64,000 nucleotides of DNA from Blepharisma japonicum. Lineage: Eukaryota > Ciliophora > Heterotrichea > Heterotrichida > Blepharismidae. The notes below the pieces were generated by a model. It did not search any database and was not told where the DNA came from. It worked only from the letters and a program-made list of their open reading frames with translations. This document shows positions 1-64,000 of this stretch, in pieces (position 1 is the stretch's first letter; each line of letters begins with the position of its first letter). The DNA is taken from the NCBI GenBank assembly GCA_949751835.1, contig CATKHK010000001.1, forward strand, positions 1 to 64,000, written 5' to 3'. The translations under genes were made by a program, and so were the position numbers.

Positions 1-1017
1 GAAGAGTTTCGGTTCGGTTGGTTTGGGTTTAATGGCGATTTCGCCATTTTATTTGAACTTAAACTGGCAACATAATTTTGTAATTTATAAATATCATTTT
101 TAAAGTATATATACTTCTAATTCAAAATCCATTTATTTAAAATTCTGATCATCCAATTATCAAAAAATTTAAAATATTGATAATTAGCCATTTTTTTTCA
201 AGTGCTAGAGAAAAATGGCTCATTAGAATGATTTGACGAGCCAAAAAATATAAAATTAGATTTTTAGGAAACCTCGGAGACACAATTTTCCATTTAAAGC
301 ATTAGCTTAAGCAAATAGCTAGATTTCAAACATTTTGACCTACATTTATTAAATTCATCATTCACCCTATGCACCTTTCCAATGAAAAAGGGAATGAAGA
401 TTTTCATGTGTTTAAGCTTCCTTGGTTTAACCGGGGAAGACGCCTCATCGCGCTATTATAAAACAAATCTATAAAAAGGATTAGATATTTAAGATAAAAA
501 AGAGAGTATTTAAGCATAATGTTAAATCATAAATTTCATGCAGAAATCTATGAAAGAAATTAATACTGCTTTCAAAGAAAAAATCGGCCAATTTTATGAA
601 AATTGAATTTGTCAATACTTATTTTAGAGATCCAGCAAAATAAACATTCAGAAAGAATGTAAATAATCTTTATAGATACTTTGGTATGCCATTTTGCATT
701 TAATTATTATCAACGGTACCTATATTTAGCAAAATACGTGATTTTATTAATGTAATAGGAATTTTTGAGTTCATACTGAAAGCAGCAAATATATAACAAA
801 ATAGCAAAGATAATAATGAATGCTAATTATATTAGCAATAACTTACTTTAAACTCTTTCAAAGTTCATTGGGGAAGTAATCTTCAGGAATATATGAGTAG
901 TATCTAACATCTAATTTTATATATAATCTTTTGTATAATTTAGAAAAAAGGGTCTCTCGTGATTTCGACTTGATATTATAATAGGATTCCGCACGCCCAA
1001 GCATGCACACTACAATG
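1..1017. other. AT-rich stretch without recognisable gene
   Basis: No reading frame of useful length is visible on either strand, even reading TGA as Trp. The only local structure noted is a perfect 8-bp inverted repeat with a 2-base loop at 31-48 (AATGGCGA / TCGCCATT) and a short GC-richer patch near 410-455 that can fold back on itself with G-T pairs. I see no telomeric repeat at the window edge. Confidence 0.5.
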
Positions 1018-2415
1018 TGCAATGATTATATCTCGATTGACAACGAACAAAGAAACATTTGCTGATAAATGGGATTAGAGCATTAGGTTAAATAAAATTG
1101 ATATATGAGAAAAATAAAAGCTCACTGAGAATTTTAAAATTAGCAAAATTCGATATAAGTAGCATTTGGATATATTGCTGCATACTTGGATGAGAGATAT
1201 TACAAGTTTGATTTTAGTTAGAGGATAATGATTAAGTTTTAACAACAGAATATTTACTAATATTTAAGAGTTAACAAAGGCGTTTTTACAGCTAATTTTT
1301 AAAATCTGCAGAAAAATTAATCATTTCTCACAAATTCTTAGACTAATCCTTAAAACACATTCACGTTATATTCGAAACTGTTTTTATAATAAATTCCAAT
1401 TTCTCATACCTTATCTAGGCTTAAACCTTTATTTTATTACTTTATCTTTTAACCTAGCATTTCATACTTTCAATTTTCTTACTGCTTAAATCAATTTATA
1501 GCAATATTCATCACCAATTACTCCTATGAAATAATAATAATAAAATTCGTGAATTTATTTTATTACTTTATCTTTTTAGCCTAGCATTTCATGCTTTCAA
1601 TTTTCTTACTGCTTAAATCAAATTTATAGCAATAATAACCGCCTCCATAACCAATTACTCCTATGAAAATTGCCCCATCATTATATTTTCAAAATGATGA
1701 TATATATTGAACTATATCATTTTTACCAATATAATATCAGGCATATTCGTCTAATAGTCCGCTTTCAAGAATCATTCTTCCTCACTCGAATATATACACT
1801 CTACTATTGCCAGTTGCTATTATTTTATCAATAGATCAGGTTAATAGAGGATTAGGTATACAGGAGTAGCTTTCAACTAGTATATCGTACTTATAAATTA
1901 CTTTATCATAAATTCCACACATTAGGATAGATTCTTTAAAAATGCTAATGGCTTGATCAGAATGAAAAAGTCTAGGAAAACTTAATTCAGTTCATCTGTT
2001 TTGAGCAATATTATATTTTTCAGGAGCCTTACCTCCTCCAAAAACATAAATGCAATCATTATAATAAACAGCTTTTGGAGCATATCGAGGGGTTCCAGAA
2101 GGGAGAGTCCTTTTACATTCAAAGATATTAAGATCAATTACATAAACCTTTCCAGAGTGAGGAGGATAATACCAAAAATAAAAAAGTTCTAAGTTAGGGA
2201 GTTGAAGAATGCCTGTGGAGTTATTTAAAACTTGTGGAGTTTTGATGAATTCTTTGATTAATTTTTGATTTTTAATATCATAAACTCATATAAAAGCTGA
2301 GTCATCTCTGTTGTAGATATTATAAAGAAACTGAGTGTCTATGTCTTTTTGAGGTTCATGTGAGTAAGATGAAATCAGCATTTATTTTAAATCAAAATTA
2401 ATCAATTTTTAATGA
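1018..2415 (-). repeat. Kelch-gene repeat unit, copy 1 (partial)
   Basis: This segment matches the units at about 11549-13343 and 13397-15184. Shared landmarks are a block around TCGATTGACAACGAACAAAG (near 1032), the stretch TGAGATATATTACAAG or its variants, the kelch coding sequence and a little of its upstream region. Copy 1 diverges more than copies 2 and 3 do from each other and lacks most of the upstream flank. About 100 bases of the gene's 3' end are repeated once more at about 1430-1530, next to the stop codon. Confidence 0.75.
1581..2381 (-). CDS. Kelch-like repeat protein, copy 1
   Basis: Reading TGA as Trp gives an uninterrupted 266-residue protein from ATG (2381-2379) to TAG (1581-1583). 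The centre reads IYVFGGGKAPEKYNIAQNRW, a kelch-type blade (hydrophobic run, Gly-Gly, spaced Tyr and Trp). Further blades are suggested by VYVIDLN, YKYDILVESYSC and VYIFEWG. At least six Trp codons are TGA, so a standard-code search finds only shadows here. Kelch propellers usually bind proteins; no BTB, F-box or other partner domain is present and no target can be named. Copies 2 and 3 have exactly the same length, which argues that the frame is maintained. The assignment to the kelch class rests on motif rhythm, not on alignment. Confidence 0.7.
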
Positions 2416-3120
2416 TGTATTTAGCACATAAGATGTTTAATGATAACAGGTTTATTACCTATCAAGAAATTTCAAGTTTAGTTCTGACTAAAAAGAAATA
2501 ATAAAATTCAAGATTTATCGACCTCTCAATGAAGATTAATACCTGCCAATTTTTAAAAAGTGAAAGATAAATGAATTAATCGAAATTTTTATATTTCGCA
2601 TAAGATGAATCTAATGAAGAAGATTTTATCTTTTAATAGTTGATAGTCTGCACCATTAAGCTAAGAAAAGGATTTAAAAATTGTTTATGAGCAAGATTAT
2701 GGTTAAGAAGGAAGCATGTTCAATCGAAATGCCTTTTCTATAAATGTATTTATTAATTATTCAAGAATAAGATATAATAGCACCATTGCTTTGATTTCTA
2801 AGGGAAATTATTATTTATATTTTAACGCTAGTTGAACTTCTAAGCAATTGGAGAGGAAACTTTTTGGGCCAACGGAGGCCGTAAAATAACCGGAGAAAGA
2901 CTAATTAGCCAAGAAGATTTAACAGATTTGCAGTCATCTCTCCTATAATTAAAAATTAACTAATAGTTTCAGCAAGCCCAGCTTTAAAACAGGTAGCTAA
3001 AATAATGCTGAAGGTATCAATCCATTCTATGTCAGTGTCATAAATATTTTTCATCACAGTAGTAAACTGAAACAAAGGATTATTAAATTATCAGCTTTAA
3101 AGTATCAAATTTCCTTTTTT
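2416..3120. other. Spacer with a short coding-like remnant
   Basis: Mostly AT-rich spacer. On the plus strand, about 2848-2948 reads as a sensible peptide ending SQEDLTDLQSSLL before TAA, with no start and no upstream open frame. It looks like the tail of a decayed gene. Nothing else is supported. Confidence 0.3.
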
Positions 3121-3124
3121 TAGG

Positions 3125-3896
3125 GCTTTTTTGTTTTAATTGCAGGTAGCCTAATATTCTGCAGCTTTGGCTTGATAATTCTTATCTTCTCTACTTTTAC
3201 CCCAAAAAATTCTTGTAGTATTTTATCCCTTTTCAAGTTCATAAGGGCTCCCTTTATCTAAACTAGCACATATGTGGTACTTTTTGGCTGAATATTATAT
3301 TGGAGTCTATATTTTCCATAGAAACTTGACTTTTTAGACTGTTCAGCAGTTTTTGGGCTTGTTATGCCATCTAATTCTTTACTATTTTCTGTTTTAGGTT
3401 TTTTAGCTTTGCAGATATCTGGGGATTTGCATGGTAATGGGTTTGATTAGGGATCTTGGGGAGTAGAAGATAAATTTGTAGTTTCATTTGGAATTTTTCG
3501 ATGATTTTCAAAAAATTCTTGGCATATTGGGCTCTGCTTTTTAGTTATTGTAGCAGTTTGATCGAGATGAGGAAGAATGATTTTTGCTACCTCTAAACTC
3601 TGGCATCGTTGATCACAAACCTATGCATTGCAGAATTTACTCCATAAGACCACTTGCAAAAATAACTATCTGTGAGGTTTTAACGATACAGGCGCGACCT
3701 TTTCATTTCCATAAATAAATGTTGTTTGATTGGAAATTTCGGAAGCCAAAATGCAACTTTCATTATCTCTGATCCCTGCTTTAGAATAAACTGAATCGAA
3801 TTCCAAATTGTAATACAAAATATCGACTTCATTCACATAGTAAAACTCTATGTCAAAAACATTTGAAAAAATTGTATTCAATGGTTGTTGATGCAT
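3125..3896 (-). pseudogene. Decayed coding region, family not recognised
   Basis: On the minus strand an ORF starts at 3896 (MHQQPLNTIFSNVFDIEFYY) and stops with TAG near 3666. Coding-like sequence then continues in other frames: a Cys-bearing stretch (CDQRCQSLEVAKIILPHLDQ), then a polar Ser/Lys/Pro-rich segment and a basic end, interrupted by at least two TAA/TAG codons. Alternating sensible peptide and stops without 15-nt introns at the breaks suggests a pseudogene. No family was recognised, and the two halves could belong to different relics. Confidence 0.4.
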
Positions 3897-4486
3897 CTCT
3901 TTCAGTTAGAATTGGTTATATTTAACTAAGCAGGCTACATCATTCTTTTGATTATAAAACTTGTAAAATCAGGGCTAACCAATTTCAGGTTTTATCAAAA
4001 TTATTTCTAGTATCCTATTTTGATAATATATTACAAGAATTGCTGCTATCTAGAGAATAATCTATAGACTAAATGATTATATAAGGATTTTATATTTATA
4101 AGAAAAGAAAATCGAAAAAATCAGTTGCTGACCTGTGAGAGATGAATGTGCATTAATATTATGTTTTCACTCATTTAACCTATTTAAAACTTTATTAATC
4201 TAAAGATTTCAGTTAATTCATAATAGAAGGTATTCTGATGGCATAAATATCAATCTTAACATATTATTAATTATTAAAACAAAAAAACTATCAAAACATA
4301 ACTTGAATGACAATCTTATTCTTTCTTATATAGCTCTTTTTTTAAAGAATTGCTAGAAAATATTTTATTAAATAATACTAAATCAATAGAATGATAGACG
4401 ATTTTAACATATTATATTTTATAAGAACTCTTATGTTTAGCTTGCAATATGGATTTACTTGAAAATATAATATCAATTTATATAAT

Positions 4487-4951
4487 AAATGTGTAAAACT
4501 TATTTTTTCTGGTTTTTTGCTTCTTGCTCTACCAAAAAATATATGCGCAAACTTTAACTATAATAAGTGATGGGTCTGTATATACATTTCAATCCTCTGA
4601 AAAAGTCTATGCAACGAGTTCAATACAGCATTCTGCCGTTTGGCCAAATATTTATGGAGCATATTGGATCTGAGAAAACGCGGATAATTCAATATCTGAG
4701 ACTCTGCTATTATAAGATGTTTCGATGCTCCCGGAATTCCTACTTATTCTTATATTAGAATTGCTACTGATGATAATTTTACATTATTTCTTAATGGAAG
4801 GCTAGTAGAGATGAAATCCAACACCTATCAAATTTTGACAGATATCGATATGCTTCCAAAAACTGTTCAAGGAAATAATTGGTTGCATATAATTGTCCAA
4901 AATACAGTCAGATATGGGGCTTTAATATTTAAAGCTACTATTAATTATTAG
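4487..4951 (+). pseudogene. Broken gene for a secreted jelly-roll/lectin-like protein
   Basis: A signal-peptide-like start (LFFLVFCFLLYQKIYAQ) is followed in the same frame by SDGSVYTFQSS and AVWPNIYGAYWIWENADNS. The frame then shifts by one base near 4700 and continues as APGIPTYSYIRIATDDNFTL, FLNGRLVEMKS and NWLHIIVQNT up to TAA (4949-4951). The pattern W-I-W .. R-I-A-T-D-D .. L-F-L-N-G resembles the galactose-binding-like beta sandwich found in many secreted carbohydrate-binding modules. That comparison is from memory. The nearest ATG (4489) is out of frame with the signal peptide. Two frame breaks without an intron of the usual size make this a pseudogene, unless the assembly has errors here. 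Confidence 0.5.
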
Positions 4952-6256
4952 CATTATAAAATTTAGCATGTTTGAATAAATTTTATAACTAGTATACCCT
5001 AGTGGATTGTTTTATAAATTTTTGGCTTAACACTCAGCTTTAGATTTTCACTAGATAACTTCCATCTAGGTTAAACTTTCAAAAGCAATTTTCTTATTAA
5101 CCCCACTTGAAGGTTATGAATTATAAATTTTGGGTGCTCAGAATCACCGATGAAAAAATAACAGCATGTGATTAAGTTTTATTGTCATTAAAATCCTTGG
5201 TCCAAAGTCTAAAAATGGTTAAGCTGATGAATCAATAATGATTAACGGTTATACATAACAATATTCAACTATTAAAAAAAGTAATATTTATGATGAAATC
5301 TTTAAATCTATTTAAAAGAAGACATTTATTGATACTTATTTCTTTATTTCCATAACTTAGAAAATATCAATATACTGCTTTTATAAGCTCCATAATTTAT
5401 TTGAACCAACTTATCTCATGAAATGCACATCTTGCAAGCAAAACCCCAATTATATTCTGAAAAGATAATCATTATAATTTTATGCCCTCTTTGCTTTGTT
5501 TAAAATCATGATTAATACTTTTACTAGCAGTTCATGCAGGATATATAAATATTCTAAAACTTGTTATGCATGGTTCACCACACTACCTTCTAGCACATGG
5601 AAAACAATTGAGGAGTCTTAAGAATTTGATAATTTCTGATGAAATTATAGACATAAGTTGCTTTGCTTATAAGCTGATTTAATCCCTCTCAAATTCCTAA
5701 TTACTCTATTTTACTCTTTTTCTTAAATGGTCAACTTATAAGCCTAGTATCTTGCCTTTCCGTTATTCACGACATTGATATAGGCTCATTTATTGATAAA
5801 ATGAATAAATACTTGCATATATTGTTATAGAAAGCATTAATGACTATGAAGGTTTAATATTTGCTGTAGTAACTTATTATGTAATTAGTCTAACCTAGCC
5901 TGCCTCTAACGAAATTTTTTAAATTGGAGGCTAAGACAATTGAAGAAGATAATGAACACCATTCAGGCTTATCATAAATATTCTTCTCTATCATAAAGCT
6001 GCCTTTGCTATGCCTAAACTTTTATATTTAACATTTTACATTTATTAAGCCACTTCAAATGAATGTCTGCACTCATTTAGATAAACACAATTTCATTTTA
6101 AAAATATAATCCAAGCCAATAAATTAATTTATGGCCATTTTTAGCATTACTAAAATTTCTCTTTAAAGGACAAAATAAAATTGAGTGATTAAATCTTACA
6201 ATAATTTTATAATGAAAATAAACTTTCGAAATTGAAATATTAAAAATTTAATCTGC
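4952..6256. other. Long AT-rich region without gene
   Basis: About 1.3 kb in which I find no reading frame longer than a few dozen codons on either strand, with TGA read as sense or as stop. No repeat shared with the rest of the window was noticed. Confidence 0.5.
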
Positions 6257-7852
6257 TTAGAGAATAAGACTCTCGTAAAATTCTTTAAGAGCACGAATGG
6301 AATCTGCAATTGACTTTCTCTTCTTAGGGTCTTTCGTTTTTTTCAGATCATATTCTAAAATTTTGATGATATTATCAATTTCCTCAGATATATTATAGTG
6401 AGGAGCAACTTTCTTTAGCTGTTGGATAGCAGCCTTTAATTCATTTTTTACTGTTTCTATGGACATTTCCATCTTTTTGATATCATCTTCAAGTGTTTCC
6501 TCTTTAATTCTTAATGTTTCTGGCTTAGCTTTAAGTGAGGTGAACTTATCCTTTACATCTTGTAATACTTCGCTAACGAGCTTTTGCGTTATTTTAGGTA
6601 GTCTCTTCGTACGGAAGTGACTATCAGGCCCACATTTGCAAACTTTGCATTTTAGATCAGCTCCCATACATGAACAATTACCAAAATATGTTCCATTTTT
6701 ATTTTGGGTGCATTCTATGCCACAATATCTATGGCATAAAGAGTTATCATTGGCACAAATAGTATTATAGTAATCTACATCTTCTCATTCTATCTGCTCT
6801 ATTTTTTTGGTTGCCATAAAATCTTTATAAGTTTGGGCATCAGCAAATTGTAATTCTTTATTCGTTTTAATTTCTTCAATTTGTCACCTTAGATCATACA
6901 GAATAAAGAGTTTTGATTTAGCTTCATGTAAGATTTGTTTCACTTTGTCAACTCTTTTTTCCACCTCATTGAAACACTCTACATTAAAAGAGGACATTGA
7001 GCTATTGAATTCTGCTAAGGTATTAATATCCATAAGATTTAATTGGCTTTCTATTTTTTCGAGTTTACTGTTGATATCACTAGTAATGGAGTTTATTTTA
7101 GAATTAAGCAGCCTTGTCTCACCCTCATTCTCTATTTTGAATCTTATTAAATTTTGAAGTTCTTTTAAACTCTCACTGTACTCATTTGCTTTTATAGAAA
7201 TCGAATCCTCAATGTTTGCTACCTTAATCCTAGCCGAATTTATAGTTTTATTATTAGCTTCAATACTGCTTTCTTTATTGGAGAGCATAGCATTAAGAAA
7301 TGTTTGAAATCTCTTATGAACTAAAGATGCAATTGAACTTTCTAAGTTTTTACTGTATATATGAAACAATTTTGCAACATTATACCAATCCTTTTCGGCT
7401 GAGATTATCGATTTTACTTTGTTTACAGCTTCTTCAGGATGTAAAGTCAATAACTCTGAAATTGAGTCTCGGTTTAACTTTAACAATTTTTTGGTTTGGC
7501 AAATTTCTAAAACCAAATTTCCTACATTAGCTGAAAAAATATCCAAATTTCTAGTGTATTGTCTTACATCTTCTTCTAAATTAGCTAGACGCTGATTAAA
7601 GGAATCTATAATTAACTTCTTTAGCTTTCTATACTTTGAATCTTCTTTCATAAGAAATCTAAGAACAGCTTGTTTTGTCTCTTCATTAGGCTCTGCAAAA
7701 ATAGAGTCAATTGTATGATCCCTGCCAGCAATTTTATTTTTAATATGCCTTCCGATGTGCAGTTCACAGAAGAAAGATTCAGGAGAAGTGCATTTGCATG
7801 CATACTCAATTTCATTTTTGCAGTCTGGCTCGAAGCACTTCATTTGATTCAT
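6257..7852 (-). CDS. Coiled-coil protein with N-terminal B-box-like and C-terminal Cys-rich motifs
   Basis: With TGA as Trp (two positions, near 6881 and 6787) two apparent ORFs join into one 531-residue protein. Residues 5-40 contain C-x4-C .. C-x-C .. C-x2-H-x3-H, a B-box-like zinc site (CFEPDCKNEIEYACKC, FFCELHIGRHI). Residues about 60-330 are helical and Lys/Glu-rich with heptad character. Near residues 360-410 comes a Cys/His cluster (CHRYCGIEC .. GNCSCMG .. CKVCKCGPDSHFRTKR), then another helical segment. That cluster resembles the Cys-rich tail that follows some AIG1/dynamin-type GTPase domains in protists, but no GTPase motif is present. Function unknown; a zinc-stabilised scaffold is an inference. 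It is the only clearly intact gene between the first and second kelch copies. Confidence 0.75.
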
Positions 7853-8187
7853 CTACAATTATTATTATTATTTTAAAATAGCTAATTTATATGAAAAAAA
7901 GTCCATTAATCGTTTTTTATACAATCCTAAACAAAGAAAATATCAATAAATAATTTGCATTAGATAATAAAGAATTTATGAATAACTGATTAGGGCTTGA
8001 ACTTACATTAACATAAATGAGTACTCCAAGGATTAATAATGAAAACATTCTTTTGGAAAATTTTAGGCTATCAAAATTCTTATATTGGCTACCTGATGAT
8101 TTGCTTTATAGATTTTCATAGTTAAAAATCTGTATTAAATTTGTCTTTCCTTAACTAGACATAACCATATATCTGCTCAAATAATTT

Positions 8188-8990
8188 ATGCATGCTACCC
8201 AAAGCGGATCAAAAATCTCTGAGTTTTATCCTTTAAATCAAAAAATTAAAGTACTTGAAAAAGAAAATAACCAAATAGTTCAAGAAAATTCTAATCTGAA
8301 GGATAATTTAAAAGAATTAAAAACTGATATTGAGCATGCTAAAGAGAAAAATATTAGTCTCTTAGCTGGAGATCAATCTATAAAATAAAAAATTAAAGAT
8401 CAAACTAGTGAACTTGAAGCAAAAGCAATAGAAAATTAGAGATTAAGAAAAGAACTTAATGATTAAACAATAAACTAGCAGAATAATCATCTAAAAAGTC
8501 AAAACCTTGCAATAAAATTTAAAAACATTCAAAATGATACAAAGCACGCATTACCAATTTAGAGGATTTGACTAAAAATATGAATTATTGCAATCTCAGT
8601 TCAAAAGAAACCTTTTTTAAAAGAGATTATTGAAGATTTAAGCAATGAATTGCTAGCAGAACGTAAAAAAATAAAAACTCTAAAAAACAAAATAGAAATT
8701 ATAAAAGAAAAATTATCGGATTTTGAAGAGATTGAATATGGTCACACTATAAATGGCAGTATAGATAATTTAGCCGAGGCTGTTCATAAAATCTTAAAAA
8801 GAATCATAAGAAAGGATAATGATATTGAGAAAGATGATATAAAAATAAAGGATTTTTCTTGTAAAAATGTCAGGTTCAAAGGCACGCTCACTAAAGAAGA
8901 GGAAAACAAAAAGAGCTTAAACGATTCAGCATTTATTATTTTGCAGGAGTGTCCTTATAATCGTGATAATTTCAACATATTACTTTATAA
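8188..8990 (+). pseudogene. Decayed coiled-coil coding region
   Basis: The frame opens with ATG at 8188 and reads a Lys/Glu/Asn-rich helix (LEKENNQIVQENSNLKDNLK). It is cut by TAA/TAG at about 8386, 8437, 8464 and 8473, then changes frame twice (about 8545-8625), and resumes as ELLAERKKIKTLKNKIEI up to about 8990. Several stops sit where Gln would fit a coiled coil, as expected if CAA/CAG mutated to TAA/TAG. The frame changes argue for decay rather than an alternative code. It runs into the Sec63-like relic without a visible boundary. Confidence 0.55.
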
Positions 8991-8999
8991 AGTACCAGA

Positions 9000-9440
9000 T
9001 TTTGGACGTGGAAACTAAAGAATTACCATTGTCACTTAAAAGGGACGATCAAATACAATTGTCCTTGCGCTATTTGTTTGTAGAAAAGAAGAGTATTTAA
9101 AGCACCTCAGAAAGCGTCTAGGCTCGGAATGCACTTGCTATTGATAATTTTATTCGGGTATGCCATTATGTGACAGCAGTCAATATTAGCAATTCCCCAA
9201 AAGGCGTAAAAGTATTCGATCCTTATGAAATTTTAGAAATCCAAGTGAGCGCTTAAGATGAACAAATTCGTATGGTTTTTAGAAAACTCAGTAAAAAATC
9301 CCACCCCTAATAAAGACCCAGAAAGCAATTGGGTAGCAGGAAAATACATAACAATCACAAAATCTTATGGAACCTTGACAAATGAGTTGGTTAAAGCAAA
9401 TTATGAAAATATGAAAATCCTGATGAGCCTTATTTATTAA
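9000..9440 (+). pseudogene. SEC63: Sec63 pseudogene, 5' part (J domain)
   Basis: Sec63 is the ER membrane J-protein that works with BiP and the Sec61 channel. Here a Cys-rich loop and membrane segment (HCHLKGTIKYNCPCAICL, then LLLIILFGYAIM) are read in one frame. A shift leads to VKVFDPYEILEIQVSA, a TAA, DEQIRMVFRKLSKKSHP, a further shift, and ITITKSYGTLTNELVKANYE with NPDEP. This is the J domain preceding the third lumen-to-cytosol segment of Sec63, including the FDPYEIL start and the K-x-Y/F-RKLS helix. The H-P of the HPD motif survives at a frame break. Stops and at least three shifts mean no product. Continues at about 10183 after an inserted primase relic. Confidence 0.75.
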
Positions 9441-9454
9441 TAGCAGCAAGCTAA

Positions 9455-10182
9455 ATGGACCCACAAACTTTAGAAAACTACTATAGAAATTATTTCCCTT
9501 GCAATACACTTTGCAGATTGCTCAATGCAGGAGTTGAACTTGAAAAACAAGATCCTCATTATGACAAAACTTAGCTTGAAAGTAGAGAATTTTCTTTCAC
9601 TTTGTTAGGAGATATATATTGCCGCCATCAAAGTTTCAGCTCTGCAAATGAATTTAAAAATCAGCTGATTCATGATAAGCAAGAAAAATTCGATATTGAA
9701 GCTGTGTGAACAGTCCTTCCAAACAAAAAGACTCTTAATAAAATCCACTATGAGACTCTGAAAAGAGAATTTGCTATTGATATTCATATGACTGATTACG
9801 GTAAAGTTAGAGCATGCTGCTCTGGCGCTGTAGTTTGCCAACCTTGCTGGAAATTTTTAGTAGTCGCTTACTAATCAATGGATATTGCCCCAAAAGAATC
9901 ATTTGAATACACTGTTAATTTATGGGTATACTCAGGAAGAAGAGGTATCCATTGCAGGGTTTCTCACCCAGTCACAAGGCGTTTAAATGATTTTCGAAGA
10001 AAAGCATTAATAGAATTTCTTAATTTAGATTCAAAACCTTCTCCAGATCTACAAAGAAGTTTTAAGACCTCGATTTGAAGAAATTATTGTCAGAGAATAA
10101 AAATTATTTGCAAATCAAGAAAGACTAAATGAATGTGTCGAAATTATTAACAAAGAGGCAAGTCTCTGTGAAGGAAGTGATG
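9455..10182 (+). pseudogene. PRIM1: DNA primase small subunit pseudogene, inserted in the Sec63 relic
   Basis: The catalytic primase subunit makes RNA primers with DNA polymerase alpha. From ATG at 9455 the reading is MDPQTLENYYRNYFP, REFSFTLLGDIYCRHQSF, FAIDIHMTDYGKVRACCSG, CQPCWKFLVVAY, LWVYSGRRGIHCRVSHP, which follows eukaryotic PRIM1 in order. The metal-binding D-x-D equivalent (DIHMTDY), the CCSG..C..C zinc cluster and the SGRRGIH motif are all visible. In-frame TAG (about 9572) and TAA (about 9872) and a frameshift near 10060 break it. One TGA (about 9707) reads as Trp. It ends near residue 240 of about 420 expected, where Sec63 sequence resumes. The relic starts exactly at its own Met. 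Confidence 0.85.
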
Positions 10183-11515
10183 TGTCTTCTCCAGCAAAAT
10201 GGCAATGTGGCTGCCAATGTTTTTGTAGAAAACAGAAAACCATGCATCAATTTTGTTAGTCTTTTTTGTAATTGTGGCTATAATTTTGCCGGGGGCTTGT
10301 ATTTGTGAATTATGACGTCGAAAAAGGTGAATAAGAATGGGAGTTTTGCAAGATAACATGCCGATGTACTTAAAGCTTATTAAATGAAAACATGAATATC
10401 AAGCAATGCTTATTGATGATTATTATCAGTTCTGAATTCCATAAACTTGCAGTATCAAAATCTGATTCTCTAGAGCTAAAAAAAATTGTTGAGTTTATTC
10501 CAAAAAATCAAAGTCTCAGTCCAAAGATACTAAAAGATTTGCTGTTACTGCTTGCACATATGAATAGAAAAATCTTTCATATAAAGCCCAGATTGAATAT
10601 GATTTGAATGAAAGAAGTAAATATTATAGAAACCACGCTTGATTGGGCTCATATTATTAATTCAGGCCCAAGAACAAAACAACGAGTATTCACTCATTAC
10701 CTTACCAATAGAGATGGCTCAATTAATCACCGCAAGTGCTTTGGCTTTGTGAAAGCAATCTTTTAATGCTCCCACATATAAATAATAGTAATTTAAATTA
10801 TTTTGTAAAAGCAAATAAATGGAAAATTTGTGAAATTGACATCGATATTTATCAAAATCCGAAAAATCACTATCAGAGCAGCAATTTCTGACATAAAAGA
10901 ATTCCTCAATTATTCTCCAAAGCTTAAAGTAGAATATCCAGTATTTATTGATGAAGAAGAAATTGCAGATGGAGATGCTATTACTGTAAAAGTTGTAATC
11001 ACAAGAGAGTAGCTTCAAGAAAACCAATTTTTAAGGCATATCCACGCCCCAAGAATTTCCCTATCAAAAAATGAAAAGTGGAGGCTTCTTATTCCAGAGC
11101 CAAATTTAATAAAGTCCTCTAAAATCGTTTTTCACCAATTAAAGACTATTGAAGACAAAGACTTCAAGGGACAGCAGAGCCCACAAGGCTTTAATATTAC
11201 CCAGGTGAACATTCATGAAAGCTTCACGTTAAATTTGCCCATATTATGGTCTTGACACCTGCGAAAAGCTTAACTTTACAGTGAAAAAGCCTGGAGATAC
11301 CAAAAAAGAAGAGTATAAAGTCCTCCTGATTGCAAAAATATTGAAAAGAATGCTATTTCAAATTGTGATGATTGGTTCGCAGCCTAAAGTAGAAGGTTCA
11401 GAAGAAGGAAATATCCCTGAGCTAGAAGAAATCCCTCAAGGTAAATCCGAAGGTTTCCATATTTCAGCTGATATGGTTTGTGCTATGCATCCAAATTATG
11501 CTGAAAAGCACTAAG
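10183..11515 (+). pseudogene. SEC63: Sec63 pseudogene, 3' part (membrane segment and Brl/Sec63 domain)
   Basis: Reading resumes with MAMWLPMFL, a TAG, then KTENHASILLVFFVIVAIILPG, the membrane helix that follows the J domain in Sec63. Next come a basic ELWRRKRWIRMGVLQ, helical repeats of the Sec63 domain (EFHKLAVSKSDSLELKKIVE, DLLLLLAHMNRK, MAQLITASALALWKQ), and the beta-sandwich end (KLKVEYPVFIDEEEIADGDA, EKWRLLIPEPNL, YGLDTCEKLNFTVKKPGD). The acidic tail ends in TAA at about 11513. At least four frameshifts and several TAA/TAG codons are present. Together with 9000-9440 it covers nearly a whole Sec63, so a full gene was here before the primase piece arrived or before both decayed. Confidence 0.8.
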
Positions 11516-11548
11516 AATTTTTTTTTTAAAAAACAATTACATTTTTAT

Positions 11549-13343
11549 AATCAAAACTAGATAATTTATCTAGAAACGAGAAGAGCGGGTTTCATGACTG
11601 ACCTGGCAATTACTATACCCCGACTGACAACGAACAAAGAAACATTTGCTGATAAATGAATAAAAGTATTAGGCTAAATAAAATTGATATATGAGAAAAA
11701 ATAAAAGCATGCTTAAAATTCCAAAATTAGCTAAAGTCGATATAAGTAGCATTTGGATATATTGCTGCATACTTGGATGAGATATATTACAAGTTTGATT
11801 TAAGACAGAGGATAATGATTAAGTTTAAAACAGAATATTTACTAATATTAAACAGTTAATAAAGGCATTTTTTACTCTTAATTTGCACTAATAAAAGACT
11901 ATCTATAAATCTTCTTTAGTTAATATAAATTCGACAGAAAAATTAATGATTTTCTCACAAATTCTTTAGATTAGTATTAAAACAAATTCGCAGTAATATA
12001 TGAAACGCTTTTTTATAATAAATTCCAATTTCTTATACTTTATCAAGCTTAAACTTTATACTTATTAAATATATTAATAATAAATTTTCGTGAATTTATT
12101 TTTATTACTTTATCTTTTAACCTAGCATTCCATACTTTCAATTTTCTTACTGCTTAAATCAAATTTATAGCAATAATAAACGCCTTGATAATCAATTACT
12201 CCTATGAAAATTGCTCCATCATTATATTTTCAAAATGACGATATATTTTGAACTATATCATTTTTCCCAATATTTTGTCAGGTATATTCGTCTAATAGCC
12301 CGCTTTCAAGAATACTTCTTCCTCACTCGAATATATACACTCTGCTATTCCCAGTTGCTATTATTTTATCAGTATATTGGGTTAATAGAGGATTAGGTAC
12401 ACAGGAGTAGCTTTCAACTACTAAATCATATTTATAAATTGCTGTAGCAAGAATTCCACACATTAGGATAGATTCTTTGAAAATACTAATGGCTTGATCA
12501 GAATGAAAAAATCTAGGACAATTTAATTTAGTTCATTTGTTTTGAGCAATATTATATTTTTCAGGAGCCTTACCTCCTCCAAAAACATAAATGCAATTAT
12601 TGTAATAAACAGCTTTTGGATCATATCGAGGGGTTCAAGAACGGAGAGTCCTTTTACATTCAAAGATATTAAGATCAATTATATATACCTCTCCAGAGAT
12701 AGGAGGATAATAACAAAAACAATAAAGTTCTAAGTTAGGGAGTTGAACAAGACCTGTGGAGTAATTTAAAACATGTGGAGTTTTGATGGATTCTTTGGCT
12801 AATTTTTGATTTTTAATATCATAAACTCACATAGAATTTGATTCATCTCTGTTGTCGATATTATAAAGAAACTGAGTGTCTATGTCTTTTTGAGATTCAT
12901 GTGAGTAAGATGAAATCAGCATTTATTTTAATCAATTTTTAATAAAATAATTGGTATGTAAAATTGTCTAATAATTGAATTCTTCATAATAGCTGATTTA
13001 TTACCTCAAGAAATACAGCAAGTTTGTTTGGACTAAAAAGCAATAGCTACCTAATTTTCAATAAAATTAGTTTTTATAATCTTCTCAACATTTCTGAAAA
13101 GTGAAAGATATATGAAGTATATATATTTACTTATATTAAAACAAAAAAAGATTTTATCTTTTAAATTAACAAATTATTTATCCCATTTAAAAGCAAATGC
13201 TTTTTAATTTTCATTTTCAATCGAGTTTAGTATTTGTCAATTCGGTGATGAAACCTACTATGCTCCACTTCACCTAATCTTGATTATACAAAATATAAGA
13301 GATATTGCTGTATATTGGTTTTCATGCTATTACAGAGTGAGTT
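11549..13343 (-). repeat. Kelch-gene tandem repeat unit, copy 2
   Basis: Begins near ATCAAAACTAGATAATTTA, just after the Sec63 relic. It contains a conserved block (GAGAAGAGCG..TTTCATGACTGACC..GGCAAT, then the GACAACGAACAAAG block), the kelch gene and about 420 bases of its upstream flank, and ends near TGCTATTACAGAGTGAGTT. The next unit repeats all of this at an offset of about 1845-1848 bases, separated by about 50 unrelated bases. Confidence 0.8.
12122..12922 (-). CDS. Kelch-like repeat protein, copy 2
   Basis: A 266-residue frame from ATG (12922-12920) to TAG (12122-12124), intact only with TGA as Trp. It shares the core IYVFGGGKAPEKYNIAQN with copy 1. It differs by scattered substitutions, for example SGEVYIIDLN for SGKVYVIDLN and GILATAIYKYDLVVES for GIYDKVIYKYDILVES. 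The differences are substitutions without indels, consistent with a maintained protein. Upstream and downstream flanks are nearly the same as in copy 3, which makes copies 2 and 3 the younger pair. Confidence 0.7.
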
Positions 13344-13396
13344 ATTACATGATAATAATATTTTAACTCTCACTCTCAGAATACATACATTTCGTT

Positions 13397-15184
13397 ATCA
13401 AAACTAGATAATTTACCATAGAAGCGAGAAGAGCGAGTTTCATGACTGACCAGGCAATCATTATGCCTCGATTGACAACGAACAAAGAAGCATCTGCTGA
13501 TAAATGCGATTAGAGTATTAGATTAAATAAAATTGAAATATGAGAAAAAATAAAAGCATGCTGAGAATTCCAAAATTAGCCAAAGTCGATATAAGTAGCA
13601 TTTGGATTCTATTGAATACTTGGATGAGATATATTATAAGTTTGATTTAAGTCAGAGGATAATGATTAAGTTTAAAACAGAATATTTACTAATATTTAAG
13701 AGCTAATAAAGGCATTTTTTACTCTTAATTTGCACTAATAAAAGACTATCTATAAATCTTCATTAATTAATATTAAATTCGACAGAAAAATTATTTATTT
13801 CTCGCAAATTCTTTAGATTAATATTAAAACAAATTCGCAAAAATATATGAACGCTTTTTATAATAAATTTCAATTTCTTATACTTTATCAAGCTTAAACT
13901 TTATACTTATTAAATTTATTAATAATAAATTTTCGTGAATTTATTTTTATTACTTTATCTTTTAACCTAGCATTCCATACTTTCAATTTTCTTACTGCTT
14001 AAATCAAATTTATAGCAATAATAAACGCCTTGATAATCAATTACTCCTATGAAAATTGCTCCATCATTATATTTTCAAAATGACGATATATTTTGAACTA
14101 TATCATTTTTCCCAATATTTTGTCAGGTATATTCGTCTAATAGTCCGCTTTCGAGAGTGTTTCTTCCTCACTCGAATATATACACTCTGCTATTCCCAGT
14201 TGCTATTATTTTATTAGTAGATCAGGTTAATAGAGGATTAGGTATACACGAGTAGCTTTCAACTACTAAATCATATTTATAAATTTCTGTAACAAGAAAG
14301 CCACACATTAGGATAGATTCTTTAAAAATGCTAATGAATTGATAAAAGTGAAGAGATTCAGGACAATTTAATTTAGATCATTTGTTTTGAGCAATATTAT
14401 ATTTTTCAGGAGCCTTACCTCCTCCAAAAACATAAATGCAATTATTGTAATAAACAGCTTTTGGATCATATCGAGGGGTTCAAGAAGGGAGAGTCCTTTT
14501 ACATTCAAAGATATTAAGATCAATTATATATACCTCGACAGAGAAAGGAGGATTATAACAAAAACAAAAAAGTTCTAAGTTAGGGAGTTGAACAAGACCT
14601 GTGGAGTAATTTAAAACATGTGGAGTTTTGATGGATTCTTTGGCTAATTTTTGATTTTTAATATCATAAACTCACATAAAATTTGATTCATCTCTGTTAT
14701 CGATATTATAAAGAAACTGAGTGTCTATGTCTTTTTGAGGTTCATGTGAGTAAGATGAAACCAGCATTTATTTTAATCAATTTTTAATAAAATAATTGGT
14801 ATGCAAAATTGTCTAATAATTGAATTATTCATAATAGCTGATTTATTACTTCAAGAAATACAGCAAATTTGTTTGGACTAAAAAGCAATAGCTACCTAAT
14901 TTTCAATAAAATTAGTTTTTATAATCTTCTCAACATTTTTGAAAAGTGAAAGATATATGAAGTATATATATTTACTTATATTAAAACAAAAAAAGATTTT
15001 ATATTTTAAATTAACAAATTTTTATCCAATAAACAAATGCTTTTTATTTTTCATTTTCAATCGAGTTTAGTATTTGTCAAATCGATGATGAAACCTACTA
15101 TGCTCCACTTCACCTAGTCTTGATTATACAAAATATAAGAGATATTGCTGTATATTGGTTTTCATGCTATTACAGAGTGAGTTC
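13397..15184 (-). repeat. Kelch-gene tandem repeat unit, copy 3
   Basis: Parallel to copy 2 throughout, including the ACTGACC..GGCAATCATT block, the kelch gene and the upstream flank ending near TACAGAGTGAGTT. Divergence between the two units is low and spread over coding and noncoding parts alike. Confidence 0.8.
13967..14767 (-). CDS. Kelch-like repeat protein, copy 3
   Basis: Third 266-residue copy, ATG (14767-14765) to TAG (13967-13969), with TGA as Trp and no breaks. Nearly the same as copy 2; differences cluster in YYPPISGEV against the equivalent region here, and around the residues preceding YKYDLVVES. The common upstream flank contains no recognisable promoter element beyond AT-rich sequence. 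Function as for the other copies: a kelch-propeller-like protein with unknown partner. Confidence 0.7.
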
Positions 15185-15488
15185 TTAAAATTTTTTTCCC
15201 CTAATAACCCATCTGCATTTGCTAATCGGAACCCAAAAAGTTTTCAACAGTTTCACAACAAGAGATTCGCCTTTATATAAAAATCCCTGGTCAAGCAAAA
15301 ATAAAACTCAAGATCCTCCCTTATATATTATAAATAATATTTAGATTTAAGTTAAAGACCGCTATTTATAAATAAATACATTTATACTAAAAAGTAAATA
15401 CCTTATATAGTTTTCTATATTAAATATTTTTACTCGCTTTAAATTCACTTTATCTTTCTACAAATTTATTATAATAAAAATGATTTTT
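15185..15488. other. Spacer upstream of small hypothetical gene
   Basis: AT-rich sequence between the end of the kelch repeat and the next start codon. No coding potential seen. Confidence 0.4.
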
Positions 15489-15914
15489 ATGAGTTTATTT
15501 GCTTGCTGTGATTCTACAACCCACCATGAAAGAACCATAGACCCTACAATTGAGTCACTTGTAAATGAAAATGATCCAGTTACTGAAGCATGACTTTACG
15601 GAGATGGCACATATATTTACGGGCATTGATGGGTTATTTGCAAAATTCGTTTTAGAAATAATGAAAGATCTTATTATTTTGTTACATCGAAATCAAAAAC
15701 TAAGCATATTTCTTATTATTCTGCAAATTGCGAGACTGCTAATGAATTAGGAAATCTTTATAAAACAAAATGATTAAGAACTTATGATCATAGAATTATA
15801 GCGAATACTGATGTAAAGACGCTGGATGTCATTTGCAAGCGAATGACAAAAGATTATAGCTGGTCCAATGACTGCTGAAAATATGCAAGTGAAGTTTTTT
15901 ATAATCTAAGATAA
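15489..15914 (+). CDS. Small hypothetical protein, 141 aa
   Basis: ATG at 15489 (an in-frame ATG also lies at 15480) to TAA at 15912. Four TGA codons read as Trp at positions such as EAWLYGDGTYIYGHWWVICK and KTKWLRTYDHRI; under the standard code the gene disappears. The N-terminus MSLFACCDS carries a Cys pair that could be acylated, but there is no transmembrane segment. The middle is rich in Tyr, His and Lys and predicted compact. No family recognised. Continuous frame, sensible composition and clear start and stop support a real gene. Confidence 0.6.
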
Positions 15915-16633
15915 TTTTAACTAATAGTTACGGTATCAAGGTTTTCTTGAAAAGGTCTTCATTCGAACTGTTTTATTCTATATAAACATCTATGAGAACA
16001 GAAATCACTTATTAAACTTACGCATATAAAATTTCTGAATCAAACCATATTCATATGTAAAACTAGTTCTAGTGGTTTGAGAGGAAAGAAATCTCGCATG
16101 CCAGCCAAGGAAAGAGTAAGGGGAGAGGGAGATAATGACTGCTTAATTGTAAATTAAATAACCTTTTATTTGATGTCATAAATTTATAACGATCTTATCT
16201 TCATCAAACTATAGATTCGTTCCATTGTACATAATAAAGCTGATATTCCAAGAATTGCTATTTCTGAGATATTGATATACTAGACTACAAGATTACGAGT
16301 CGCAGATGCTTTAATTTGCGTTTATTAATACACTTGGCAGTTCTTGCTAACATTAGCTATCAATTTTATAATATATTTCCTTCCAAGATAATCATATGAT
16401 TAGATGAATTTTAGCAGTTAATATTCTTTATTTAAGAGAGCAATAATTAATAGTAATTTTTATAAGTAAACTAATTTAACTTATCAACTAATAAACAATA
16501 TTCGTATACATACTTCTTGTATGTCTTCTATTGGCATGTAGGATTTCAGTTTAAGTAAATCTAATTACAAGTTAACCTTCCTAGTCAAAAATAAGTTTTA
16601 AAATTATAAATTTCTTTTATAGCTTGGAGATAA
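15915..16633. other. Spacer upstream of PP4 gene
   Basis: About 0.7 kb of AT-rich sequence. A GC- and purine-richer patch at about 16070-16140 vaguely recalls the 5' half of a glycine tRNA but lacks a T-arm (see rejected items). No gene is supported. Confidence 0.4.
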
Positions 16634-17554
16634 ATGTCAACTTCAGACCTCGATCGTCAAATAGAGCAGCTTCGTCGTTGTGAAATCATAAAAGAGTCTG
16701 AAGTCAAAGCTTTATGTCTTAAAGCACGAGAAATTCTTTCAGAAGAAAGCAATGTTCAGCTAATTGCCGCACCTGTAACAGTATGCGGAGACATACATGG
16801 CCAATTCCACGATTTGTGTGAACTTTTCATGGTAGGTGGAGAACTTCCGCTTACTAACTATCTTTTTATGGGCGACTTTGTCGACCGAGGTTTTAATAGT
16901 GTTGAAACCTTTCTCTTAATGCTCGCTTTAAAGGTCAGATACCCCGACAGGATCACTTTAATCAGAGGAAATCATGAAAGTCGTCAAATCACACAAGTCT
17001 ACGGCTTCTACGACGAATGTCTAAGGAAATACGGCTCTGTCAACGTATGGAGATACTGCACAGAAGTCTTTGATTATTTAGCTTTAGCTGCCCTTATTGA
17101 TAACAGGATTTTCTGTGTCCATGGAGGACTAAGTCCAACCATAAATACAATAGACGAGCTAAGAAATATTAATAGAAAACAAGAAGTCCCTCATGAAGGG
17201 ACAATGTGTGATTTAATGTGGTCAGACCCTGAAGAAACTACTGGGTGGAGTGTAAGTCCAAGAGGTGCTGGATATTTATTTGGTAAAGATGTAGTCGCTA
17301 AGTGGAATAATGATAACAATATTGAACTTATAGCAAGAGCTCATCAGCTAGTAATGGAAGGGTATAAAAGTATGTTTGGAGACACCTTAGTGACTGTATG
17401 GTCTGCCCCTAATTACTGCTATCGATGTGGAAATGTTGCTGCTATTTTAGAGCTAGACGAACATCTTAACAGAAGCTATAAGACTTTTGAAGCAGCCCCA
17501 GCTGACGTCAGAGAGCCACCAAGCAAAAATCCAGCCATGGACTATTTCCTCTAA
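16634..17554 (+). CDS. PPP4C: Serine/threonine protein phosphatase 4 catalytic subunit
   Basis: Metal-dependent PPP-family phosphatase of 306 residues, full length. The metal-binding motifs are GDIHG (52-56), GDFVDRG (80-86) and RGNHE (111-115), followed by HGGLSP and RAHQLVMEG. The C-terminal DYFL matches the PP2A-family tail used for methyl-esterification. The opening [13 protein letters not shown] and the segment [14 protein letters not shown] favour PP4 over PP2A or PP6, where the equivalent stretches differ. PP4 acts with regulatory subunits in DNA-damage signalling and microtubule organisation; no regulatory subunit is encoded nearby. No introns. The Sec24 gene starts 37 bases downstream on the same strand. 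Confidence 0.95.
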
Positions 17555-17591
17555 ATTCTTTTTAATATCATAACTCTTCACATAAATTTAT

Positions 17592-19690
17592 ATGGAGGCA
17601 TCCAGTGAGTCACCTTACATAACCTTGACCACTTCTTGTATCCCCTCCTCCAAACAGATGTCTGAGGACTCAAAAATCCCTATCGGCGCCATAATCACCC
17701 CATTTCTCCCCAACGAAGCCCCACTGCCTCAAGTAATCTTCCACGAATCCATAATCCGCTGCAAGGAATGCTTGACCTATATCAACCCTCACGTAAGTTT
17801 TGAAGAAGTCTGCCAATATTGAAGATGCAATATTTGTTCTGCTTTAAATCCTACCCCGTCTTGGTATATGTCACCAATTGACGATCAAGGCAAAAGAACA
17901 GATCTTGATAAAAGACCTGAGCTTACCCACAATTCTTATGATATTATTGCAACTGAGGACTATATGACGAGACCTCCTATGCCTGCAGTCTATTATTTTG
18001 TTATTGATATTTCAGCTTCTTCTCATGACGCAGACTTTCTTGATACAATTTGTGATACAGTTCAAGGACTAATAACAAAACAGTCATTTCCGGGGATGCC
18101 GAGGACACTTGTAGGGCTTTTAGCGTTTGATACAGATTTGCATTTTGTGAGTCTTGACCCTAGCCAAGACCAGCCAATGGTGTATACAGTTGCTGGGACT
18201 TTTGAAGAAGTTTTTTTGCCATTGCCTTATCAATCTCTCCTTGTACCATTAGAAGAATGCTCTGAATTGCTTATGTCTGCTTTAGATCTTATTAGAACTC
18301 TCCACAGTACTCCTTTTGGGGTTGGTTTCCGCTCAGCTGTAATGGCCACTTATCAAGTCTTATACAACCAAGGTGGAAAAGCATTATTTTTCTTATCAGA
18401 CTGCCTTATAGAGTCTGGACACCCAAAAGATTTAAAATTAGATATGGATAATCCTTATTATAAAGAGCAAGCCCACAATATGAGCACAATGCATATTTCT
18501 TGTGACCTTTTTATCACGTGTTCACAGTTTTGCAATGCACAGACTATATCTGAGCTTTCTTTACATACTGGAGGAGACGTTTATTTTTATTCACCATTTA
18601 GAGGAAAAAGTTCAATGGAAAAATTGAGAAATGAAATAAATATAGCTGTGACTAAAAATATATGCTGGGAAGCTGCCTTTAGGCTTAGAGCTAATAAAGG
18701 ATTTAAAGCTGAATCAGTATATGGGCATTTTTCTATAAAATCCCGAGATTTGCTATGTTTTCCGACATTTAACTATTTTCAGACAATTGTATATGAATTT
18801 CATATTCATGGAACTGACCCTTTGCAGTCAATGCAAATGCAGACAGCCATGCTTTATTCTTCAAGTGAAGGAGAAAGACGGGTAAGAGTCCACAATATTA
18901 AGCTAGATATAGCCAAAACAATCCACGACGTTTTAACTCATGCAAATTCTGACGCTTTAATCAATTTTTTTTCCAAAAAGGCTTTACATGAAATGCTTAA
19001 GTCAGACAGACTTGACCTAGGACGAGAATTTTTGGAAAACAGATGTAAAGAAATAGCAATGGTGTGTGTAAAAAATTTAGGGAAAATGCCAAACAATTTA
19101 GAATCGTTTACTTTTGGGATCCAAGGGATGATGAAAAACTTCCTTTTTGCTAACCAGTATCTAGGCTGTAATTGTTATTTAGACAATGCGAATTTAGATT
19201 TATTCCAATTTTACAGAAGGAAGCTAGAAACTTTAGGGATATCAGGCACCAGAATTTTCAGCTGCCCTTATCTGTTTCAGCTGAAGCCAAATGAGCCAGC
19301 AGCCCCTATAGGCCTTTCAAGTAAAAATATTGATCCTGAAGGGGTTTATTTATTAGACACAGGGGTAGAAATGTTGTTATGAATAGGTAAGTATTTATTT
19401 ATGGGAGAGATGTCAATCCTGATTATCTCCAAGACTTGGTAGGGCTAGAAAAGTTTGATTTAAGCAAGATGTATCAGGAGCTTGAGCTGAGAGATGAAAA
19501 TGTGATAGAGTTCATTAATAATCTGAGAGGAAGCTGTGGGGTGTATCAGAGTTTGTCAATAATTCTCAATGGTGACAACAGAGAACAAAGGTAATAACAA
19601 ATCAGCTTTTTCTCGAAGCTTGTGGAGGATAGGACACTTTTGCCGATTTCTTATCAGGAATTTTACCAGAAAGTCTTTGGGTTTGTTTAG
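17592..19690 (+). CDS. SEC24: COPII coat subunit Sec24 (3 exons)
   Basis: Cargo-binding subunit of the COPII vesicle coat at ER exit sites. Exons 17592-19390, 19408-19590 and 19606-19690 give 688 residues. The zinc finger uses Cys 57, 60, 79 and 82, with a TGA-encoded Trp 77 before R-C-N-I-C, exactly where the family has WRC. The trunk follows from PAVYYFVIDIS, then the beta-barrel and helical regions, and a gelsolin-like end (LLWIGKDVNPDYLQDL) and LVEDRT. Intron 2 is 15 nt (GTAATAACAAATCAG). Intron 1 must be 17 nt (19391-19407) to keep the frame. The protein lacks the long Pro-rich N-terminal extension of animal and yeast Sec24. Confidence 0.93.
19391..19407 (+). other. Candidate 17-nt intron in Sec24
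   Basis: GTATTTATTTATGGGAG. Removing it turns LLWIG-K..Y into LLWIGKDVNPDYLQ, matching the Sec24 end, and it restores the downstream frame. The other visible introns in the window are 15 nt. A sequence error is an alternative explanation. Confidence 0.6.
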
Positions 19691-19776
19691 AGATATAACA
19701 CAATTAATCCATAGATAATTTCATAATACTCATATATTTATTAAAAACACTTAATAACCCAAAATATTCCTTAACC

Positions 19777-19932
19777 CTAGTTTTCTTTAGTTTTTTCTTT
19801 CTGCTTTAACGTCTGTTTTACTTTATTTCCTTCTGGCTCATCCTCATCAAGGCACAAGAAATGGTACCCTATAATCATCACAACAACTACAGCTCCCAGC
19901 ACATTCAGCAAGAAATAGAGCTCGTACTCCAT
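19777..19932 (-). CDS. Small single-pass membrane protein, 51 aa
   Basis: ATG (19932-19930) to TAG (19777-19779). The protein is MEYELYFLLNVLG, then a strongly hydrophobic run (AVVVVMIIGYHFLCL), then a charged tail (DEDEPEG .. KQTLKQKEKTKEN). That is a short N-terminus, one membrane helix and a 20-residue cytosolic or lumenal Lys/Glu tail. It sits between convergent Sec24 and the next minus-strand gene. No family recognised; size and layout resemble small integral membrane proteins of eukaryotes. Confidence is limited by length. Confidence 0.55.
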   Translation of the reverse strand: MEYELYFLLNVLGAVVVVMIIGYHFLCLDEDEPEGNKVKQTLKQKEKTKEN

Positions 19933-19991
19933 TTATAAGTTTATATTACCCTTTTAGTTATTATAATCTCATAAATAATTCCACAAAAGCC

Positions 19992-21410
19992 TTACTTGAC
20001 CTTCCTTTTTTTCCTCACAATTTTAGTAACCATACTTTTAATCTCTTGCACCATTTCTTTTGTAACAATTGTGGTGGCAGTGATCGTGTCCTTTGTGAGA
20101 TCATCTGTTTCCACCTTAAATGGTTTAGAAATATAGGCTGGGATCTTGGCTGGCTTGATTTTCCACTTCCCAAAGGCGGATCTAAGCGTTGATTTATATA
20201 TAATTAGGGATAGCCTGACTGCGTTCATACTTACGTGTTTATCATGTTTTGACGACAAATCTTCAAGTTTTGACTGCAGCTGGGAAAGTTTTAGCTTGAA
20301 TTCTTCTTGTTTGGCTTCAAGCTCTTGTTTACAAGCTCTATTAGGAAGTGCAGTTCCATATTTCTGGACGTTATCAATGTCTTTTAAGGCTAATTGTGAC
20401 TCTTCCTGGAATATAGCAGCTTTGGCTTGTAGCTCTTTGTTTTCAAACTGGAGCTTTTTAAGCTTTTCTTTGAGGATTTCTATATCAGATTTTGTAGTTT
20501 TGGCTTCTTTATTAGATTTGTCTGAATGATGCCTGCGAAATTCAGAGTTTTTTTGTGGCTGACCATTAAAACTTAAGTTATCAAGCTTGCTGCTATTAAG
20601 TCACATTGAGCCTGAGTCGCGGCGGTTGAGTTTCTCAGTGTGCCGCTTTTCGAAATTAAGGATTTTTTCATTATTGGTCAAAGTGGTGTCAGAAGTAGCT
20701 GCTAAATGGTATTGATTTGAGGTACTTGACGATAAAAAATTGTTTTCTTTAATACATTGATTTATCATAGCCCTGATTCCTGTAGGGGTAAATAAAGAAG
20801 GGTGTCTTAGGATCCTATTAATGAATTCTCTGGTTGAAATATAGGTGTTTTGGGCTAGAAGCAGATTTTTGGTAGAGGTAATAAAATCTTTTTGCCCATC
20901 TACTAGCTTTTGTTCGATATCTACCAGTTTTTCCATAGAAATCTGGTCCGATTTTTTGCCTTGTGCTATCCATACAAGACTGATAGATAGTGAGGCAAGA
21001 ATTTCAAGAAATTCTTCTATTTGCTCTTCATTGACTTTGTTAGTTGTCCATCCCATTGAATGGTGAAATAGACGAGCTTTTACTTTTAACAAATCCTCTG
21101 ACAATAAAATGACCAAAATTTTCAGTTTTTTTGAGGAAATTTTGTCATCTTGTGTCAAATTTTTATAAAATGTGCTGACTCTTCCAGTGTTACGTGGAAA
21201 AGAACTAGAAGGGAATTTAAAAAAGAATAAGATCTCGCATAATGAATTTTCCGAAATAAATTCTTCAGACTCTTGGTTTGATTCTATGCATTCTATCATT
21301 TTTTGAGCTTTGCAGTCGTAGAAGTTTAGCTCTCTTTCTCAGTGAGAGATTTTAGAATCATCGATTTTCAAATGGGGAAGACTTTTGGTATTTGATGCAG
21401 AGCATCCCAT
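19992..21410 (-). CDS. Predicted N-myristoylated/palmitoylated coiled-coil protein
   Basis: With TGA as Trp (SHWERELNF near the start; MWLNSS in the middle) two ORFs and their upstream extension form one 472-residue frame, ATG at 21410 to a stop at 19992. The N-terminus MGCSASNTK is a classic Gly2 myristoylation site with an adjacent Cys for palmitoylation, so membrane attachment is likely. Residues about 40-230 are helical and globular with no recognised family. Residues about 280-385 are a coiled coil (IEILKEKLKKLQFENKELQ). The C-terminus is basic (KIVRKKRKVK). No enzymatic motif. A cortical or membrane-associated scaffold is an inference. Confidence 0.75.
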
Positions 21411-22790
21411 ATTTTATGTGAAGATTTGTTTTTTTATTTATTTGTTAGCTGGAATTAGAAGGAATTGTAATGGTATTTGATAAAAATTTTGGATTGAGAT
21501 AAGGATGTCGTTATGCAGATTTTATTAATATGGGAATTATTTAAGGGAGAAAATGGATTTATTTTTTATTAGGTTTGGATAGAAATAAATTATTTTGTTT
21601 TTTATATTTATACAACAATTATTAATCATGCATTTTCTCCTTAAGAATATTAATGAATGAGAGAAGATAATTTAAATCGAAATGGAGCTATACTTTTCTT
21701 TAAGAGTGATAATCTTGAGGACATTTAATATTTATTTAGCATGCAAAGGTTAGGAATTAAGTAGAATTAATAAAAAGATTCAAGATTTTCAATTTCTCAA
21801 TTTAAATCCAAATATTTTTACTAAAGAGCTGAATGATTCAAAATCTGGTTGCATTGTGCAAATTTAATTATCTTCAGCCAATCAGCTGTACATGGAAAAG
21901 AAGAAGATAAAGTTTTCAAAAAAATTTTAATGAAAGAGATAATCAGACTTTGAGCGACATATACGTACCAAGTCGCAACCAATTGCATTATGATGCAAAT
22001 TCGTAAAGCTTTCCTAGTACTGCGCCTGTAAAATAACACCTCAAATCACCTACAATTTCATATGCAAATCCTTAAATCATAGCAGACCAATTGAACCAAA
22101 CTACCTCAGGCGAATTTGCCTTCAAATGTTTACGATGTAAAATAATGCTTTCAAAGGAAATTTTTAGGAGGATCTACTTTTGCATGATGATTGCAAAAGT
22201 AGATTTTTTATGCAAGCAAGCAGACCACTGTATAAAGCAACTAGCATTTTCGAATTCTTGCAATTTTGATTGGGATTGCCAATATAATTTACTTGGAATA
22301 GGGCACTCTGCAATCTGCGCCATTTTTGTCTTATTATTCAATTTCTAATGGAAATGCAGTTGGCATGTGCGTAACTTAGTTATCAGAAGGGGTCTCAAAT
22401 TCAAGTGCAAGCAATTATTTGCACAGCAAAAATCTAATACAAATGAAGAAGGATTCCACCAGCACCAAAATTAAGAAAATTCTTCTTAAAATGAATATAG
22501 GTGATGTAGGGCAAAAGTATCCAAAATAACAAATTTGCAGAGATTTGCGCATGCTAAAGAAATTCTACTAGAGCGTTCTAATCTAAAGAAGGATCAAACC
22601 AAATAGTCCAAGAAATCTTGGTTTAGCATGAAATTTTAACTGGAATAGCTATTGTGATATAATGAGAAGATTTGTATTTAATTTTTTATTTTTCTATCTA
22701 CCTATTTAAATAGCTAATTATACCAAAATCAGTGTTGTCAAATAACTTAGCATATATCAAAATAATGATGCTTGTACTTAAACGATTTTT
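21411..22790. other. Spacer with coding-like fragments, no intact gene
   Basis: Two plus-strand stretches look weakly coding: about 21824-22030 (SAVHGKEEDKVFKKILMKEI, one TGA-Trp, ends TAA) and about 22070-22348 (SGEFAFKCLRCKIMLSKEIF with a C-x2-C pair). Neither has a convincing start; the second begins in TTG context. They could be pieces of a decayed gene. The rest is AT-rich and empty. Confidence 0.3.
22172..22204. repeat. Perfect 13-bp inverted repeat with 7-base loop
   Basis: ATCTACTTTTGCA (22172-22184) pairs exactly with TGCAAAAGTAGAT (22192-22204). It lies inside the coding-like fragment at 22.1-22.35 kb. No reading of function is possible from sequence alone. Confidence 0.7.
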
Positions 22791-22849
22791 AATCGAGACT
22801 GCTACGAAGCTATTGCTCATTCTTTACCTGAAAAGCCTTTAGGTGGGAT

Positions 22850-23152
22850 ACTAAAAAATCCATAGGAACAGAAATTTATCTTATTTATCAAGAAGGAAGT
22901 AATAAATTTGCAATAAAAGAATTCGAGAATAAGCTTTATTTAATTATCAAGAAATATTAGAAAATGAATAGATTAATACTTTTAGTAATCCAGCCCAGCA
23001 GCGCTTCTGCATATCAGGAATGCTATGCAAGAAAATAGTAATTGCTTATCTGGAAGATATATGAGGAAAAAACATAGGTGCTATTCATGAAAGTAATGAA
23101 ATGATGACTTTGACTGAAGCATTGGACTATTTTCTATTCTATTAATATGGTC
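22850..23152 (+). pseudogene. Decayed coding region upstream of the tandem module
   Basis: In one frame IGTEIYLIYQEGSNKFAIKE, then in another YQEILENE, TAG, INTFSNPAQQRFCISGMLCK and IGAIHESNEMMTLTEALDYF up to TAA. Sensible composition interrupted by a frame change and stops. Its last part (from about 23090) is repeated at about 25463 as the start of the second module. No family recognised. Confidence 0.35.
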
Positions 23153-23424
23153 ATTCAATATGTATCTCAAACCCAATCTGAGGCTAAGTTATGTTATGAT
23201 TGCATCACAAATTGTGGGTACATTTCTATAAAAGAGTACCAATATGATAATATATGGCTTATTTTTCAGTACAGCTAGGCACTGAAATCCAATACCTGAT
23301 ATCTGGAATTTATTATCTGAGCTAGTAAGTTATTAGAACAATGGAAAAGGTACAGAGGCCTTTTGTCCAATCTTCAAAATCTGTCACTTTTCAAGCAATT
23401 TGTCAAAGCAGAAATGATTGTATC

Positions 23425-23691
23425 CGAATTCACTCTCAAGTGCACTGGAGCCAATGCTAATATTTATTATTTAGCTTAATTGAGTCTTATGATTCTCTCA
23501 GCCCATAATTTAGCTTTATTGAACCTAATGAGCTTTTCAGCTCACATGAAAAATATGGATGCACAAGTAGAGTGATTAATTCAGCGTTTTGGTTAAGACT
23601 AGCACCTTTACCTTCATTTCCTCAATATCAAGTCCATCAAGTGACGATAACAAACTCTAGCAGTAATGAGCTTACCAACATTATTCATTAA
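23425..23691 (+). pseudogene. Relic preceding small gene A (left module)
   Basis: Reads CTGANANIYY, a frame slip, SLIESYDSLSP, a TAA, then FSFIEPNELFSSHEKYGCTS and LAPLPSFPQYQVHQVTITNS up to TAA at 23689. The copy at about 25785-26045 keeps the same slip and the same internal TAA, so both lesions are older than the duplication. Shorter, more decayed relatives lie before the B genes (about 24405-24606 and 26745-26953). Family not recognised. Confidence 0.45.
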
Positions 23692-23762
23692 AGTATTAAC
23701 TTATGATTTTTTGAGCTAAAACTGATATGATTGCGTAATGATTTAATTGCTTAATAATTAAT

Positions 23763-24137
23763 ATGAATATTCAAGCAATTTATGGTCTTTTTGGGCAGAA
23801 AAAAGACAACACTGAAGAAGAAGAAGAAAAAGAAAAAGAAAAAGAAAAGCATAAAAGAAATGAAGAGCAGCACAAGTCTGTGATGGATAAAATTCGACGT
23901 TTAAAAAAATCAAGTACAAGAACACTATCTAATAATGAGATTTGAACGATTTTGGATGATATTTGGAACTCAATCGAATACTCCGTTACACTTGATAAAA
24001 CAAACAAATTAATTGATGACGAACTCCTTCTCTTTTGAAGTTTGAGAAAAGATTATGACTTAAGAGTTGAAATTTATATGAGACAAATATCTGATTCAAG
24101 AGGTTATGACTTATATAAGAAATTGAGAAATTTATAA
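23763..24137 (+). CDS. Small acidic/charged protein, module gene A (left)
   Basis: ATG at 23763 to TAA at 24135, 124 residues with two TGA-Trp. The layout is MNIQAIYGLFGQ, a Glu/Lys repeat (TEEEEEKEKEKEKHKRN), then a helical charged domain with IWNSIEYSVTLDKTNKLIDD and FWSLRKDYDLRVEI. The last motif recurs in all module genes and in a fragment at 42.8 kb, where its Trp is TGG. No known domain. The frame is kept in both A copies although the Glu/Lys run changes length by whole codons, which supports translation. Confidence 0.65.
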
Positions 24138-24676
24138 CTATAAAAATAAGATAAATAAATCAGAAAGCAAAATAAGGGGATCCTCATCTTTATCTTAATT
24201 TGATATTTATTCAAATTGGTAATTTGATTCTAAGAAAATTAGAGAATTATTAAAATTATTTATCCATACATAAGAAACCTTTGATTTAAAATATTGCACT
24301 GCTCAGCTGGTGATCATCTAGGAGTTTTATTTGCTAAATAGTTTTCACATTTTATAAAGTTTGCAAATAGGTTTAATTCGAGCTGTTTTTATATGCTCGC
24401 AAGTGTAATGGAGCAAATACCAATATTTATTATTCGCTTTATAGAACCTTACGACAATGGAAAACGATGATTGCACACGCAAAATAATTAATTCAGTGTT
24501 TTGATTAATGCTACCCACCTATATCTTTGCTTCCTAGACACCAGATCCATATAGTGACGATAATAAAACTCTAGCAATAATTTACTTGCCAGCTTTCTTC
24601 ATTTAAATTATTAACATATTATTTTTGAACTAAAGTGATACTAATTATGCAATGATTCAATTGCTTAATAATTAAT

Positions 24677-24988
24677 ATGAAAATTCAAGCAATTTAGGTT
24701 TTGTTAGAACAGAAAAATAACAACCCTGACGAAGAAAAAGAAAAGCATAAAAGAAATCAAGAGCAACACAATTTTTTGATAGATAAAATTCGATTGCTTA
24801 ATAAATCAAACATAAGATCACTATCTAATAATGAACTTCAAACGACATTCAATGATATTTGGAACTCAATAGAATATTCCGTTACACTTGATAATACAAA
24901 CAAATTGATTGATGACGAAATCTTTTGAAGTTTGAGAAAAGATTATGACTTAAGAATTGATATCTTTGTAAACCAAATATTTGAATAA
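24677..24988 (+). pseudogene. Small-protein gene B (left), broken at codon 7
   Basis: Paralogue of gene A: MKIQAI, then TAG, then VLLEQKNNNPDEEKEKHKRN, DIWNSIEYSVTLDNTNKLID, a TGA-Trp in FWSLRKDYDLRID, and TAA at 24986. Only the early TAG spoils it; no in-frame ATG close downstream is obvious. It may be dead or may use a later start. Confidence 0.6.
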
Positions 24989-25784
24989 AAAGTTCAGAAA
25001 TTAATGAATTTATAGTTATAAAAATAATATAAATCAAAAATATTAATAAAATAGGGGGATCCTGCTTTTATCTAAATTTGATATTATTTAAAATAAAATG
25101 GATTTTTAAAAAATCTTTCAAAATTTTATGTAGATATGTTTTCATATCAGCAAATTAGCAATAAGGTTCAAAGGACTAATACTTGATTATAAATTTTTTT
25201 CAATTATTATTTATTTAAAAAAAATAAAAAATTGAAGTGGATATTGAAATCAAGGATTTGTCATACTATAAAATTTTGACTATTCTTAGACACCGCAGAG
25301 CAAGGTTTTAACAAAAAATAATCTCGGAAATCATTATAAGCAATATGCCAATTAAGCACCTTCAAGTAGTCTCCAGCCTATACAAGTGGGAAAATGCTCC
25401 GCTTGTACCAATTTATATCATACAATATGCTAGCAAACTGGACAATTTCTTGATGATAATGCAATGATGACCTTGACTGAAATATTGGACTATTTTCTAT
25501 TCTATTAATATGGTCTTTCAATTTGTATCTCAAACGCAATTACGAGGATAGTCTATATTATGATTGCATTGCAAATTGCAGGTACATTTCTATAAAAGAT
25601 ACCAATATGATAATATGTAGCTTATTTTTCAGTGCAGCTAGGTACTGAAATCCCATACCTGATATCTGGAATTTATTTATCTGAGCCAGTAAGTTATTAG
25701 AGCAATGGAAAAGGTATAGAGGCCTTTTGTCCCATCTTCAAAGTCAGCCACTTTTCAAGCAGTTTGTCAAAGCAGAAATGATTG

Positions 25785-26045
25785 TATCCAAGTGCACTGG
25801 AGCCAATACTAATATTTATTATTTAGCTTAATTGAGCCTTACGATTCTCTCAGCCCATAATTCAGCTTTATTGAACCTAATGAACTTCCCAGCCCATATG
25901 AAAAATATGGGTGAACAAGTAAAGTGATTAATTCAGTGTTTTGGCTAAGACTAGCACCTTTACCTTCATTTCCTCAATATCAAGTCCATCAAGTAAAAAT
26001 AACAAACTCTAGCAGTAATGAGCTTACCAACATTATTCATTTAAG
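25785..26045 (+). pseudogene. Relic preceding small gene A (right module)
   Basis: Same content as the left relic (TNIYY, slip, SLIEPYDSLSP, TAA, FSFIEPNELPSPYEKYGWTS with a TGA-Trp, and LAPLPSFPQYQVHQVKITNS). The shared lesions indicate it was already broken when the module duplicated. Confidence 0.45.
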
Positions 26046-26113
26046 TATTTACTTATGATTTTTTGAGCTAAAACTGAGATGACTGTTTATGATTTAATTG
26101 CTTAATAATTAAT

Positions 26114-26482
26114 ATGAATATTCAAGCAATTTATGGTTTGTTTGGTCAGAATAAAGACAACACTGAAGAAGAAGAAGAAGAAGAAAAAGAAAAGCATAAA
26201 AGAAATGAAGAGCAGCACAAGTTTGTGATGGATAAAATTCGACTTTTTAAAAAATCAAGTACAAGGACACTATCTAATAATGAGCTTTGAACGATTTTGG
26301 ATGATATTTGGAACTCAATCGAATATTCCGTTACACTTGATAAAACAAACAAATTGATTGATGACGAACTCCTTCTCTTTTGAAGTTTGAGAAAAGATTA
26401 TGATTTAAGAGTTGAAATTTATAAGTATCAAATATCTAAATCAAGAAGCTTGAACTTATATAAGAAAATTAGAAATTTATAA
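26114..26482 (+). CDS. Small acidic/charged protein, module gene A (right)
   Basis: ATG at 26114 to TAA at 26480, 122 residues. Same layout as the left copy: MNIQAIYGLFGQ, an acidic run two codons shorter, IWNSIEYSVTLDKTNKLIDD, FWSLRKDYDLRVEI, end KKIRNL. Two Trp are TGA. Differences from the left copy are substitutions and whole-codon changes only, so both A copies look functional while both B copies are broken. Confidence 0.65.
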
Positions 26483-27024
26483 CTATAAAAATAAGATAAA
26501 TAAATCAGAATGCAAAATAAGGGGATCCTCATCTTTTATCTTAATTTGATATTTATTCAAATTGGCAATTTGATTCCAGCTTAAGAAAATTGGAGAATTA
26601 TTAAAATTATTTAGGCATACATAAGAAACATTTGATTTAAAATATTGCAATGCTTAGCTGGTGATCATCTAGGAGTTTTATTTGCTAAAACAGTTTTCGC
26701 ATTTTATAAAGTTTGCAAATAGGTTTAATTCGAGCTGTTTATATATGTTTGCAAGCGTACTGGAGACAATACCAATATTTATTATTCGCTTTATAGAACC
26801 TTACGGCTATACGGGAAACAGTGATTGCACACGAAAATGATTAATTCAGTTTTGATTAATGTTACCCACCTATATCTTTCACCTTCAACACCAGATCCAT
26901 ATAGTGACGATAATAAAACTCGAGCAGTAGTTTGCTTGCCAACTTTCTTCATTTATGTTATTAACATATTTTTTTGAACTAAAGTGGTACTAATTGTGAA
27001 ATGATTTAATTTTTAATAATTAAT

Positions 27025-27300
27025 ATGAAAATGCAAGCAATTTATGTTTTGTTTGAATAGAAAAATCACAATCTGAAGAAAAGGATAAAAGAAATGAAGA
27101 GCAACACAAGTTTGTGATAGATAAAATTAGATTGTTTAATAAATCAAGCACAAGATCGCTATCTGGTAATGAGCTTTCAACGAGTTTGAATGATATTTAG
27201 AACTCAATAAAATATTGCGTTACACTTGATAATACAAACAAATTGATTGATGACGAAATCCTTTTGAAGTCCGAGATAAGATTATGACTTAAGAGTTGAT
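27025..27300 (+). pseudogene. Small-protein gene B (right), multiply broken
   Basis: Starts MKMQAIYVLFE, then TAG at codon 12, loss of part of the acidic run with a frameshift, a TAG in place of the Trp codon of D-I-W-N-S, and further shifts before the FWSLRKDYDL remnant. The lesions differ from those of the left B copy (its TAG is at codon 7), so the two B genes died separately or the left one is only marginally damaged. Confidence 0.65.
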
Positions 27301-27757
27301 ATCTTTGGAAATTAATGAACCTTATCATTATAAAAATAATATAAATCAAAATATTAATAAAATAGGGGGATCCTGCTTTTATCTAAAATTGATATTATTT
27401 AAAATAAAATGGATTTTTAAAACCTTTCAAAATTTTATGTAGATATTTTTTCATATAAGGATCAAAGGGCTAATATTTGTTATAAATTTGTTTGCAATTA
27501 TTATTTCTAAAACATTAAAAACATGAAGTGGAAATTATGGAGGTCAAGATTTTGTTGTGTTATATAAAATTTTGACTATTCTTAAACATCTCAGAGCAAG
27601 GTTTTAACAACAAATAATCTCGGAAATTATTATAACTAATGTGCCAATTAGGAACTCTCAAGTAGTCTCCAACTTATGCAAGAATGGAAAAATGCTCTGC
27701 TTGTAGCAATTTATATCATATAATATGCTAGCAAACTGGACAATTTCTTGATGATAA

Positions 27758-28548
27758 ATTCTTATTCAAGACAAAGTAATTTAAATAAGACTAATGTTTC
27801 TAAAATTTAATTTTGTGAGAGAAAAGATTAATAAAATTAATTTTTCAATAAAACTTCATCAAGGCACATAAAAGTCAGCCTTTAGAAATAACTGGCCAAT
27901 TTTGTTGATTCAAAGGTTTATCATAGAGCTCAGTCACTTTCTAGCTGAAAGATCTTGCCTGTTGATAATTTTTCCTTTTTAAAATTCTCTTAATAGCTCC
28001 ATAATCTTGCAATCATTAAATTAAAATTTATAATTACTCTGCTCATCAACACTATTATTACAATCTCATATATGCATTTAATTGTTTGATATCTTAAACC
28101 CTAATTTTAAGGCTTTAATCCGTTAATTAAGATATTCCTTCCTAATTTCCTACATGTATAAAATGCAAAGATATAAGACTTAAAGCTTTTAATAGACTGA
28201 GAAGGTTTATCAGGAATGATGTAGAAAGAATTCCATTACATAAGCGACTAATTGCTGATGAATCGGAAATAATAAGAATCATTCACATTAGAGAACTTTA
28301 GTGGTAATTGATAGGATTACAAAGAATGATTTATTTGAATTTTATGACTTGGTAGGTCTTCAAGACCTAATAACAAGTATGTACGATTGGAAAGAGATTT
28401 TCTGGAAGAAATTCGTTCCGAATTGTGTGAGGGAGAACTAGAAGTGCTAGAGAATTTATTGAAATGGCCAGACTTTAGATCTTAAGACCGTAATTTAATT
28501 TTAGTTTAGTTTAATATTTAAATAATTAAAAATATCCGTTTTGCTTAA
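27758..28548. other. Spacer with a short coding-like remnant
   Basis: Mostly AT-rich. On the plus strand about 28295-28485 reads LVVIDRITKNDLFEFYDLVG, changes frame, and ends YVRLERDFLEEIRSEL .. ENLLKWPDFRS before TAA. No start is visible. The frame change falls near a small palindrome (AGGTCTTCAAGACCT). Likely the tail of a decayed gene. Confidence 0.35.
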
Positions 28549-29391
28549 ATGGAAGAAAACTCTAATGAAGTCGATATAAGAAGCGTATCTGAAATTACTC
28601 CCTTAGTCAACGATACTCGCAGAGAATTTCGAAATGCAATTGGAGAAGCTGTCTATGTTAGCTATATTTCATCAAACAGCTTTATTTTCATTCTTTTTTC
28701 CTTATGCACTGCAAAAGTAAATTTAATTTAGCTTATCACTTGTGTAACGATTTTTCATTATGCTAAAACTGACACTGATACCCCACTCGGCACTTTTATT
28801 ATTGGAAATTTAATAATTGATGCTTTATTTATGTTTATTCTTGGGCTGAAATATTTATCTAATGAATTCGACTTATCAATGACAGTTAAGAAAAATTTAC
28901 TTATCGCGCACAGTATAGTAGGACTGTAATATATAATTAGAGGCTATTTTATATGGCTTGTAATAGGAAACTACTGGTTTTATACTTGTGATGGGTGCTT
29001 TGACGATGCTCCTTTATTAACTTGGCTTGCTTTTAGCTTAATATTTTTAGGGTATATGTATTTCTGTATGCCTGTATTTTTGTGCATTGGGATGTGCATA
29101 TGCTTTCCTGTTACTCTTGTGGTTTTGATACTTTTAAAAGTAAAAGGACAAAAGCATGCCAGTGAATCATTGATAAATAAGCTTAAAGTCCAAAGTTTTA
29201 GCTCAGAAAATCATATAGGAGAGACTGCCTGTACAATTTGCTCCTATGAATTTGTAGAAGGGGACTCTATTATTGTCCTGCCTTGTGACTCAAGACATTT
29301 CTTCCACGAGACCTGCTGCAAGCAATGGCTTAGAATAAAATCAGCATGTCCGTTTTGTCGAAAACAAATAACTGAAGATAATATTAATTAG
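28549..29391 (+). CDS. Multi-pass membrane RING-H2 ubiquitin ligase (3 exons)
   Basis: Exons 28549-28716, 28732-28925 and 28941-29391, joined by two 15-nt introns (GTAAATTTAATTTAG and GTAATATATAATTAG), give 270 residues. Four to five hydrophobic segments fill residues about 35-195. The C-terminus holds a RING-H2 finger: C-x2-C-x14-C-x3-H-x3-H-x2-C-x10-C-x2-C in CTICSYEF .. PFC. This arrangement fits membrane-anchored E3 ligases of the RNF13/RNFT or plant ATL type, facing the cytosol. No substrate can be inferred. Convergent with the next gene, whose stop is 17 bases away. Confidence 0.88.
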
Positions 29392-29408
29392 CATTTTTTT
29401 TATATAGC

Positions 29409-30512
29409 TTAATTAGTTTTCAACTTAATCCAATGGAAAGAGTCATCTGACTCCTTATGATCTTCTTCACCAAATACAGATGATAGTAATATTGGCAAAA
29501 GATATGTGTGGGCAAACCCAAATGTGTATCTGTGAATACTCAACACAAAAATAAGAACGAGACCGTTTAAATTTTCAAGAATCATGCGGTCGATAGATTT
29601 TAATGATTCCATCAACGCATAATGTAGGAAGACAGACATGATAGGTAGAATAATGTTGTACTTGGGGTGGGCTTTATTTTTCAAAAAATAGACACCAATA
29701 ATCATTCCGGCAATAAACATCACAAGATTGGTTTCCCCAAAACTTTTTATCATCGGACTATATACCGATAGCCCAGTATGGCATCTTTCTCTATATTTCT
29801 CGCTCCAGCTTGGGTTCCATAAAGGATTTCTGTACTCGTATATGCAAGCTCCAAATATCAATCCAGCAGCCAATACTGCATGTGTCTGAAAAACCAAATT
29901 AGTTTGATTCTTTAAGCTTTTAATGTACTCCAGGGTGTTAGGGTGTAAAAGAATTGCTACAACCAGTGCTGCATATGAATACCCCAAAAGAACTTGGAAA
30001 TGAAAGTGGACGCCAATATACACCCTGTCAATAGCCGTAATTATAGATACAAAAATAACGATTATTGTTCTCCAGAGCTTGGAATCTGCAGTTTTAATCC
30101 ATATATAGCCTAAAATAAATAAACCTCCGCCAGCTGACATAGCGTGGCCTGAAGGTGTTCCAAAATCCTTTGGGCATTCTTCTCCTTCTAAATTTGAATA
30201 TTTCCAAAAAGGCCTAGGATGCGCAAATTCCATTTTAAGGGCCCCAGAAATGCAGACGCCGAGCAATCCACATATCATACCTAATAATCCTATGTCTCTT
30301 TTGCCAATTAGGAAAAGTGTGCCACTTATAAGGAGAAAACCAACGCCTGTAACCTTTCCTACATAACTAAAAATATATTCGATTGTTTCGTTATCTCTTT
30401 TTTGCAGCCATCTTGTTAAGCTTGCGCTGGAATCTTCAAGGTCATCTTCTTTGAAAATTGCTATAATAGTAAGCACTAAAGCAAGTAAAGCAAAAAACAA
30501 AATGGTTTTCAT
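29409..30512 (-). CDS. PAP2-family membrane phosphatase, glucose-6-phosphatase-like
   Basis: 367 residues with an N-terminal hydrophobic segment and about eight further membrane spans. The three PAP2 signature motifs are present in order: K-x6-R-P (KMEFAHPRP), PSGH (GTPSGHAMS) and a third motif R-x5-H-x3-(D/Q) (RVYIGVHFHFQ). The family hydrolyses phosphomonoesters through a phospho-His intermediate; the His of PSGH and the His of motif 3 are there. Overall length and nine-span topology suit glucose-6-phosphatase-like or sphingosine-phosphate phosphatase-like ER enzymes. Motif 3 has Gln where Asp is usual. Substrate uncertain. Confidence 0.85.
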   Translation of the reverse strand: MKTILFFALLALVLTIIAIFKEDDLEDSSASLTRWLQKRDNETIEYIFSYVGKVTGVGFLLISGTLFLIGKRDIGLLGMICGLLGVCISGALKMEFAHPRPFWKYSNLEGEECPKDFGTPSGHAMSAGGGLFILGYIWIKTADSKLWRTIIVIFVSIITAIDRVYIGVHFHFQVLLGYSYAALVVAILLHPNTLEYIKSLKNQTNLVFQTHAVLAAGLIFGACIYEYRNPLWNPSWSEKYRERCHTGLSVYSPMIKSFGETNLVMFIAGMIIGVYFLKNKAHPKYNIILPIMSVFLHYALMESLKSIDRMILENLNGLVLIFVLSIHRYTFGFAHTYLLPILLSSVFGEEDHKESDDSFHWIKLKTN

Positions 30513-31507
30513 TGGATTATTATTAGATATATAATGGATAGCTATTATAATTGATAAATTTTAAATTCTCTTATTAAGTTTACCATATCATTAAGAAAAT
30601 TAAAGTAGGTTATAAACTTGTGAATGAATTGCTCATAGGAAGATGAAGTTTAAATATAATATGGAATATGATTACTGGCTATTTATTAGTATTTGTATAG
30701 ATTCTTTGGGAAATAGGGGTTTAAGAAATTTTATTTCAAAATTTTGGTGCAGAAAGGATGGTCTTTTCTTATAATTGCATAAAGTTTACTGTAACTATCG
30801 CTAATATGATTTAGATGAAATTATTTTCGCTCGTCAAATAATTGATTTAAATTCTTTTCAATAGTTATATTTTGAACCTCTTAAATAAAAAAATTGCTGG
30901 TTTGGCTTTTTCTGCTTGATCAGCTTAGAGAATCATTTGGAGTGAAGCTATCTGTATGAAATATGTCCTATGAGATTCAGCTAATTCACCACCATAGCAG
31001 TCAATCAGAAAATTGCTATTTGTTTAGGTCCATCAAAAAATGTGAAATGAGTTTTCATTTATCATTCGTCCAATTATTGTTGCTTAATTTAACTGAATTT
31101 CGCAGCTATAAAATTCATTGGAATAAAGAACTTATCATTTCGAATATCAATTAAGCTTCAGGTCTTGAAAATTTTTACCCAGCTGCATTGCTTGTGAATT
31201 TTAAAAGTATGTGGGACCTAAACTATCCATTTGGCAAGCTTAAATTATTGCAAGGCTATTTCTTTTTCTTTTGAAAATAGTTAGCACTAATAGCTTCTGT
31301 ATTGAAAATAAGATATATAGAGGGTCTCATTTAGATCTCTAACTATGCCAAATTTTGGTTTTTATTCATATCTAAATATCAGTCAAAATTTATTTTTCCA
31401 AAATTTCTTTGCACTAAATCATGCCTTCTTGCAAAACTGATAAAGATTCTCCTGATCGCGGCCAAGCTCTCTATTTTGCAAATATTTATAAAATTTTGTA
31501 AATTAAA
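30513..31507. other. Spacer, no supported gene
   Basis: About 1 kb. A plus-strand frame at 30969-31154 starting in ATGAGATTCAGC context has unremarkable composition and no TGA-Trp support. I see nothing convincing. Confidence 0.45.
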
Positions 31508-34228
31508 ATGGGACACCATTCTAGAAGCCACCACCATTCAAGACACAGATCGCGAGATCGCCGCTCTCATTCTCGAGATCATTCATCTGAGCGCAAGCAC
31601 CGTAAGAGTGACTCTCGGCATAGGAATCATAGAAAAAGCAAAAGAACAAGCGAAGAGCGAGAATTGCGCAAAAAACAAGAACGTCTTGCCAAGGCCAGAA
31701 TTCTGCTTCTTCAAGAGGAAGAAGAAGCCGATATGCTCCCTATGGCACAAGACGCTTCAAAAGATGTGCAAAGCTCTGAGAATCCTTCTCAGCAGGACCG
31801 CTTTCGTGACGAACTGGAGTTTGATGAAGAAATGCCAATTCACCCTGTAAAAGATCTGAGCTCAGAAATCGACCCTCTCGACCAATATATGATGGAAATC
31901 GACAAAGAAGCAGTCCCACAAGAAGGCAAAGCAAGAAACCAACAAATTGATGAGGTAGATGAAGAAATAGATGAAGACGGCCTAGATGAAGACGAATATC
32001 ATATGCAATTTCTCCAAGCTTTCACTAAAAAAGAAAATCTTGTCCAAGAAAACGATAAAAAACCTGAAGTCTTGTTTGAGGAAGAAGGAGAAACTGCATG
32101 GGACATGCTACTAGAAAACGACGAAACTGAAGAATTTTTAAAAAAGGTAAAAAATATATAGCAAAGAAAAATACAAGACAAACGAACCCTGCCTACGATT
32201 GACCACTCTCAGATACAGTACGAACCTTTTAGGAAAGATTTGTATATACCTTGTAAAGAACTTGCCAATCTTGAGTACGAAGATTTGCAGCAAATGCGAG
32301 AAGATATCGGAGACATAAAGGTCAGAGGCAAAAGATGCCCAGCACCAATAATTAATTGGTTTCAATGTGGGCTAAGTGATAAAATGCTAGGGGTGCTGGA
32401 CAAAAAACAGTTTAAAGGCCCATTCGCTATACAATCTCAAGTAATCCCTATATAGGCGATCCCAGCAATAATGGCAGGACGAGATGTAATTGGAATTGCA
32501 GAGACAGGCTCAGGCAAGACTTTAGCTTATTTATTACCAATGTTCCGTCATATTTTAGACCAAAGACCTCTAGAAGACGGTGATGGTCCAATAGCTTTAA
32601 TCCTAGCTCCTACCAGAGAGTTGGCTTTTCAGATCTACGCAGAGGCAAAATCATTCTGCAAACACCTCAATTTACGCTGTGTATGTGTATATGGAGGCTC
32701 AGGGGTTTCAACCCAGCTTTCAGACCTAAAAAGAGGCGCTGAAATAGTAGTCTGCACCCCTGGGAGAATGATTGACGTCCTTTGCCTAAGTAACAGTAAA
32801 ATTACCAACCTCAGAAGAGTCACCTATTTAGTAATCGACGAAGCTGACCGTATGTTTGACATGGGCTTCGAGCCACAAATAAGCAAAATCGTCGAAAATA
32901 CCCGCCCTGATCGTCAAACAGTTATGTTTTCTGCTACATTTCCTCGCTCAGTCGAAAAGCTTGCCAAACAAATTTTAGTAAAGCCAGTAGAAATAGTTGT
33001 AGGAGGCAGAAACAAGACTTGCGACACTATAGACCAGTTTGTAGAGGTTATCGAAGAGGACGAAAAGTTTAATAGGCTGCTAGAAATCCTTGAAGAGTGG
33101 TATGGAAATGGCAGCATTTTGATTTTTGTAGAGCGGCATGACGAAGCTGACGAACTATTTAAGGACTTAATTAAAGAAGGCTATGAGTGCTTAGTCCTTC
33201 ATGGCGGGCACGACCAAGTTGACAGAGATTTCACCATCTCTGACTTCAAAAAAGGAGAAAAGACTTTAATGGTAGCTACTTCTTTAGCAGCCCGAGGGCT
33301 TGATATAAAGCAGCTTAATCTCGTCGTAAACTACCGATGTCCAAACCACATGGAAGACTATATACACAGAATTGGTAGAACAGGCCGCGCAGGTAATAAA
33401 GGTACAGCCATTACTTTTATAACAAAAGAAGAAAAAAAGTATGCGTGGGAGCTTATCAAGGTGTTGGAAGCGTCAAACCAAGACATTTCAGAAGACTTGC
33501 TAGACCTTTCACTAGAATTTAAGCAGATGGTCGATTCTGGGGAGGCAAAGCCATATAGGTCAAGAGGATTTAGAGGGAAAGGATTTAAGTTTACTGGAGA
33601 AGAGAAGGAAAAAGTCAAAGAAAATAGAAAAAAATCGAAAAAAGACTATGTTTTTAGTGACAGTGATACTGATGTCTCTGATGTTGAAGACTCAAAACAA
33701 CTCAAAAAGTCTGAAATGACGATTGCGGATTTCATAAAAGACCCAAAAATTAAGGCTGCGGCTATGTCTGCTGCACAGACTGCAGCTAAGGCTGCAATAA
33801 TGAGTGGAAACTCCCACAATGCGCTAAAAGCAGCTAAAGAAGCTATTGAATTAATTGTCCTGCAAATGAAAAACCAGCCAACACCTGAAGAATCCTTAGA
33901 AAATGTCCTTAAAATCAGAGATGAATGGGCTGCCAAGATAGCAGAAAGCACTGGAAAAGTATTTGTTGAATTAGATATCAATGATTATCCTTTGTCTGCA
34001 AGAACAAGAGTCATGAGCCGGGACTATTTGAATACCATTAACGACCTGACTGGGTGCACGGTAAGTGTAAGGGGCACTTACGTTGACCCAAGCAAGAAAA
34101 CTGGGATTGGGCAAAGAAGACTTCACTTGTTCATAGAAGGACCGAGCAAGATGCACTGCAATAACGCTCGTAACGAAATCAAAAGGTTTTTAGAAGACTT
34201 AAGCCCATCGTTGGCGATTACTTATTAA
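31508..34228 (+). CDS. DDX46: DEAD-box RNA helicase, Prp5/DDX46-like (3 exons)
   Basis: ATP-dependent helicase that remodels U2 snRNP at the branch site in early spliceosome assembly. Exons 31508-32146, 32162-32440 and 32456-34228 (15-nt introns GTAAAAAATATATAG and GTAATCCCTATATAG) give 896 residues. The N-terminus is an Arg/Ser/His-rich RS-like region, then an acidic segment. The core has the Q motif (FAIQSQAIP), AETGSGKT, PTREL, TPGR, VIDEADRMFD, FSATFP, ARGLD and HRIGRTGRAG. The C-terminus carries a KH-like region ending in an R-x2-L-x-L-F-I-E-G stretch, as in DDX46/Prp5. Intron 2 falls inside the Q motif. The next gene converges with stops only 8 bases apart. Confidence 0.93.
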
Positions 34229-34236
34229 ACTTTTAC

Positions 34237-35883
34237 TTATATATCTCCGCCCCAGAATCTCTTCATGCTTTTTCCATAATTAAAAGTTTCGCTGCCTTTG
34301 GCCATCACGACCTTTTGGTTTCCACTGGCATCAGTTTCTAAGTATCTAGGAATCGTTGTATTTTCGCACCATCCTTCCCCGCCTGCTATATGCCATGCAT
34401 TTCTGATCATAAGCTCAAATTCATCATCTCTATCAATACTAGCTGAGACATCTTTATAGTATTCTTCAAATTCTTCGACACTTACAATGCCATCCTGTTT
34501 TATAGTATCCCATTGTGACATAAATTCAGTCAAAATTTGGTCCCTTGTTTTGGTGCCTGCCTGGAACTCAGGGTGGAAGGAGACGTCATAAGCAATTCTC
34601 ATGTCTTCTAATGTGACACGTCCATCACCATTTTTATCAAGTTTTTGATAAGCAAGGTCTATTAATCTTTTGCGTCGAGAATTAAGCTCACCTCGGAGGG
34701 CGTAGAGAAATTCATCATAGGAAACTTTTCCGTCCTTGTTGCGGTCGAAGTATTTGAAGAGCTTATCAACGTCAACTGGGCTCAACATGTGCCCGTTTTC
34801 TCGCAGGCCCCATTCAAACTCTGAGTGGGATAAGTTTCGGTCTCTGGACCGGTCCATTCTTCTGAAAACTATACCAAGACCTCGGATACCATTGGTGCCT
34901 CTTCTTAACAGTTCAGCTTTGACTTTGTTTAAAGCTTCAGCTGGGAATTCTTCTTTTGGCAAAAATTGATGTCGGCCGGCTGCTCCTTTTTTGGCGAAAT
35001 GCCCTGAGAATTCTTCATAGTCTAAAAATCCTGAATGGTCAGCGTCAAACTTGTCGAAAAGTGACCTGATTTCAATTTCTGTAAAAACGCAGCCCCAATT
35101 TTCTAGGCATCTTTTGAATTCATCAAGAGAAATAGACCCTGACCTGTCTCTATCGAAATGCCGAAAAGTTTTAAGCATAGCTCTTCCTTCATCTTCGTCG
35201 CCTTTACATCTTTGTCTTATTTTCTCATAGATCATTTCTTCAATTTGTTCAATTCTTGGCAATGGGACTAATGATTGTGCTGAGGCGAAATTTCAGCATC
35301 CCACAAGCAAATTTGTGAAAAATCTTTCTTGCTCAGCTGGAATTGTAGAGTTTACACTTGTATAATAAGAAACAAAGCCCTGCTTTGAAATGGACTGATT
35401 TTGGGCATATTTTCTTATTGAGCTTTGGAAATCTTGTCTTACAATTTCAGGAGTTTTTTCTCTAGCAAGAACGCGTGGATGCTGATTTTCATTGTACAGC
35501 TTATAAAGCTGCTCAAGCGGCAACGCTCCTCTTCTTTCAAAATCTAGATTTTGCCATGCTCGATTTACAGCTGTTAGCCTGCTTTCAGAAAGATTTAACT
35601 GTAGCCCAGAAACGAGCTCACTTTCTGTAACCTCTCCGCTTCGGCTTTTATTGAAAAATCTAAAAAGATCATTAAGCTCTTGCGTCGGCAAAAATAAGCC
35701 CGTCTTGTTTAAAAAAGTTTCAAATTTGGCACGATTTAAGCTGTTACTCCTATCTGAGTCGCATTCCTACATATCGCTTACATGAAACAGCTGGATTGCT
35801 TTTTCAAGCCCATCAATTTTATTTCCATGCAGTCCTACTCGTAGGCGGTTTTGCAATGAAGAGATTTTATTTGTCAAGTCCAT
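34237..35883 (-). CDS. Multi-EF-hand calcium-binding protein, calcyphosin-like (2 exons)
   Basis: Exon 1 is 35883-35782 and exon 2 is 35766-34237, separated by a 15-nt intron (35781-35767, GTAAGCGATATGTAG); 543 residues. One TGA-Trp joins the two halves (LLVGCWNFASAQ). At least five canonical calcium loops are visible in the C-terminal two-thirds: DRDRSGSISLDEF, DADHSGFLDYEEF, DRSRDRNLSHSEF, DRNKDGKVSYDEF and DKNGDGRVTLEDM. Degenerate hands appear in the N-terminal third (NKSRSGEVTESEL). The order and spacing suggest duplicated calcyphosin-type units. Likely a calcium sensor or buffer in the cytosol or cortex; partner unknown. Confidence 0.88.
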
Positions 35884-35992
35884 TTTATATAAGAAAACAA
35901 TGAGAAAATATTTAAATTATTTTAAACAATTAATCTAAGCAAGCCTTTTGTATAGCATTAAATGCAAGAACGAAATTTTCACTATATAAAAT

Positions 35993-37780
35993 TTACCCCA
36001 GAACGTCAGGAGTTAACTGTCCATCTGACAGCTCCCAATTATGGTTTTCTCCAGGAGAGTCCAAAAAGTCCTGTGGCAATAATTCTGAGCAGCTGTGTAG
36101 TTCTTGGACTTCAGTTTCTTCAGTCCATCTCAATTGTCTTGGAGTATCCGACCCAGAGCTCATATCACCTGGACTCATCATATATTTCTGCATGACTGTA
36201 CTCAATGTATGAGCTGGAGCTACTGACTGTTCTTTTGATATTTCTTCTTCTCTATATTTTTTTTCTTCATGTCTCATTTTAGCGAGCTTTTTAAGTTTTT
36301 CACTCAGCGAAAGCTCTTCATGATCAGTCTCATACTTCCTTCAATTAAAAGCTTGCTCATCGACTGGATTTTCAGTTTTCAGCTCTTCTTCAAGAGTTTC
36401 TAATGGGTTATCACAAGAGCTGAAAACTGAAGGTTTCGGTTCTTTGTTCTCAAGTTTTTGATATTCTTCAAGCTTCGCTTGAAGTTGTGATTTATTTGTT
36501 TCGAGATACTCAATGTACTGCTTTTGTTCTTTGCATTTCTGGAAATATGTAGGAGGTCTTACATAGTATCGCAGCACAATTGAGTCATTTTGACTGAGGT
36601 AGCCTTCTTCTTTTAATAAATCAATTTTGAAAAATTTGTTATAGCCCCAGCATTCTCCGGATTCAAAATCTGAGGCGAATTCTCGGACTACACATAAGTT
36701 GGGGTCAGCGTGGTTTACCATTTCGACACGATATTCGTAATTATTGGTGTCCTGAAGACCTTTAACCATTTCGAGGAATACTGAAATATAATGATTTCTG
36801 GCTACTCCGTTTCCATTTGGATACACTTTTAGCCTCCAAGAAATTCCGCACGTTTGTAAAAGTTCCGAATAAACCACTTCAGTGCTAGTTCTAAGCCTAG
36901 AAAAGTTATTTATTTCAAATACCCCTGAATCATAAGCTGGCGAAATTTCTGACACAAATTCAACTGACACATTTTCACTCTGAAAATCCACAATCGGCTT
37001 ATTTTTTATTTCTTTTAAAATATTCATAATTTCTGGGCTTTTTGATATCAATTTCGACTTGCAGCTCTGCTCAACCTGCTTGCTAATTTCATTTTTAATA
37101 TTTTCAAGATTATCAATTTCTTCACAAACAATATCTCTATGCTCATTGAATTTTTGTAATTTCCCTTGCAGCTGCATTTCTAGCTTGTCTTTCATAGTCC
37201 CTACATATTGTATAAGTTCATTGCTTTTGGTTTCTTGATTTTTTTTGACTTTTTCAATATTCTGGTCAATTGAATGTAAAATCACTGTTAAATCTTTTAG
37301 TCTTTTTCTGAGTCCTTGGGCTTCTTGTTTAATAACTTCTACATGTTTGTCATAGACAGGTGATAGGTGTTTAAATTCGTGGCCTTTGTGCTCTAGCCCA
37401 AACATAGCACAGTCTGAACAAATGGCAAGAGAACAGGTGATGCAGAAGTAATTTAAAGGAGCTGAATGGACTGAACATTTTTCTATTGGGTCAGACTTGG
37501 CAACTTGGAGGGTTTCTAAAGCTTGAGAAATTTCAGCGACAAAGCGGCAGTTTACGAGGTTTTGAGGTCTTAAAGGAGAACGGCAGTGAGGACACTGGGA
37601 GCGCTGTTCTGTCAACCATTTTACTATACAAGTGTAGCAGCATAGTTTTGAACATGATGGGCACATTTTTGCGTCGACTACTCTTCCGAGACAGATAAAG
37701 CATTTTAAGATTTCTTCGAAATTCGCACAGTTGGCTAGTTGGCTTCCAAAGAAAAGTGATTCTTGGAGGGAATCAGACAT
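35993..37780 (-). CDS. TRIM37: TRIM37-like RING/B-box/coiled-coil/MATH ubiquitin ligase
   Basis: 595 residues with one TGA-Trp (AFNWRKYETD) joining two ORFs. A RING finger occupies about residues 27-66 (CFICLG .. CSKLCCYTC .. CPHC), a B-box about 101-133 (CSVHSAPLNYFCITC .. CSDC .. HKGH), a long coiled coil about 140-270 and a MATH domain about 300-430 (SWRLKVYPNGNG .. GYNKFFKIDLL .. DSIVLRYYVRPPTY). RING plus B-box plus MATH is the diagnostic order of TRIM37, a centriole- and peroxisome-linked E3 ligase in animals. The tail is low-complexity and charged. It lies 109 bases upstream of the EF-hand gene on the same strand. Confidence 0.9.
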
Positions 37781-38178
37781 TTTGAAAATTTAATTCAATT
37801 ATTCATATTCAAAAAGTTTATAACTTATTTTAAGAAAATCATATATTGGGATTTAAATAATTGAGGGATATTAAATGCTAGACAAATAGTTTCTGATTTT
37901 CTGATAAATTTAAAGACTTACAATGCATGGATTAAAGTTTTGTAAGTGGTCCTAGGAAAATATATAAGCAAAGGATTTTTCAAATAATTATGATTATTAT
38001 TATCAATTTAAGAATTTTGGGTAACGAGCCTAGCTCTTAATTTTTGGGTATAAGCTTATTGATTTTTGCTTATAATCTAAAGTAGAAATGTTTTAGCAAT
38101 ATACCTTGATAATAACTGAAAACTTATTTCCAAGCTTATCATAATTATATTTAAGTAAGTAATTTAAATTATGGTTTT
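37781..38178. other. Spacer between minus-strand genes
   Basis: AT-rich, no coding potential seen. It must hold the promoter region of the TRIM37-like gene. Confidence 0.4.
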
Positions 38179-39321
38179 TTACCATTGAGCTGGTGCAGAA
38201 GGTTGAATCTCATACTGTGGATCCCAAGTCAAATTCACATGCCCCACAAGTTCTGGATTCCAGTTTTCTGGAGGTGTTGGCAATGGCGGTGGGGCATATT
38301 CTGTAGGGTATATCATCACAGGGGTAGAAACAGAAGTGCTATCCCCACAGCACATGCAGGTCCCGTCCATTTCTGCTTCGATAATAAGACTGTAAATGCA
38401 CTCTACTATTTTCCCTTTTGTAGTAAAATGCCCTAAAATTTTTTCTCTTGACTTGCTGAGATCCAACGAAATATTTACTGCTCTTCCTTGCAAAAGAGGG
38501 TCGGTCTCAGATGTTCCATCGCTTTTAACTCCTTCAGGAATTGAACAATCAGTGAATGATTCCACAATATTGTCTCCCAAAACATAATAATGGTTAGCAC
38601 TGGTAAGATTAAGGTCAATTAGTGATGTAAGTGCAGATTCTTTTCCTGTTAATCTAACTTTTCTTGTTAGGACTGTTCTAACCTTTGTTACTTTTAGCTT
38701 GCTTAATGAGTTATTCACATCAACAATAGCAGTTGCTATTTCATCTGGAGTGTAAAAGTCCTTAGCAAACCTTGATTTAATTCCAAGCGTTCCTTTACTG
38801 ATACAGCACCAAGTTGATATTTGTGCCGTTTTTTCGCACAATATATTTTGGTTAACACTTTCAGCAACTTGCTTAATCTCGATTGGCCGTTTATTTTTTA
38901 AAAAGGCTGCTTTTCCATTCCCAGGAGTAAGCTTTGCTCTCATCTCATAGCTGATGGAAGCACTCGTGCTGCCAGCCGAAATACTAAATGATCCAGGAAT
39001 GTTATCTGGTAATTTAAAAGAAAAAGGAATTGTATAACTTCTTGTAGACTGATAAGCATCCAAGGTATAAATTTGATACTTAAAGTTAGAAATTGTGTGC
39101 TTGCCTTCATAAAACCTTAGGTGCTTATTCCTTCCTGAGCCTTTGTTTGCAGTCCAATTAGTGTGCTCTTTTCCTTTGAAACCAAGAATAACTAGTGAAT
39201 TTGAGATCGGTTCATCAATTTGAATGAAAATATTGCCAGCCACAAATTCACCACCGACATAAGAGGACTTATCTGTTGAGATAAGGATCCCTCCTTTTAT
39301 TGATCCTTGACTATTACCCAT
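38179..39321 (-). CDS. Arrestin-fold protein, copy 1
   Basis: 380 residues. The N-terminal arrestin domain shows GGILISTDKSSYVGGEFVAG and VILGFKGKEHTNW, followed by SYEMRAKLTPGNGK, the usual Y-E-(M/L)-x-A-x-(L/V) strand joining the two lobes. The C-terminal arrestin lobe carries DVNNSLSKLKVTKVR and TKGKIVECIYSLIIEAEMDG. MGNSQGS is a strong Gly2 myristoylation signal. A Cys cluster (CMCCGDSTSVSTPVMIYP) precedes the Pro-rich tail. Alpha-arrestin/Vps26-like proteins act as adaptors for membrane cargo; there is no PPxY ubiquitin-ligase motif, so the classic ARRDC role is not assured. Tandem partner at 39880. Confidence 0.88.
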   Translation of the reverse strand: MGNSQGSIKGGILISTDKSSYVGGEFVAGNIFIQIDEPISNSLVILGFKGKEHTNWTANKGSGRNKHLRFYEGKHTISNFKYQIYTLDAYQSTRSYTIPFSFKLPDNIPGSFSISAGSTSASISYEMRAKLTPGNGKAAFLKNKRPIEIKQVAESVNQNILCEKTAQISTWCCISKGTLGIKSRFAKDFYTPDEIATAIVDVNNSLSKLKVTKVRTVLTRKVRLTGKESALTSLIDLNLTSANHYYVLGDNIVESFTDCSIPEGVKSDGTSETDPLLQGRAVNISLDLSKSREKILGHFTTKGKIVECIYSLIIEAEMDGTCMCCGDSTSVSTPVMIYPTEYAPPPLPTPPENWNPELVGHVNLTWDPQYEIQPSAPAQW

Positions 39322-39879
39322 TAATTAGTTTCTAATAAAAACAAAAAATATAAAATTTTTTAAACTGATTAATTGATAATCTTCTATGTTTTCTATTAGA
39401 TAAAGTTTAGAGAGAATTGAACTGATTTTTTATAAATAATAAACGAATAGGGCTATAGAAATTGCAAGTTTTATTAGAAAAGTAGCTAGCTCAGGTTCAA
39501 AATAACTTCTACAGCTTTTACTACTTTTTTACTTTTTGTTTTATAGGTGTTACATAGCTGTATAAAATTACAATTGTAATGTGTTAGTTTAAAAATTTAA
39601 ATTTTCTGACTAAATATAATTATTTTACTCAGAGCTTTTATTTAAGGCTTTAAATTTTATTATCCAAAAATGAGTAAAATCCTATAAAATTTAGCTAGCA
39701 GGCTGCATAATAAAAAATTTCTTCAAGTATAGGGTTTTATCATTTCGAAGACTTTAACATTTCATATTTTGAAATCCGTTATTAATTTAGGATGCTTACT
39801 TTGGGTAAGATAAACAATTTAATTGAAGTAAAAATATATATGGCCTGATTTCCTATAAACTACTTTAAATTATGATTTC
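39322..39879. other. Spacer between arrestin-like genes
   Basis: AT-rich, no reading frame. Short stretches near the two gene ends resemble each other only weakly. Confidence 0.4.
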
Positions 39880-41013
39880 TTACTTAGGAGTAGGCTGAAC
39901 CTCATATCTTTGCTCCCAAGCCAAATTCACACATCCTATTAGTTCTGGGTTCCAATTCATTGGAGGCGATGGCAATGGTGCTGGAGCATATTCTGCAGGA
40001 TATATCATCACAGGCGAATTAACAGAAGTACTATCTCCACAACACATGCAGGATCCATCCATTTCTGCCTCAACATTCAGGCTGTAGGCACACTCAACAA
40101 TAGTTCCTTTTGTACTAAAATGGCCAATGACTTTATCTCTTGCCTGGGTAAGATCTAAAGCAATCTGCACTAATTTTCCCTGTAAAAGAGGGTCTTTTTC
40201 AGAACTTCCATCACTTTTAATTCCTTCTGGAACCCCAGAATCAGAAAACGCCTGCATAACCGTTTCACTATAAAAAGTAGTATGGCGGTTATTTACTATA
40301 TTGAGATTCATTAAAGAACTCAACCCTGTTTCTTTTCCACTTAATCGGACTTGTCTTGTCAAGGATGCTTTCACTCTTGTTACTTTTAGCTGACTAAGTG
40401 AATTATTTATATCAGCAAGAACAGTGGCAACTTCATCAGGAGTGTAATAATCCTTAGCAATCCTTGCTTTGATTCCAATTTTTCCTTTACTGCAGCAACA
40501 CCAAGTAGAAATCGTTGCTGTTTTCTCGCACACTATATTTTGATGAATGCTTTCAGCTACTTGTTTAATTTCTATAGGGCATTTATTTTTGAGAAATGAT
40601 TTTCCACTCATAGGAGCAAGCTTCGCTCTCATTTCATATCTGATGAAAGCACAAGCGCGATCTTTTGAATAATTGAATGACCCAGGAAGGTGATCTGGGA
40701 GTTTAAAAGCAAAAGGAATTGTAAAGCTACGCAAAGACTGAGTAGCATCCAAAACATAAATTTGGTATTTAAAGTTTGAAATGTGATGCTCATCTTCATA
40801 ATCTCTCCAATGCCTATTCTTATTAGAGCCTCTTCGCTCGCTCCATTTGGTGTACTCTTTACCTTTGAAACCAAGAATAACTTGCGAAGGAGGTATTGGG
40901 TCCTGAATTTGAAGGAAAATGTTACCAGAAACTATTTCACCGCCTATATAAGAGGTTTTATCGGCTTGGATTATCATACCTCCTTTAATTGTTGATCCTT
41001 CGCTATTACCCAT
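39880..41013 (-). CDS. Arrestin-fold protein, copy 2
   Basis: 377 residues and collinear with copy 1: MGNSEGST (myristoylation type), GGMIIQADKTSYIGGEIVSG, VILGFKGKEYTKW, RYEMRAKLAPMSGK, ISTWCCCSKGKIGIK, DINNSLSQLKVTRVK and CMCCGDSTSVNSPVMIYP. The Trp-Cys-Cys stretch and the CMCCGD cluster are kept in both copies, which suggests function. The two genes are head to tail with about 560 bases between them and have diverged substantially, so this is an older duplication than others in the window. Confidence 0.88.
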   Translation of the reverse strand: MGNSEGSTIKGGMIIQADKTSYIGGEIVSGNIFLQIQDPIPPSQVILGFKGKEYTKWSERRGSNKNRHWRDYEDEHHISNFKYQIYVLDATQSLRSFTIPFAFKLPDHLPGSFNYSKDRACAFIRYEMRAKLAPMSGKSFLKNKCPIEIKQVAESIHQNIVCEKTATISTWCCCSKGKIGIKARIAKDYYTPDEVATVLADINNSLSQLKVTRVKASLTRQVRLSGKETGLSSLMNLNIVNNRHTTFYSETVMQAFSDSGVPEGIKSDGSSEKDPLLQGKLVQIALDLTQARDKVIGHFSTKGTIVECAYSLNVEAEMDGSCMCCGDSTSVNSPVMIYPAEYAPAPLPSPPMNWNPELIGCVNLAWEQRYEVQPTPK

Positions 41014-41534
41014 TAATTATTTTCTAATAAAATCCAAAGAAAATGTTATGCATTTTTAGATAAACCAAACAGAAACTGTTTATTATAGGTATTGAGCAAA
41101 GGTAAAATTTTTTAAGGCATGAACTGATATTTATAAATATTATGCCTGCCTTCCATAAATTTTTGAATTATTTTTAAGTTAAAAAACTGGCTAATAAATG
41201 CCAATTATTAAAATATAAATTTTTTATCTTTAAAGCAAGAAAACAAAGGAAAAATTAATCCTTCGCAAAGGAGCAGGAAAATATTTTGATGTTAAGTAAT
41301 GGTTCTAAAATTAAATTAATTAAACTTTAATTTTAAATTGGGTTTTCGGAAATTCTAAATATCAGATTTTAAAAAATAAACTTTTTCTACGATAGATAAA
41401 AAATTTCTCTCAGAGAAATTAGCTTAGAGATTAATGTCTAAAAAAAATTAAATCAATTGTTATCTGTTGCGGTGCTGCTCACATTCAGCATTTGTCCATT
41501 TTTCTAATTAAATATAAAATAATTACTAATAACT
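41014..41534. other. Spacer upstream of the ankyrin-like cluster
   Basis: AT-rich, no gene seen. It separates the divergent arrestin-like and ankyrin-like clusters, so promoters for both strands may lie here. Confidence 0.4.
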
Positions 41535-41880
41535 AAAAGAGGAAATAGTAGAACAATTAAAAGCTGATTTAAGTTTTGTTTATAATGGCGAAACTGCTTT
41601 AACTACGTCAATCATTCACGACTGTTACGAAAGTTTCAAATATCTCATCACCTTATCAAATATCGACATTAACCAAGTCACAAAAACCAAAAGCAGCGCT
41701 ATAATTTGAGCTACAAGGCCTGGGAAAGAAGAATTTTTCGCTGATTTGTGTAGAATTAATGCCAATCTAGACCCAATCGACAAGTATAAAAATAAATCTG
41801 AGCTAACCAGAACTGCTTTAGATTATTGATACACAAACCAAATCATAAAAGTCCAGGTCTTTTTATTCTCTCCTCAAATG
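41535..41880 (+). pseudogene. Ankyrin-like gene fragment, 3' half only (copy a)
   Basis: Matches the second half of the intact gene 3' of it: ADLSFVYNGETALTTSIIHD .. LSNIDINQVTKTKSSAII .. DPIDKYKNKSELTRTALDYW. It lacks the first about 85 codons and any start, and ends where the upstream flank of the next gene begins. Confidence 0.7.
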
Positions 41881-41903
41881 GATATTGAAAATAATTTTTA
41901 CAA

Positions 41904-42542
41904 ATGGGTTCTCGTTGTACCAAAAATCAAACAACAGTATCATCACAAAATCCCTTAAACTTTTCTGAAGAATGGCTCCGAATTGACTATGTATTCAGAT
42001 TTCTCTCCACCAGAGAAGTAAAAATCCTTTTTAAAACTCAAGGCTACACTCCAACTAAAGTCACAAACATCTGGAATGCCGATACTCCAATAATATTTTA
42101 CTGTATCTGCAATTCAAAACTTAAAATATTAAAATGCTTAGTAGAAGAACTAAACGCTGACTTAAGTTTTGTTTACAAAGGAGAAACTGCTTTAACTACA
42201 GCAATCATCAATAACTGTTACGAAAGATTCCAATATCTCATCACCCTACCAAACATCGACATTAACCAAGTCACAAAAACCAAAAGCAGCGCTATAGTCC
42301 ATGCTGCAAAGCCTGGGAAAGAAAAATTCTTCAACGATTTGTGTGAAATTAAAGTCAATCTAGACCCAATCGGCAAGTATAAAAATAAATCTGAGCTATC
42401 CAAAATTGCTGTAGACTATTGATACACAAACCGAGTCATAAAAGTCCGGCTCTTTTTGTTTTGAAAACCATTCCAAAAAGAAATAAACCTCCTTAAAAAC
42501 TTGCCTCAGTCTTTAGTAAGAGAAATTGCAGAATATATTTAA
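41904..42542 (+). CDS. Ankyrin-like protein with N-terminal myristoylation signal, copy 1
   Basis: 212 residues, ATG at 41904 to TAA at 42540, two TGA-Trp near the end. MGSRCTKNQ is a Gly2 acylation site with a Cys. The middle has ankyrin-like helices: DTPIIFYCICNSKLKILKCL, GETALTTAIINNCYERFQYL and KSSAIVHAAKPGKEKFFNDL, each about 33 residues apart. Ankyrin stacks bind proteins; this one is probably tethered to membrane. The end is QSLVREIAEYI. Copy 2 at 43795 differs at few positions. The gene sits in an array with two truncated relatives. Confidence 0.75.
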
Positions 42543-42622
42543 TGAATATTTAAACAAATTTATATCCTGAACCCTGAAAGCTTATTTTCGAGCTCATTTT
42601 TATTATCTTGCAATAAGTTCAG
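42543..42622 (-). repeat. Duplicated scrap of the RCC1-gene 3' end
   Basis: This stretch is nearly identical to 44434-44513, which spans the gap after ankyrin copy 2 and the last codons of the RCC1/coiled-coil gene. On the minus strand it still encodes LLQDNKNELENKLSGFRI, then stops matching. The block containing the ankyrin gene was therefore copied from the 43.8-44.5 kb locus, carrying a piece of the convergent neighbour. Confidence 0.85.
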
Positions 42623-42689
42623 GATAAGAAGATGTTTTTGAGCAAACTAAAGTGCTATTTTCTAAAATTTTCTTTCTCCTTAATTAGGA

Positions 42690-42924
42690 AAAATGCGATT
42701 TTCTTAGAAGTATTTTGGAAAACATATGGGATTCAATTTATATTTCCATAGATATGTATAAAGAAAGTAAATGGATAGAAGAGGAACTGGACTCATTCTG
42801 GATGATAAGGAAGGATTATGACTTAAGGGTGGATCATCAAGTTGAACGGATTTCGTATGAGAGAACTCCTGAACTTTTGATGAAATGGAAAAATATAAAT
42901 TTGGACGATTTGATGAAAGTGTAA
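42690..42924 (+). pseudogene. Fragment related to the 23-27 kb small-protein family
   Basis: Reads CDFLRSILENIWDSIYISID, then MYKESKWIEEELDSF and WMIRKDYDLRVDHQVERI, ending MKV and TAA at about 42922. There is no ATG start in frame. IWDSI .. ELDSFWMIRKDYDLRVD aligns with IWNSI .. ELLLFWSLRKDYDLRVE of the small-protein genes. Its Trp is TGG where theirs is TGA. It could be a truncated copy or an exon whose start I cannot find. Confidence 0.5.
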
Positions 42925-42969
42925 GGTTTTTAAATATTTTAAAAACTATTGGCTCGTTTTTCTGATTAA

Positions 42970-43400
42970 AGCTTAATAACTAAAGAAGAAATAGTAGAAG
43001 AATTAAAGATGATTTAAGTTTTTTTATAATGGCGAAACTGCTTTAGCTACGTCAATCATCCACGACTGTTACGAGAGTTTCAAATATCTCATCGCCTTAT
43101 CAAATATCGATATTAACCAAGTCATAAAAAACAAAAGCAGCGCTATAATTTGAGCTACAAGGCCTGGGAAGAAGAATTCTTGCTGATTTGTGTAGAATTA
43201 ATGCCAATCTAGACCCAATCGACAAGTACAAAAATAAATCTGAGCTAACCAGAACTGATTTAGATTATTGATACACAAACCAAATCATAAAAGTCCGGCT
43301 CTTTTTATTTTGGGAGCTATTACAAAAAGAAATAAACCTCCTTAAAATTTTGCATCAGTCTTTAGTAAGAGAAATTGCTGAATATATTTAATGAATATTT
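42970..43400 (+). pseudogene. Ankyrin-like gene fragment, 3' half only (copy b)
   Basis: Second truncated relative: NGETALATSIIHDCYESFKY .. KSSAII .. DPIDKYKNKSELTRTDLDYW and the closing LHQSLVREIAEYI. It shares distinctive changes with fragment a (AIIW-A-T-R-P; NANLDPIDKY), so a and b derive from one ancestor. Frame breaks occur near 43010-43020 and 43170. Confidence 0.7.
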
Positions 43401-43794
43401 AAACAAGATGACTGTGAGTTTCATATCAACTCGCGAAAGGCATACCTAAGATATTCAGTTAAATCAATTATTATCTAATAAGTTGTTAATATCCAGCAAA
43501 AATCTATATTTCTAATTAAATATAAAATTTAAAATTTTATTTATTGATTTTTTTATATTAAAATCAAAGAGTCTTTAATTATATTTATTTTGAAATTTAA
43601 AATATTGATCTTATTTAGATTATATTAAAAATTTTCATATCATTAAAGTTGAAGTCATGCGCAGCTAAGTTTTATTAATCAATTTTGCAAGTATATATCC
43701 TTTATTATCAATATGTAAAATAATCTCAATTAACCCAAAAATATTCACATTTTCTATTCTCTCCTGAAATGGATATTAAAAATAATTTTTACAA
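43401..43794. other. Spacer upstream of ankyrin-like copy 2
   Basis: AT-rich; the last about 60 bases (from TTCTCTCCTGAAATGGATATT) repeat the flank just before copy 1 and are probably promoter-proximal sequence kept in both copies. Confidence 0.5.
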
Positions 43795-44433
43795 ATGGGT
43801 TCTCGTTTTACCAAAAATCAAACAACAGTGTCATCACAAAATCCCTTAAGCTTTCCTGAAGAATGGCTCCGAATTGACTATGTATTCAGATGTCTCTCCA
43901 CCAGAGAAGTGGGAATCCTTTTTAAACATCAAGGCTACACTCCAACTGAAGTCACAAACATCGGGAATGTCGATACTCCAATAATATTTTACTGTATCTG
44001 CAATTCAAGACTTAAAATATTAAAATGCTTAGTAGAAGAACTAAACGCTGACTTAAGTTTTGTTTACAAAGGAGAAACTGCTTTAACTACAGCAATCATC
44101 AATAACTGTTACGAAAGATTCAAATATCTCATCACCCTACCAAACATCGACATTAACCAAGTTACAAAAACCAAAAGCAGTGCTATAGTCCATGCTGCAA
44201 AGCCTGGGAAAGAAAAATTCTTCAACGATTTGTGTGAAATTAAAGTCAATCTAGACCCAATCGGCAAGTATAAAAATAAATCTGAGCTATCCAAAATTGC
44301 TGTGGACTTTTGATACACAAACCGAGTCATAAAAGTCCGGCTCTTTTTGTTTTGGAAGCCATTACAAAAAGAAATAAACCTCCTTAAAAACTTGCCTCAG
44401 TCTTTAGTAAGAGAAATTGCAGAATATATTTAA
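43795..44433 (+). CDS. Ankyrin-like protein with N-terminal myristoylation signal, copy 2
   Basis: 212 residues to TAA at 44431, two TGA-Trp. Begins MGSRFTKNQ (the Cys of copy 1 is Phe here, so only myristoylation is predicted). Otherwise it nearly matches copy 1, including DTPIIFYCICNSRLKILKCL and KSSAIVHAAKPGKEKF. The stop codon lies 17 bases from the stop of the convergent RCC1 gene. This locus is the likely source of the duplicated block at 41.9-42.6 kb. Confidence 0.75.
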
Positions 44434-44450
44434 TAAATATTTAAACAAAT

Positions 44451-46976
44451 TTATATCCTGAACCCTGAAAGCTTATTTTCGAGCTCATTTTTATTGTCTT
44501 GCAATAAGTTCAGCCTAAGCCTTATTTCGGCTAAGCTGTTTTTTAGCACCCCTCCTCCTTCTCTAAATGTAGGAGGAGTCTGATGCTCTTGCAGCTGGGC
44601 ATGCTTCATTTGTAGCCTTGGCGACAAATAATTCTCACATTTTGTTTTGTGGACTGGAGAAACTGTTACAGCAGGCTCCATAGAATTATTGAAAATTTTC
44701 CTATCAATTTCCATTGAAATATTAGGACTTTCTAAAGGCAAAGTTGTATCTGGGCTTGGCCCATTGTAGCGGTCTGACATTCTTGCTCCCATAGGGGTGC
44801 TTAATAAATTAAGCGTCCTTTCTTTATACTCCTTTGCCCTTTCTCTTAAATCTTTTTCTAGATTGGTAAATAGCTGCTTATTTTTAGATTCAGCTTCATT
44901 TAAATCCATTTTGAGCTTGCAGTTCTCTTTTTCTAAATTTTGGATTTTTTGCTTGAATTCTATTATAGTTTTGTCTTGGCTTGCAATTTTATTTTGGTAG
45001 GTTTCGCATTGGTCTGTTAATAAAGTCATGGATTTTTCAATTTGGTCACATCTTTTGGCAAGGTCTTCTGTGTCAGCTGCATTCTCTGCTGGTTTTGCAT
45101 TTTTTCTTACCTCACTTCTAAGCAGCTCAGCTAGTTTTTCTTTTTGCTTAATGGTCTCTTCAAGGGTGATTTGGTCGTTTTCTTTATTTGACAAAAGCTT
45201 GCGGATTTCTTGGTCTTTTAGTTTTAACTCATAAGTGTATTTTTCTTCAAGTTTTTGAAGCTCAGCTTCAAGCTTAACCCTAGCCCGAATTTCTTGTTCT
45301 CTTAAATTTTCAATATCTTTAAGCCTGTTTTCTAGCTTTTCAATAATTTTAGCGTCAGAGTTTCTTTTTGCCTCTGCGCTCTGTTTAATTTCTTTTGCTT
45401 CTTTTTCTTTTTCTTCTGCTATGATTTTACATCTTTGGATTTCCTTGTTATGGATCTCGTTTTGATATTTACTGGTGTCATTTACCCTCTGTAAAGCCAT
45501 CCTCATGTCGCTTAGTTCTCCTTCAAGCTCTCTTATTTTGACACCACATTGGTGTCTTTCAGTAGATTCCTGCTCTTTTTTCTTGTGCTCATATTCTTCT
45601 TTTTTAATAAAAGAATTTTCTAATTCTTCATATTTTTTAGCTTCTCTTTTAATGTTTCTGGATTTTGTGGCATCTGTGTGAGAATCGTCAATAATGATGT
45701 TTTCTTTGGCCTTGTTATAGACTTTTGAAGCTGAGGATCGGGCTGATTCAAGCTTTGAGGTATATTTTGAGGGAGTTTTTGGTCCAGAAATTTTAGGAGG
45801 TGATATATATCTTTTGACAGATTGAGCCCTATCCTGCCCTTTTGTTACCAAAATAGGACTTTTTCTAGGCGATTTTACCTGTTCTCCATATATATCCTGT
45901 CCTAGTGCTAAGGCAAAATTTCCTCCACAAGACACCAAGCTAACTTGTCTTCCTGCAAGAATATTCAGTCTATTAATAGTAACTCTCCTTTCATAGTCCC
46001 CAATACCTAATTCTCCATTTGAGTTACTTCCCCATGTCCAAATATTTCCAGCCTTATCTAAAACAGCCCCAAAAGTCCCACCTAAGGTTAAATCTTTTAT
46101 TTCTGGTAGCTCATTTAGCAACTTAGGGACCAGACACTCTCCAAAAATGCCAGTCCCCCACACATAAAGTTCTCCAGTCTCAGAAATTGCTGCTGAATGG
46201 TAGCCACAGGCGACTTTTGCAATTCTTTCCCTATCCAGCCCATTGACCCTTATAGGTATACTTGAACTTTTTTTGTTCCCAATCCCAAGCTGTCCAAATG
46301 CATTACCTCCCATAGCCAGTACAAACCCAGACACAGTGACCACAACACTGTGATAAAGCCCGCAGGCTACTTGTTTTGGGGCATCAATCAAATTTATAAA
46401 AGCCGGAAAAAGCTCATTTTCTCTTTTCCCAGTCCCCAGCTGGCCTGAATCTCCAGCTCCCCACATAAAAAGTGATTTATTCCTGTTATTTTCACAAATA
46501 ATCCCTGTATGTCTGCTTCCACAGCTTACTTGTAAAGCTTTAAATCCTTCATTTAAAGCGACTTCTTCCGGACTCCACCTACATTGTGTATCTCCTAGTC
46601 CTAAAGCTCCAAAATCCCCTGATCCCCAGGCAAAGACTAATCCACCTTCTACAACAGCAGCAGAGTGCCCACCTCCGCATGATACACTTATAGTCCTATA
46701 CCCTGATAATTTATCAACTAAACATGGAGAAGAGCTCTGAGTGGTGGTTTTATCGCCAATTCCGAGTCTCCCATTTAAATTGCTGCCCATTGTATATAAA
46801 TAGCCTGTTCTTGATACAAAAGCAGCGTGTTCTTCTCCACATGATACTTGTGATATTAAGACATTAAATGTACAAAAGCGAGGAGAGCAATAAGTTTTGC
46901 CAGTTGTGTGTGAGCCTAAGCCAAGCTGTCCAGAGTTGTCATTTCCCCAACTAAAAACTTCAGTGTATCCTTCCAT
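44451..46976 (-). CDS. RCC1-repeat protein with C-terminal coiled coil
   Basis: 841 residues. Residues 1 to about 370 hold seven RCC1 blades, each with W-G-x2-x2-G-Q-L-G-x-G and a later S-C-G-x2-H-(S/T) turn (EVFSWGNDNSGQLGLGS, VSCGGGHSAAVV, FMWGAGDSGQLGTG, WTWGSNSNGELGIGD). A Ser/Lys-rich linker follows, then a coiled coil at about 430-690 and a tail with SP/TP sites. RCC1-plus-coil proteins occur in ciliary and NEK-kinase contexts. It need not be the Ran exchange factor, since RCC1 itself lacks the long coil. No introns or TGA codons disturb the frame. Confidence 0.88.
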   Translation of the reverse strand: MEGYTEVFSWGNDNSGQLGLGSHTTGKTYCSPRFCTFNVLISQVSCGEEHAAFVSRTGYLYTMGSNLNGRLGIGDKTTTQSSSPCLVDKLSGYRTISVSCGGGHSAAVVEGGLVFAWGSGDFGALGLGDTQCRWSPEEVALNEGFKALQVSCGSRHTGIICENNRNKSLFMWGAGDSGQLGTGKRENELFPAFINLIDAPKQVACGLYHSVVVTVSGFVLAMGGNAFGQLGIGNKKSSSIPIRVNGLDRERIAKVACGYHSAAISETGELYVWGTGIFGECLVPKLLNELPEIKDLTLGGTFGAVLDKAGNIWTWGSNSNGELGIGDYERRVTINRLNILAGRQVSLVSCGGNFALALGQDIYGEQVKSPRKSPILVTKGQDRAQSVKRYISPPKISGPKTPSKYTSKLESARSSASKVYNKAKENIIIDDSHTDATKSRNIKREAKKYEELENSFIKKEEYEHKKKEQESTERHQCGVKIRELEGELSDMRMALQRVNDTSKYQNEIHNKEIQRCKIIAEEKEKEAKEIKQSAEAKRNSDAKIIEKLENRLKDIENLREQEIRARVKLEAELQKLEEKYTYELKLKDQEIRKLLSNKENDQITLEETIKQKEKLAELLRSEVRKNAKPAENAADTEDLAKRCDQIEKSMTLLTDQCETYQNKIASQDKTIIEFKQKIQNLEKENCKLKMDLNEAESKNKQLFTNLEKDLRERAKEYKERTLNLLSTPMGARMSDRYNGPSPDTTLPLESPNISMEIDRKIFNNSMEPAVTVSPVHKTKCENYLSPRLQMKHAQLQEHQTPPTFREGGGVLKNSLAEIRLRLNLLQDNKNELENKLSGFRI

Positions 46977-47156
46977 ATCTAACGGTATGAAGATTTGATT
47001 TATGAAATATGGTTTGAATGTATATATATTTGAAATTATGCAGGCATTTATGAATAAATAAGAATTTTACTTGATAATGGCTTATTTAGGAAGTTTAATA
47101 GAATAAAGCTTGCTTATAGTACAAAATAATAATCAAAGAAATATTAAATTACTGGA

Positions 47157-48137
47157 TTATTGCCTAATTCTTGACTGATCAGGAACCCAAAACAACAAAT
47201 TTTGACACCCTGATGTAAGAAGTGCATGCTCTCTGCTCCAAGCTAAGCACGTAGGTGTTTTCGGGTGTCCTCTCAGTTCATGCACTTTTTCATATGTATT
47301 CACATCAAAGAACACAATTGAGTTATTTTTTTCATCCCCAGTCGTTATATACTTACTATCTGGGCTAAAACACGCCATCACCTTGCCATTCTCATTCTGA
47401 AAATCCTTAAAAATATGTTTCTTCTGCCCATCCAGCGCATCTAAAAGTAAAATCATATTTTCCACTGTATAAGCTAACAGATACTGCCCATCCTCACTGA
47501 ACTGGATCCCTTTAATTTCAGGACACTCCACTTCCCAGGTCGAAAAAGCGCCATCTGCATAATTATTGGCATCTATCAGCTTTATGTAATTTTTTGTCAC
47601 ATTTTGTGTCACAACTGGGTAAACTAAGGCAAAAATCGCCCCAGAAGGGTCAAAAGTGCACATTCCGCCAGCTGAAGCTTCTTTATAATCAAGCCTGCCT
47701 AGAGCTCTGCGGCTTCGTAAGTCCCATAAGAGAAGTAGCTTGTCTTTAGAAGTCGAAATAAACATGTCATTTCTAGGACTCATATCAATAGAAGTGATAT
47801 CGTCGCCGTGGCCTCTGAAATTGTGGATAATCCGGTTGTCGTATGAGCTCCAATATTTGACCAAATGCTCGTTGCCCTTTTTTGTGGAGCATAGAAAGGC
47901 GTTGTTGTGGTGGGTGAAGTGGACATTCTCGACGCCATATTCTTTGTTGTAGAGAAGCTTTTCACGAGTTCCACGCTGGACATTGTAAATATTGACGGAA
48001 TCGTCGTCAGCAGATGTGATAAGGAGAGAGCAGTCGTCAGAAAAACTGATGGAGTTGATGTCTCGCTGAGAGTCTTTGAAGACTTTGCCGATATCCATGC
48101 TTTGGATTACATTTTGTGTTAGCTCTATTGGCTCCAT
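47157..48137 (-). CDS. WDR82: WD40 protein WDR82/Swd2
   Basis: 326 residues from ATG at 48137; a longer reading from a TTG codon is rejected. A seven-bladed WD40 propeller is visible: DINSISFSDDCSLLITSADD, HGDDITSIDMSPRNDMFIST, KDKLLLLWDLRSRRALG, MCTFDPSGAIFA and SGCQNLLFWVPDQ. The sequence follows WDR82/Swd2 along its length, including KVF near the start and the closing A-C-x-N-x-x-F-W. Swd2 is a subunit of COMPASS-type H3K4 methyltransferases and of transcription-termination complexes. Acts in the nucleus. Confidence 0.9.
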   Translation of the reverse strand: MEPIELTQNVIQSMDIGKVFKDSQRDINSISFSDDCSLLITSADDDSVNIYNVQRGTREKLLYNKEYGVENVHFTHHNNAFLCSTKKGNEHLVKYWSSYDNRIIHNFRGHGDDITSIDMSPRNDMFISTSKDKLLLLWDLRSRRALGRLDYKEASAGGMCTFDPSGAIFALVYPVVTQNVTKNYIKLIDANNYADGAFSTWEVECPEIKGIQFSEDGQYLLAYTVENMILLLDALDGQKKHIFKDFQNENGKVMACFSPDSKYITTGDEKNNSIVFFDVNTYEKVHELRGHPKTPTCLAWSREHALLTSGCQNLLFWVPDQSRIRQ

Positions 48138-48504
48138 TTTATTATAGATTAGATACAATTTTGAAAAGCAAAGTCCCCGATTATAAATTTATTGATAATT
48201 TTATTAATGAAGGGGTTATTTGTAGTTTAGCATTTTTACTGTTTTCCATAAGATTTAAGAATCTTTAACTCTTCGAAATTTTTTAAATTTACGAACAAGA
48301 TGCTAGAGGGTACCTGGATTGGCATAATATATTATAAATAAAGAGGAATTAGATATTATTAGTAGACAGAACTCGATGCTATTTAAACAAGAAATTTCAA
48401 TTATTATTTTACATGAAATAACTGGAATTTATTTTTAAAGCAAGTTTTCAGGCAAGCAGGATTTCTCAATAATAATTTTATTAATTTCTCAGCCACATTA
48501 GCAC
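48138..48504. other. Spacer
   Basis: AT-rich, no gene seen. Confidence 0.4.
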
Positions 48505-49056
48505 TTAAGGTTTCTCTGCAATTTTACTATAATTTCTTATGATGTTTCAGACTGCTTCTTCTGATTTAATTCTAAAAATGTCATTTACATTTTCTCCAGT
48601 TAAGGCACTTACTTCCATATATGTCGCAGACCATTTTTCTGCCTTTAGTATTCCTTCTTCTTCGCTAATCTCTCTTGCCAGGTCCTTTTTATTCCCTACT
48701 AACACAAAAAGTGTCTCTTTGGCTGCATAATCTTTCGCTCTGCTAAATCAAATATCTACATGGTCAAAAGTTTCTCTATTCGTTAAGTCAAATACTATTA
48801 TTGCAATATCTTTATTCTTATAATAGATCTGTGGAAGATTGCCAAATCTTTCTGCTCCACCTGTGTCTCAGACCATAATTCTAATGATAAATTCTTTAAA
48901 TTGCTCAAATTTCATTGTGAAAGAAGCAGGCACACAACTATAAAAGCTAGGCCTGAAAACTCCTTCATCATATCTAACAAATAAGCTTGATTTTCCAACA
49001 TTGGCATCCCCAATTAAAACAGCTCTTAAACAGTAGTCATATTCAAGCACGGCCAT
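48505..49056 (-). CDS. Rab-like small GTPase, copy 1 (no prenylation site)
   Basis: 183 residues with three TGA-Trp. P-loop GDANVGKSS (16-24), WDTGGAERF in place of WDTAGQERF, NKKDL (G4) and EVSALTG (G5) are present. The WDT Trp, invariant in Rabs, is encoded by TGA. The catalytic Gln of switch II is replaced by Ala (GGAE), so intrinsic GTP hydrolysis is probably weak. The C-terminus ends NYSKIAEKP without Cys, so it is not prenylated like ordinary Rabs. Closest in style to Rab family members of the secretory/endocytic system, but atypical. Confidence 0.82.
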
Positions 49057-49225
49057 ATAAATAATATTTATATTGCATTTCTTATCTCTTCTGTCATTAT
49101 CTCAGATTTTGTAATTAAAAATGGTTTTAAGGATTAATCTTGCCCTAATGTCAAAATTTAGATTATTAGAGATGAAGATAGTCTATTAATTGAAATAATA
49201 AAATGGCAGATTAATTTTATTTAAT

Positions 49226-49780
49226 TTATGTTTTGGACTCTGCAAGTTTATCGTAATTTCACCTAATATTTTGGATTACTGCTTTTGAGCCAACTTTAAA
49301 AGCGGTAGATACATTTTCTCCAGTTTTAGCACTAGTTTCCACATAATCCACAGACATCATCCTTGCCTTTTGTCTTGCTTCTGCATCACTAACTTTTCTT
49401 GGCAAGTCATTTTTATTACCAATTAATATAAAAACTGTGCCTTTTGGAGCATTATTTTTAGCTCTAGTATATCATAAATCAACATGGTCAAAGGTTTCTC
49501 TATTGGATAGATCAAACACTAATATTATAAGTTCTTTATCTAGAAAGCTGACAGGTGAGAGATCGTTAAATTTCCTAGCTCTGCTTGCATCTCAGATCCT
49601 CATCTTTACAAAATAATCATCAAATTGCTTATTTTTACTCAAGTAAGAACTCGGAAATAAATTTCAGCCATCAGGATAGAAAACATTAAGCACAAACCTT
49701 GTCATTAAGCTTGATTTGCCAACATTGGTGTCTCCAATTATAATTATTCTTAATAAGTAGTCATACTCCATGTCTTCCAT
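49226..49780 (-). CDS. Rab-like small GTPase, copy 2 (degenerate switch II)
   Basis: 184 residues with four TGA-Trp. P-loop [19 protein letters not shown] at switch [11 protein letters not shown] and ETSAKTG are visible. The G3 D-x-x-G is lost (DASR) and Gln is absent, so nucleotide hydrolysis is doubtful. Like copy 1 it ends without a Cys (LAESKT). Copies share the N-terminus (EYDYLLR / EYDYCLR) and [15 protein letters not shown] / [15 protein letters not shown], showing tandem duplication. Confidence 0.8.
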
Positions 49781-49796
49781 TTAAATATTTTACTAT

Positions 49797-50165
49797 CAAG
49801 GATTTTTTCCCAGTATTGGGCTCTCCAATTAAAAGGATGTTTGCCAAGTAATCATACTCTAGTCTACCATAATTTTCTTATTCTTCTGCTTAATTATCAC
49901 TATTTTGTAGAAATGCCGTTAGCTAATAATAAATATGATTTTAGCGCTCCTCCTATTAAAAGATAAAAATTAAAGACATTCAAAATCATATGAGAAAATA
50001 GAAAATAAAATTTTTGCATAATTTCTAGCTTTAATTTATATTTTCCAGTTATAAAATTGTTGTTAGCATACCTCTCTAGCCATTTCGTTACCATTTATCC
50101 TAATTTCCTTACTGTCTCAAATCATTTTGATTGCCTATTAACGCTAAAATAGCAATTTTTGAGCG
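49797..50165 (-). pseudogene. Third Rab-like copy, remnants
   Basis: On the minus strand, near 49870-49797, LEYDYLANILLIGEPNTGKK copies the N-terminus and P-loop of the neighbours (GEPNTGKKS) and then ends. A second remnant near 50165-50075 reads YLRDHRSKIAILALIGNQND with the G4 motif, in reversed order relative to the first. The pieces are out of order and full of TAA/TAG, so this is debris of at least one more copy. Confidence 0.6.
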
Positions 50166-50664
50166 ATGATCTCTCAAGTAAAGACTGCCATTATATATTC
50201 CAGACACTCATCAAGAACCTGACAATTAAAACTGAAATATAAATTATTTATTTCGGAATAGATACTTGAAAAGGTTTCTATATGATTTTAGATGCTTTTT
50301 AGCTTTTGAATCTTATTGAAAAATCAATAAATTACTCACATTCAAGCTCATCCATCCTCTTAAATTCTAGTATAATAAATGATCTCTTCCAGCATGAAAG
50401 ACTCTTCATATGGAACCTAATTATTAATTGTACATATGCATGCAATAGACTATTCTTCTCACTAATTATATTATGAGAAGGAAAATTTTATAGAGAATCC
50501 ATTTAATACATAAAATTACTATTTATTCATTAGTATTTTGCTGCAATAATCTTTCGCAGTCCAATCCATTTAAAAATGAAAGTTCAAGAATTTTCTGTTG
50601 TAAATTATCTAGATAATTAGAATCTAAATGAAACATGCTTAATACTTAATAAATCTGAGTCTTC
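50166..50664. other. Spacer with a possible micro-ORF
   Basis: AT-rich. The only frame of note is the minus-strand one listed at 50523-50636. Confidence 0.4.
50523..50636 (-). CDS. Possible 37-residue micro-ORF
   Basis: ATG at 50636 to TAA at 50523: MFHLDSNYLDNLQQKILELS and a short end NGLDCERLLQQNTNE. Composition is that of an amphipathic helix rather than random AT-rich translation. It is too short to judge and may be part of an exon or a remnant. Confidence 0.25.
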   Translation of the reverse strand: MFHLDSNYLDNLQQKILELSFLNGLDCERLLQQNTNE

Positions 50665-51627
50665 CTATAAGGACTTAACCTTCGCATTTTTCGTAAAAAA
50701 TTCAAAAAACAGAGACGGGTTCTTTTCCATGACTTTTTGATGATCCACAAGTTGAATATTTGGACAAATTCCTTTATTAACTCGATAAAGCACTGCATAC
50801 TTCAGCTCATCATTTGTCTGGAAGCACCCAAGGATTTTCACAGGTCTATCTTTTTCAATATCCCCTCTTTTATAAAGCTCTCTAATTCTTTTAATCCCTT
50901 TCGAGTTATTGATATCCTTAATCGGCTTTGGTTCTTCTGATTTTTGGGCAGATTTCGACCCAATCATAGCTTTGACAAAAGATTTGGCTATTTTTGGAGG
51001 TTCTTCTTTGGTTTCTGTACTGGGTTTTTGGAAAGTTTCGACGTTTTGTATTGTTTTTTGGGAAGGAATTGACAGTTTAAAAGGCTTTTTTTGAGGCTGC
51101 ACGTCTTCATCAAGGTCAATAACGTCAGTAAAAGTGGATTTTTTGCTTTCACTTTTCTGCTTTTTTGATGGCAAATCGTCTTCACTTTCTATTAGTGCTT
51201 GAAGTGTAACGTTTCCTATTGAAGATTTAGGAAGGGGTTCAGGGTTGACAGGAGTTTGCGGTGGAGCTTCTGCCTGCTTTTCAGTCAAAATCTCACAGTT
51301 TTCAGGATTATTGCTTGTTTGGCTCTCTTTTGGGTCACTTTTCTGCTTTTTTTCGCTCGTTTCTGCCTCTTTCACAGTCTCTTTGCTGCTTTTATTTGGC
51401 TTATTTTTTCTTTCAGTTTCGTCTTTCAATATTTCTTGGGACTCTTGGTCAAAGCATTCAATAGGTAATAAAGAAGTGGATTTTTTCCCATTGGCGGCAT
51501 TAAGCCACCTTACTTTGTAAAACCATTCTTCAGTGTACTCATTGTACTCCTTTGTCAGATACTCAACGTCTTGGTATTCAGATTTTGCGGCAGTCTTTTT
51601 GTTTCCCCCTAACTTATCTTTTGGCAT
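50665..51627 (-). CDS. HP1-like protein: divergent chromodomain and chromo shadow domain
   Basis: 320 residues. N-terminal VEYLTKEYNEYTEEWFYKVR and W-L-N-A fit a chromodomain (aromatic cage candidates Y, W, F; the strand x-Y-x-V-K/R-W-L), though the usual acidic first strand is weak. A long Lys/Glu/Ser/Pro linker follows with P-x-V-x-L-like stretches. The C-terminus (RPVKILGCFQTNDELKYAVL, ICPNIQLVDHQKVMEK, LFFEFF) follows a chromo shadow domain, the dimerisation module of HP1. Such proteins bind methylated H3 tails in silent chromatin. Ciliates use HP1-like proteins in DNA elimination as well as heterochromatin; which applies here is unknown. Confidence 0.7.
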   Translation of the reverse strand: MPKDKLGGNKKTAAKSEYQDVEYLTKEYNEYTEEWFYKVRWLNAANGKKSTSLLPIECFDQESQEILKDETERKNKPNKSSKETVKEAETSEKKQKSDPKESQTSNNPENCEILTEKQAEAPPQTPVNPEPLPKSSIGNVTLQALIESEDDLPSKKQKSESKKSTFTDVIDLDEDVQPQKKPFKLSIPSQKTIQNVETFQKPSTETKEEPPKIAKSFVKAMIGSKSAQKSEEPKPIKDINNSKGIKRIRELYKRGDIEKDRPVKILGCFQTNDELKYAVLYRVNKGICPNIQLVDHQKVMEKNPSLFFEFFTKNAKVKSL

Positions 51628-51660
51628 TAATATTTATAAGATTGGATTAAAATATTTTAT

Positions 51661-53211
51661 TTAGCGCTTCCCCAGCTTGGCTTCAGGGATAGGAGCCGTA
51701 GTTTCTATCACCTGTTTTAGCAGCGGCTTATTAAGCGCTCTCTCAATGACGTCCATTCTGGCCTGATCCTTTTCTTTCTTCTCTTTAATCTGTTGCTTCA
51801 GCTCGTCTTTATACATCTGAACAAGCTGCTCCCGCTTCACTTTTTCTTCATTTTCCATCTGCAGGAAGTCATTATACTCCTTTTTCCACACCTGAGCTTG
51901 CCTGACCTGGACGTCTTTTTCTCTCTTTTTTTTGGCGTCTTTGATTTTCATCTGTTCTTCAAGGATTTTTCTCATTTCTTTTTTCTGTTCTTTATCTCTG
52001 GCTTTTAGTCTGTTTTGTTCATCTTGGTCATAATCAATAGTATCCATATAATGCTGCAACAAAGCTCTATCATCATCTTTATTCATCTGGTCTTGCTGCT
52101 GCAATACAGCAGTAGCGTTGTTGTTTAAAAACTGCTGGACCCTGTCTTCACGCTTTCTCAGCTCATCAAGCCTATCTTGTTCTATTTTTTCTAGCATGGC
52201 CTCATGAGCTTTTTGCAACTTAATGTCTTCAAGCCTGTCTAATTCTTCTCTCTCTCTTTGTCTCTGCTTAGCCGCCAAGTTTTCTTCAAGCATTTTTTTC
52301 CTCTGGTGAGTTTCTTCAATTCTTTTATTTTTAAGAGCCTGCAGCTCTTGTTTATACTCTTCTTGCAGCCTTCTTACCATAGCTACATCAGTGTTTTTTT
52401 CTTCTTTTTCTCTTTGTCGCCTCATTCTTTTCAGATCTTTCATCTGCTTATCCCTCAAAGATTTCTCATAAAGGATTTTCTCCTTCATCAGCCTTGCTTT
52501 TTCTGCTTCTTTGTGGTCAAAATCATTCAAATTTTGGGCCTGGACTTCTATATACTGTTGCAATTCTTGCCTCTCCTGGGCTTCTTTTTGTTTTTTCTCT
52601 TCAATTTGTCGGTCAAGCTCCCTTTTGAGTGACAGTTTCTGCTGTCTTTCTCTTTCTAGCCTTTTTCTTTCTTCTTCTCTATAGACAGCTTGGTTATACT
52701 CCAAAATGACTGCCCATTCGTCTTTATCAGACGGTAAGGCTTCACTAGAAATTTTTGAGACTGATGAAACTGTGCTTTTTTGGTCAATTTCTTTGGCGGT
52801 GGTCTCTGAAAGTCTAGAAGCCCCAGACATATAGGAGATGGATTTAACGGACTCTGGGGGCTTGTCTGACATTCTGCCTTGGCTTGCACCAGTTCGTACA
52901 GAAATTCCAGAGATGATGGACTTACCTTCTTGGCTTTCGATTCTGGAAGCCGAAGGGGCGATTGAGGAGCCTTGGCCGATGCGCTCATCAAGCTTTCTTA
53001 GGTTTTCTTCTGTAAGTGGAAGAGTGTTGAGGACGTTGTTGACTTCTTTTTCAATAAAAGACAAACGGCGGCGTTTTCCGTATTTCGCAAGGAACTTGGT
53101 GATGAGCTGGCCTTTTAAGTCTTCTCTTTCTTTGATCATGATAAGTTTTTGACGATGCTGGTCACTCATATAGGAAGAAGTCGCTGATTTTTTCGATCCT
53201 GCAATGGACAT
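51661..53211 (-). CDS. Long Arg/Glu/Gln-rich coiled-coil protein, candidate axonemal protein
   Basis: 516 residues, continuous. A short N-terminal globular part (LITKFLAKYGKRRRLSFIEK, LPLTEENLRKLDERIGQG), a Ser-rich linker to about residue 160, then an uninterrupted trichoplein/plectin-like helix (RERQQKLSLKRELDRQIEEK and similar) to about residue 500, ending PIPEAKLGKR. Composition and layout are typical of ciliary coiled-coil proteins; that role is an inference. The HP1-like gene starts 33 bases downstream of its stop on the same strand. Confidence 0.75.
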   Translation of the reverse strand: MSIAGSKKSATSSYMSDQHRQKLIMIKEREDLKGQLITKFLAKYGKRRRLSFIEKEVNNVLNTLPLTEENLRKLDERIGQGSSIAPSASRIESQEGKSIISGISVRTGASQGRMSDKPPESVKSISYMSGASRLSETTAKEIDQKSTVSSVSKISSEALPSDKDEWAVILEYNQAVYREEERKRLERERQQKLSLKRELDRQIEEKKQKEAQERQELQQYIEVQAQNLNDFDHKEAEKARLMKEKILYEKSLRDKQMKDLKRMRRQREKEEKNTDVAMVRRLQEEYKQELQALKNKRIEETHQRKKMLEENLAAKQRQREREELDRLEDIKLQKAHEAMLEKIEQDRLDELRKREDRVQQFLNNNATAVLQQQDQMNKDDDRALLQHYMDTIDYDQDEQNRLKARDKEQKKEMRKILEEQMKIKDAKKKREKDVQVRQAQVWKKEYNDFLQMENEEKVKREQLVQMYKDELKQQIKEKKEKDQARMDVIERALNKPLLKQVIETTAPIPEAKLGKR

Positions 53212-53374
53212 TTAAATACTAAAAATGGTTGAAACTTCACATGGATTTTTTAAATTTCTTTTCAATTGCAAGAAGAAAAATAATTAAAAATTCAAATTAT
53301 TTATTAAATATAAGAATTATTAGAAAAAAGAATTTATTTTAAACTATTGGTCAATTAAAGGTTTAATTAATTTA

Positions 53375-54121
53375 TTAAAATATATCGCATTTTTGGTTAT
53401 TCTGCGTCTCTTTTGACTGAGATTTAATTGCAGCTGGTCCAAATAGCTTGACTTTGCACTCATCACATGTACAGCTTTCTATAGCTGACATAACGACGCT
53501 ACTCTTATTGATACTATTGAGAGTTTTTATATTCTTTGCCAAATTTTGGCATTTTTGTGATTCTATCTCATTTTCATTCTCATTTTTTTTTAATTCACTT
53601 GCCAATTCTAAAGCATACTTATTTCTCTCAAGAATTAGTTTTTCTCTTTCTTCAATGACTTTTTTATAATTCGAAATCGCAAATATCAATCTTTCATTTT
53701 CTCCCACAATTTCTTCAATTTTTGGTTCAATTTTCGAACAAATCTTCTCATGGTCAAGTTTATTTTCTTTGAATTTTATATTAATCTCACTTTCTCAGAT
53801 CTTAACCTCTTTAATATCTTTAGATAATCTTTCATTATCTAAAGATAACTGTGATATCGCATTTTTCAGCTCATTAAGTTTTGGAGCACTTTGACTAATA
53901 AGAAAAAGCCTGGTTTTATTAAATCTGCATTTGTCACACATTCTTGATAAAGTATCATCAATTCATTTTTTCTTTGCAGAGTGGTCTATACACACAAAAT
54001 TTCCACAGTGATGACAAGTTTTTCTGATATTGTTGATTGAAAATGGTTCTTGGCAGATGTGACAAGTTTCGTCATTGGAAAAGGGATTTAAACTTGCTCG
54101 TTTTGCTGAGTCTTCATTCAT
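53375..54121 (-). CDS. FYVE-like zinc-finger and coiled-coil protein
   Basis: 248 residues from ATG at 54121 to the stop at 53375, with two TGA-Trp. Residues about 20-70 form a FYVE-type double zinc site: C-H-I-C, T-C-H-H-C-G-N-F-V-C (the H-C-x-x-C-G core with C afterwards), then C-D-K-C. The membrane-binding R-(R/K)-H-H-C-R is only partly kept (RKTCHHCG), so lipid binding is uncertain. The rest is coiled coil, with a second Cys pair near the end (SCTCDECKVKLFG). The longer ORF seen at 53375-53707 is only its C-terminal part. Confidence 0.75.
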
Positions 54122-54178
54122 GGCTAATTAAATTATTTTACCATTTTGAGATTATTATAGACTATTATGTTAAAATTA

Positions 54179-55111
54179 CTAATTTGATGATAATAGCTTC
54201 TGCTTTGCATTATCAATCGCTTTTTTTCTCTTTTTTTCTACCTCAGCTAAAGCTTCTGCGAGTTCTTCTTCCATAACTTTTTTCATCTGATTTTTAATAT
54301 CATTTAATAGTGGCGAATCTCCCATTATCGTCACCTCCCTTAGCTGTTCATTATAATTTTCTATAATTTGGCTCTTAATTTTTGCTTTTTCTTCCACAAA
54401 ATTTTCCATGATGCTTTCCACTTCTTGTTCAAATAATTCAAGTGGAGTTTTTTTGCAGAGTCCGCCACTCCTATCACTTTCTTCATTTTCAGGGCTTGAT
54501 TCTGGTTTAATACTAAATTCTCCTATTGTTGATCTTCTAATTAATTTGTCAGGTGACGGCGTTTTACAATGACTTTTCCTTTCATAAAGCCTCATATTAA
54601 GTGAATCTGCCTGCAATTTTAAATTTTCTTTAATTTTGCCTGAAATCATGGTATTTGAACTGGCATGTGTGATTATCGTTTGCTCAGCGTTTCTTTCAAT
54701 AACCACATCTCTGTTTAAATGGACATCAGCTTGCTTGACCCTCATTTTTTGTCGTTGCTCAGCTTTTTTCTTAAAGTTTTCGGTGGATAGTGTAGGAGTT
54801 GGTGTCACGCTTCTGTTTTCTCCTTGGGGATTTTTTATTGCTTGGAGGACATCTTTTCGTGCCAATAAATTTTGCATTCTTTCTTGATAGTGGAGGTATT
54901 TTGGGTCTTTTATGGACTCGAAAAATTCGATTGCCTGAGTGTAGAGCTGCAAAAGTCTTTGAATTGTCTCGATATTGCAGCAGAAATCTAATTCACCTTC
55001 GAGATCTAAAACTTCTTGAGCGAAACCTGAAGACAATGAAGGAGAAGGCTCTATGAAGGAATTAGACTTAACCGATTTCGGTTTATTCTTACGCCCAAAC
55101 ATGATCTGCAT
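54179..55111 (-). CDS. Hypothetical helical protein, 310 aa
   Basis: Continuous frame from ATG at 55111 (an internal ATG at 55102 is possible). Residues about 30-100 form a helical bundle (EVLDLEGELDFCC, RLLQLYTQAIEFFESIKDPK) that recalls MIT-type or spectrin-like helices, without a match I can claim. A Ser/Thr-Pro-rich middle (SVTPTPTLST, CKTPSPDKLIRR) suggests phosphorylation. The C-terminal coil (EVESIMENFVEEKAKIKSQI) is Glu/Lys-rich. Function unknown. Confidence 0.65.
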   Translation of the reverse strand: MQIMFGRKNKPKSVKSNSFIEPSPSLSSGFAQEVLDLEGELDFCCNIETIQRLLQLYTQAIEFFESIKDPKYLHYQERMQNLLARKDVLQAIKNPQGENRSVTPTPTLSTENFKKKAEQRQKMRVKQADVHLNRDVVIERNAEQTIITHASSNTMISGKIKENLKLQADSLNMRLYERKSHCKTPSPDKLIRRSTIGEFSIKPESSPENEESDRSGGLCKKTPLELFEQEVESIMENFVEEKAKIKSQIIENYNEQLREVTIMGDSPLLNDIKNQMKKVMEEELAEALAEVEKKRKKAIDNAKQKLLSSN

Positions 55112-56068
55112 TTTATTTTTACATATTTATATGTCATTAGTTGCATGAGATTTATCATAGACTTGACTTGGTAAATGGAGATTCAATAAAGCATGAATTC
55201 AAAAGATTAGTAAGGTAGATATTGATATTTTAATATATATTATTAATAATATTTAAAGCAACATTTTTGTGGAGATTTAAATGAGGTATCAAAGTGTCCG
55301 CGAAACTATTAAGGAATATCTATGATATAAAATATTTAAATAAGAGCCAAAGCTAATTCTAATTGTGATAACTTATACAGCTATTAAAGCCTTTCTATAA
55401 ATTTAATATTATGGAAGAGTCAAATGTGAGATATAATGAATGATTTTAAAAATAATTAAAATAGTTATTGAAAAGAATTGAACTCAAAAAAATCCACGTT
55501 TTAATTTATGCAAAAGGAGAAATACTTTGATTTTGAGTATAAATAAAAAACTAGGTATGACAAAATTTATTGTAATCGAAAGAAAAATATCTGATACTAA
55601 TAAATTATTTCGTGAAAATATGCTCATATTCCTCAGAAATTGAATTATAGCATAATAGGTCAAACTATTAAATATATTTAATTATTCCTAGTTAAGCAGC
55701 CAAATCTCTAAGGCATATATATTCAAAAGTCACACTTTGTCTTATCAAATGAATATTTGCTTATCAAATTGCATTCTTATTAATCTATTGGAAAATCTAT
55801 TCTAGAAATTTCTTGAGCAAACCTCTTAAGCGGCTTACTATCGCCCTTAAAATTCACACAACACCAGTTAATGATAAATTTCTAATTAATCAATTAATTT
55901 GTTTTTTTCAACAAAACACTTTTATAAGAATTTAATAGCCTTCTAACTTATCTAAGATCTCCATATTTTAAGAGAATAATTTAAATCTCAAGGCAATAAA
56001 ATCTCCTACATCTTTAAGTATTTATTAGGATTTCCAGGAACATCAATTATCTTAAAATTATAAAATAT
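55112..56068. other. Spacer with a short coding-like remnant
   Basis: AT-rich. On the minus strand about 55790-55880 reads NWCCVNFKGDSKPLKRFAQE and ISRIDFPID before TAA, with no upstream frame, so it is probably a relic. From about 55868 onward the sequence is the left copy of the DHHC duplication. Confidence 0.4.
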
Positions 56069-57109
56069 ATGGTTCGAAATGGCTTCACTTGGCCTTATCA
56101 CCCTCTTCAAGTCCTCTCCTGAGTATTAGCCCTTATTTTAGCAGGGACATTTTATTCTTTGACTTTGCCACCTCTTTATCTTGAAATGCAAATTTTGTCA
56201 GGAATTTCATATTCAATAATTTCAATAGTAACTTGAGTTTTTGGATTTAAAGTGACATCAATTGATCCTACAGACCCAGCTGTTCTTGCAGCATTTAATT
56301 CTCGAAAATCAGGGTAACTTTTAAATAGTATTGAGCTTGATTTATCTGAGCTTACAAAGTTTTGCAAGATTTGTAAAGTTCAAGTCCACAGTGACTCAAA
56401 GCACTGCCGAGAATGCCATCGGTGCGTCAATAATTTTGATCATCATTGCAAATGACTGAACAACTGCATAGGGAAAATTAACTATCGGCACTATATAGGG
56501 ACTATTTTGAGTCTACAAGGACTTATGGCAGTTCAAATTTTAAGCTCGATTTATTTATTAATTGCGATAGACAATGACTGAAAAGAAAAAGAAAATGTCA
56601 AAGAAATGTTTGGATATGCTGAGAAAAGTATAGAAGTGATATATATTTATCATATAGTTGTCGTTATTATTAGTTCACTGGTATTTATAGTAGTTGGACA
56701 CTTATTTGGATTCCATTTATGACTAATGATCCATCATTTGTCGACTTATCAATATATTTTGTCAAAGAGAGCTAATAAAGCTAAAGTAAAATTTATATAG
56801 AAATCTAATAAGACTACTCCTGATACCAACCCTAATGCGTCTATACAAAGAATATATGAGCCTTATATAGTGTCTAAAGAAGAGGACGAAGAACTGCCTT
56901 TCAGAATAGAGAGGAGGGTTCCTACGTTTTCAAAGGTGGAAAGCAGCCTCAATAAAGAAAATTCAATTGATAACACATTTTATCATCTACAGATTGCAGA
57001 AGATTTGCAAAAAGACAAACTTGAAGTATCTACAAATAAAGAAAATTCGCAAGACATCACGCATAATAATTTGCAGCTTACGGAAGGAAAAGCTGAGCCA
57101 AGTGTATAA
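56069..57109 (+). CDS. DHHC palmitoyltransferase, copy 1 (3 exons)
   Basis: Exons 56069-56313, 56329-56785 and 56801-57109 with 15-nt introns GTAACTTTTAAATAG and GTAAAATTTATATAG; 336 residues. Two N-terminal membrane spans, then the cysteine-rich domain CKICKVQVHSDSKHCRECHR and [21 protein letters not shown] with the catalytic DHHC Cys, then two more spans and a Glu/Ser-rich cytosolic tail. The Trp of DHHC-K-W is TGA. These Golgi/plasma-membrane enzymes S-acylate cytosolic Cys; several predicted acylated proteins lie in this window, but a link is speculative. Confidence 0.92.
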
Positions 57110-57257
57110 TAATATTATCCTAATCATATCCTGTATCTATAAAAAACTCATAAAAATTCAACTATTTTATTGCTTTTACTCAAACCCCAATCGATCATTT
57201 TTTAAATCAATTTCATTCTTACACTCTATAAATAATAGCATTTTTCCATATTTGTAA

Positions 57258-57994
57258 TATGAAAAACAAAGCGACTCCAACATAAATGCTCTGACGTCTC
57301 TTTAAGAATTAAAGAACTTAACGAAGACCGGGCTATAAAAGAAATGATAGAAGGGCTTAAAAAAGAATTAAGCAGCTGTCTAACTGAAATCCAGCTGCTT
57401 AGAAGTGATAAAATAAGCTAAAAACAAGCCTAGATCGCCAACGGGAAAATCTGGATATAGAAAGAGGGAAATTAATAGATCTTGAAGCTGAAAGAAGGCA
57501 GCTAAAAGAAAATTTAGTAAATACACAGTCTATCCTTGAAGAGCATAAAGAAATTTTGGACCAAAAATCATCTGAGTTACAAGATGTATTAATGCAAAGC
57601 AAATTTGAATCGGAAAAGTTTATTCATACGTTAGAAAATAATGAAAAAGAAAATTTTAGACAGAGATCAGAGCTGGAGATATTGAGGCAGCAGATGGAAA
57701 GAGATTTTGAGTTTAGAAATGATTTAAAAAATCAGCTAAAAGAGTCAAGAAATAACGAAGCACAATTCCAAGAATCTTCTAGGAAATGAAAAGATAGATG
57801 CCAAGAAAACGAAATTATGAATAATGAGCTAAATCAGAAGCTTAAAGATGCAGAAATGGAAATAAATAAACTTCAGGAGAAATTGAGAATTTAAGTACTG
57901 AAAAATCATTATTAGTTAAAGAGTTTGAAGATTATAGAAAAACAGCTGAAGACACAAGAATCTCAATGCAAAATGACTGGAAAAAAGAAATACT
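57258..57994 (+). pseudogene. Truncated copy of the coiled-coil gene
   Basis: Aligns with 59462-60353. A base is missing after ATGAAAAACA. About 140 bases are deleted near 57290 (ATAAATGCTCTGACGTCTC joins distant parts). AAAATAAGCTAA replaces AAAAGTAAGCTAGAA (two stops) near 57412. One base is lost near 57872. It ends abruptly at 57994. Confidence 0.85.
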
Positions 57995-58035
57995 TTCTTA
58001 TGGATAATTCCAGAATTCATTTGAATTTTACAGCG

Positions 58036-60353
58036 CAATGATAAATTTCTAATTTATTAATGAATTCGCTTTTCAACAAAACACTTTTATAAGAATTAAA
58101 TAGCCTTCTAGCTTGTCTAAGATCTCCATCTTTTAAGAGAATAATTTAAATCTCAAAGCAATAAAATCTTCCACATCATACGCTTATTATATCTAAAATC
58201 ATTTAAATTGGCTCTTTAAGTATTTATTAGCATTTTCAGGAACATCAATTGTCTTAAAATGATAAAATATATGGTTCGAAATGGCTTCACTCGACCTTAT
58301 CACCCTCTTCAAGTCCTCTCATGAGCAATAGTCCTTATTTTAGCAGGGACATTTTATTCTTTGACCTTGCCACCTCTTTACCTTGAAATGCAAATTTTGT
58401 CAGGAATTTCATATTCAATAATTTCAATAGTAACTTGCGTTTTTGGATTTAAAGTGACAGCAATCGATCCTACAGACCCAGCTGTTCTTGCAGCATTTAA
58501 TTCTCAAATATCAGGGTAACTTTTAAATAGTATTGAGCTTGATTTATCTGAGCTTACAAAGCTTTGCAAGATTTGTAAAGTTCATGTCCACAGTGACTCA
58601 AAGCACTGCCGAGAATGCAATCGGTGCGTCAATAATTTCGACCACCATTGCAAATGACTGAACAACTGCATAGGAAAAATGAACTATCGGCACTTTATAG
58701 GAACTATTTTGAGTCTACAAGGACTTATGGCAGTTCAAATTTTAAGCTCAATTTATTTATTAATTGCGATAGACAATGACTGAAAAGAAAAAGAAAATGT
58801 CAAAGAAATGTTTGGATATGCTGAGAAAAGTATAGAAGGGATATATATTTATCATATAGTTGTTGTTATTATTAGTTCACTGGTATTTATAGTAGTTGGA
58901 CACTTATTTGGGTTTCACTTATGACTAATGATCCATCATTTGTCGACTTATCAATATATTTTGTCAAGAAGAGCTGATAAAGCTAAAGTAAAATTTATAT
59001 AGAGATCTAATAAGACTACTCCTGACGCCAACCCTAATGAGTCTATACAAAGATATTATGAGCCTTATATAGTGTCTAAAGAAGAGGACGAAGAACTGCC
59101 TTTCAGAATAGAGAGGAGGGTTCCTAAGTTTTCAAAGGTGGAAAGCAGCCTCAATAAAGACAATTCAATTGATAACACATTTTATCATCTACAGATTGCA
59201 GAAGATTTGAAAAAAGACAAACTTGAAGTATCTACAAATAAAGAAAATTCGCAAGACAGCACGTATAATAATTTGCAGCTTGCAGAAGAAAAAGCTGAGC
59301 CAAGTGTATACTAATTATATCCTGTATCTATAAAAAACTCATCCTAATTTATAAAAATTCAACTATTTTATTGCTTTTACTCAAACCCCAATCGTTTTTT
59401 TTTTTAAAATTAATTTCATTCTCACACTCTATAAATAATAGCATTTTTCCATATTTGTAATATGAAAAACATAAGCGACTCCAACATAAATGCAAACTCT
59501 GACAAAGAGCTCGAATCCATCCTCCACGCTGCCAGAGAAAGCTACCACAAGCGTATCAATTCATTACGACAATCCTTAAAAACTTCTTATTCAGAAGTCC
59601 ACAACGACGAACTTCTCATAACTTTAAAAGAAGACCCAGCAACTGAAGCATTCGTCCCTTTAAGAATTAAAGAACTTAACGAAGACCGGGCTATAAAAGA
59701 AATGATAGAAGGGCTTAAAAAAGAATTAAGCAGCTGTCTCACTGAAATCCAGCTGCTTAAAAGTGATAAAAGTAAGCTAGAAACAAGTCTAGAGCGCCAA
59801 CAGGAAAATCTGGATATAGAAAGAGGGAAATTAATAGATCTTGAAGCTGAAAGAAGGCAGCTAAAAGAAAATTTGGCCAATACACAGTCTATCCTGGAAG
59901 AGCATAAAGAAATTTTGGACCAAAAATCATCTGAGTTACAAGATGTATTAATGCAAAGCAAATTTGAATCGGAAAAGTTTATTCATACGTTAGAAAATAA
60001 TGAAAAAGAAAATTTTAGACAGAGATCAGAGCTGGAGATATTGAGGCAGCAGATGGAAAGAGATTTTGAGTTTAGAAATGATTTAAAAAATCAGCTAAAA
60101 GAGTCAAGAAATAGCGAAGCACAACTACAAGAATCTTCTAGGAAATGAAAAGATAGATGCCAAGAAAACGAAATTATGAATAATGAGCTAAATCAGAAGC
60201 TGAAAGATGCAGAAATGGAAATAAATAAACTTTCAGGAGAAATTGAGAATTTAAGTGATGAAAAATCATTATTAGCTAAAGATTTCGAAGATTATAGAAA
60301 AACAGCTGAAGACACAAGAATCTCAATGCAAAATGACTGGAAAAAAGAAATTG
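58036..60353 (+). repeat. DHHC/coiled-coil segmental duplication, right copy
   Basis: Right partner of 55868-57994; this one keeps the complete coiled-coil gene beyond the repeat, so it is likely the source copy. Confidence 0.85.
58271..59314 (+). CDS. DHHC palmitoyltransferase, copy 2 (3 exons)
   Basis: Exons 58271-58515, 58531-58987 and 59003-59314, with 15-nt introns of the same sequence and position as in copy 1; 337 residues. Zinc/catalytic region CKICKVHVHSDSKHCRECNR and [21 protein letters not shown]. Differences from copy 1 include FTR for FTW near the start and VTC for VTW. Both copies look intact, with catalytic residues kept. The tail ends EKAEPSVY, one residue longer because TAA moved by a codon. 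Confidence 0.92.
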
Positions 60354-62755
60354 AGTCACTCACAAAGCAAAACCACGACAAAGAAAAAAAATTAAAAAGT
60401 GCGTTAAAAAAAGAAAAAGACCACAGAGGTATTTTAGAAGAAAAATTCAATGAGCTAAGACTGAGCTTTGAGCACCTACAAGCACAGTGTTTCAGTGACA
60501 GAGAAAGGTTTGAAATGAAAATAAAAGAAGTCGAAACTTATTATGAGCAGCAGATTAATTCAATTCATGAGGATTATGAATTAAAATTAAAAGAAATGAA
60601 AGAGAAGTATGATAAAGAAATTTCTGATTTAAATAACAGCAGCCAAAATAAGCTTGATAAAAAGCAAAAAGAATTTGAGTCACATGTATCAATCTTGAAA
60701 AATGAATATGAAGACCAAATCCAAGATTACGAGTATAAGCTTACTCAGCATAAAAATATGCTGGAGAATGATTATTTGCCGAAAAAGTCGCATAGTGATT
60801 TAATTACAGAAAAATCATTGGAGCAGAAATCACAATATCAAAGAGATTTGCAGAGCCAAGAGTCTAATTTAAGAAATGAATATCGGAAGGAAATTAAAAG
60901 ACTTAACCAGCAGCATGATAATATGATGCAAGCTTTGAAAGCTAAGCTAACTCAAACAGAAAATGAAAAAATGGAAGAGTTGAGGACAAAACTGAACCTA
61001 CAAAGTTTGCTAGAAATCGAGACATCAAAATGTACAACTTTTAAAGAAAAATTAGGAAAGTTAGAAGAAAGATTAAACGAACTGGAAGAGTTGAAACAAG
61101 AGAACTTAAGGACTGCTGAAAAAAATAGTGAGAATTTAAGAAAAATCAAAGCTGAGCTGAGTTTGCTACAAAATATTAATAATGATTTAGAGATAAGATA
61201 CAAAGAACTATTAGACAAAAATATCTATCTAGAAAAAATAGCCCAGGATAAAGATTCTTCAATGAAAAAATATATTGAATTAGAAAAAAGCCAACATTTA
61301 GATAGAAGCCAAGGATTTGATGAAGAAGTTACTAGACTAGAAGAAAGCGTCGAAAAGCAAAAAGATGAAATTGCTTATTTAAAGCAGACGATATATTCAC
61401 TAGAAAAAGATAAAAAAGAAGCAGCTATAGCAATGCAAAAATTAATTGAAAAAAATCAATTTGAAGTTTTAGCACTAAAAGACTCATATAGAGAGCAGCT
61501 ACATTCTGCATCAGAAAATATTGAAACTTTAAAAATTCAACTTAAACAGTCAGAAAAACAGGTAATTATTTTTAAAAATGGTCTTGCTGCCAGCCAAGAA
61601 AATGAACGAAATTTAAAGGCTGAAATTGAAGATTTTCATGAGGATTTACAAAAAAGTATAGCAAGAATAAAAGAATTTGAAATAAACGAAAATCATTTAA
61701 CAGAAGAAAATGAAAGGCTTAACCAATCACTAATTAAATCAAAAATAAAGCAGCAAAAATTGAATGACCAATGGAAAAAAATTATCTATAAATTAAAAGA
61801 AAGATATATCCAAGAAATAATTGCAATGCAAAAAGAAACCTTTAATAGCCTTACAGAATTTAAAAAATATTTCAATTCCACAATTTCTGAACTACTAAGG
61901 GGCATTAACAACAAAGCAAATTTTTCTTATGGAAAATTAATTGAAAAATTGGAAAAATCAGAAAATCGTGTCAATACTTTGCAGAAACAATTAAATGATA
62001 TAAATGCAGTAAAAGAAGAAGACATAGAAAAAAATATCGTTGAAAGAAATATGGAGAAAGAAGAATTTAAAGCAAAATTCACTCAGCTGCTGAGAGAAAC
62101 TGAAATAAAAGATGAAAAAATAAAATATCTGGAAGTTTCTATAGAAGATTCCATCTATAAAAATAAGCAGCTAGAAAAAGACAAAAGCGAGCTTAGACTC
62201 CTTATTCTTAAAAAAGAAAACGAGCTCTCAGAGATCCACAATAACTCATTATTCGAAAAATCCTATATTGAAAAAAACCTCAGCCATCAACAACAAAAAG
62301 CAAAAATTTATTTAGAAGAAAAATATAAAGAGACTATGTGCAGATTAATTGCTCAAATACATAATCTTGAAGAGTCAACACAGAACCAATTTAATGAATA
62401 TATCAATGAGGTTTCTTTATTAAAAGATGCACATAAAGAAGAAATTGAAGAAGTAAAATCTAACGCCTCAGAGCAGATAAAACAAAATAATTCTCTAATT
62501 TTACAAGCTAAAGGATCAATTGAATGGTATAAGAACCAATTGTCAATAGTAGAAAGCGACCTACAGAAACAAACAAATAAATTTAAAGAGGAAGCATTGA
62601 ATTATAATAAAGAAGTAGAGACAGTGATGCATGATTTAAAAAACGAACAGAAAGCGAAAAGAGATCTAAAAGCAGAAACAGGTAAAGAGATAGAGAATTT
62701 GGTGAGAGAAAATAGGCAGCTAAGGCTAGAGCTAGAAAGAGTTAAAATAAACTAA
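59462..62755 (+). CDS. Long coiled-coil protein, 1097 aa
   Basis: A TGA-Trp at about residue 229 (ESSRKWKDRCQEN) joins two ORFs. Almost the whole protein is Glu/Lys/Gln/Leu heptad repeat, starting after a short N-terminal head (MKNISDSNINANSDKELESI). A break near residue 600-640 (IIAMQKETFNSLTEFKKYFN) may be a hinge. The type resembles centrosomal, basal-body or cilia-associated proteins (for example CEP or FAM184-like), but coiled coils are poor guides to identity. The truncated copy at 57258 derives from its 5' end. Confidence 0.8.
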
Positions 62756-62869
62756 CTTAATTTATTAATAAAATATGGCCCTATTGTGAACTGGTGATAG
62801 TATTTTATCGACATATTTAATTAGATATTATAATAACTTGTATTAAATCTGATGTCAGAAAATACTTAT

Positions 62870-63139
62870 TTATTCGTTTTTGAAAAGCCAAATTGCTATT
62901 TGGTCAAAGTAAAAGTAAATAAAATGGTTTAAATCATTGGGCAGATAGATTGAGAAATTTCTCCCTGCAATGCAGTATCAAGTGGGTTTGTATTTGTTTT
63001 CAAATTTTTGCTTTATATAATTCGCTATTTCTCTTTCAGTATTGAATTTCTCAGCTGCTTGACTTGCATATAAGACTGCATCTTCCTGTTCTTCTTCAGT
63101 CATATCTGTAGTTTTTATGATAGCTCTTCTTACTACCAT
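62870..63139 (-). CDS. DYNLL: Dynein light chain LC8
   Basis: ATG (63139-63137) to TAA (62870-62872), 89 residues, the exact LC8 length. The protein runs MVVRRAIIKTTDMTEEEQED, ALYASQAAEKFNTEREIANY-like helices, then KPTWYCIAGRNFSIYLPND and HFIYFYFDQIAIWLFKNE. LC8 is a dimeric hub bound to dynein intermediate chains and many other partners. The invariant Trp of PTW-C is encoded by TGA, so a standard-code scan misses the gene. The tail HFIYFY..Q-x-A-x-x-L-F-K matches the family. Confidence 0.95.
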
Positions 63140-63440
63140 TTTATTATAGTCATTTAGCTTTGCTAACTGAATATTTGCATATCATATTTAAATATAGTCA
63201 ATGATTTTAATCTCATAAATATAGGACTTCTATCTCTAGAGGACCCATTAATTTTAATGCTAAATGATTGAACTTTGCTGGCTTTCCCAAAAAAGCAAAA
63301 ATTATAATATAGAAAATACCTTGGCTATATCAATTTTGGCTAATAACGAAAAGACCTATATCACTCTAATGTAGTGGATACTCTATTTTTTTACCAATCC
63401 TAAAATACTAAATAATTCATTTTAGCATTATCCATTACTT
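63140..63440. other. Spacer
   Basis: AT-rich sequence between the LC8 start and the kinase gene's stop; no gene seen. Confidence 0.4.
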
Positions 63441-64000
63441 TTACATCCAGGGCATCCACCCATAAAACATCACTCTCAAATTTTCTGTATCCGTCGCTTC
63501 TTTTATCAAGCTTTTCACCTGCTGCAGCGTCGACGTATAATACATCTCACTATTCACTTGCTTTTTCCTATCAAGCCTAGCTTCCACAATTTTCAGCGTA
63601 TTACTGACACTTTCATCATTTCTACTAATTTCTGGATTTTTAATGGGACAATTCAAAGGATCTGAAATAAAGCTTTCAAATTGGCTTAAAAGTACTGCTT
63701 TATTATTTTGGAAGCATTTAAGCACTATTTCGCTTGTATATGTAAACTCCCCATCCTCAAAAAATAGCCCCATTGCATCTTGCAATTCAGGTGTCAATCT
63801 AAAAGGCACTACTTCTGGCTTAGGGAGCAGGGTTCCCATATTAAAAATGCATTCAAAATCAATCAGCATAAGCTCGCCAGTGTCGTTAAACATTAAAATA
63901 TTATCACAATGTCTATCCCCAAGACCTATAATATACCCAAACATAGATCATGATGCTAGAGATCTGGTGAATTTTAGCCTTGCATTAAGCCAATTATTGT
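63441..64000 (-). CDS. ATR: PI3K-related protein kinase C-terminus, ATR-like (partial)
   Basis: About 186 residues, open at the window edge. Catalytic loop GYIIGLGDRHCDNILMF, then IDFECIFN in the activation-loop position (ATR has DFNCLFN), VPFRLTPELQDAMG, and a FATC end EATDTENLRVMFYGWMPWM. These are PIKK hallmarks; the DF-x-C-x-F-N and the F-x-G-W-x-P-(W/Y)-M tail favour ATR over ATM, TOR or DNA-PK. At least one TGA-Trp lies upstream of GYIIG. ATR triggers the DNA-replication checkpoint in the nucleus. FAT and HEAT regions would lie beyond 64000. Confidence 0.85.

Follow-up and report, generated by a model that had tools for sequence, protein, structure and literature searches.

How did part of a primase small-subunit gene (PRIM1) come to lie inside a broken SEC63 gene in the ciliate Blepharisma japonicum, and did the piece travel there as RNA or as DNA? 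The locus (positions 9,000–11,515) lies in a window comprising the first 64 kb of a 975-kb contig, in a genome assembly of 45.2 Mb and 224 contigs. The initial annotation had read it as a two-gene nesting produced by a single event at one place; the genome instead contains a repeat, old and amplified, that is composed of six or more gene pieces. The pseudogene mosaic is real; it came about once, was amplified, and is common to all alignable copies. On balance, the PRIM1 piece probably entered it a single time, by LINE-type, internally primed reverse transcription of an mRNA, and the block was then duplicated.

The nested relic, its parents and its neighbours

Intact counterparts of both genes, which had been expected elsewhere in the genome, are indeed present: an uninterrupted SEC63 ORF of 642 aa on contig C83, with DnaJ and Sec63 domains and without insert, and an uninterrupted PRIM1 ORF of 380 aa on C91, with a primase domain. 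The window matches these parents at 83–87% identity over 568, 724 and 1,275 bases, which leaves no room for a chance origin, and alignment with both bears out the nesting of one relic within the other and the broken state of both. An intact parental locus carrying the same nesting was also looked for and not found; the C83 SEC63 gene runs continuously across the site. TGA occurs in frame inside both reading frames. There are three PRIM1 genes in the genome (C91, C6 and C61), each with a primase domain, and those on C6 and C61 are 70–73% alike to the C91 gene in DNA.

The features are collected in Table 1. Window positions 10,178–11,452 align to the SEC63 parent from base 1326 and the 5' part of the relic reaches base 1336, so that 11 parental bases are used twice. 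This 11-bp SEC63 duplication flanks the insert at the two places (around 9,440 and 10,183) where a target-site duplication had been anticipated; in the window copy its sides agree with each other at 9 of 11 positions and with the parent at 10 and 9 of 11. The insert does not begin exactly at the primase Met, as was first thought, but 24–30 nt upstream of the ATG (9,455–9,457), in the 5' leader. The earlier idea that the insert was delimited by the transcript or coding start is thereby half retained: its 5' limit probably lies near the transcript start, and is not at the start codon. Likewise, the roughly 240 primase codons reported before SEC63 resumes are there as codons 1–239, but a further stretch close to the 3' end, about 10 codons long and beyond a gap of about 280 bp, had been overlooked. 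The insert stops short of the gene's end, near codon 343 of 380, in a direct joint to SEC63 at which 4 nt (TGAT) are common to the PRIM1 donor and the SEC63 target. No A-tail, the classical feature of a processed pseudogene, is found at this 3' end, the joint reading straight into SEC63.

Table 1. Features of the nested relic and its flanks, in window coordinates
Feature	Position	Strand	Remarks
Open 531-aa ORF (TGA = Trp), left neighbour of the relic	6,257–7,852	-	part 7,016–7,852 in the multi-copy block
Relic of a coiled-coil protein gene	8,219–8,863	+	82% identical to a segment of an open 925-aa ORF (C34); label read from sequence
SEC63 relic, 5' part including J domain	8,864–9,431	+	C83 parent matched as far as base 1336
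Left copy of the 11-bp target-site duplication	9,421–9,431	+	TGATGAGCCTT; parent TGATGGGCCTT
PRIM1 5' leader	9,431–9,454	+	alignment with C91 parent
PRIM1 relic, codons 1–239	9,455–10,153	+	alignment with C91 parent
PRIM1 relic, piece of about codons 333–343	10,154–10,181	+	about 280 bp missing before it; last letters TGAT, common with SEC63
Right copy of the target-site duplication	10,178–10,188	+	TGATGTGTCTT
SEC63 relic, 3' part (Brl domain)	10,189–11,452	+	match ends 29 nt before the parental stop codon
Aminopeptidase relic	11,453–11,515	+	cut at 11,515 in the window; longer in other copies

On the left, the coiled-coil and SEC63 relics of the window meet at AAAATG, a joint that looks like the product of a secondary deletion. 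Three other copies keep a leader and start about 17 nt before the SEC63 ATG, and on these grounds the reading that SEC63 starts, within the repeat, precisely at its start codon was rejected. Read along the plus strand, the full mosaic consists of the coiled-coil piece, SEC63 with PRIM1 inside, the 3' part of an aminopeptidase gene (which we take, from its protein sequence, to be of the aspartyl aminopeptidase type), an antisense piece of a dipeptidase gene (presumably of the M20 type, again named from protein sequence), a piece of a gene related to one on C46 within the latter, the dipeptidase again, and the 3' end of a further ORF. The aminopeptidase piece is sense and starts at about codon 320; the coiled-coil piece is also sense and also starts inside its gene, and a resumption of the coiled-coil gene at the right end of the mosaic was looked for and not seen. 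The SEC63–aminopeptidase and aminopeptidase–dipeptidase joints share 3–4 nt. The C108 copy is a rearranged one: its coiled-coil and aminopeptidase relics are joined at close range, and the distal portion of the mosaic is inverted.

The window copy ends at 11,515 and gives way to another repeat, which carries a Kelch gene. Copies of that repeat, both tandem and dispersed (11,550–13,347, 13,397–15,187 and 1,531–2,500), are 88–94% identical, and each holds a 266-aa ORF on the minus strand (TGA = Trp; 1,581–2,381, 12,122–12,922 and 13,967–14,767), the one tested (12,125–12,922) having a Kelch motif. The putatively B-box-like 531-aa ORF on the left matched no Pfam family at E 0.001 and looks recombinant: from 7,016 it belongs to the multi-copy block, and 5,461–7,017 matches a locus on C63 at 80%. 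Other direct duplications in the window lie at 23,094–27,757, 41,527–44,519 and 55,870–60,351, with best pairs of 0.3–2.4 kb at 85–97% identity.

Single formation, spread and neutral decay

A search of 9,000–11,515 against its own genome returned 43 matches, 36 of which are copies of the repeat, the window included, on 26 contigs; copies other than the window are 86–92% identical to it. The remaining seven are two pieces of the SEC63 parent (C83), the PRIM1 parent (C91), two PRIM1 paralogs (C6 and C61, 69–70%), the aminopeptidase parent (C123) and its paralog (C25). Annotators should be warned that 17 of the 20 primase matches in the genome are relics of this repeat.

End distances are known for 23 of the 26 contigs (C37, C118 and C143 lie outside the count), and 20 of these carry the repeat within 15 kb of an end, a closeness that is trivial for four of them (C199, C205, C219 and C222), which are shorter than 18 kb. 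The exceptions are C138 (about 16 kb), C97 (about 29 kb) and C52 (about 49 kb). The C90 copy lies less than 5 kb from a telomere repeat; CCCTAACA repeats stand at two of nine contig ends inspected (the C6 end and the C90 start), and the same telomere repeat, together with UGA = Trp, is reported for Blepharisma stoltei in the accessible part of PMC9942806. The position of the repeat is likely subtelomeric, although repeats also break assemblies. As to the neighbouring pieces, about 1.2 kb separates the aminopeptidase parent (C123:104,200–107,800) from the end of its contig, and the C95 copy runs out in a tail that is 87.5% identical to sequence directly upstream of that gene; together these suggest DNA exchange between contig ends.

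To analyse the joints, 16 copies were aligned with both parents. The left PRIM1/SEC63 joint is of the same kind in all 14 alignable copies, and the right joint is kept in 14 of 15, the SEC63 side having been lost from C205 through a later deletion; small gaps occur in the right duplication of C49, C77 and C125. Among the copies compared, none has SEC63 on both sides without the insert, an arrangement seen only in the C83 parent. As the alignable copies have these joints in common, the PRIM1 piece was nested in SEC63 a single time, before amplification. An assembly artefact might be suspected from the number of copies that lie close to contig ends or on short contigs, the places at which repeats interrupt assemblies; yet the left joint recurs in 14 copies from different contigs, each with substitutions of its own, which makes misassembly very unlikely. 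Several host-gene pieces in one many-copy repeat would also suit a gene-capturing DNA element of the Pack-MULE or Helitron type that acquired the pieces and mobilised the block. This is improbable: the limits of the shared sequence vary from copy to copy, and the duplications flank inner pieces rather than the block.

All 16 copies are frameshifted, with 3–12 frameshifting indels in the PRIM1 part and 8–32 in the SEC63 part (counted as gaps in BLAST alignments). Copies are 87–93% alike, and the PRIM1 insert is 88–91% identical to its parent in the 16 copies. Differences between copies at codon positions 1, 2 and 3 amount to 9.7, 8.9 and 9.2% in PRIM1 and 9.7, 9.0 and 9.7% in SEC63, the near equality that is expected without coding constraint. 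Between the majority sequence and the parents it is position 3 that differs most (5.4, 2.5 and 12.3% for PRIM1; 6.5, 5.7 and 11.5% for SEC63), a pattern expected of parents that remained under selection. The block thus decays neutrally, with no function seen, and forms a datable, many-copy record of host-gene pieces entering and spreading in a ciliate genome. As to which relic is older, majority and parent differ at positions 1 and 2 in 64 of 1,049 cases for SEC63 and 19 of 486 for PRIM1 (p = 0.09), at position 2 only in 30 of 522 and 6 of 244 (p = 0.045), and the shared frameshifts (10 in SEC63, 3 in PRIM1) go with length; these counts appear to set no firm order.

Entry of the PRIM1 piece

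We infer an RNA intermediate for the PRIM1 piece, a LINE as the agent and duplication as the route of spread. A LINE-type endonuclease/reverse transcriptase would have nicked the SEC63 relic; the nicked strand would have primed inside a PRIM1 mRNA through the 4-nt TGAT match; synthesis would have run to the 5' end of the mRNA, 24–30 nt before the ATG; and closure of the staggered cut would have left the 11-bp duplication and no A-tail. A host-gene piece (the C46-related one) would have entered the neighbouring dipeptidase fragment in the same way, after which the block would have spread by duplication, mostly near contig ends, and decayed. Target-primed reverse transcription with internal priming leads one to expect just these traits, namely a 3' match to the target, a duplication and a missing A-tail.

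The second insert carries the same signature as PRIM1: leader start, cut-off 3' end and duplication. It begins 11 nt upstream of its ATG and breaks off within the coding region, inside the open frame of its relative; the dipeptidase letters CTTGTGCTCCAG stand on both sides (a duplication of 9–12 bp), and CTT (3 nt) at the right joint is common to donor and target. Its left joint is present in 12 and its right joint in 5 of the 15 sequences tried (14 contigs). Its parent was not found, the best match being about 70% identical and perhaps not the donor. Both duplication-flanked inserts begin in the donor leader, and taken with the SEC63 start (about -17, three copies) these starts point to a boundary set by the 5' end of an mRNA. 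With breakpoints uniform over 1–2 kb, the chance that two of two inserts start within 30 nt upstream of an ATG is 2e-4 to 9e-4, and that at least three of five donors do so 3e-5 to 3e-4; both figures are approximate and would be higher given open chromatin at promoters. A start in the leader is not general across the mosaic, since the aminopeptidase and coiled-coil pieces start inside genes, and DNA joining also took part in it, as the 3–4-nt joints and the antisense dipeptidase piece attest.

These last features favour a different course, in which the SEC63 relic suffered a staggered double-strand break; fill-in of its ends would have produced the 11-bp duplication, a genomic fragment of PRIM1 would have been joined in through microhomology, and amplification of the block would have followed. 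Several joints with 3–6 shared nt, the antisense dipeptidase piece, the gap inside PRIM1 and the gene-internal starts of the aminopeptidase and coiled-coil pieces all fit such DNA capture, and the place of the aminopeptidase parent so near its contig end makes DNA exchange plausible there. The intron comparison suggested in the initial annotation gives no RNA signature either: no intron was recognised in the copied donor parts, which read through as open frames, and comparison with six donor stretches yielded no 15- or 16-nt loss common to at least 60% of copies, the only shared loss of at least 6 nt being one of 9 nt in PRIM1. This test is blind to an in-frame 15-nt intron kept in donor and copies, which would favour DNA. 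A gap of 13–16 columns near the end of the C46-related piece in five copies, seen against a relative only about 70% alike, was not counted as an intron, as its letters do not begin with GT. What weighs against DNA capture, which we regard as a strong if less likely competitor, is that both duplication-flanked inserts start in a leader, stop in a coding region and have duplications of 9–12 bp; moreover, the accessible part of PMC5110952 lists target-site duplication under LINE-mediated insertions, with break repair as the other class.

LINE genes are present: the genome has 32 RVT_1 matches, and at least one open 936-aa ORF combines a reverse transcriptase with a sub-cutoff endonuclease match (22.4 bits against a cut-off of 27.4). 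No L1-like cut site is apparent at the target, and the LINE genes of B. stoltei are described as negligibly expressed (PMC9942856, in its accessible part), which we count against the RNA route. Between the two mechanisms named at the outset, retrocopying or capture by DNA repair, the leader starts, the duplications and the 3' match make the former the better explanation, short of proof.

Relation to known retrocopies and chromosome-end blocks

The closest parallel is with the tailless retropseudogenes of therian mammals, defined in the accessible part of PMC5322556 as near-complete at the 5' end and truncated at the 3' end, with duplications of 8–35 nt at least 70% identical. The RNA 5' end is represented here by the distance to the ATG (24–30 nt for PRIM1, 11 nt for the C46-related gene); in the survey's other features the two inserts agree: both are truncated by at least 10 nt at the 3' end without an A-tail, and their duplications (11 bp and 9–12 bp) fall within the range of length and identity. 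TGAT and CTT supply the complementarity to the target at the 3' end, a short and weak match that is also expected of end joining. Source identity, for which the survey asks more than 69%, is 88–91% for PRIM1 and about 70% for the C46-related gene, measured on its best relative, maybe not the donor. The therian cases, as presented there, thus share the 3' truncation, the duplications, the 3' target match and the lack of an A-tail, and probably also the nature of an RNA copy near-complete at its 5' end; here, by contrast, the host is a ciliate, the donors are protein-coding, the insert is nested in a pseudogene and amplified in a repeat, and there is no A-rich priming site.

Chimeric retrogenes formed by LINE template switching in Magnaporthe (PMC2104539, accessible part) likewise fuse several transcripts directly, a tripartite one having 14-bp direct repeats. 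They differ from the present case, in which two separate nested insertions have their own duplications and template switching is no more than a possibility for the other joints. Within the genus, what is accessible of the B. stoltei accounts (PMC9942806, PMC9942856) describes reverse transcriptase genes of this kind, UGA = Trp and the telomere repeat CCCTAACA, and contains no mention of host-gene retrocopies or chromosome-end mosaics. Judged by titles and abstract openings, in a literature of limited coverage, no report of retropseudogenes in ciliates was found.

A wider reading, which we offer tentatively and would not yet call probable, is that ciliate LINEs copy ordinary mRNAs from internal 3–4-nt matches as far as the cap and so produce tailless, 5'-complete pseudogenes, which the chromosome ends of heterotrichs collect, nest and amplify. 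If so, internal priming would be an old property of APE-type LINEs, reaching beyond therian L1. Were the RNA route alone correct, tailless retroposition would extend far outside mammals, and LINE machinery would have acted on the host mRNAs of a heterotrich. In other eukaryotes, duplicated chromosome-end blocks are made of one block, pseudogenes included, that recurs on many ends; the mosaic described here differs from them in the content and the origin of its pieces.
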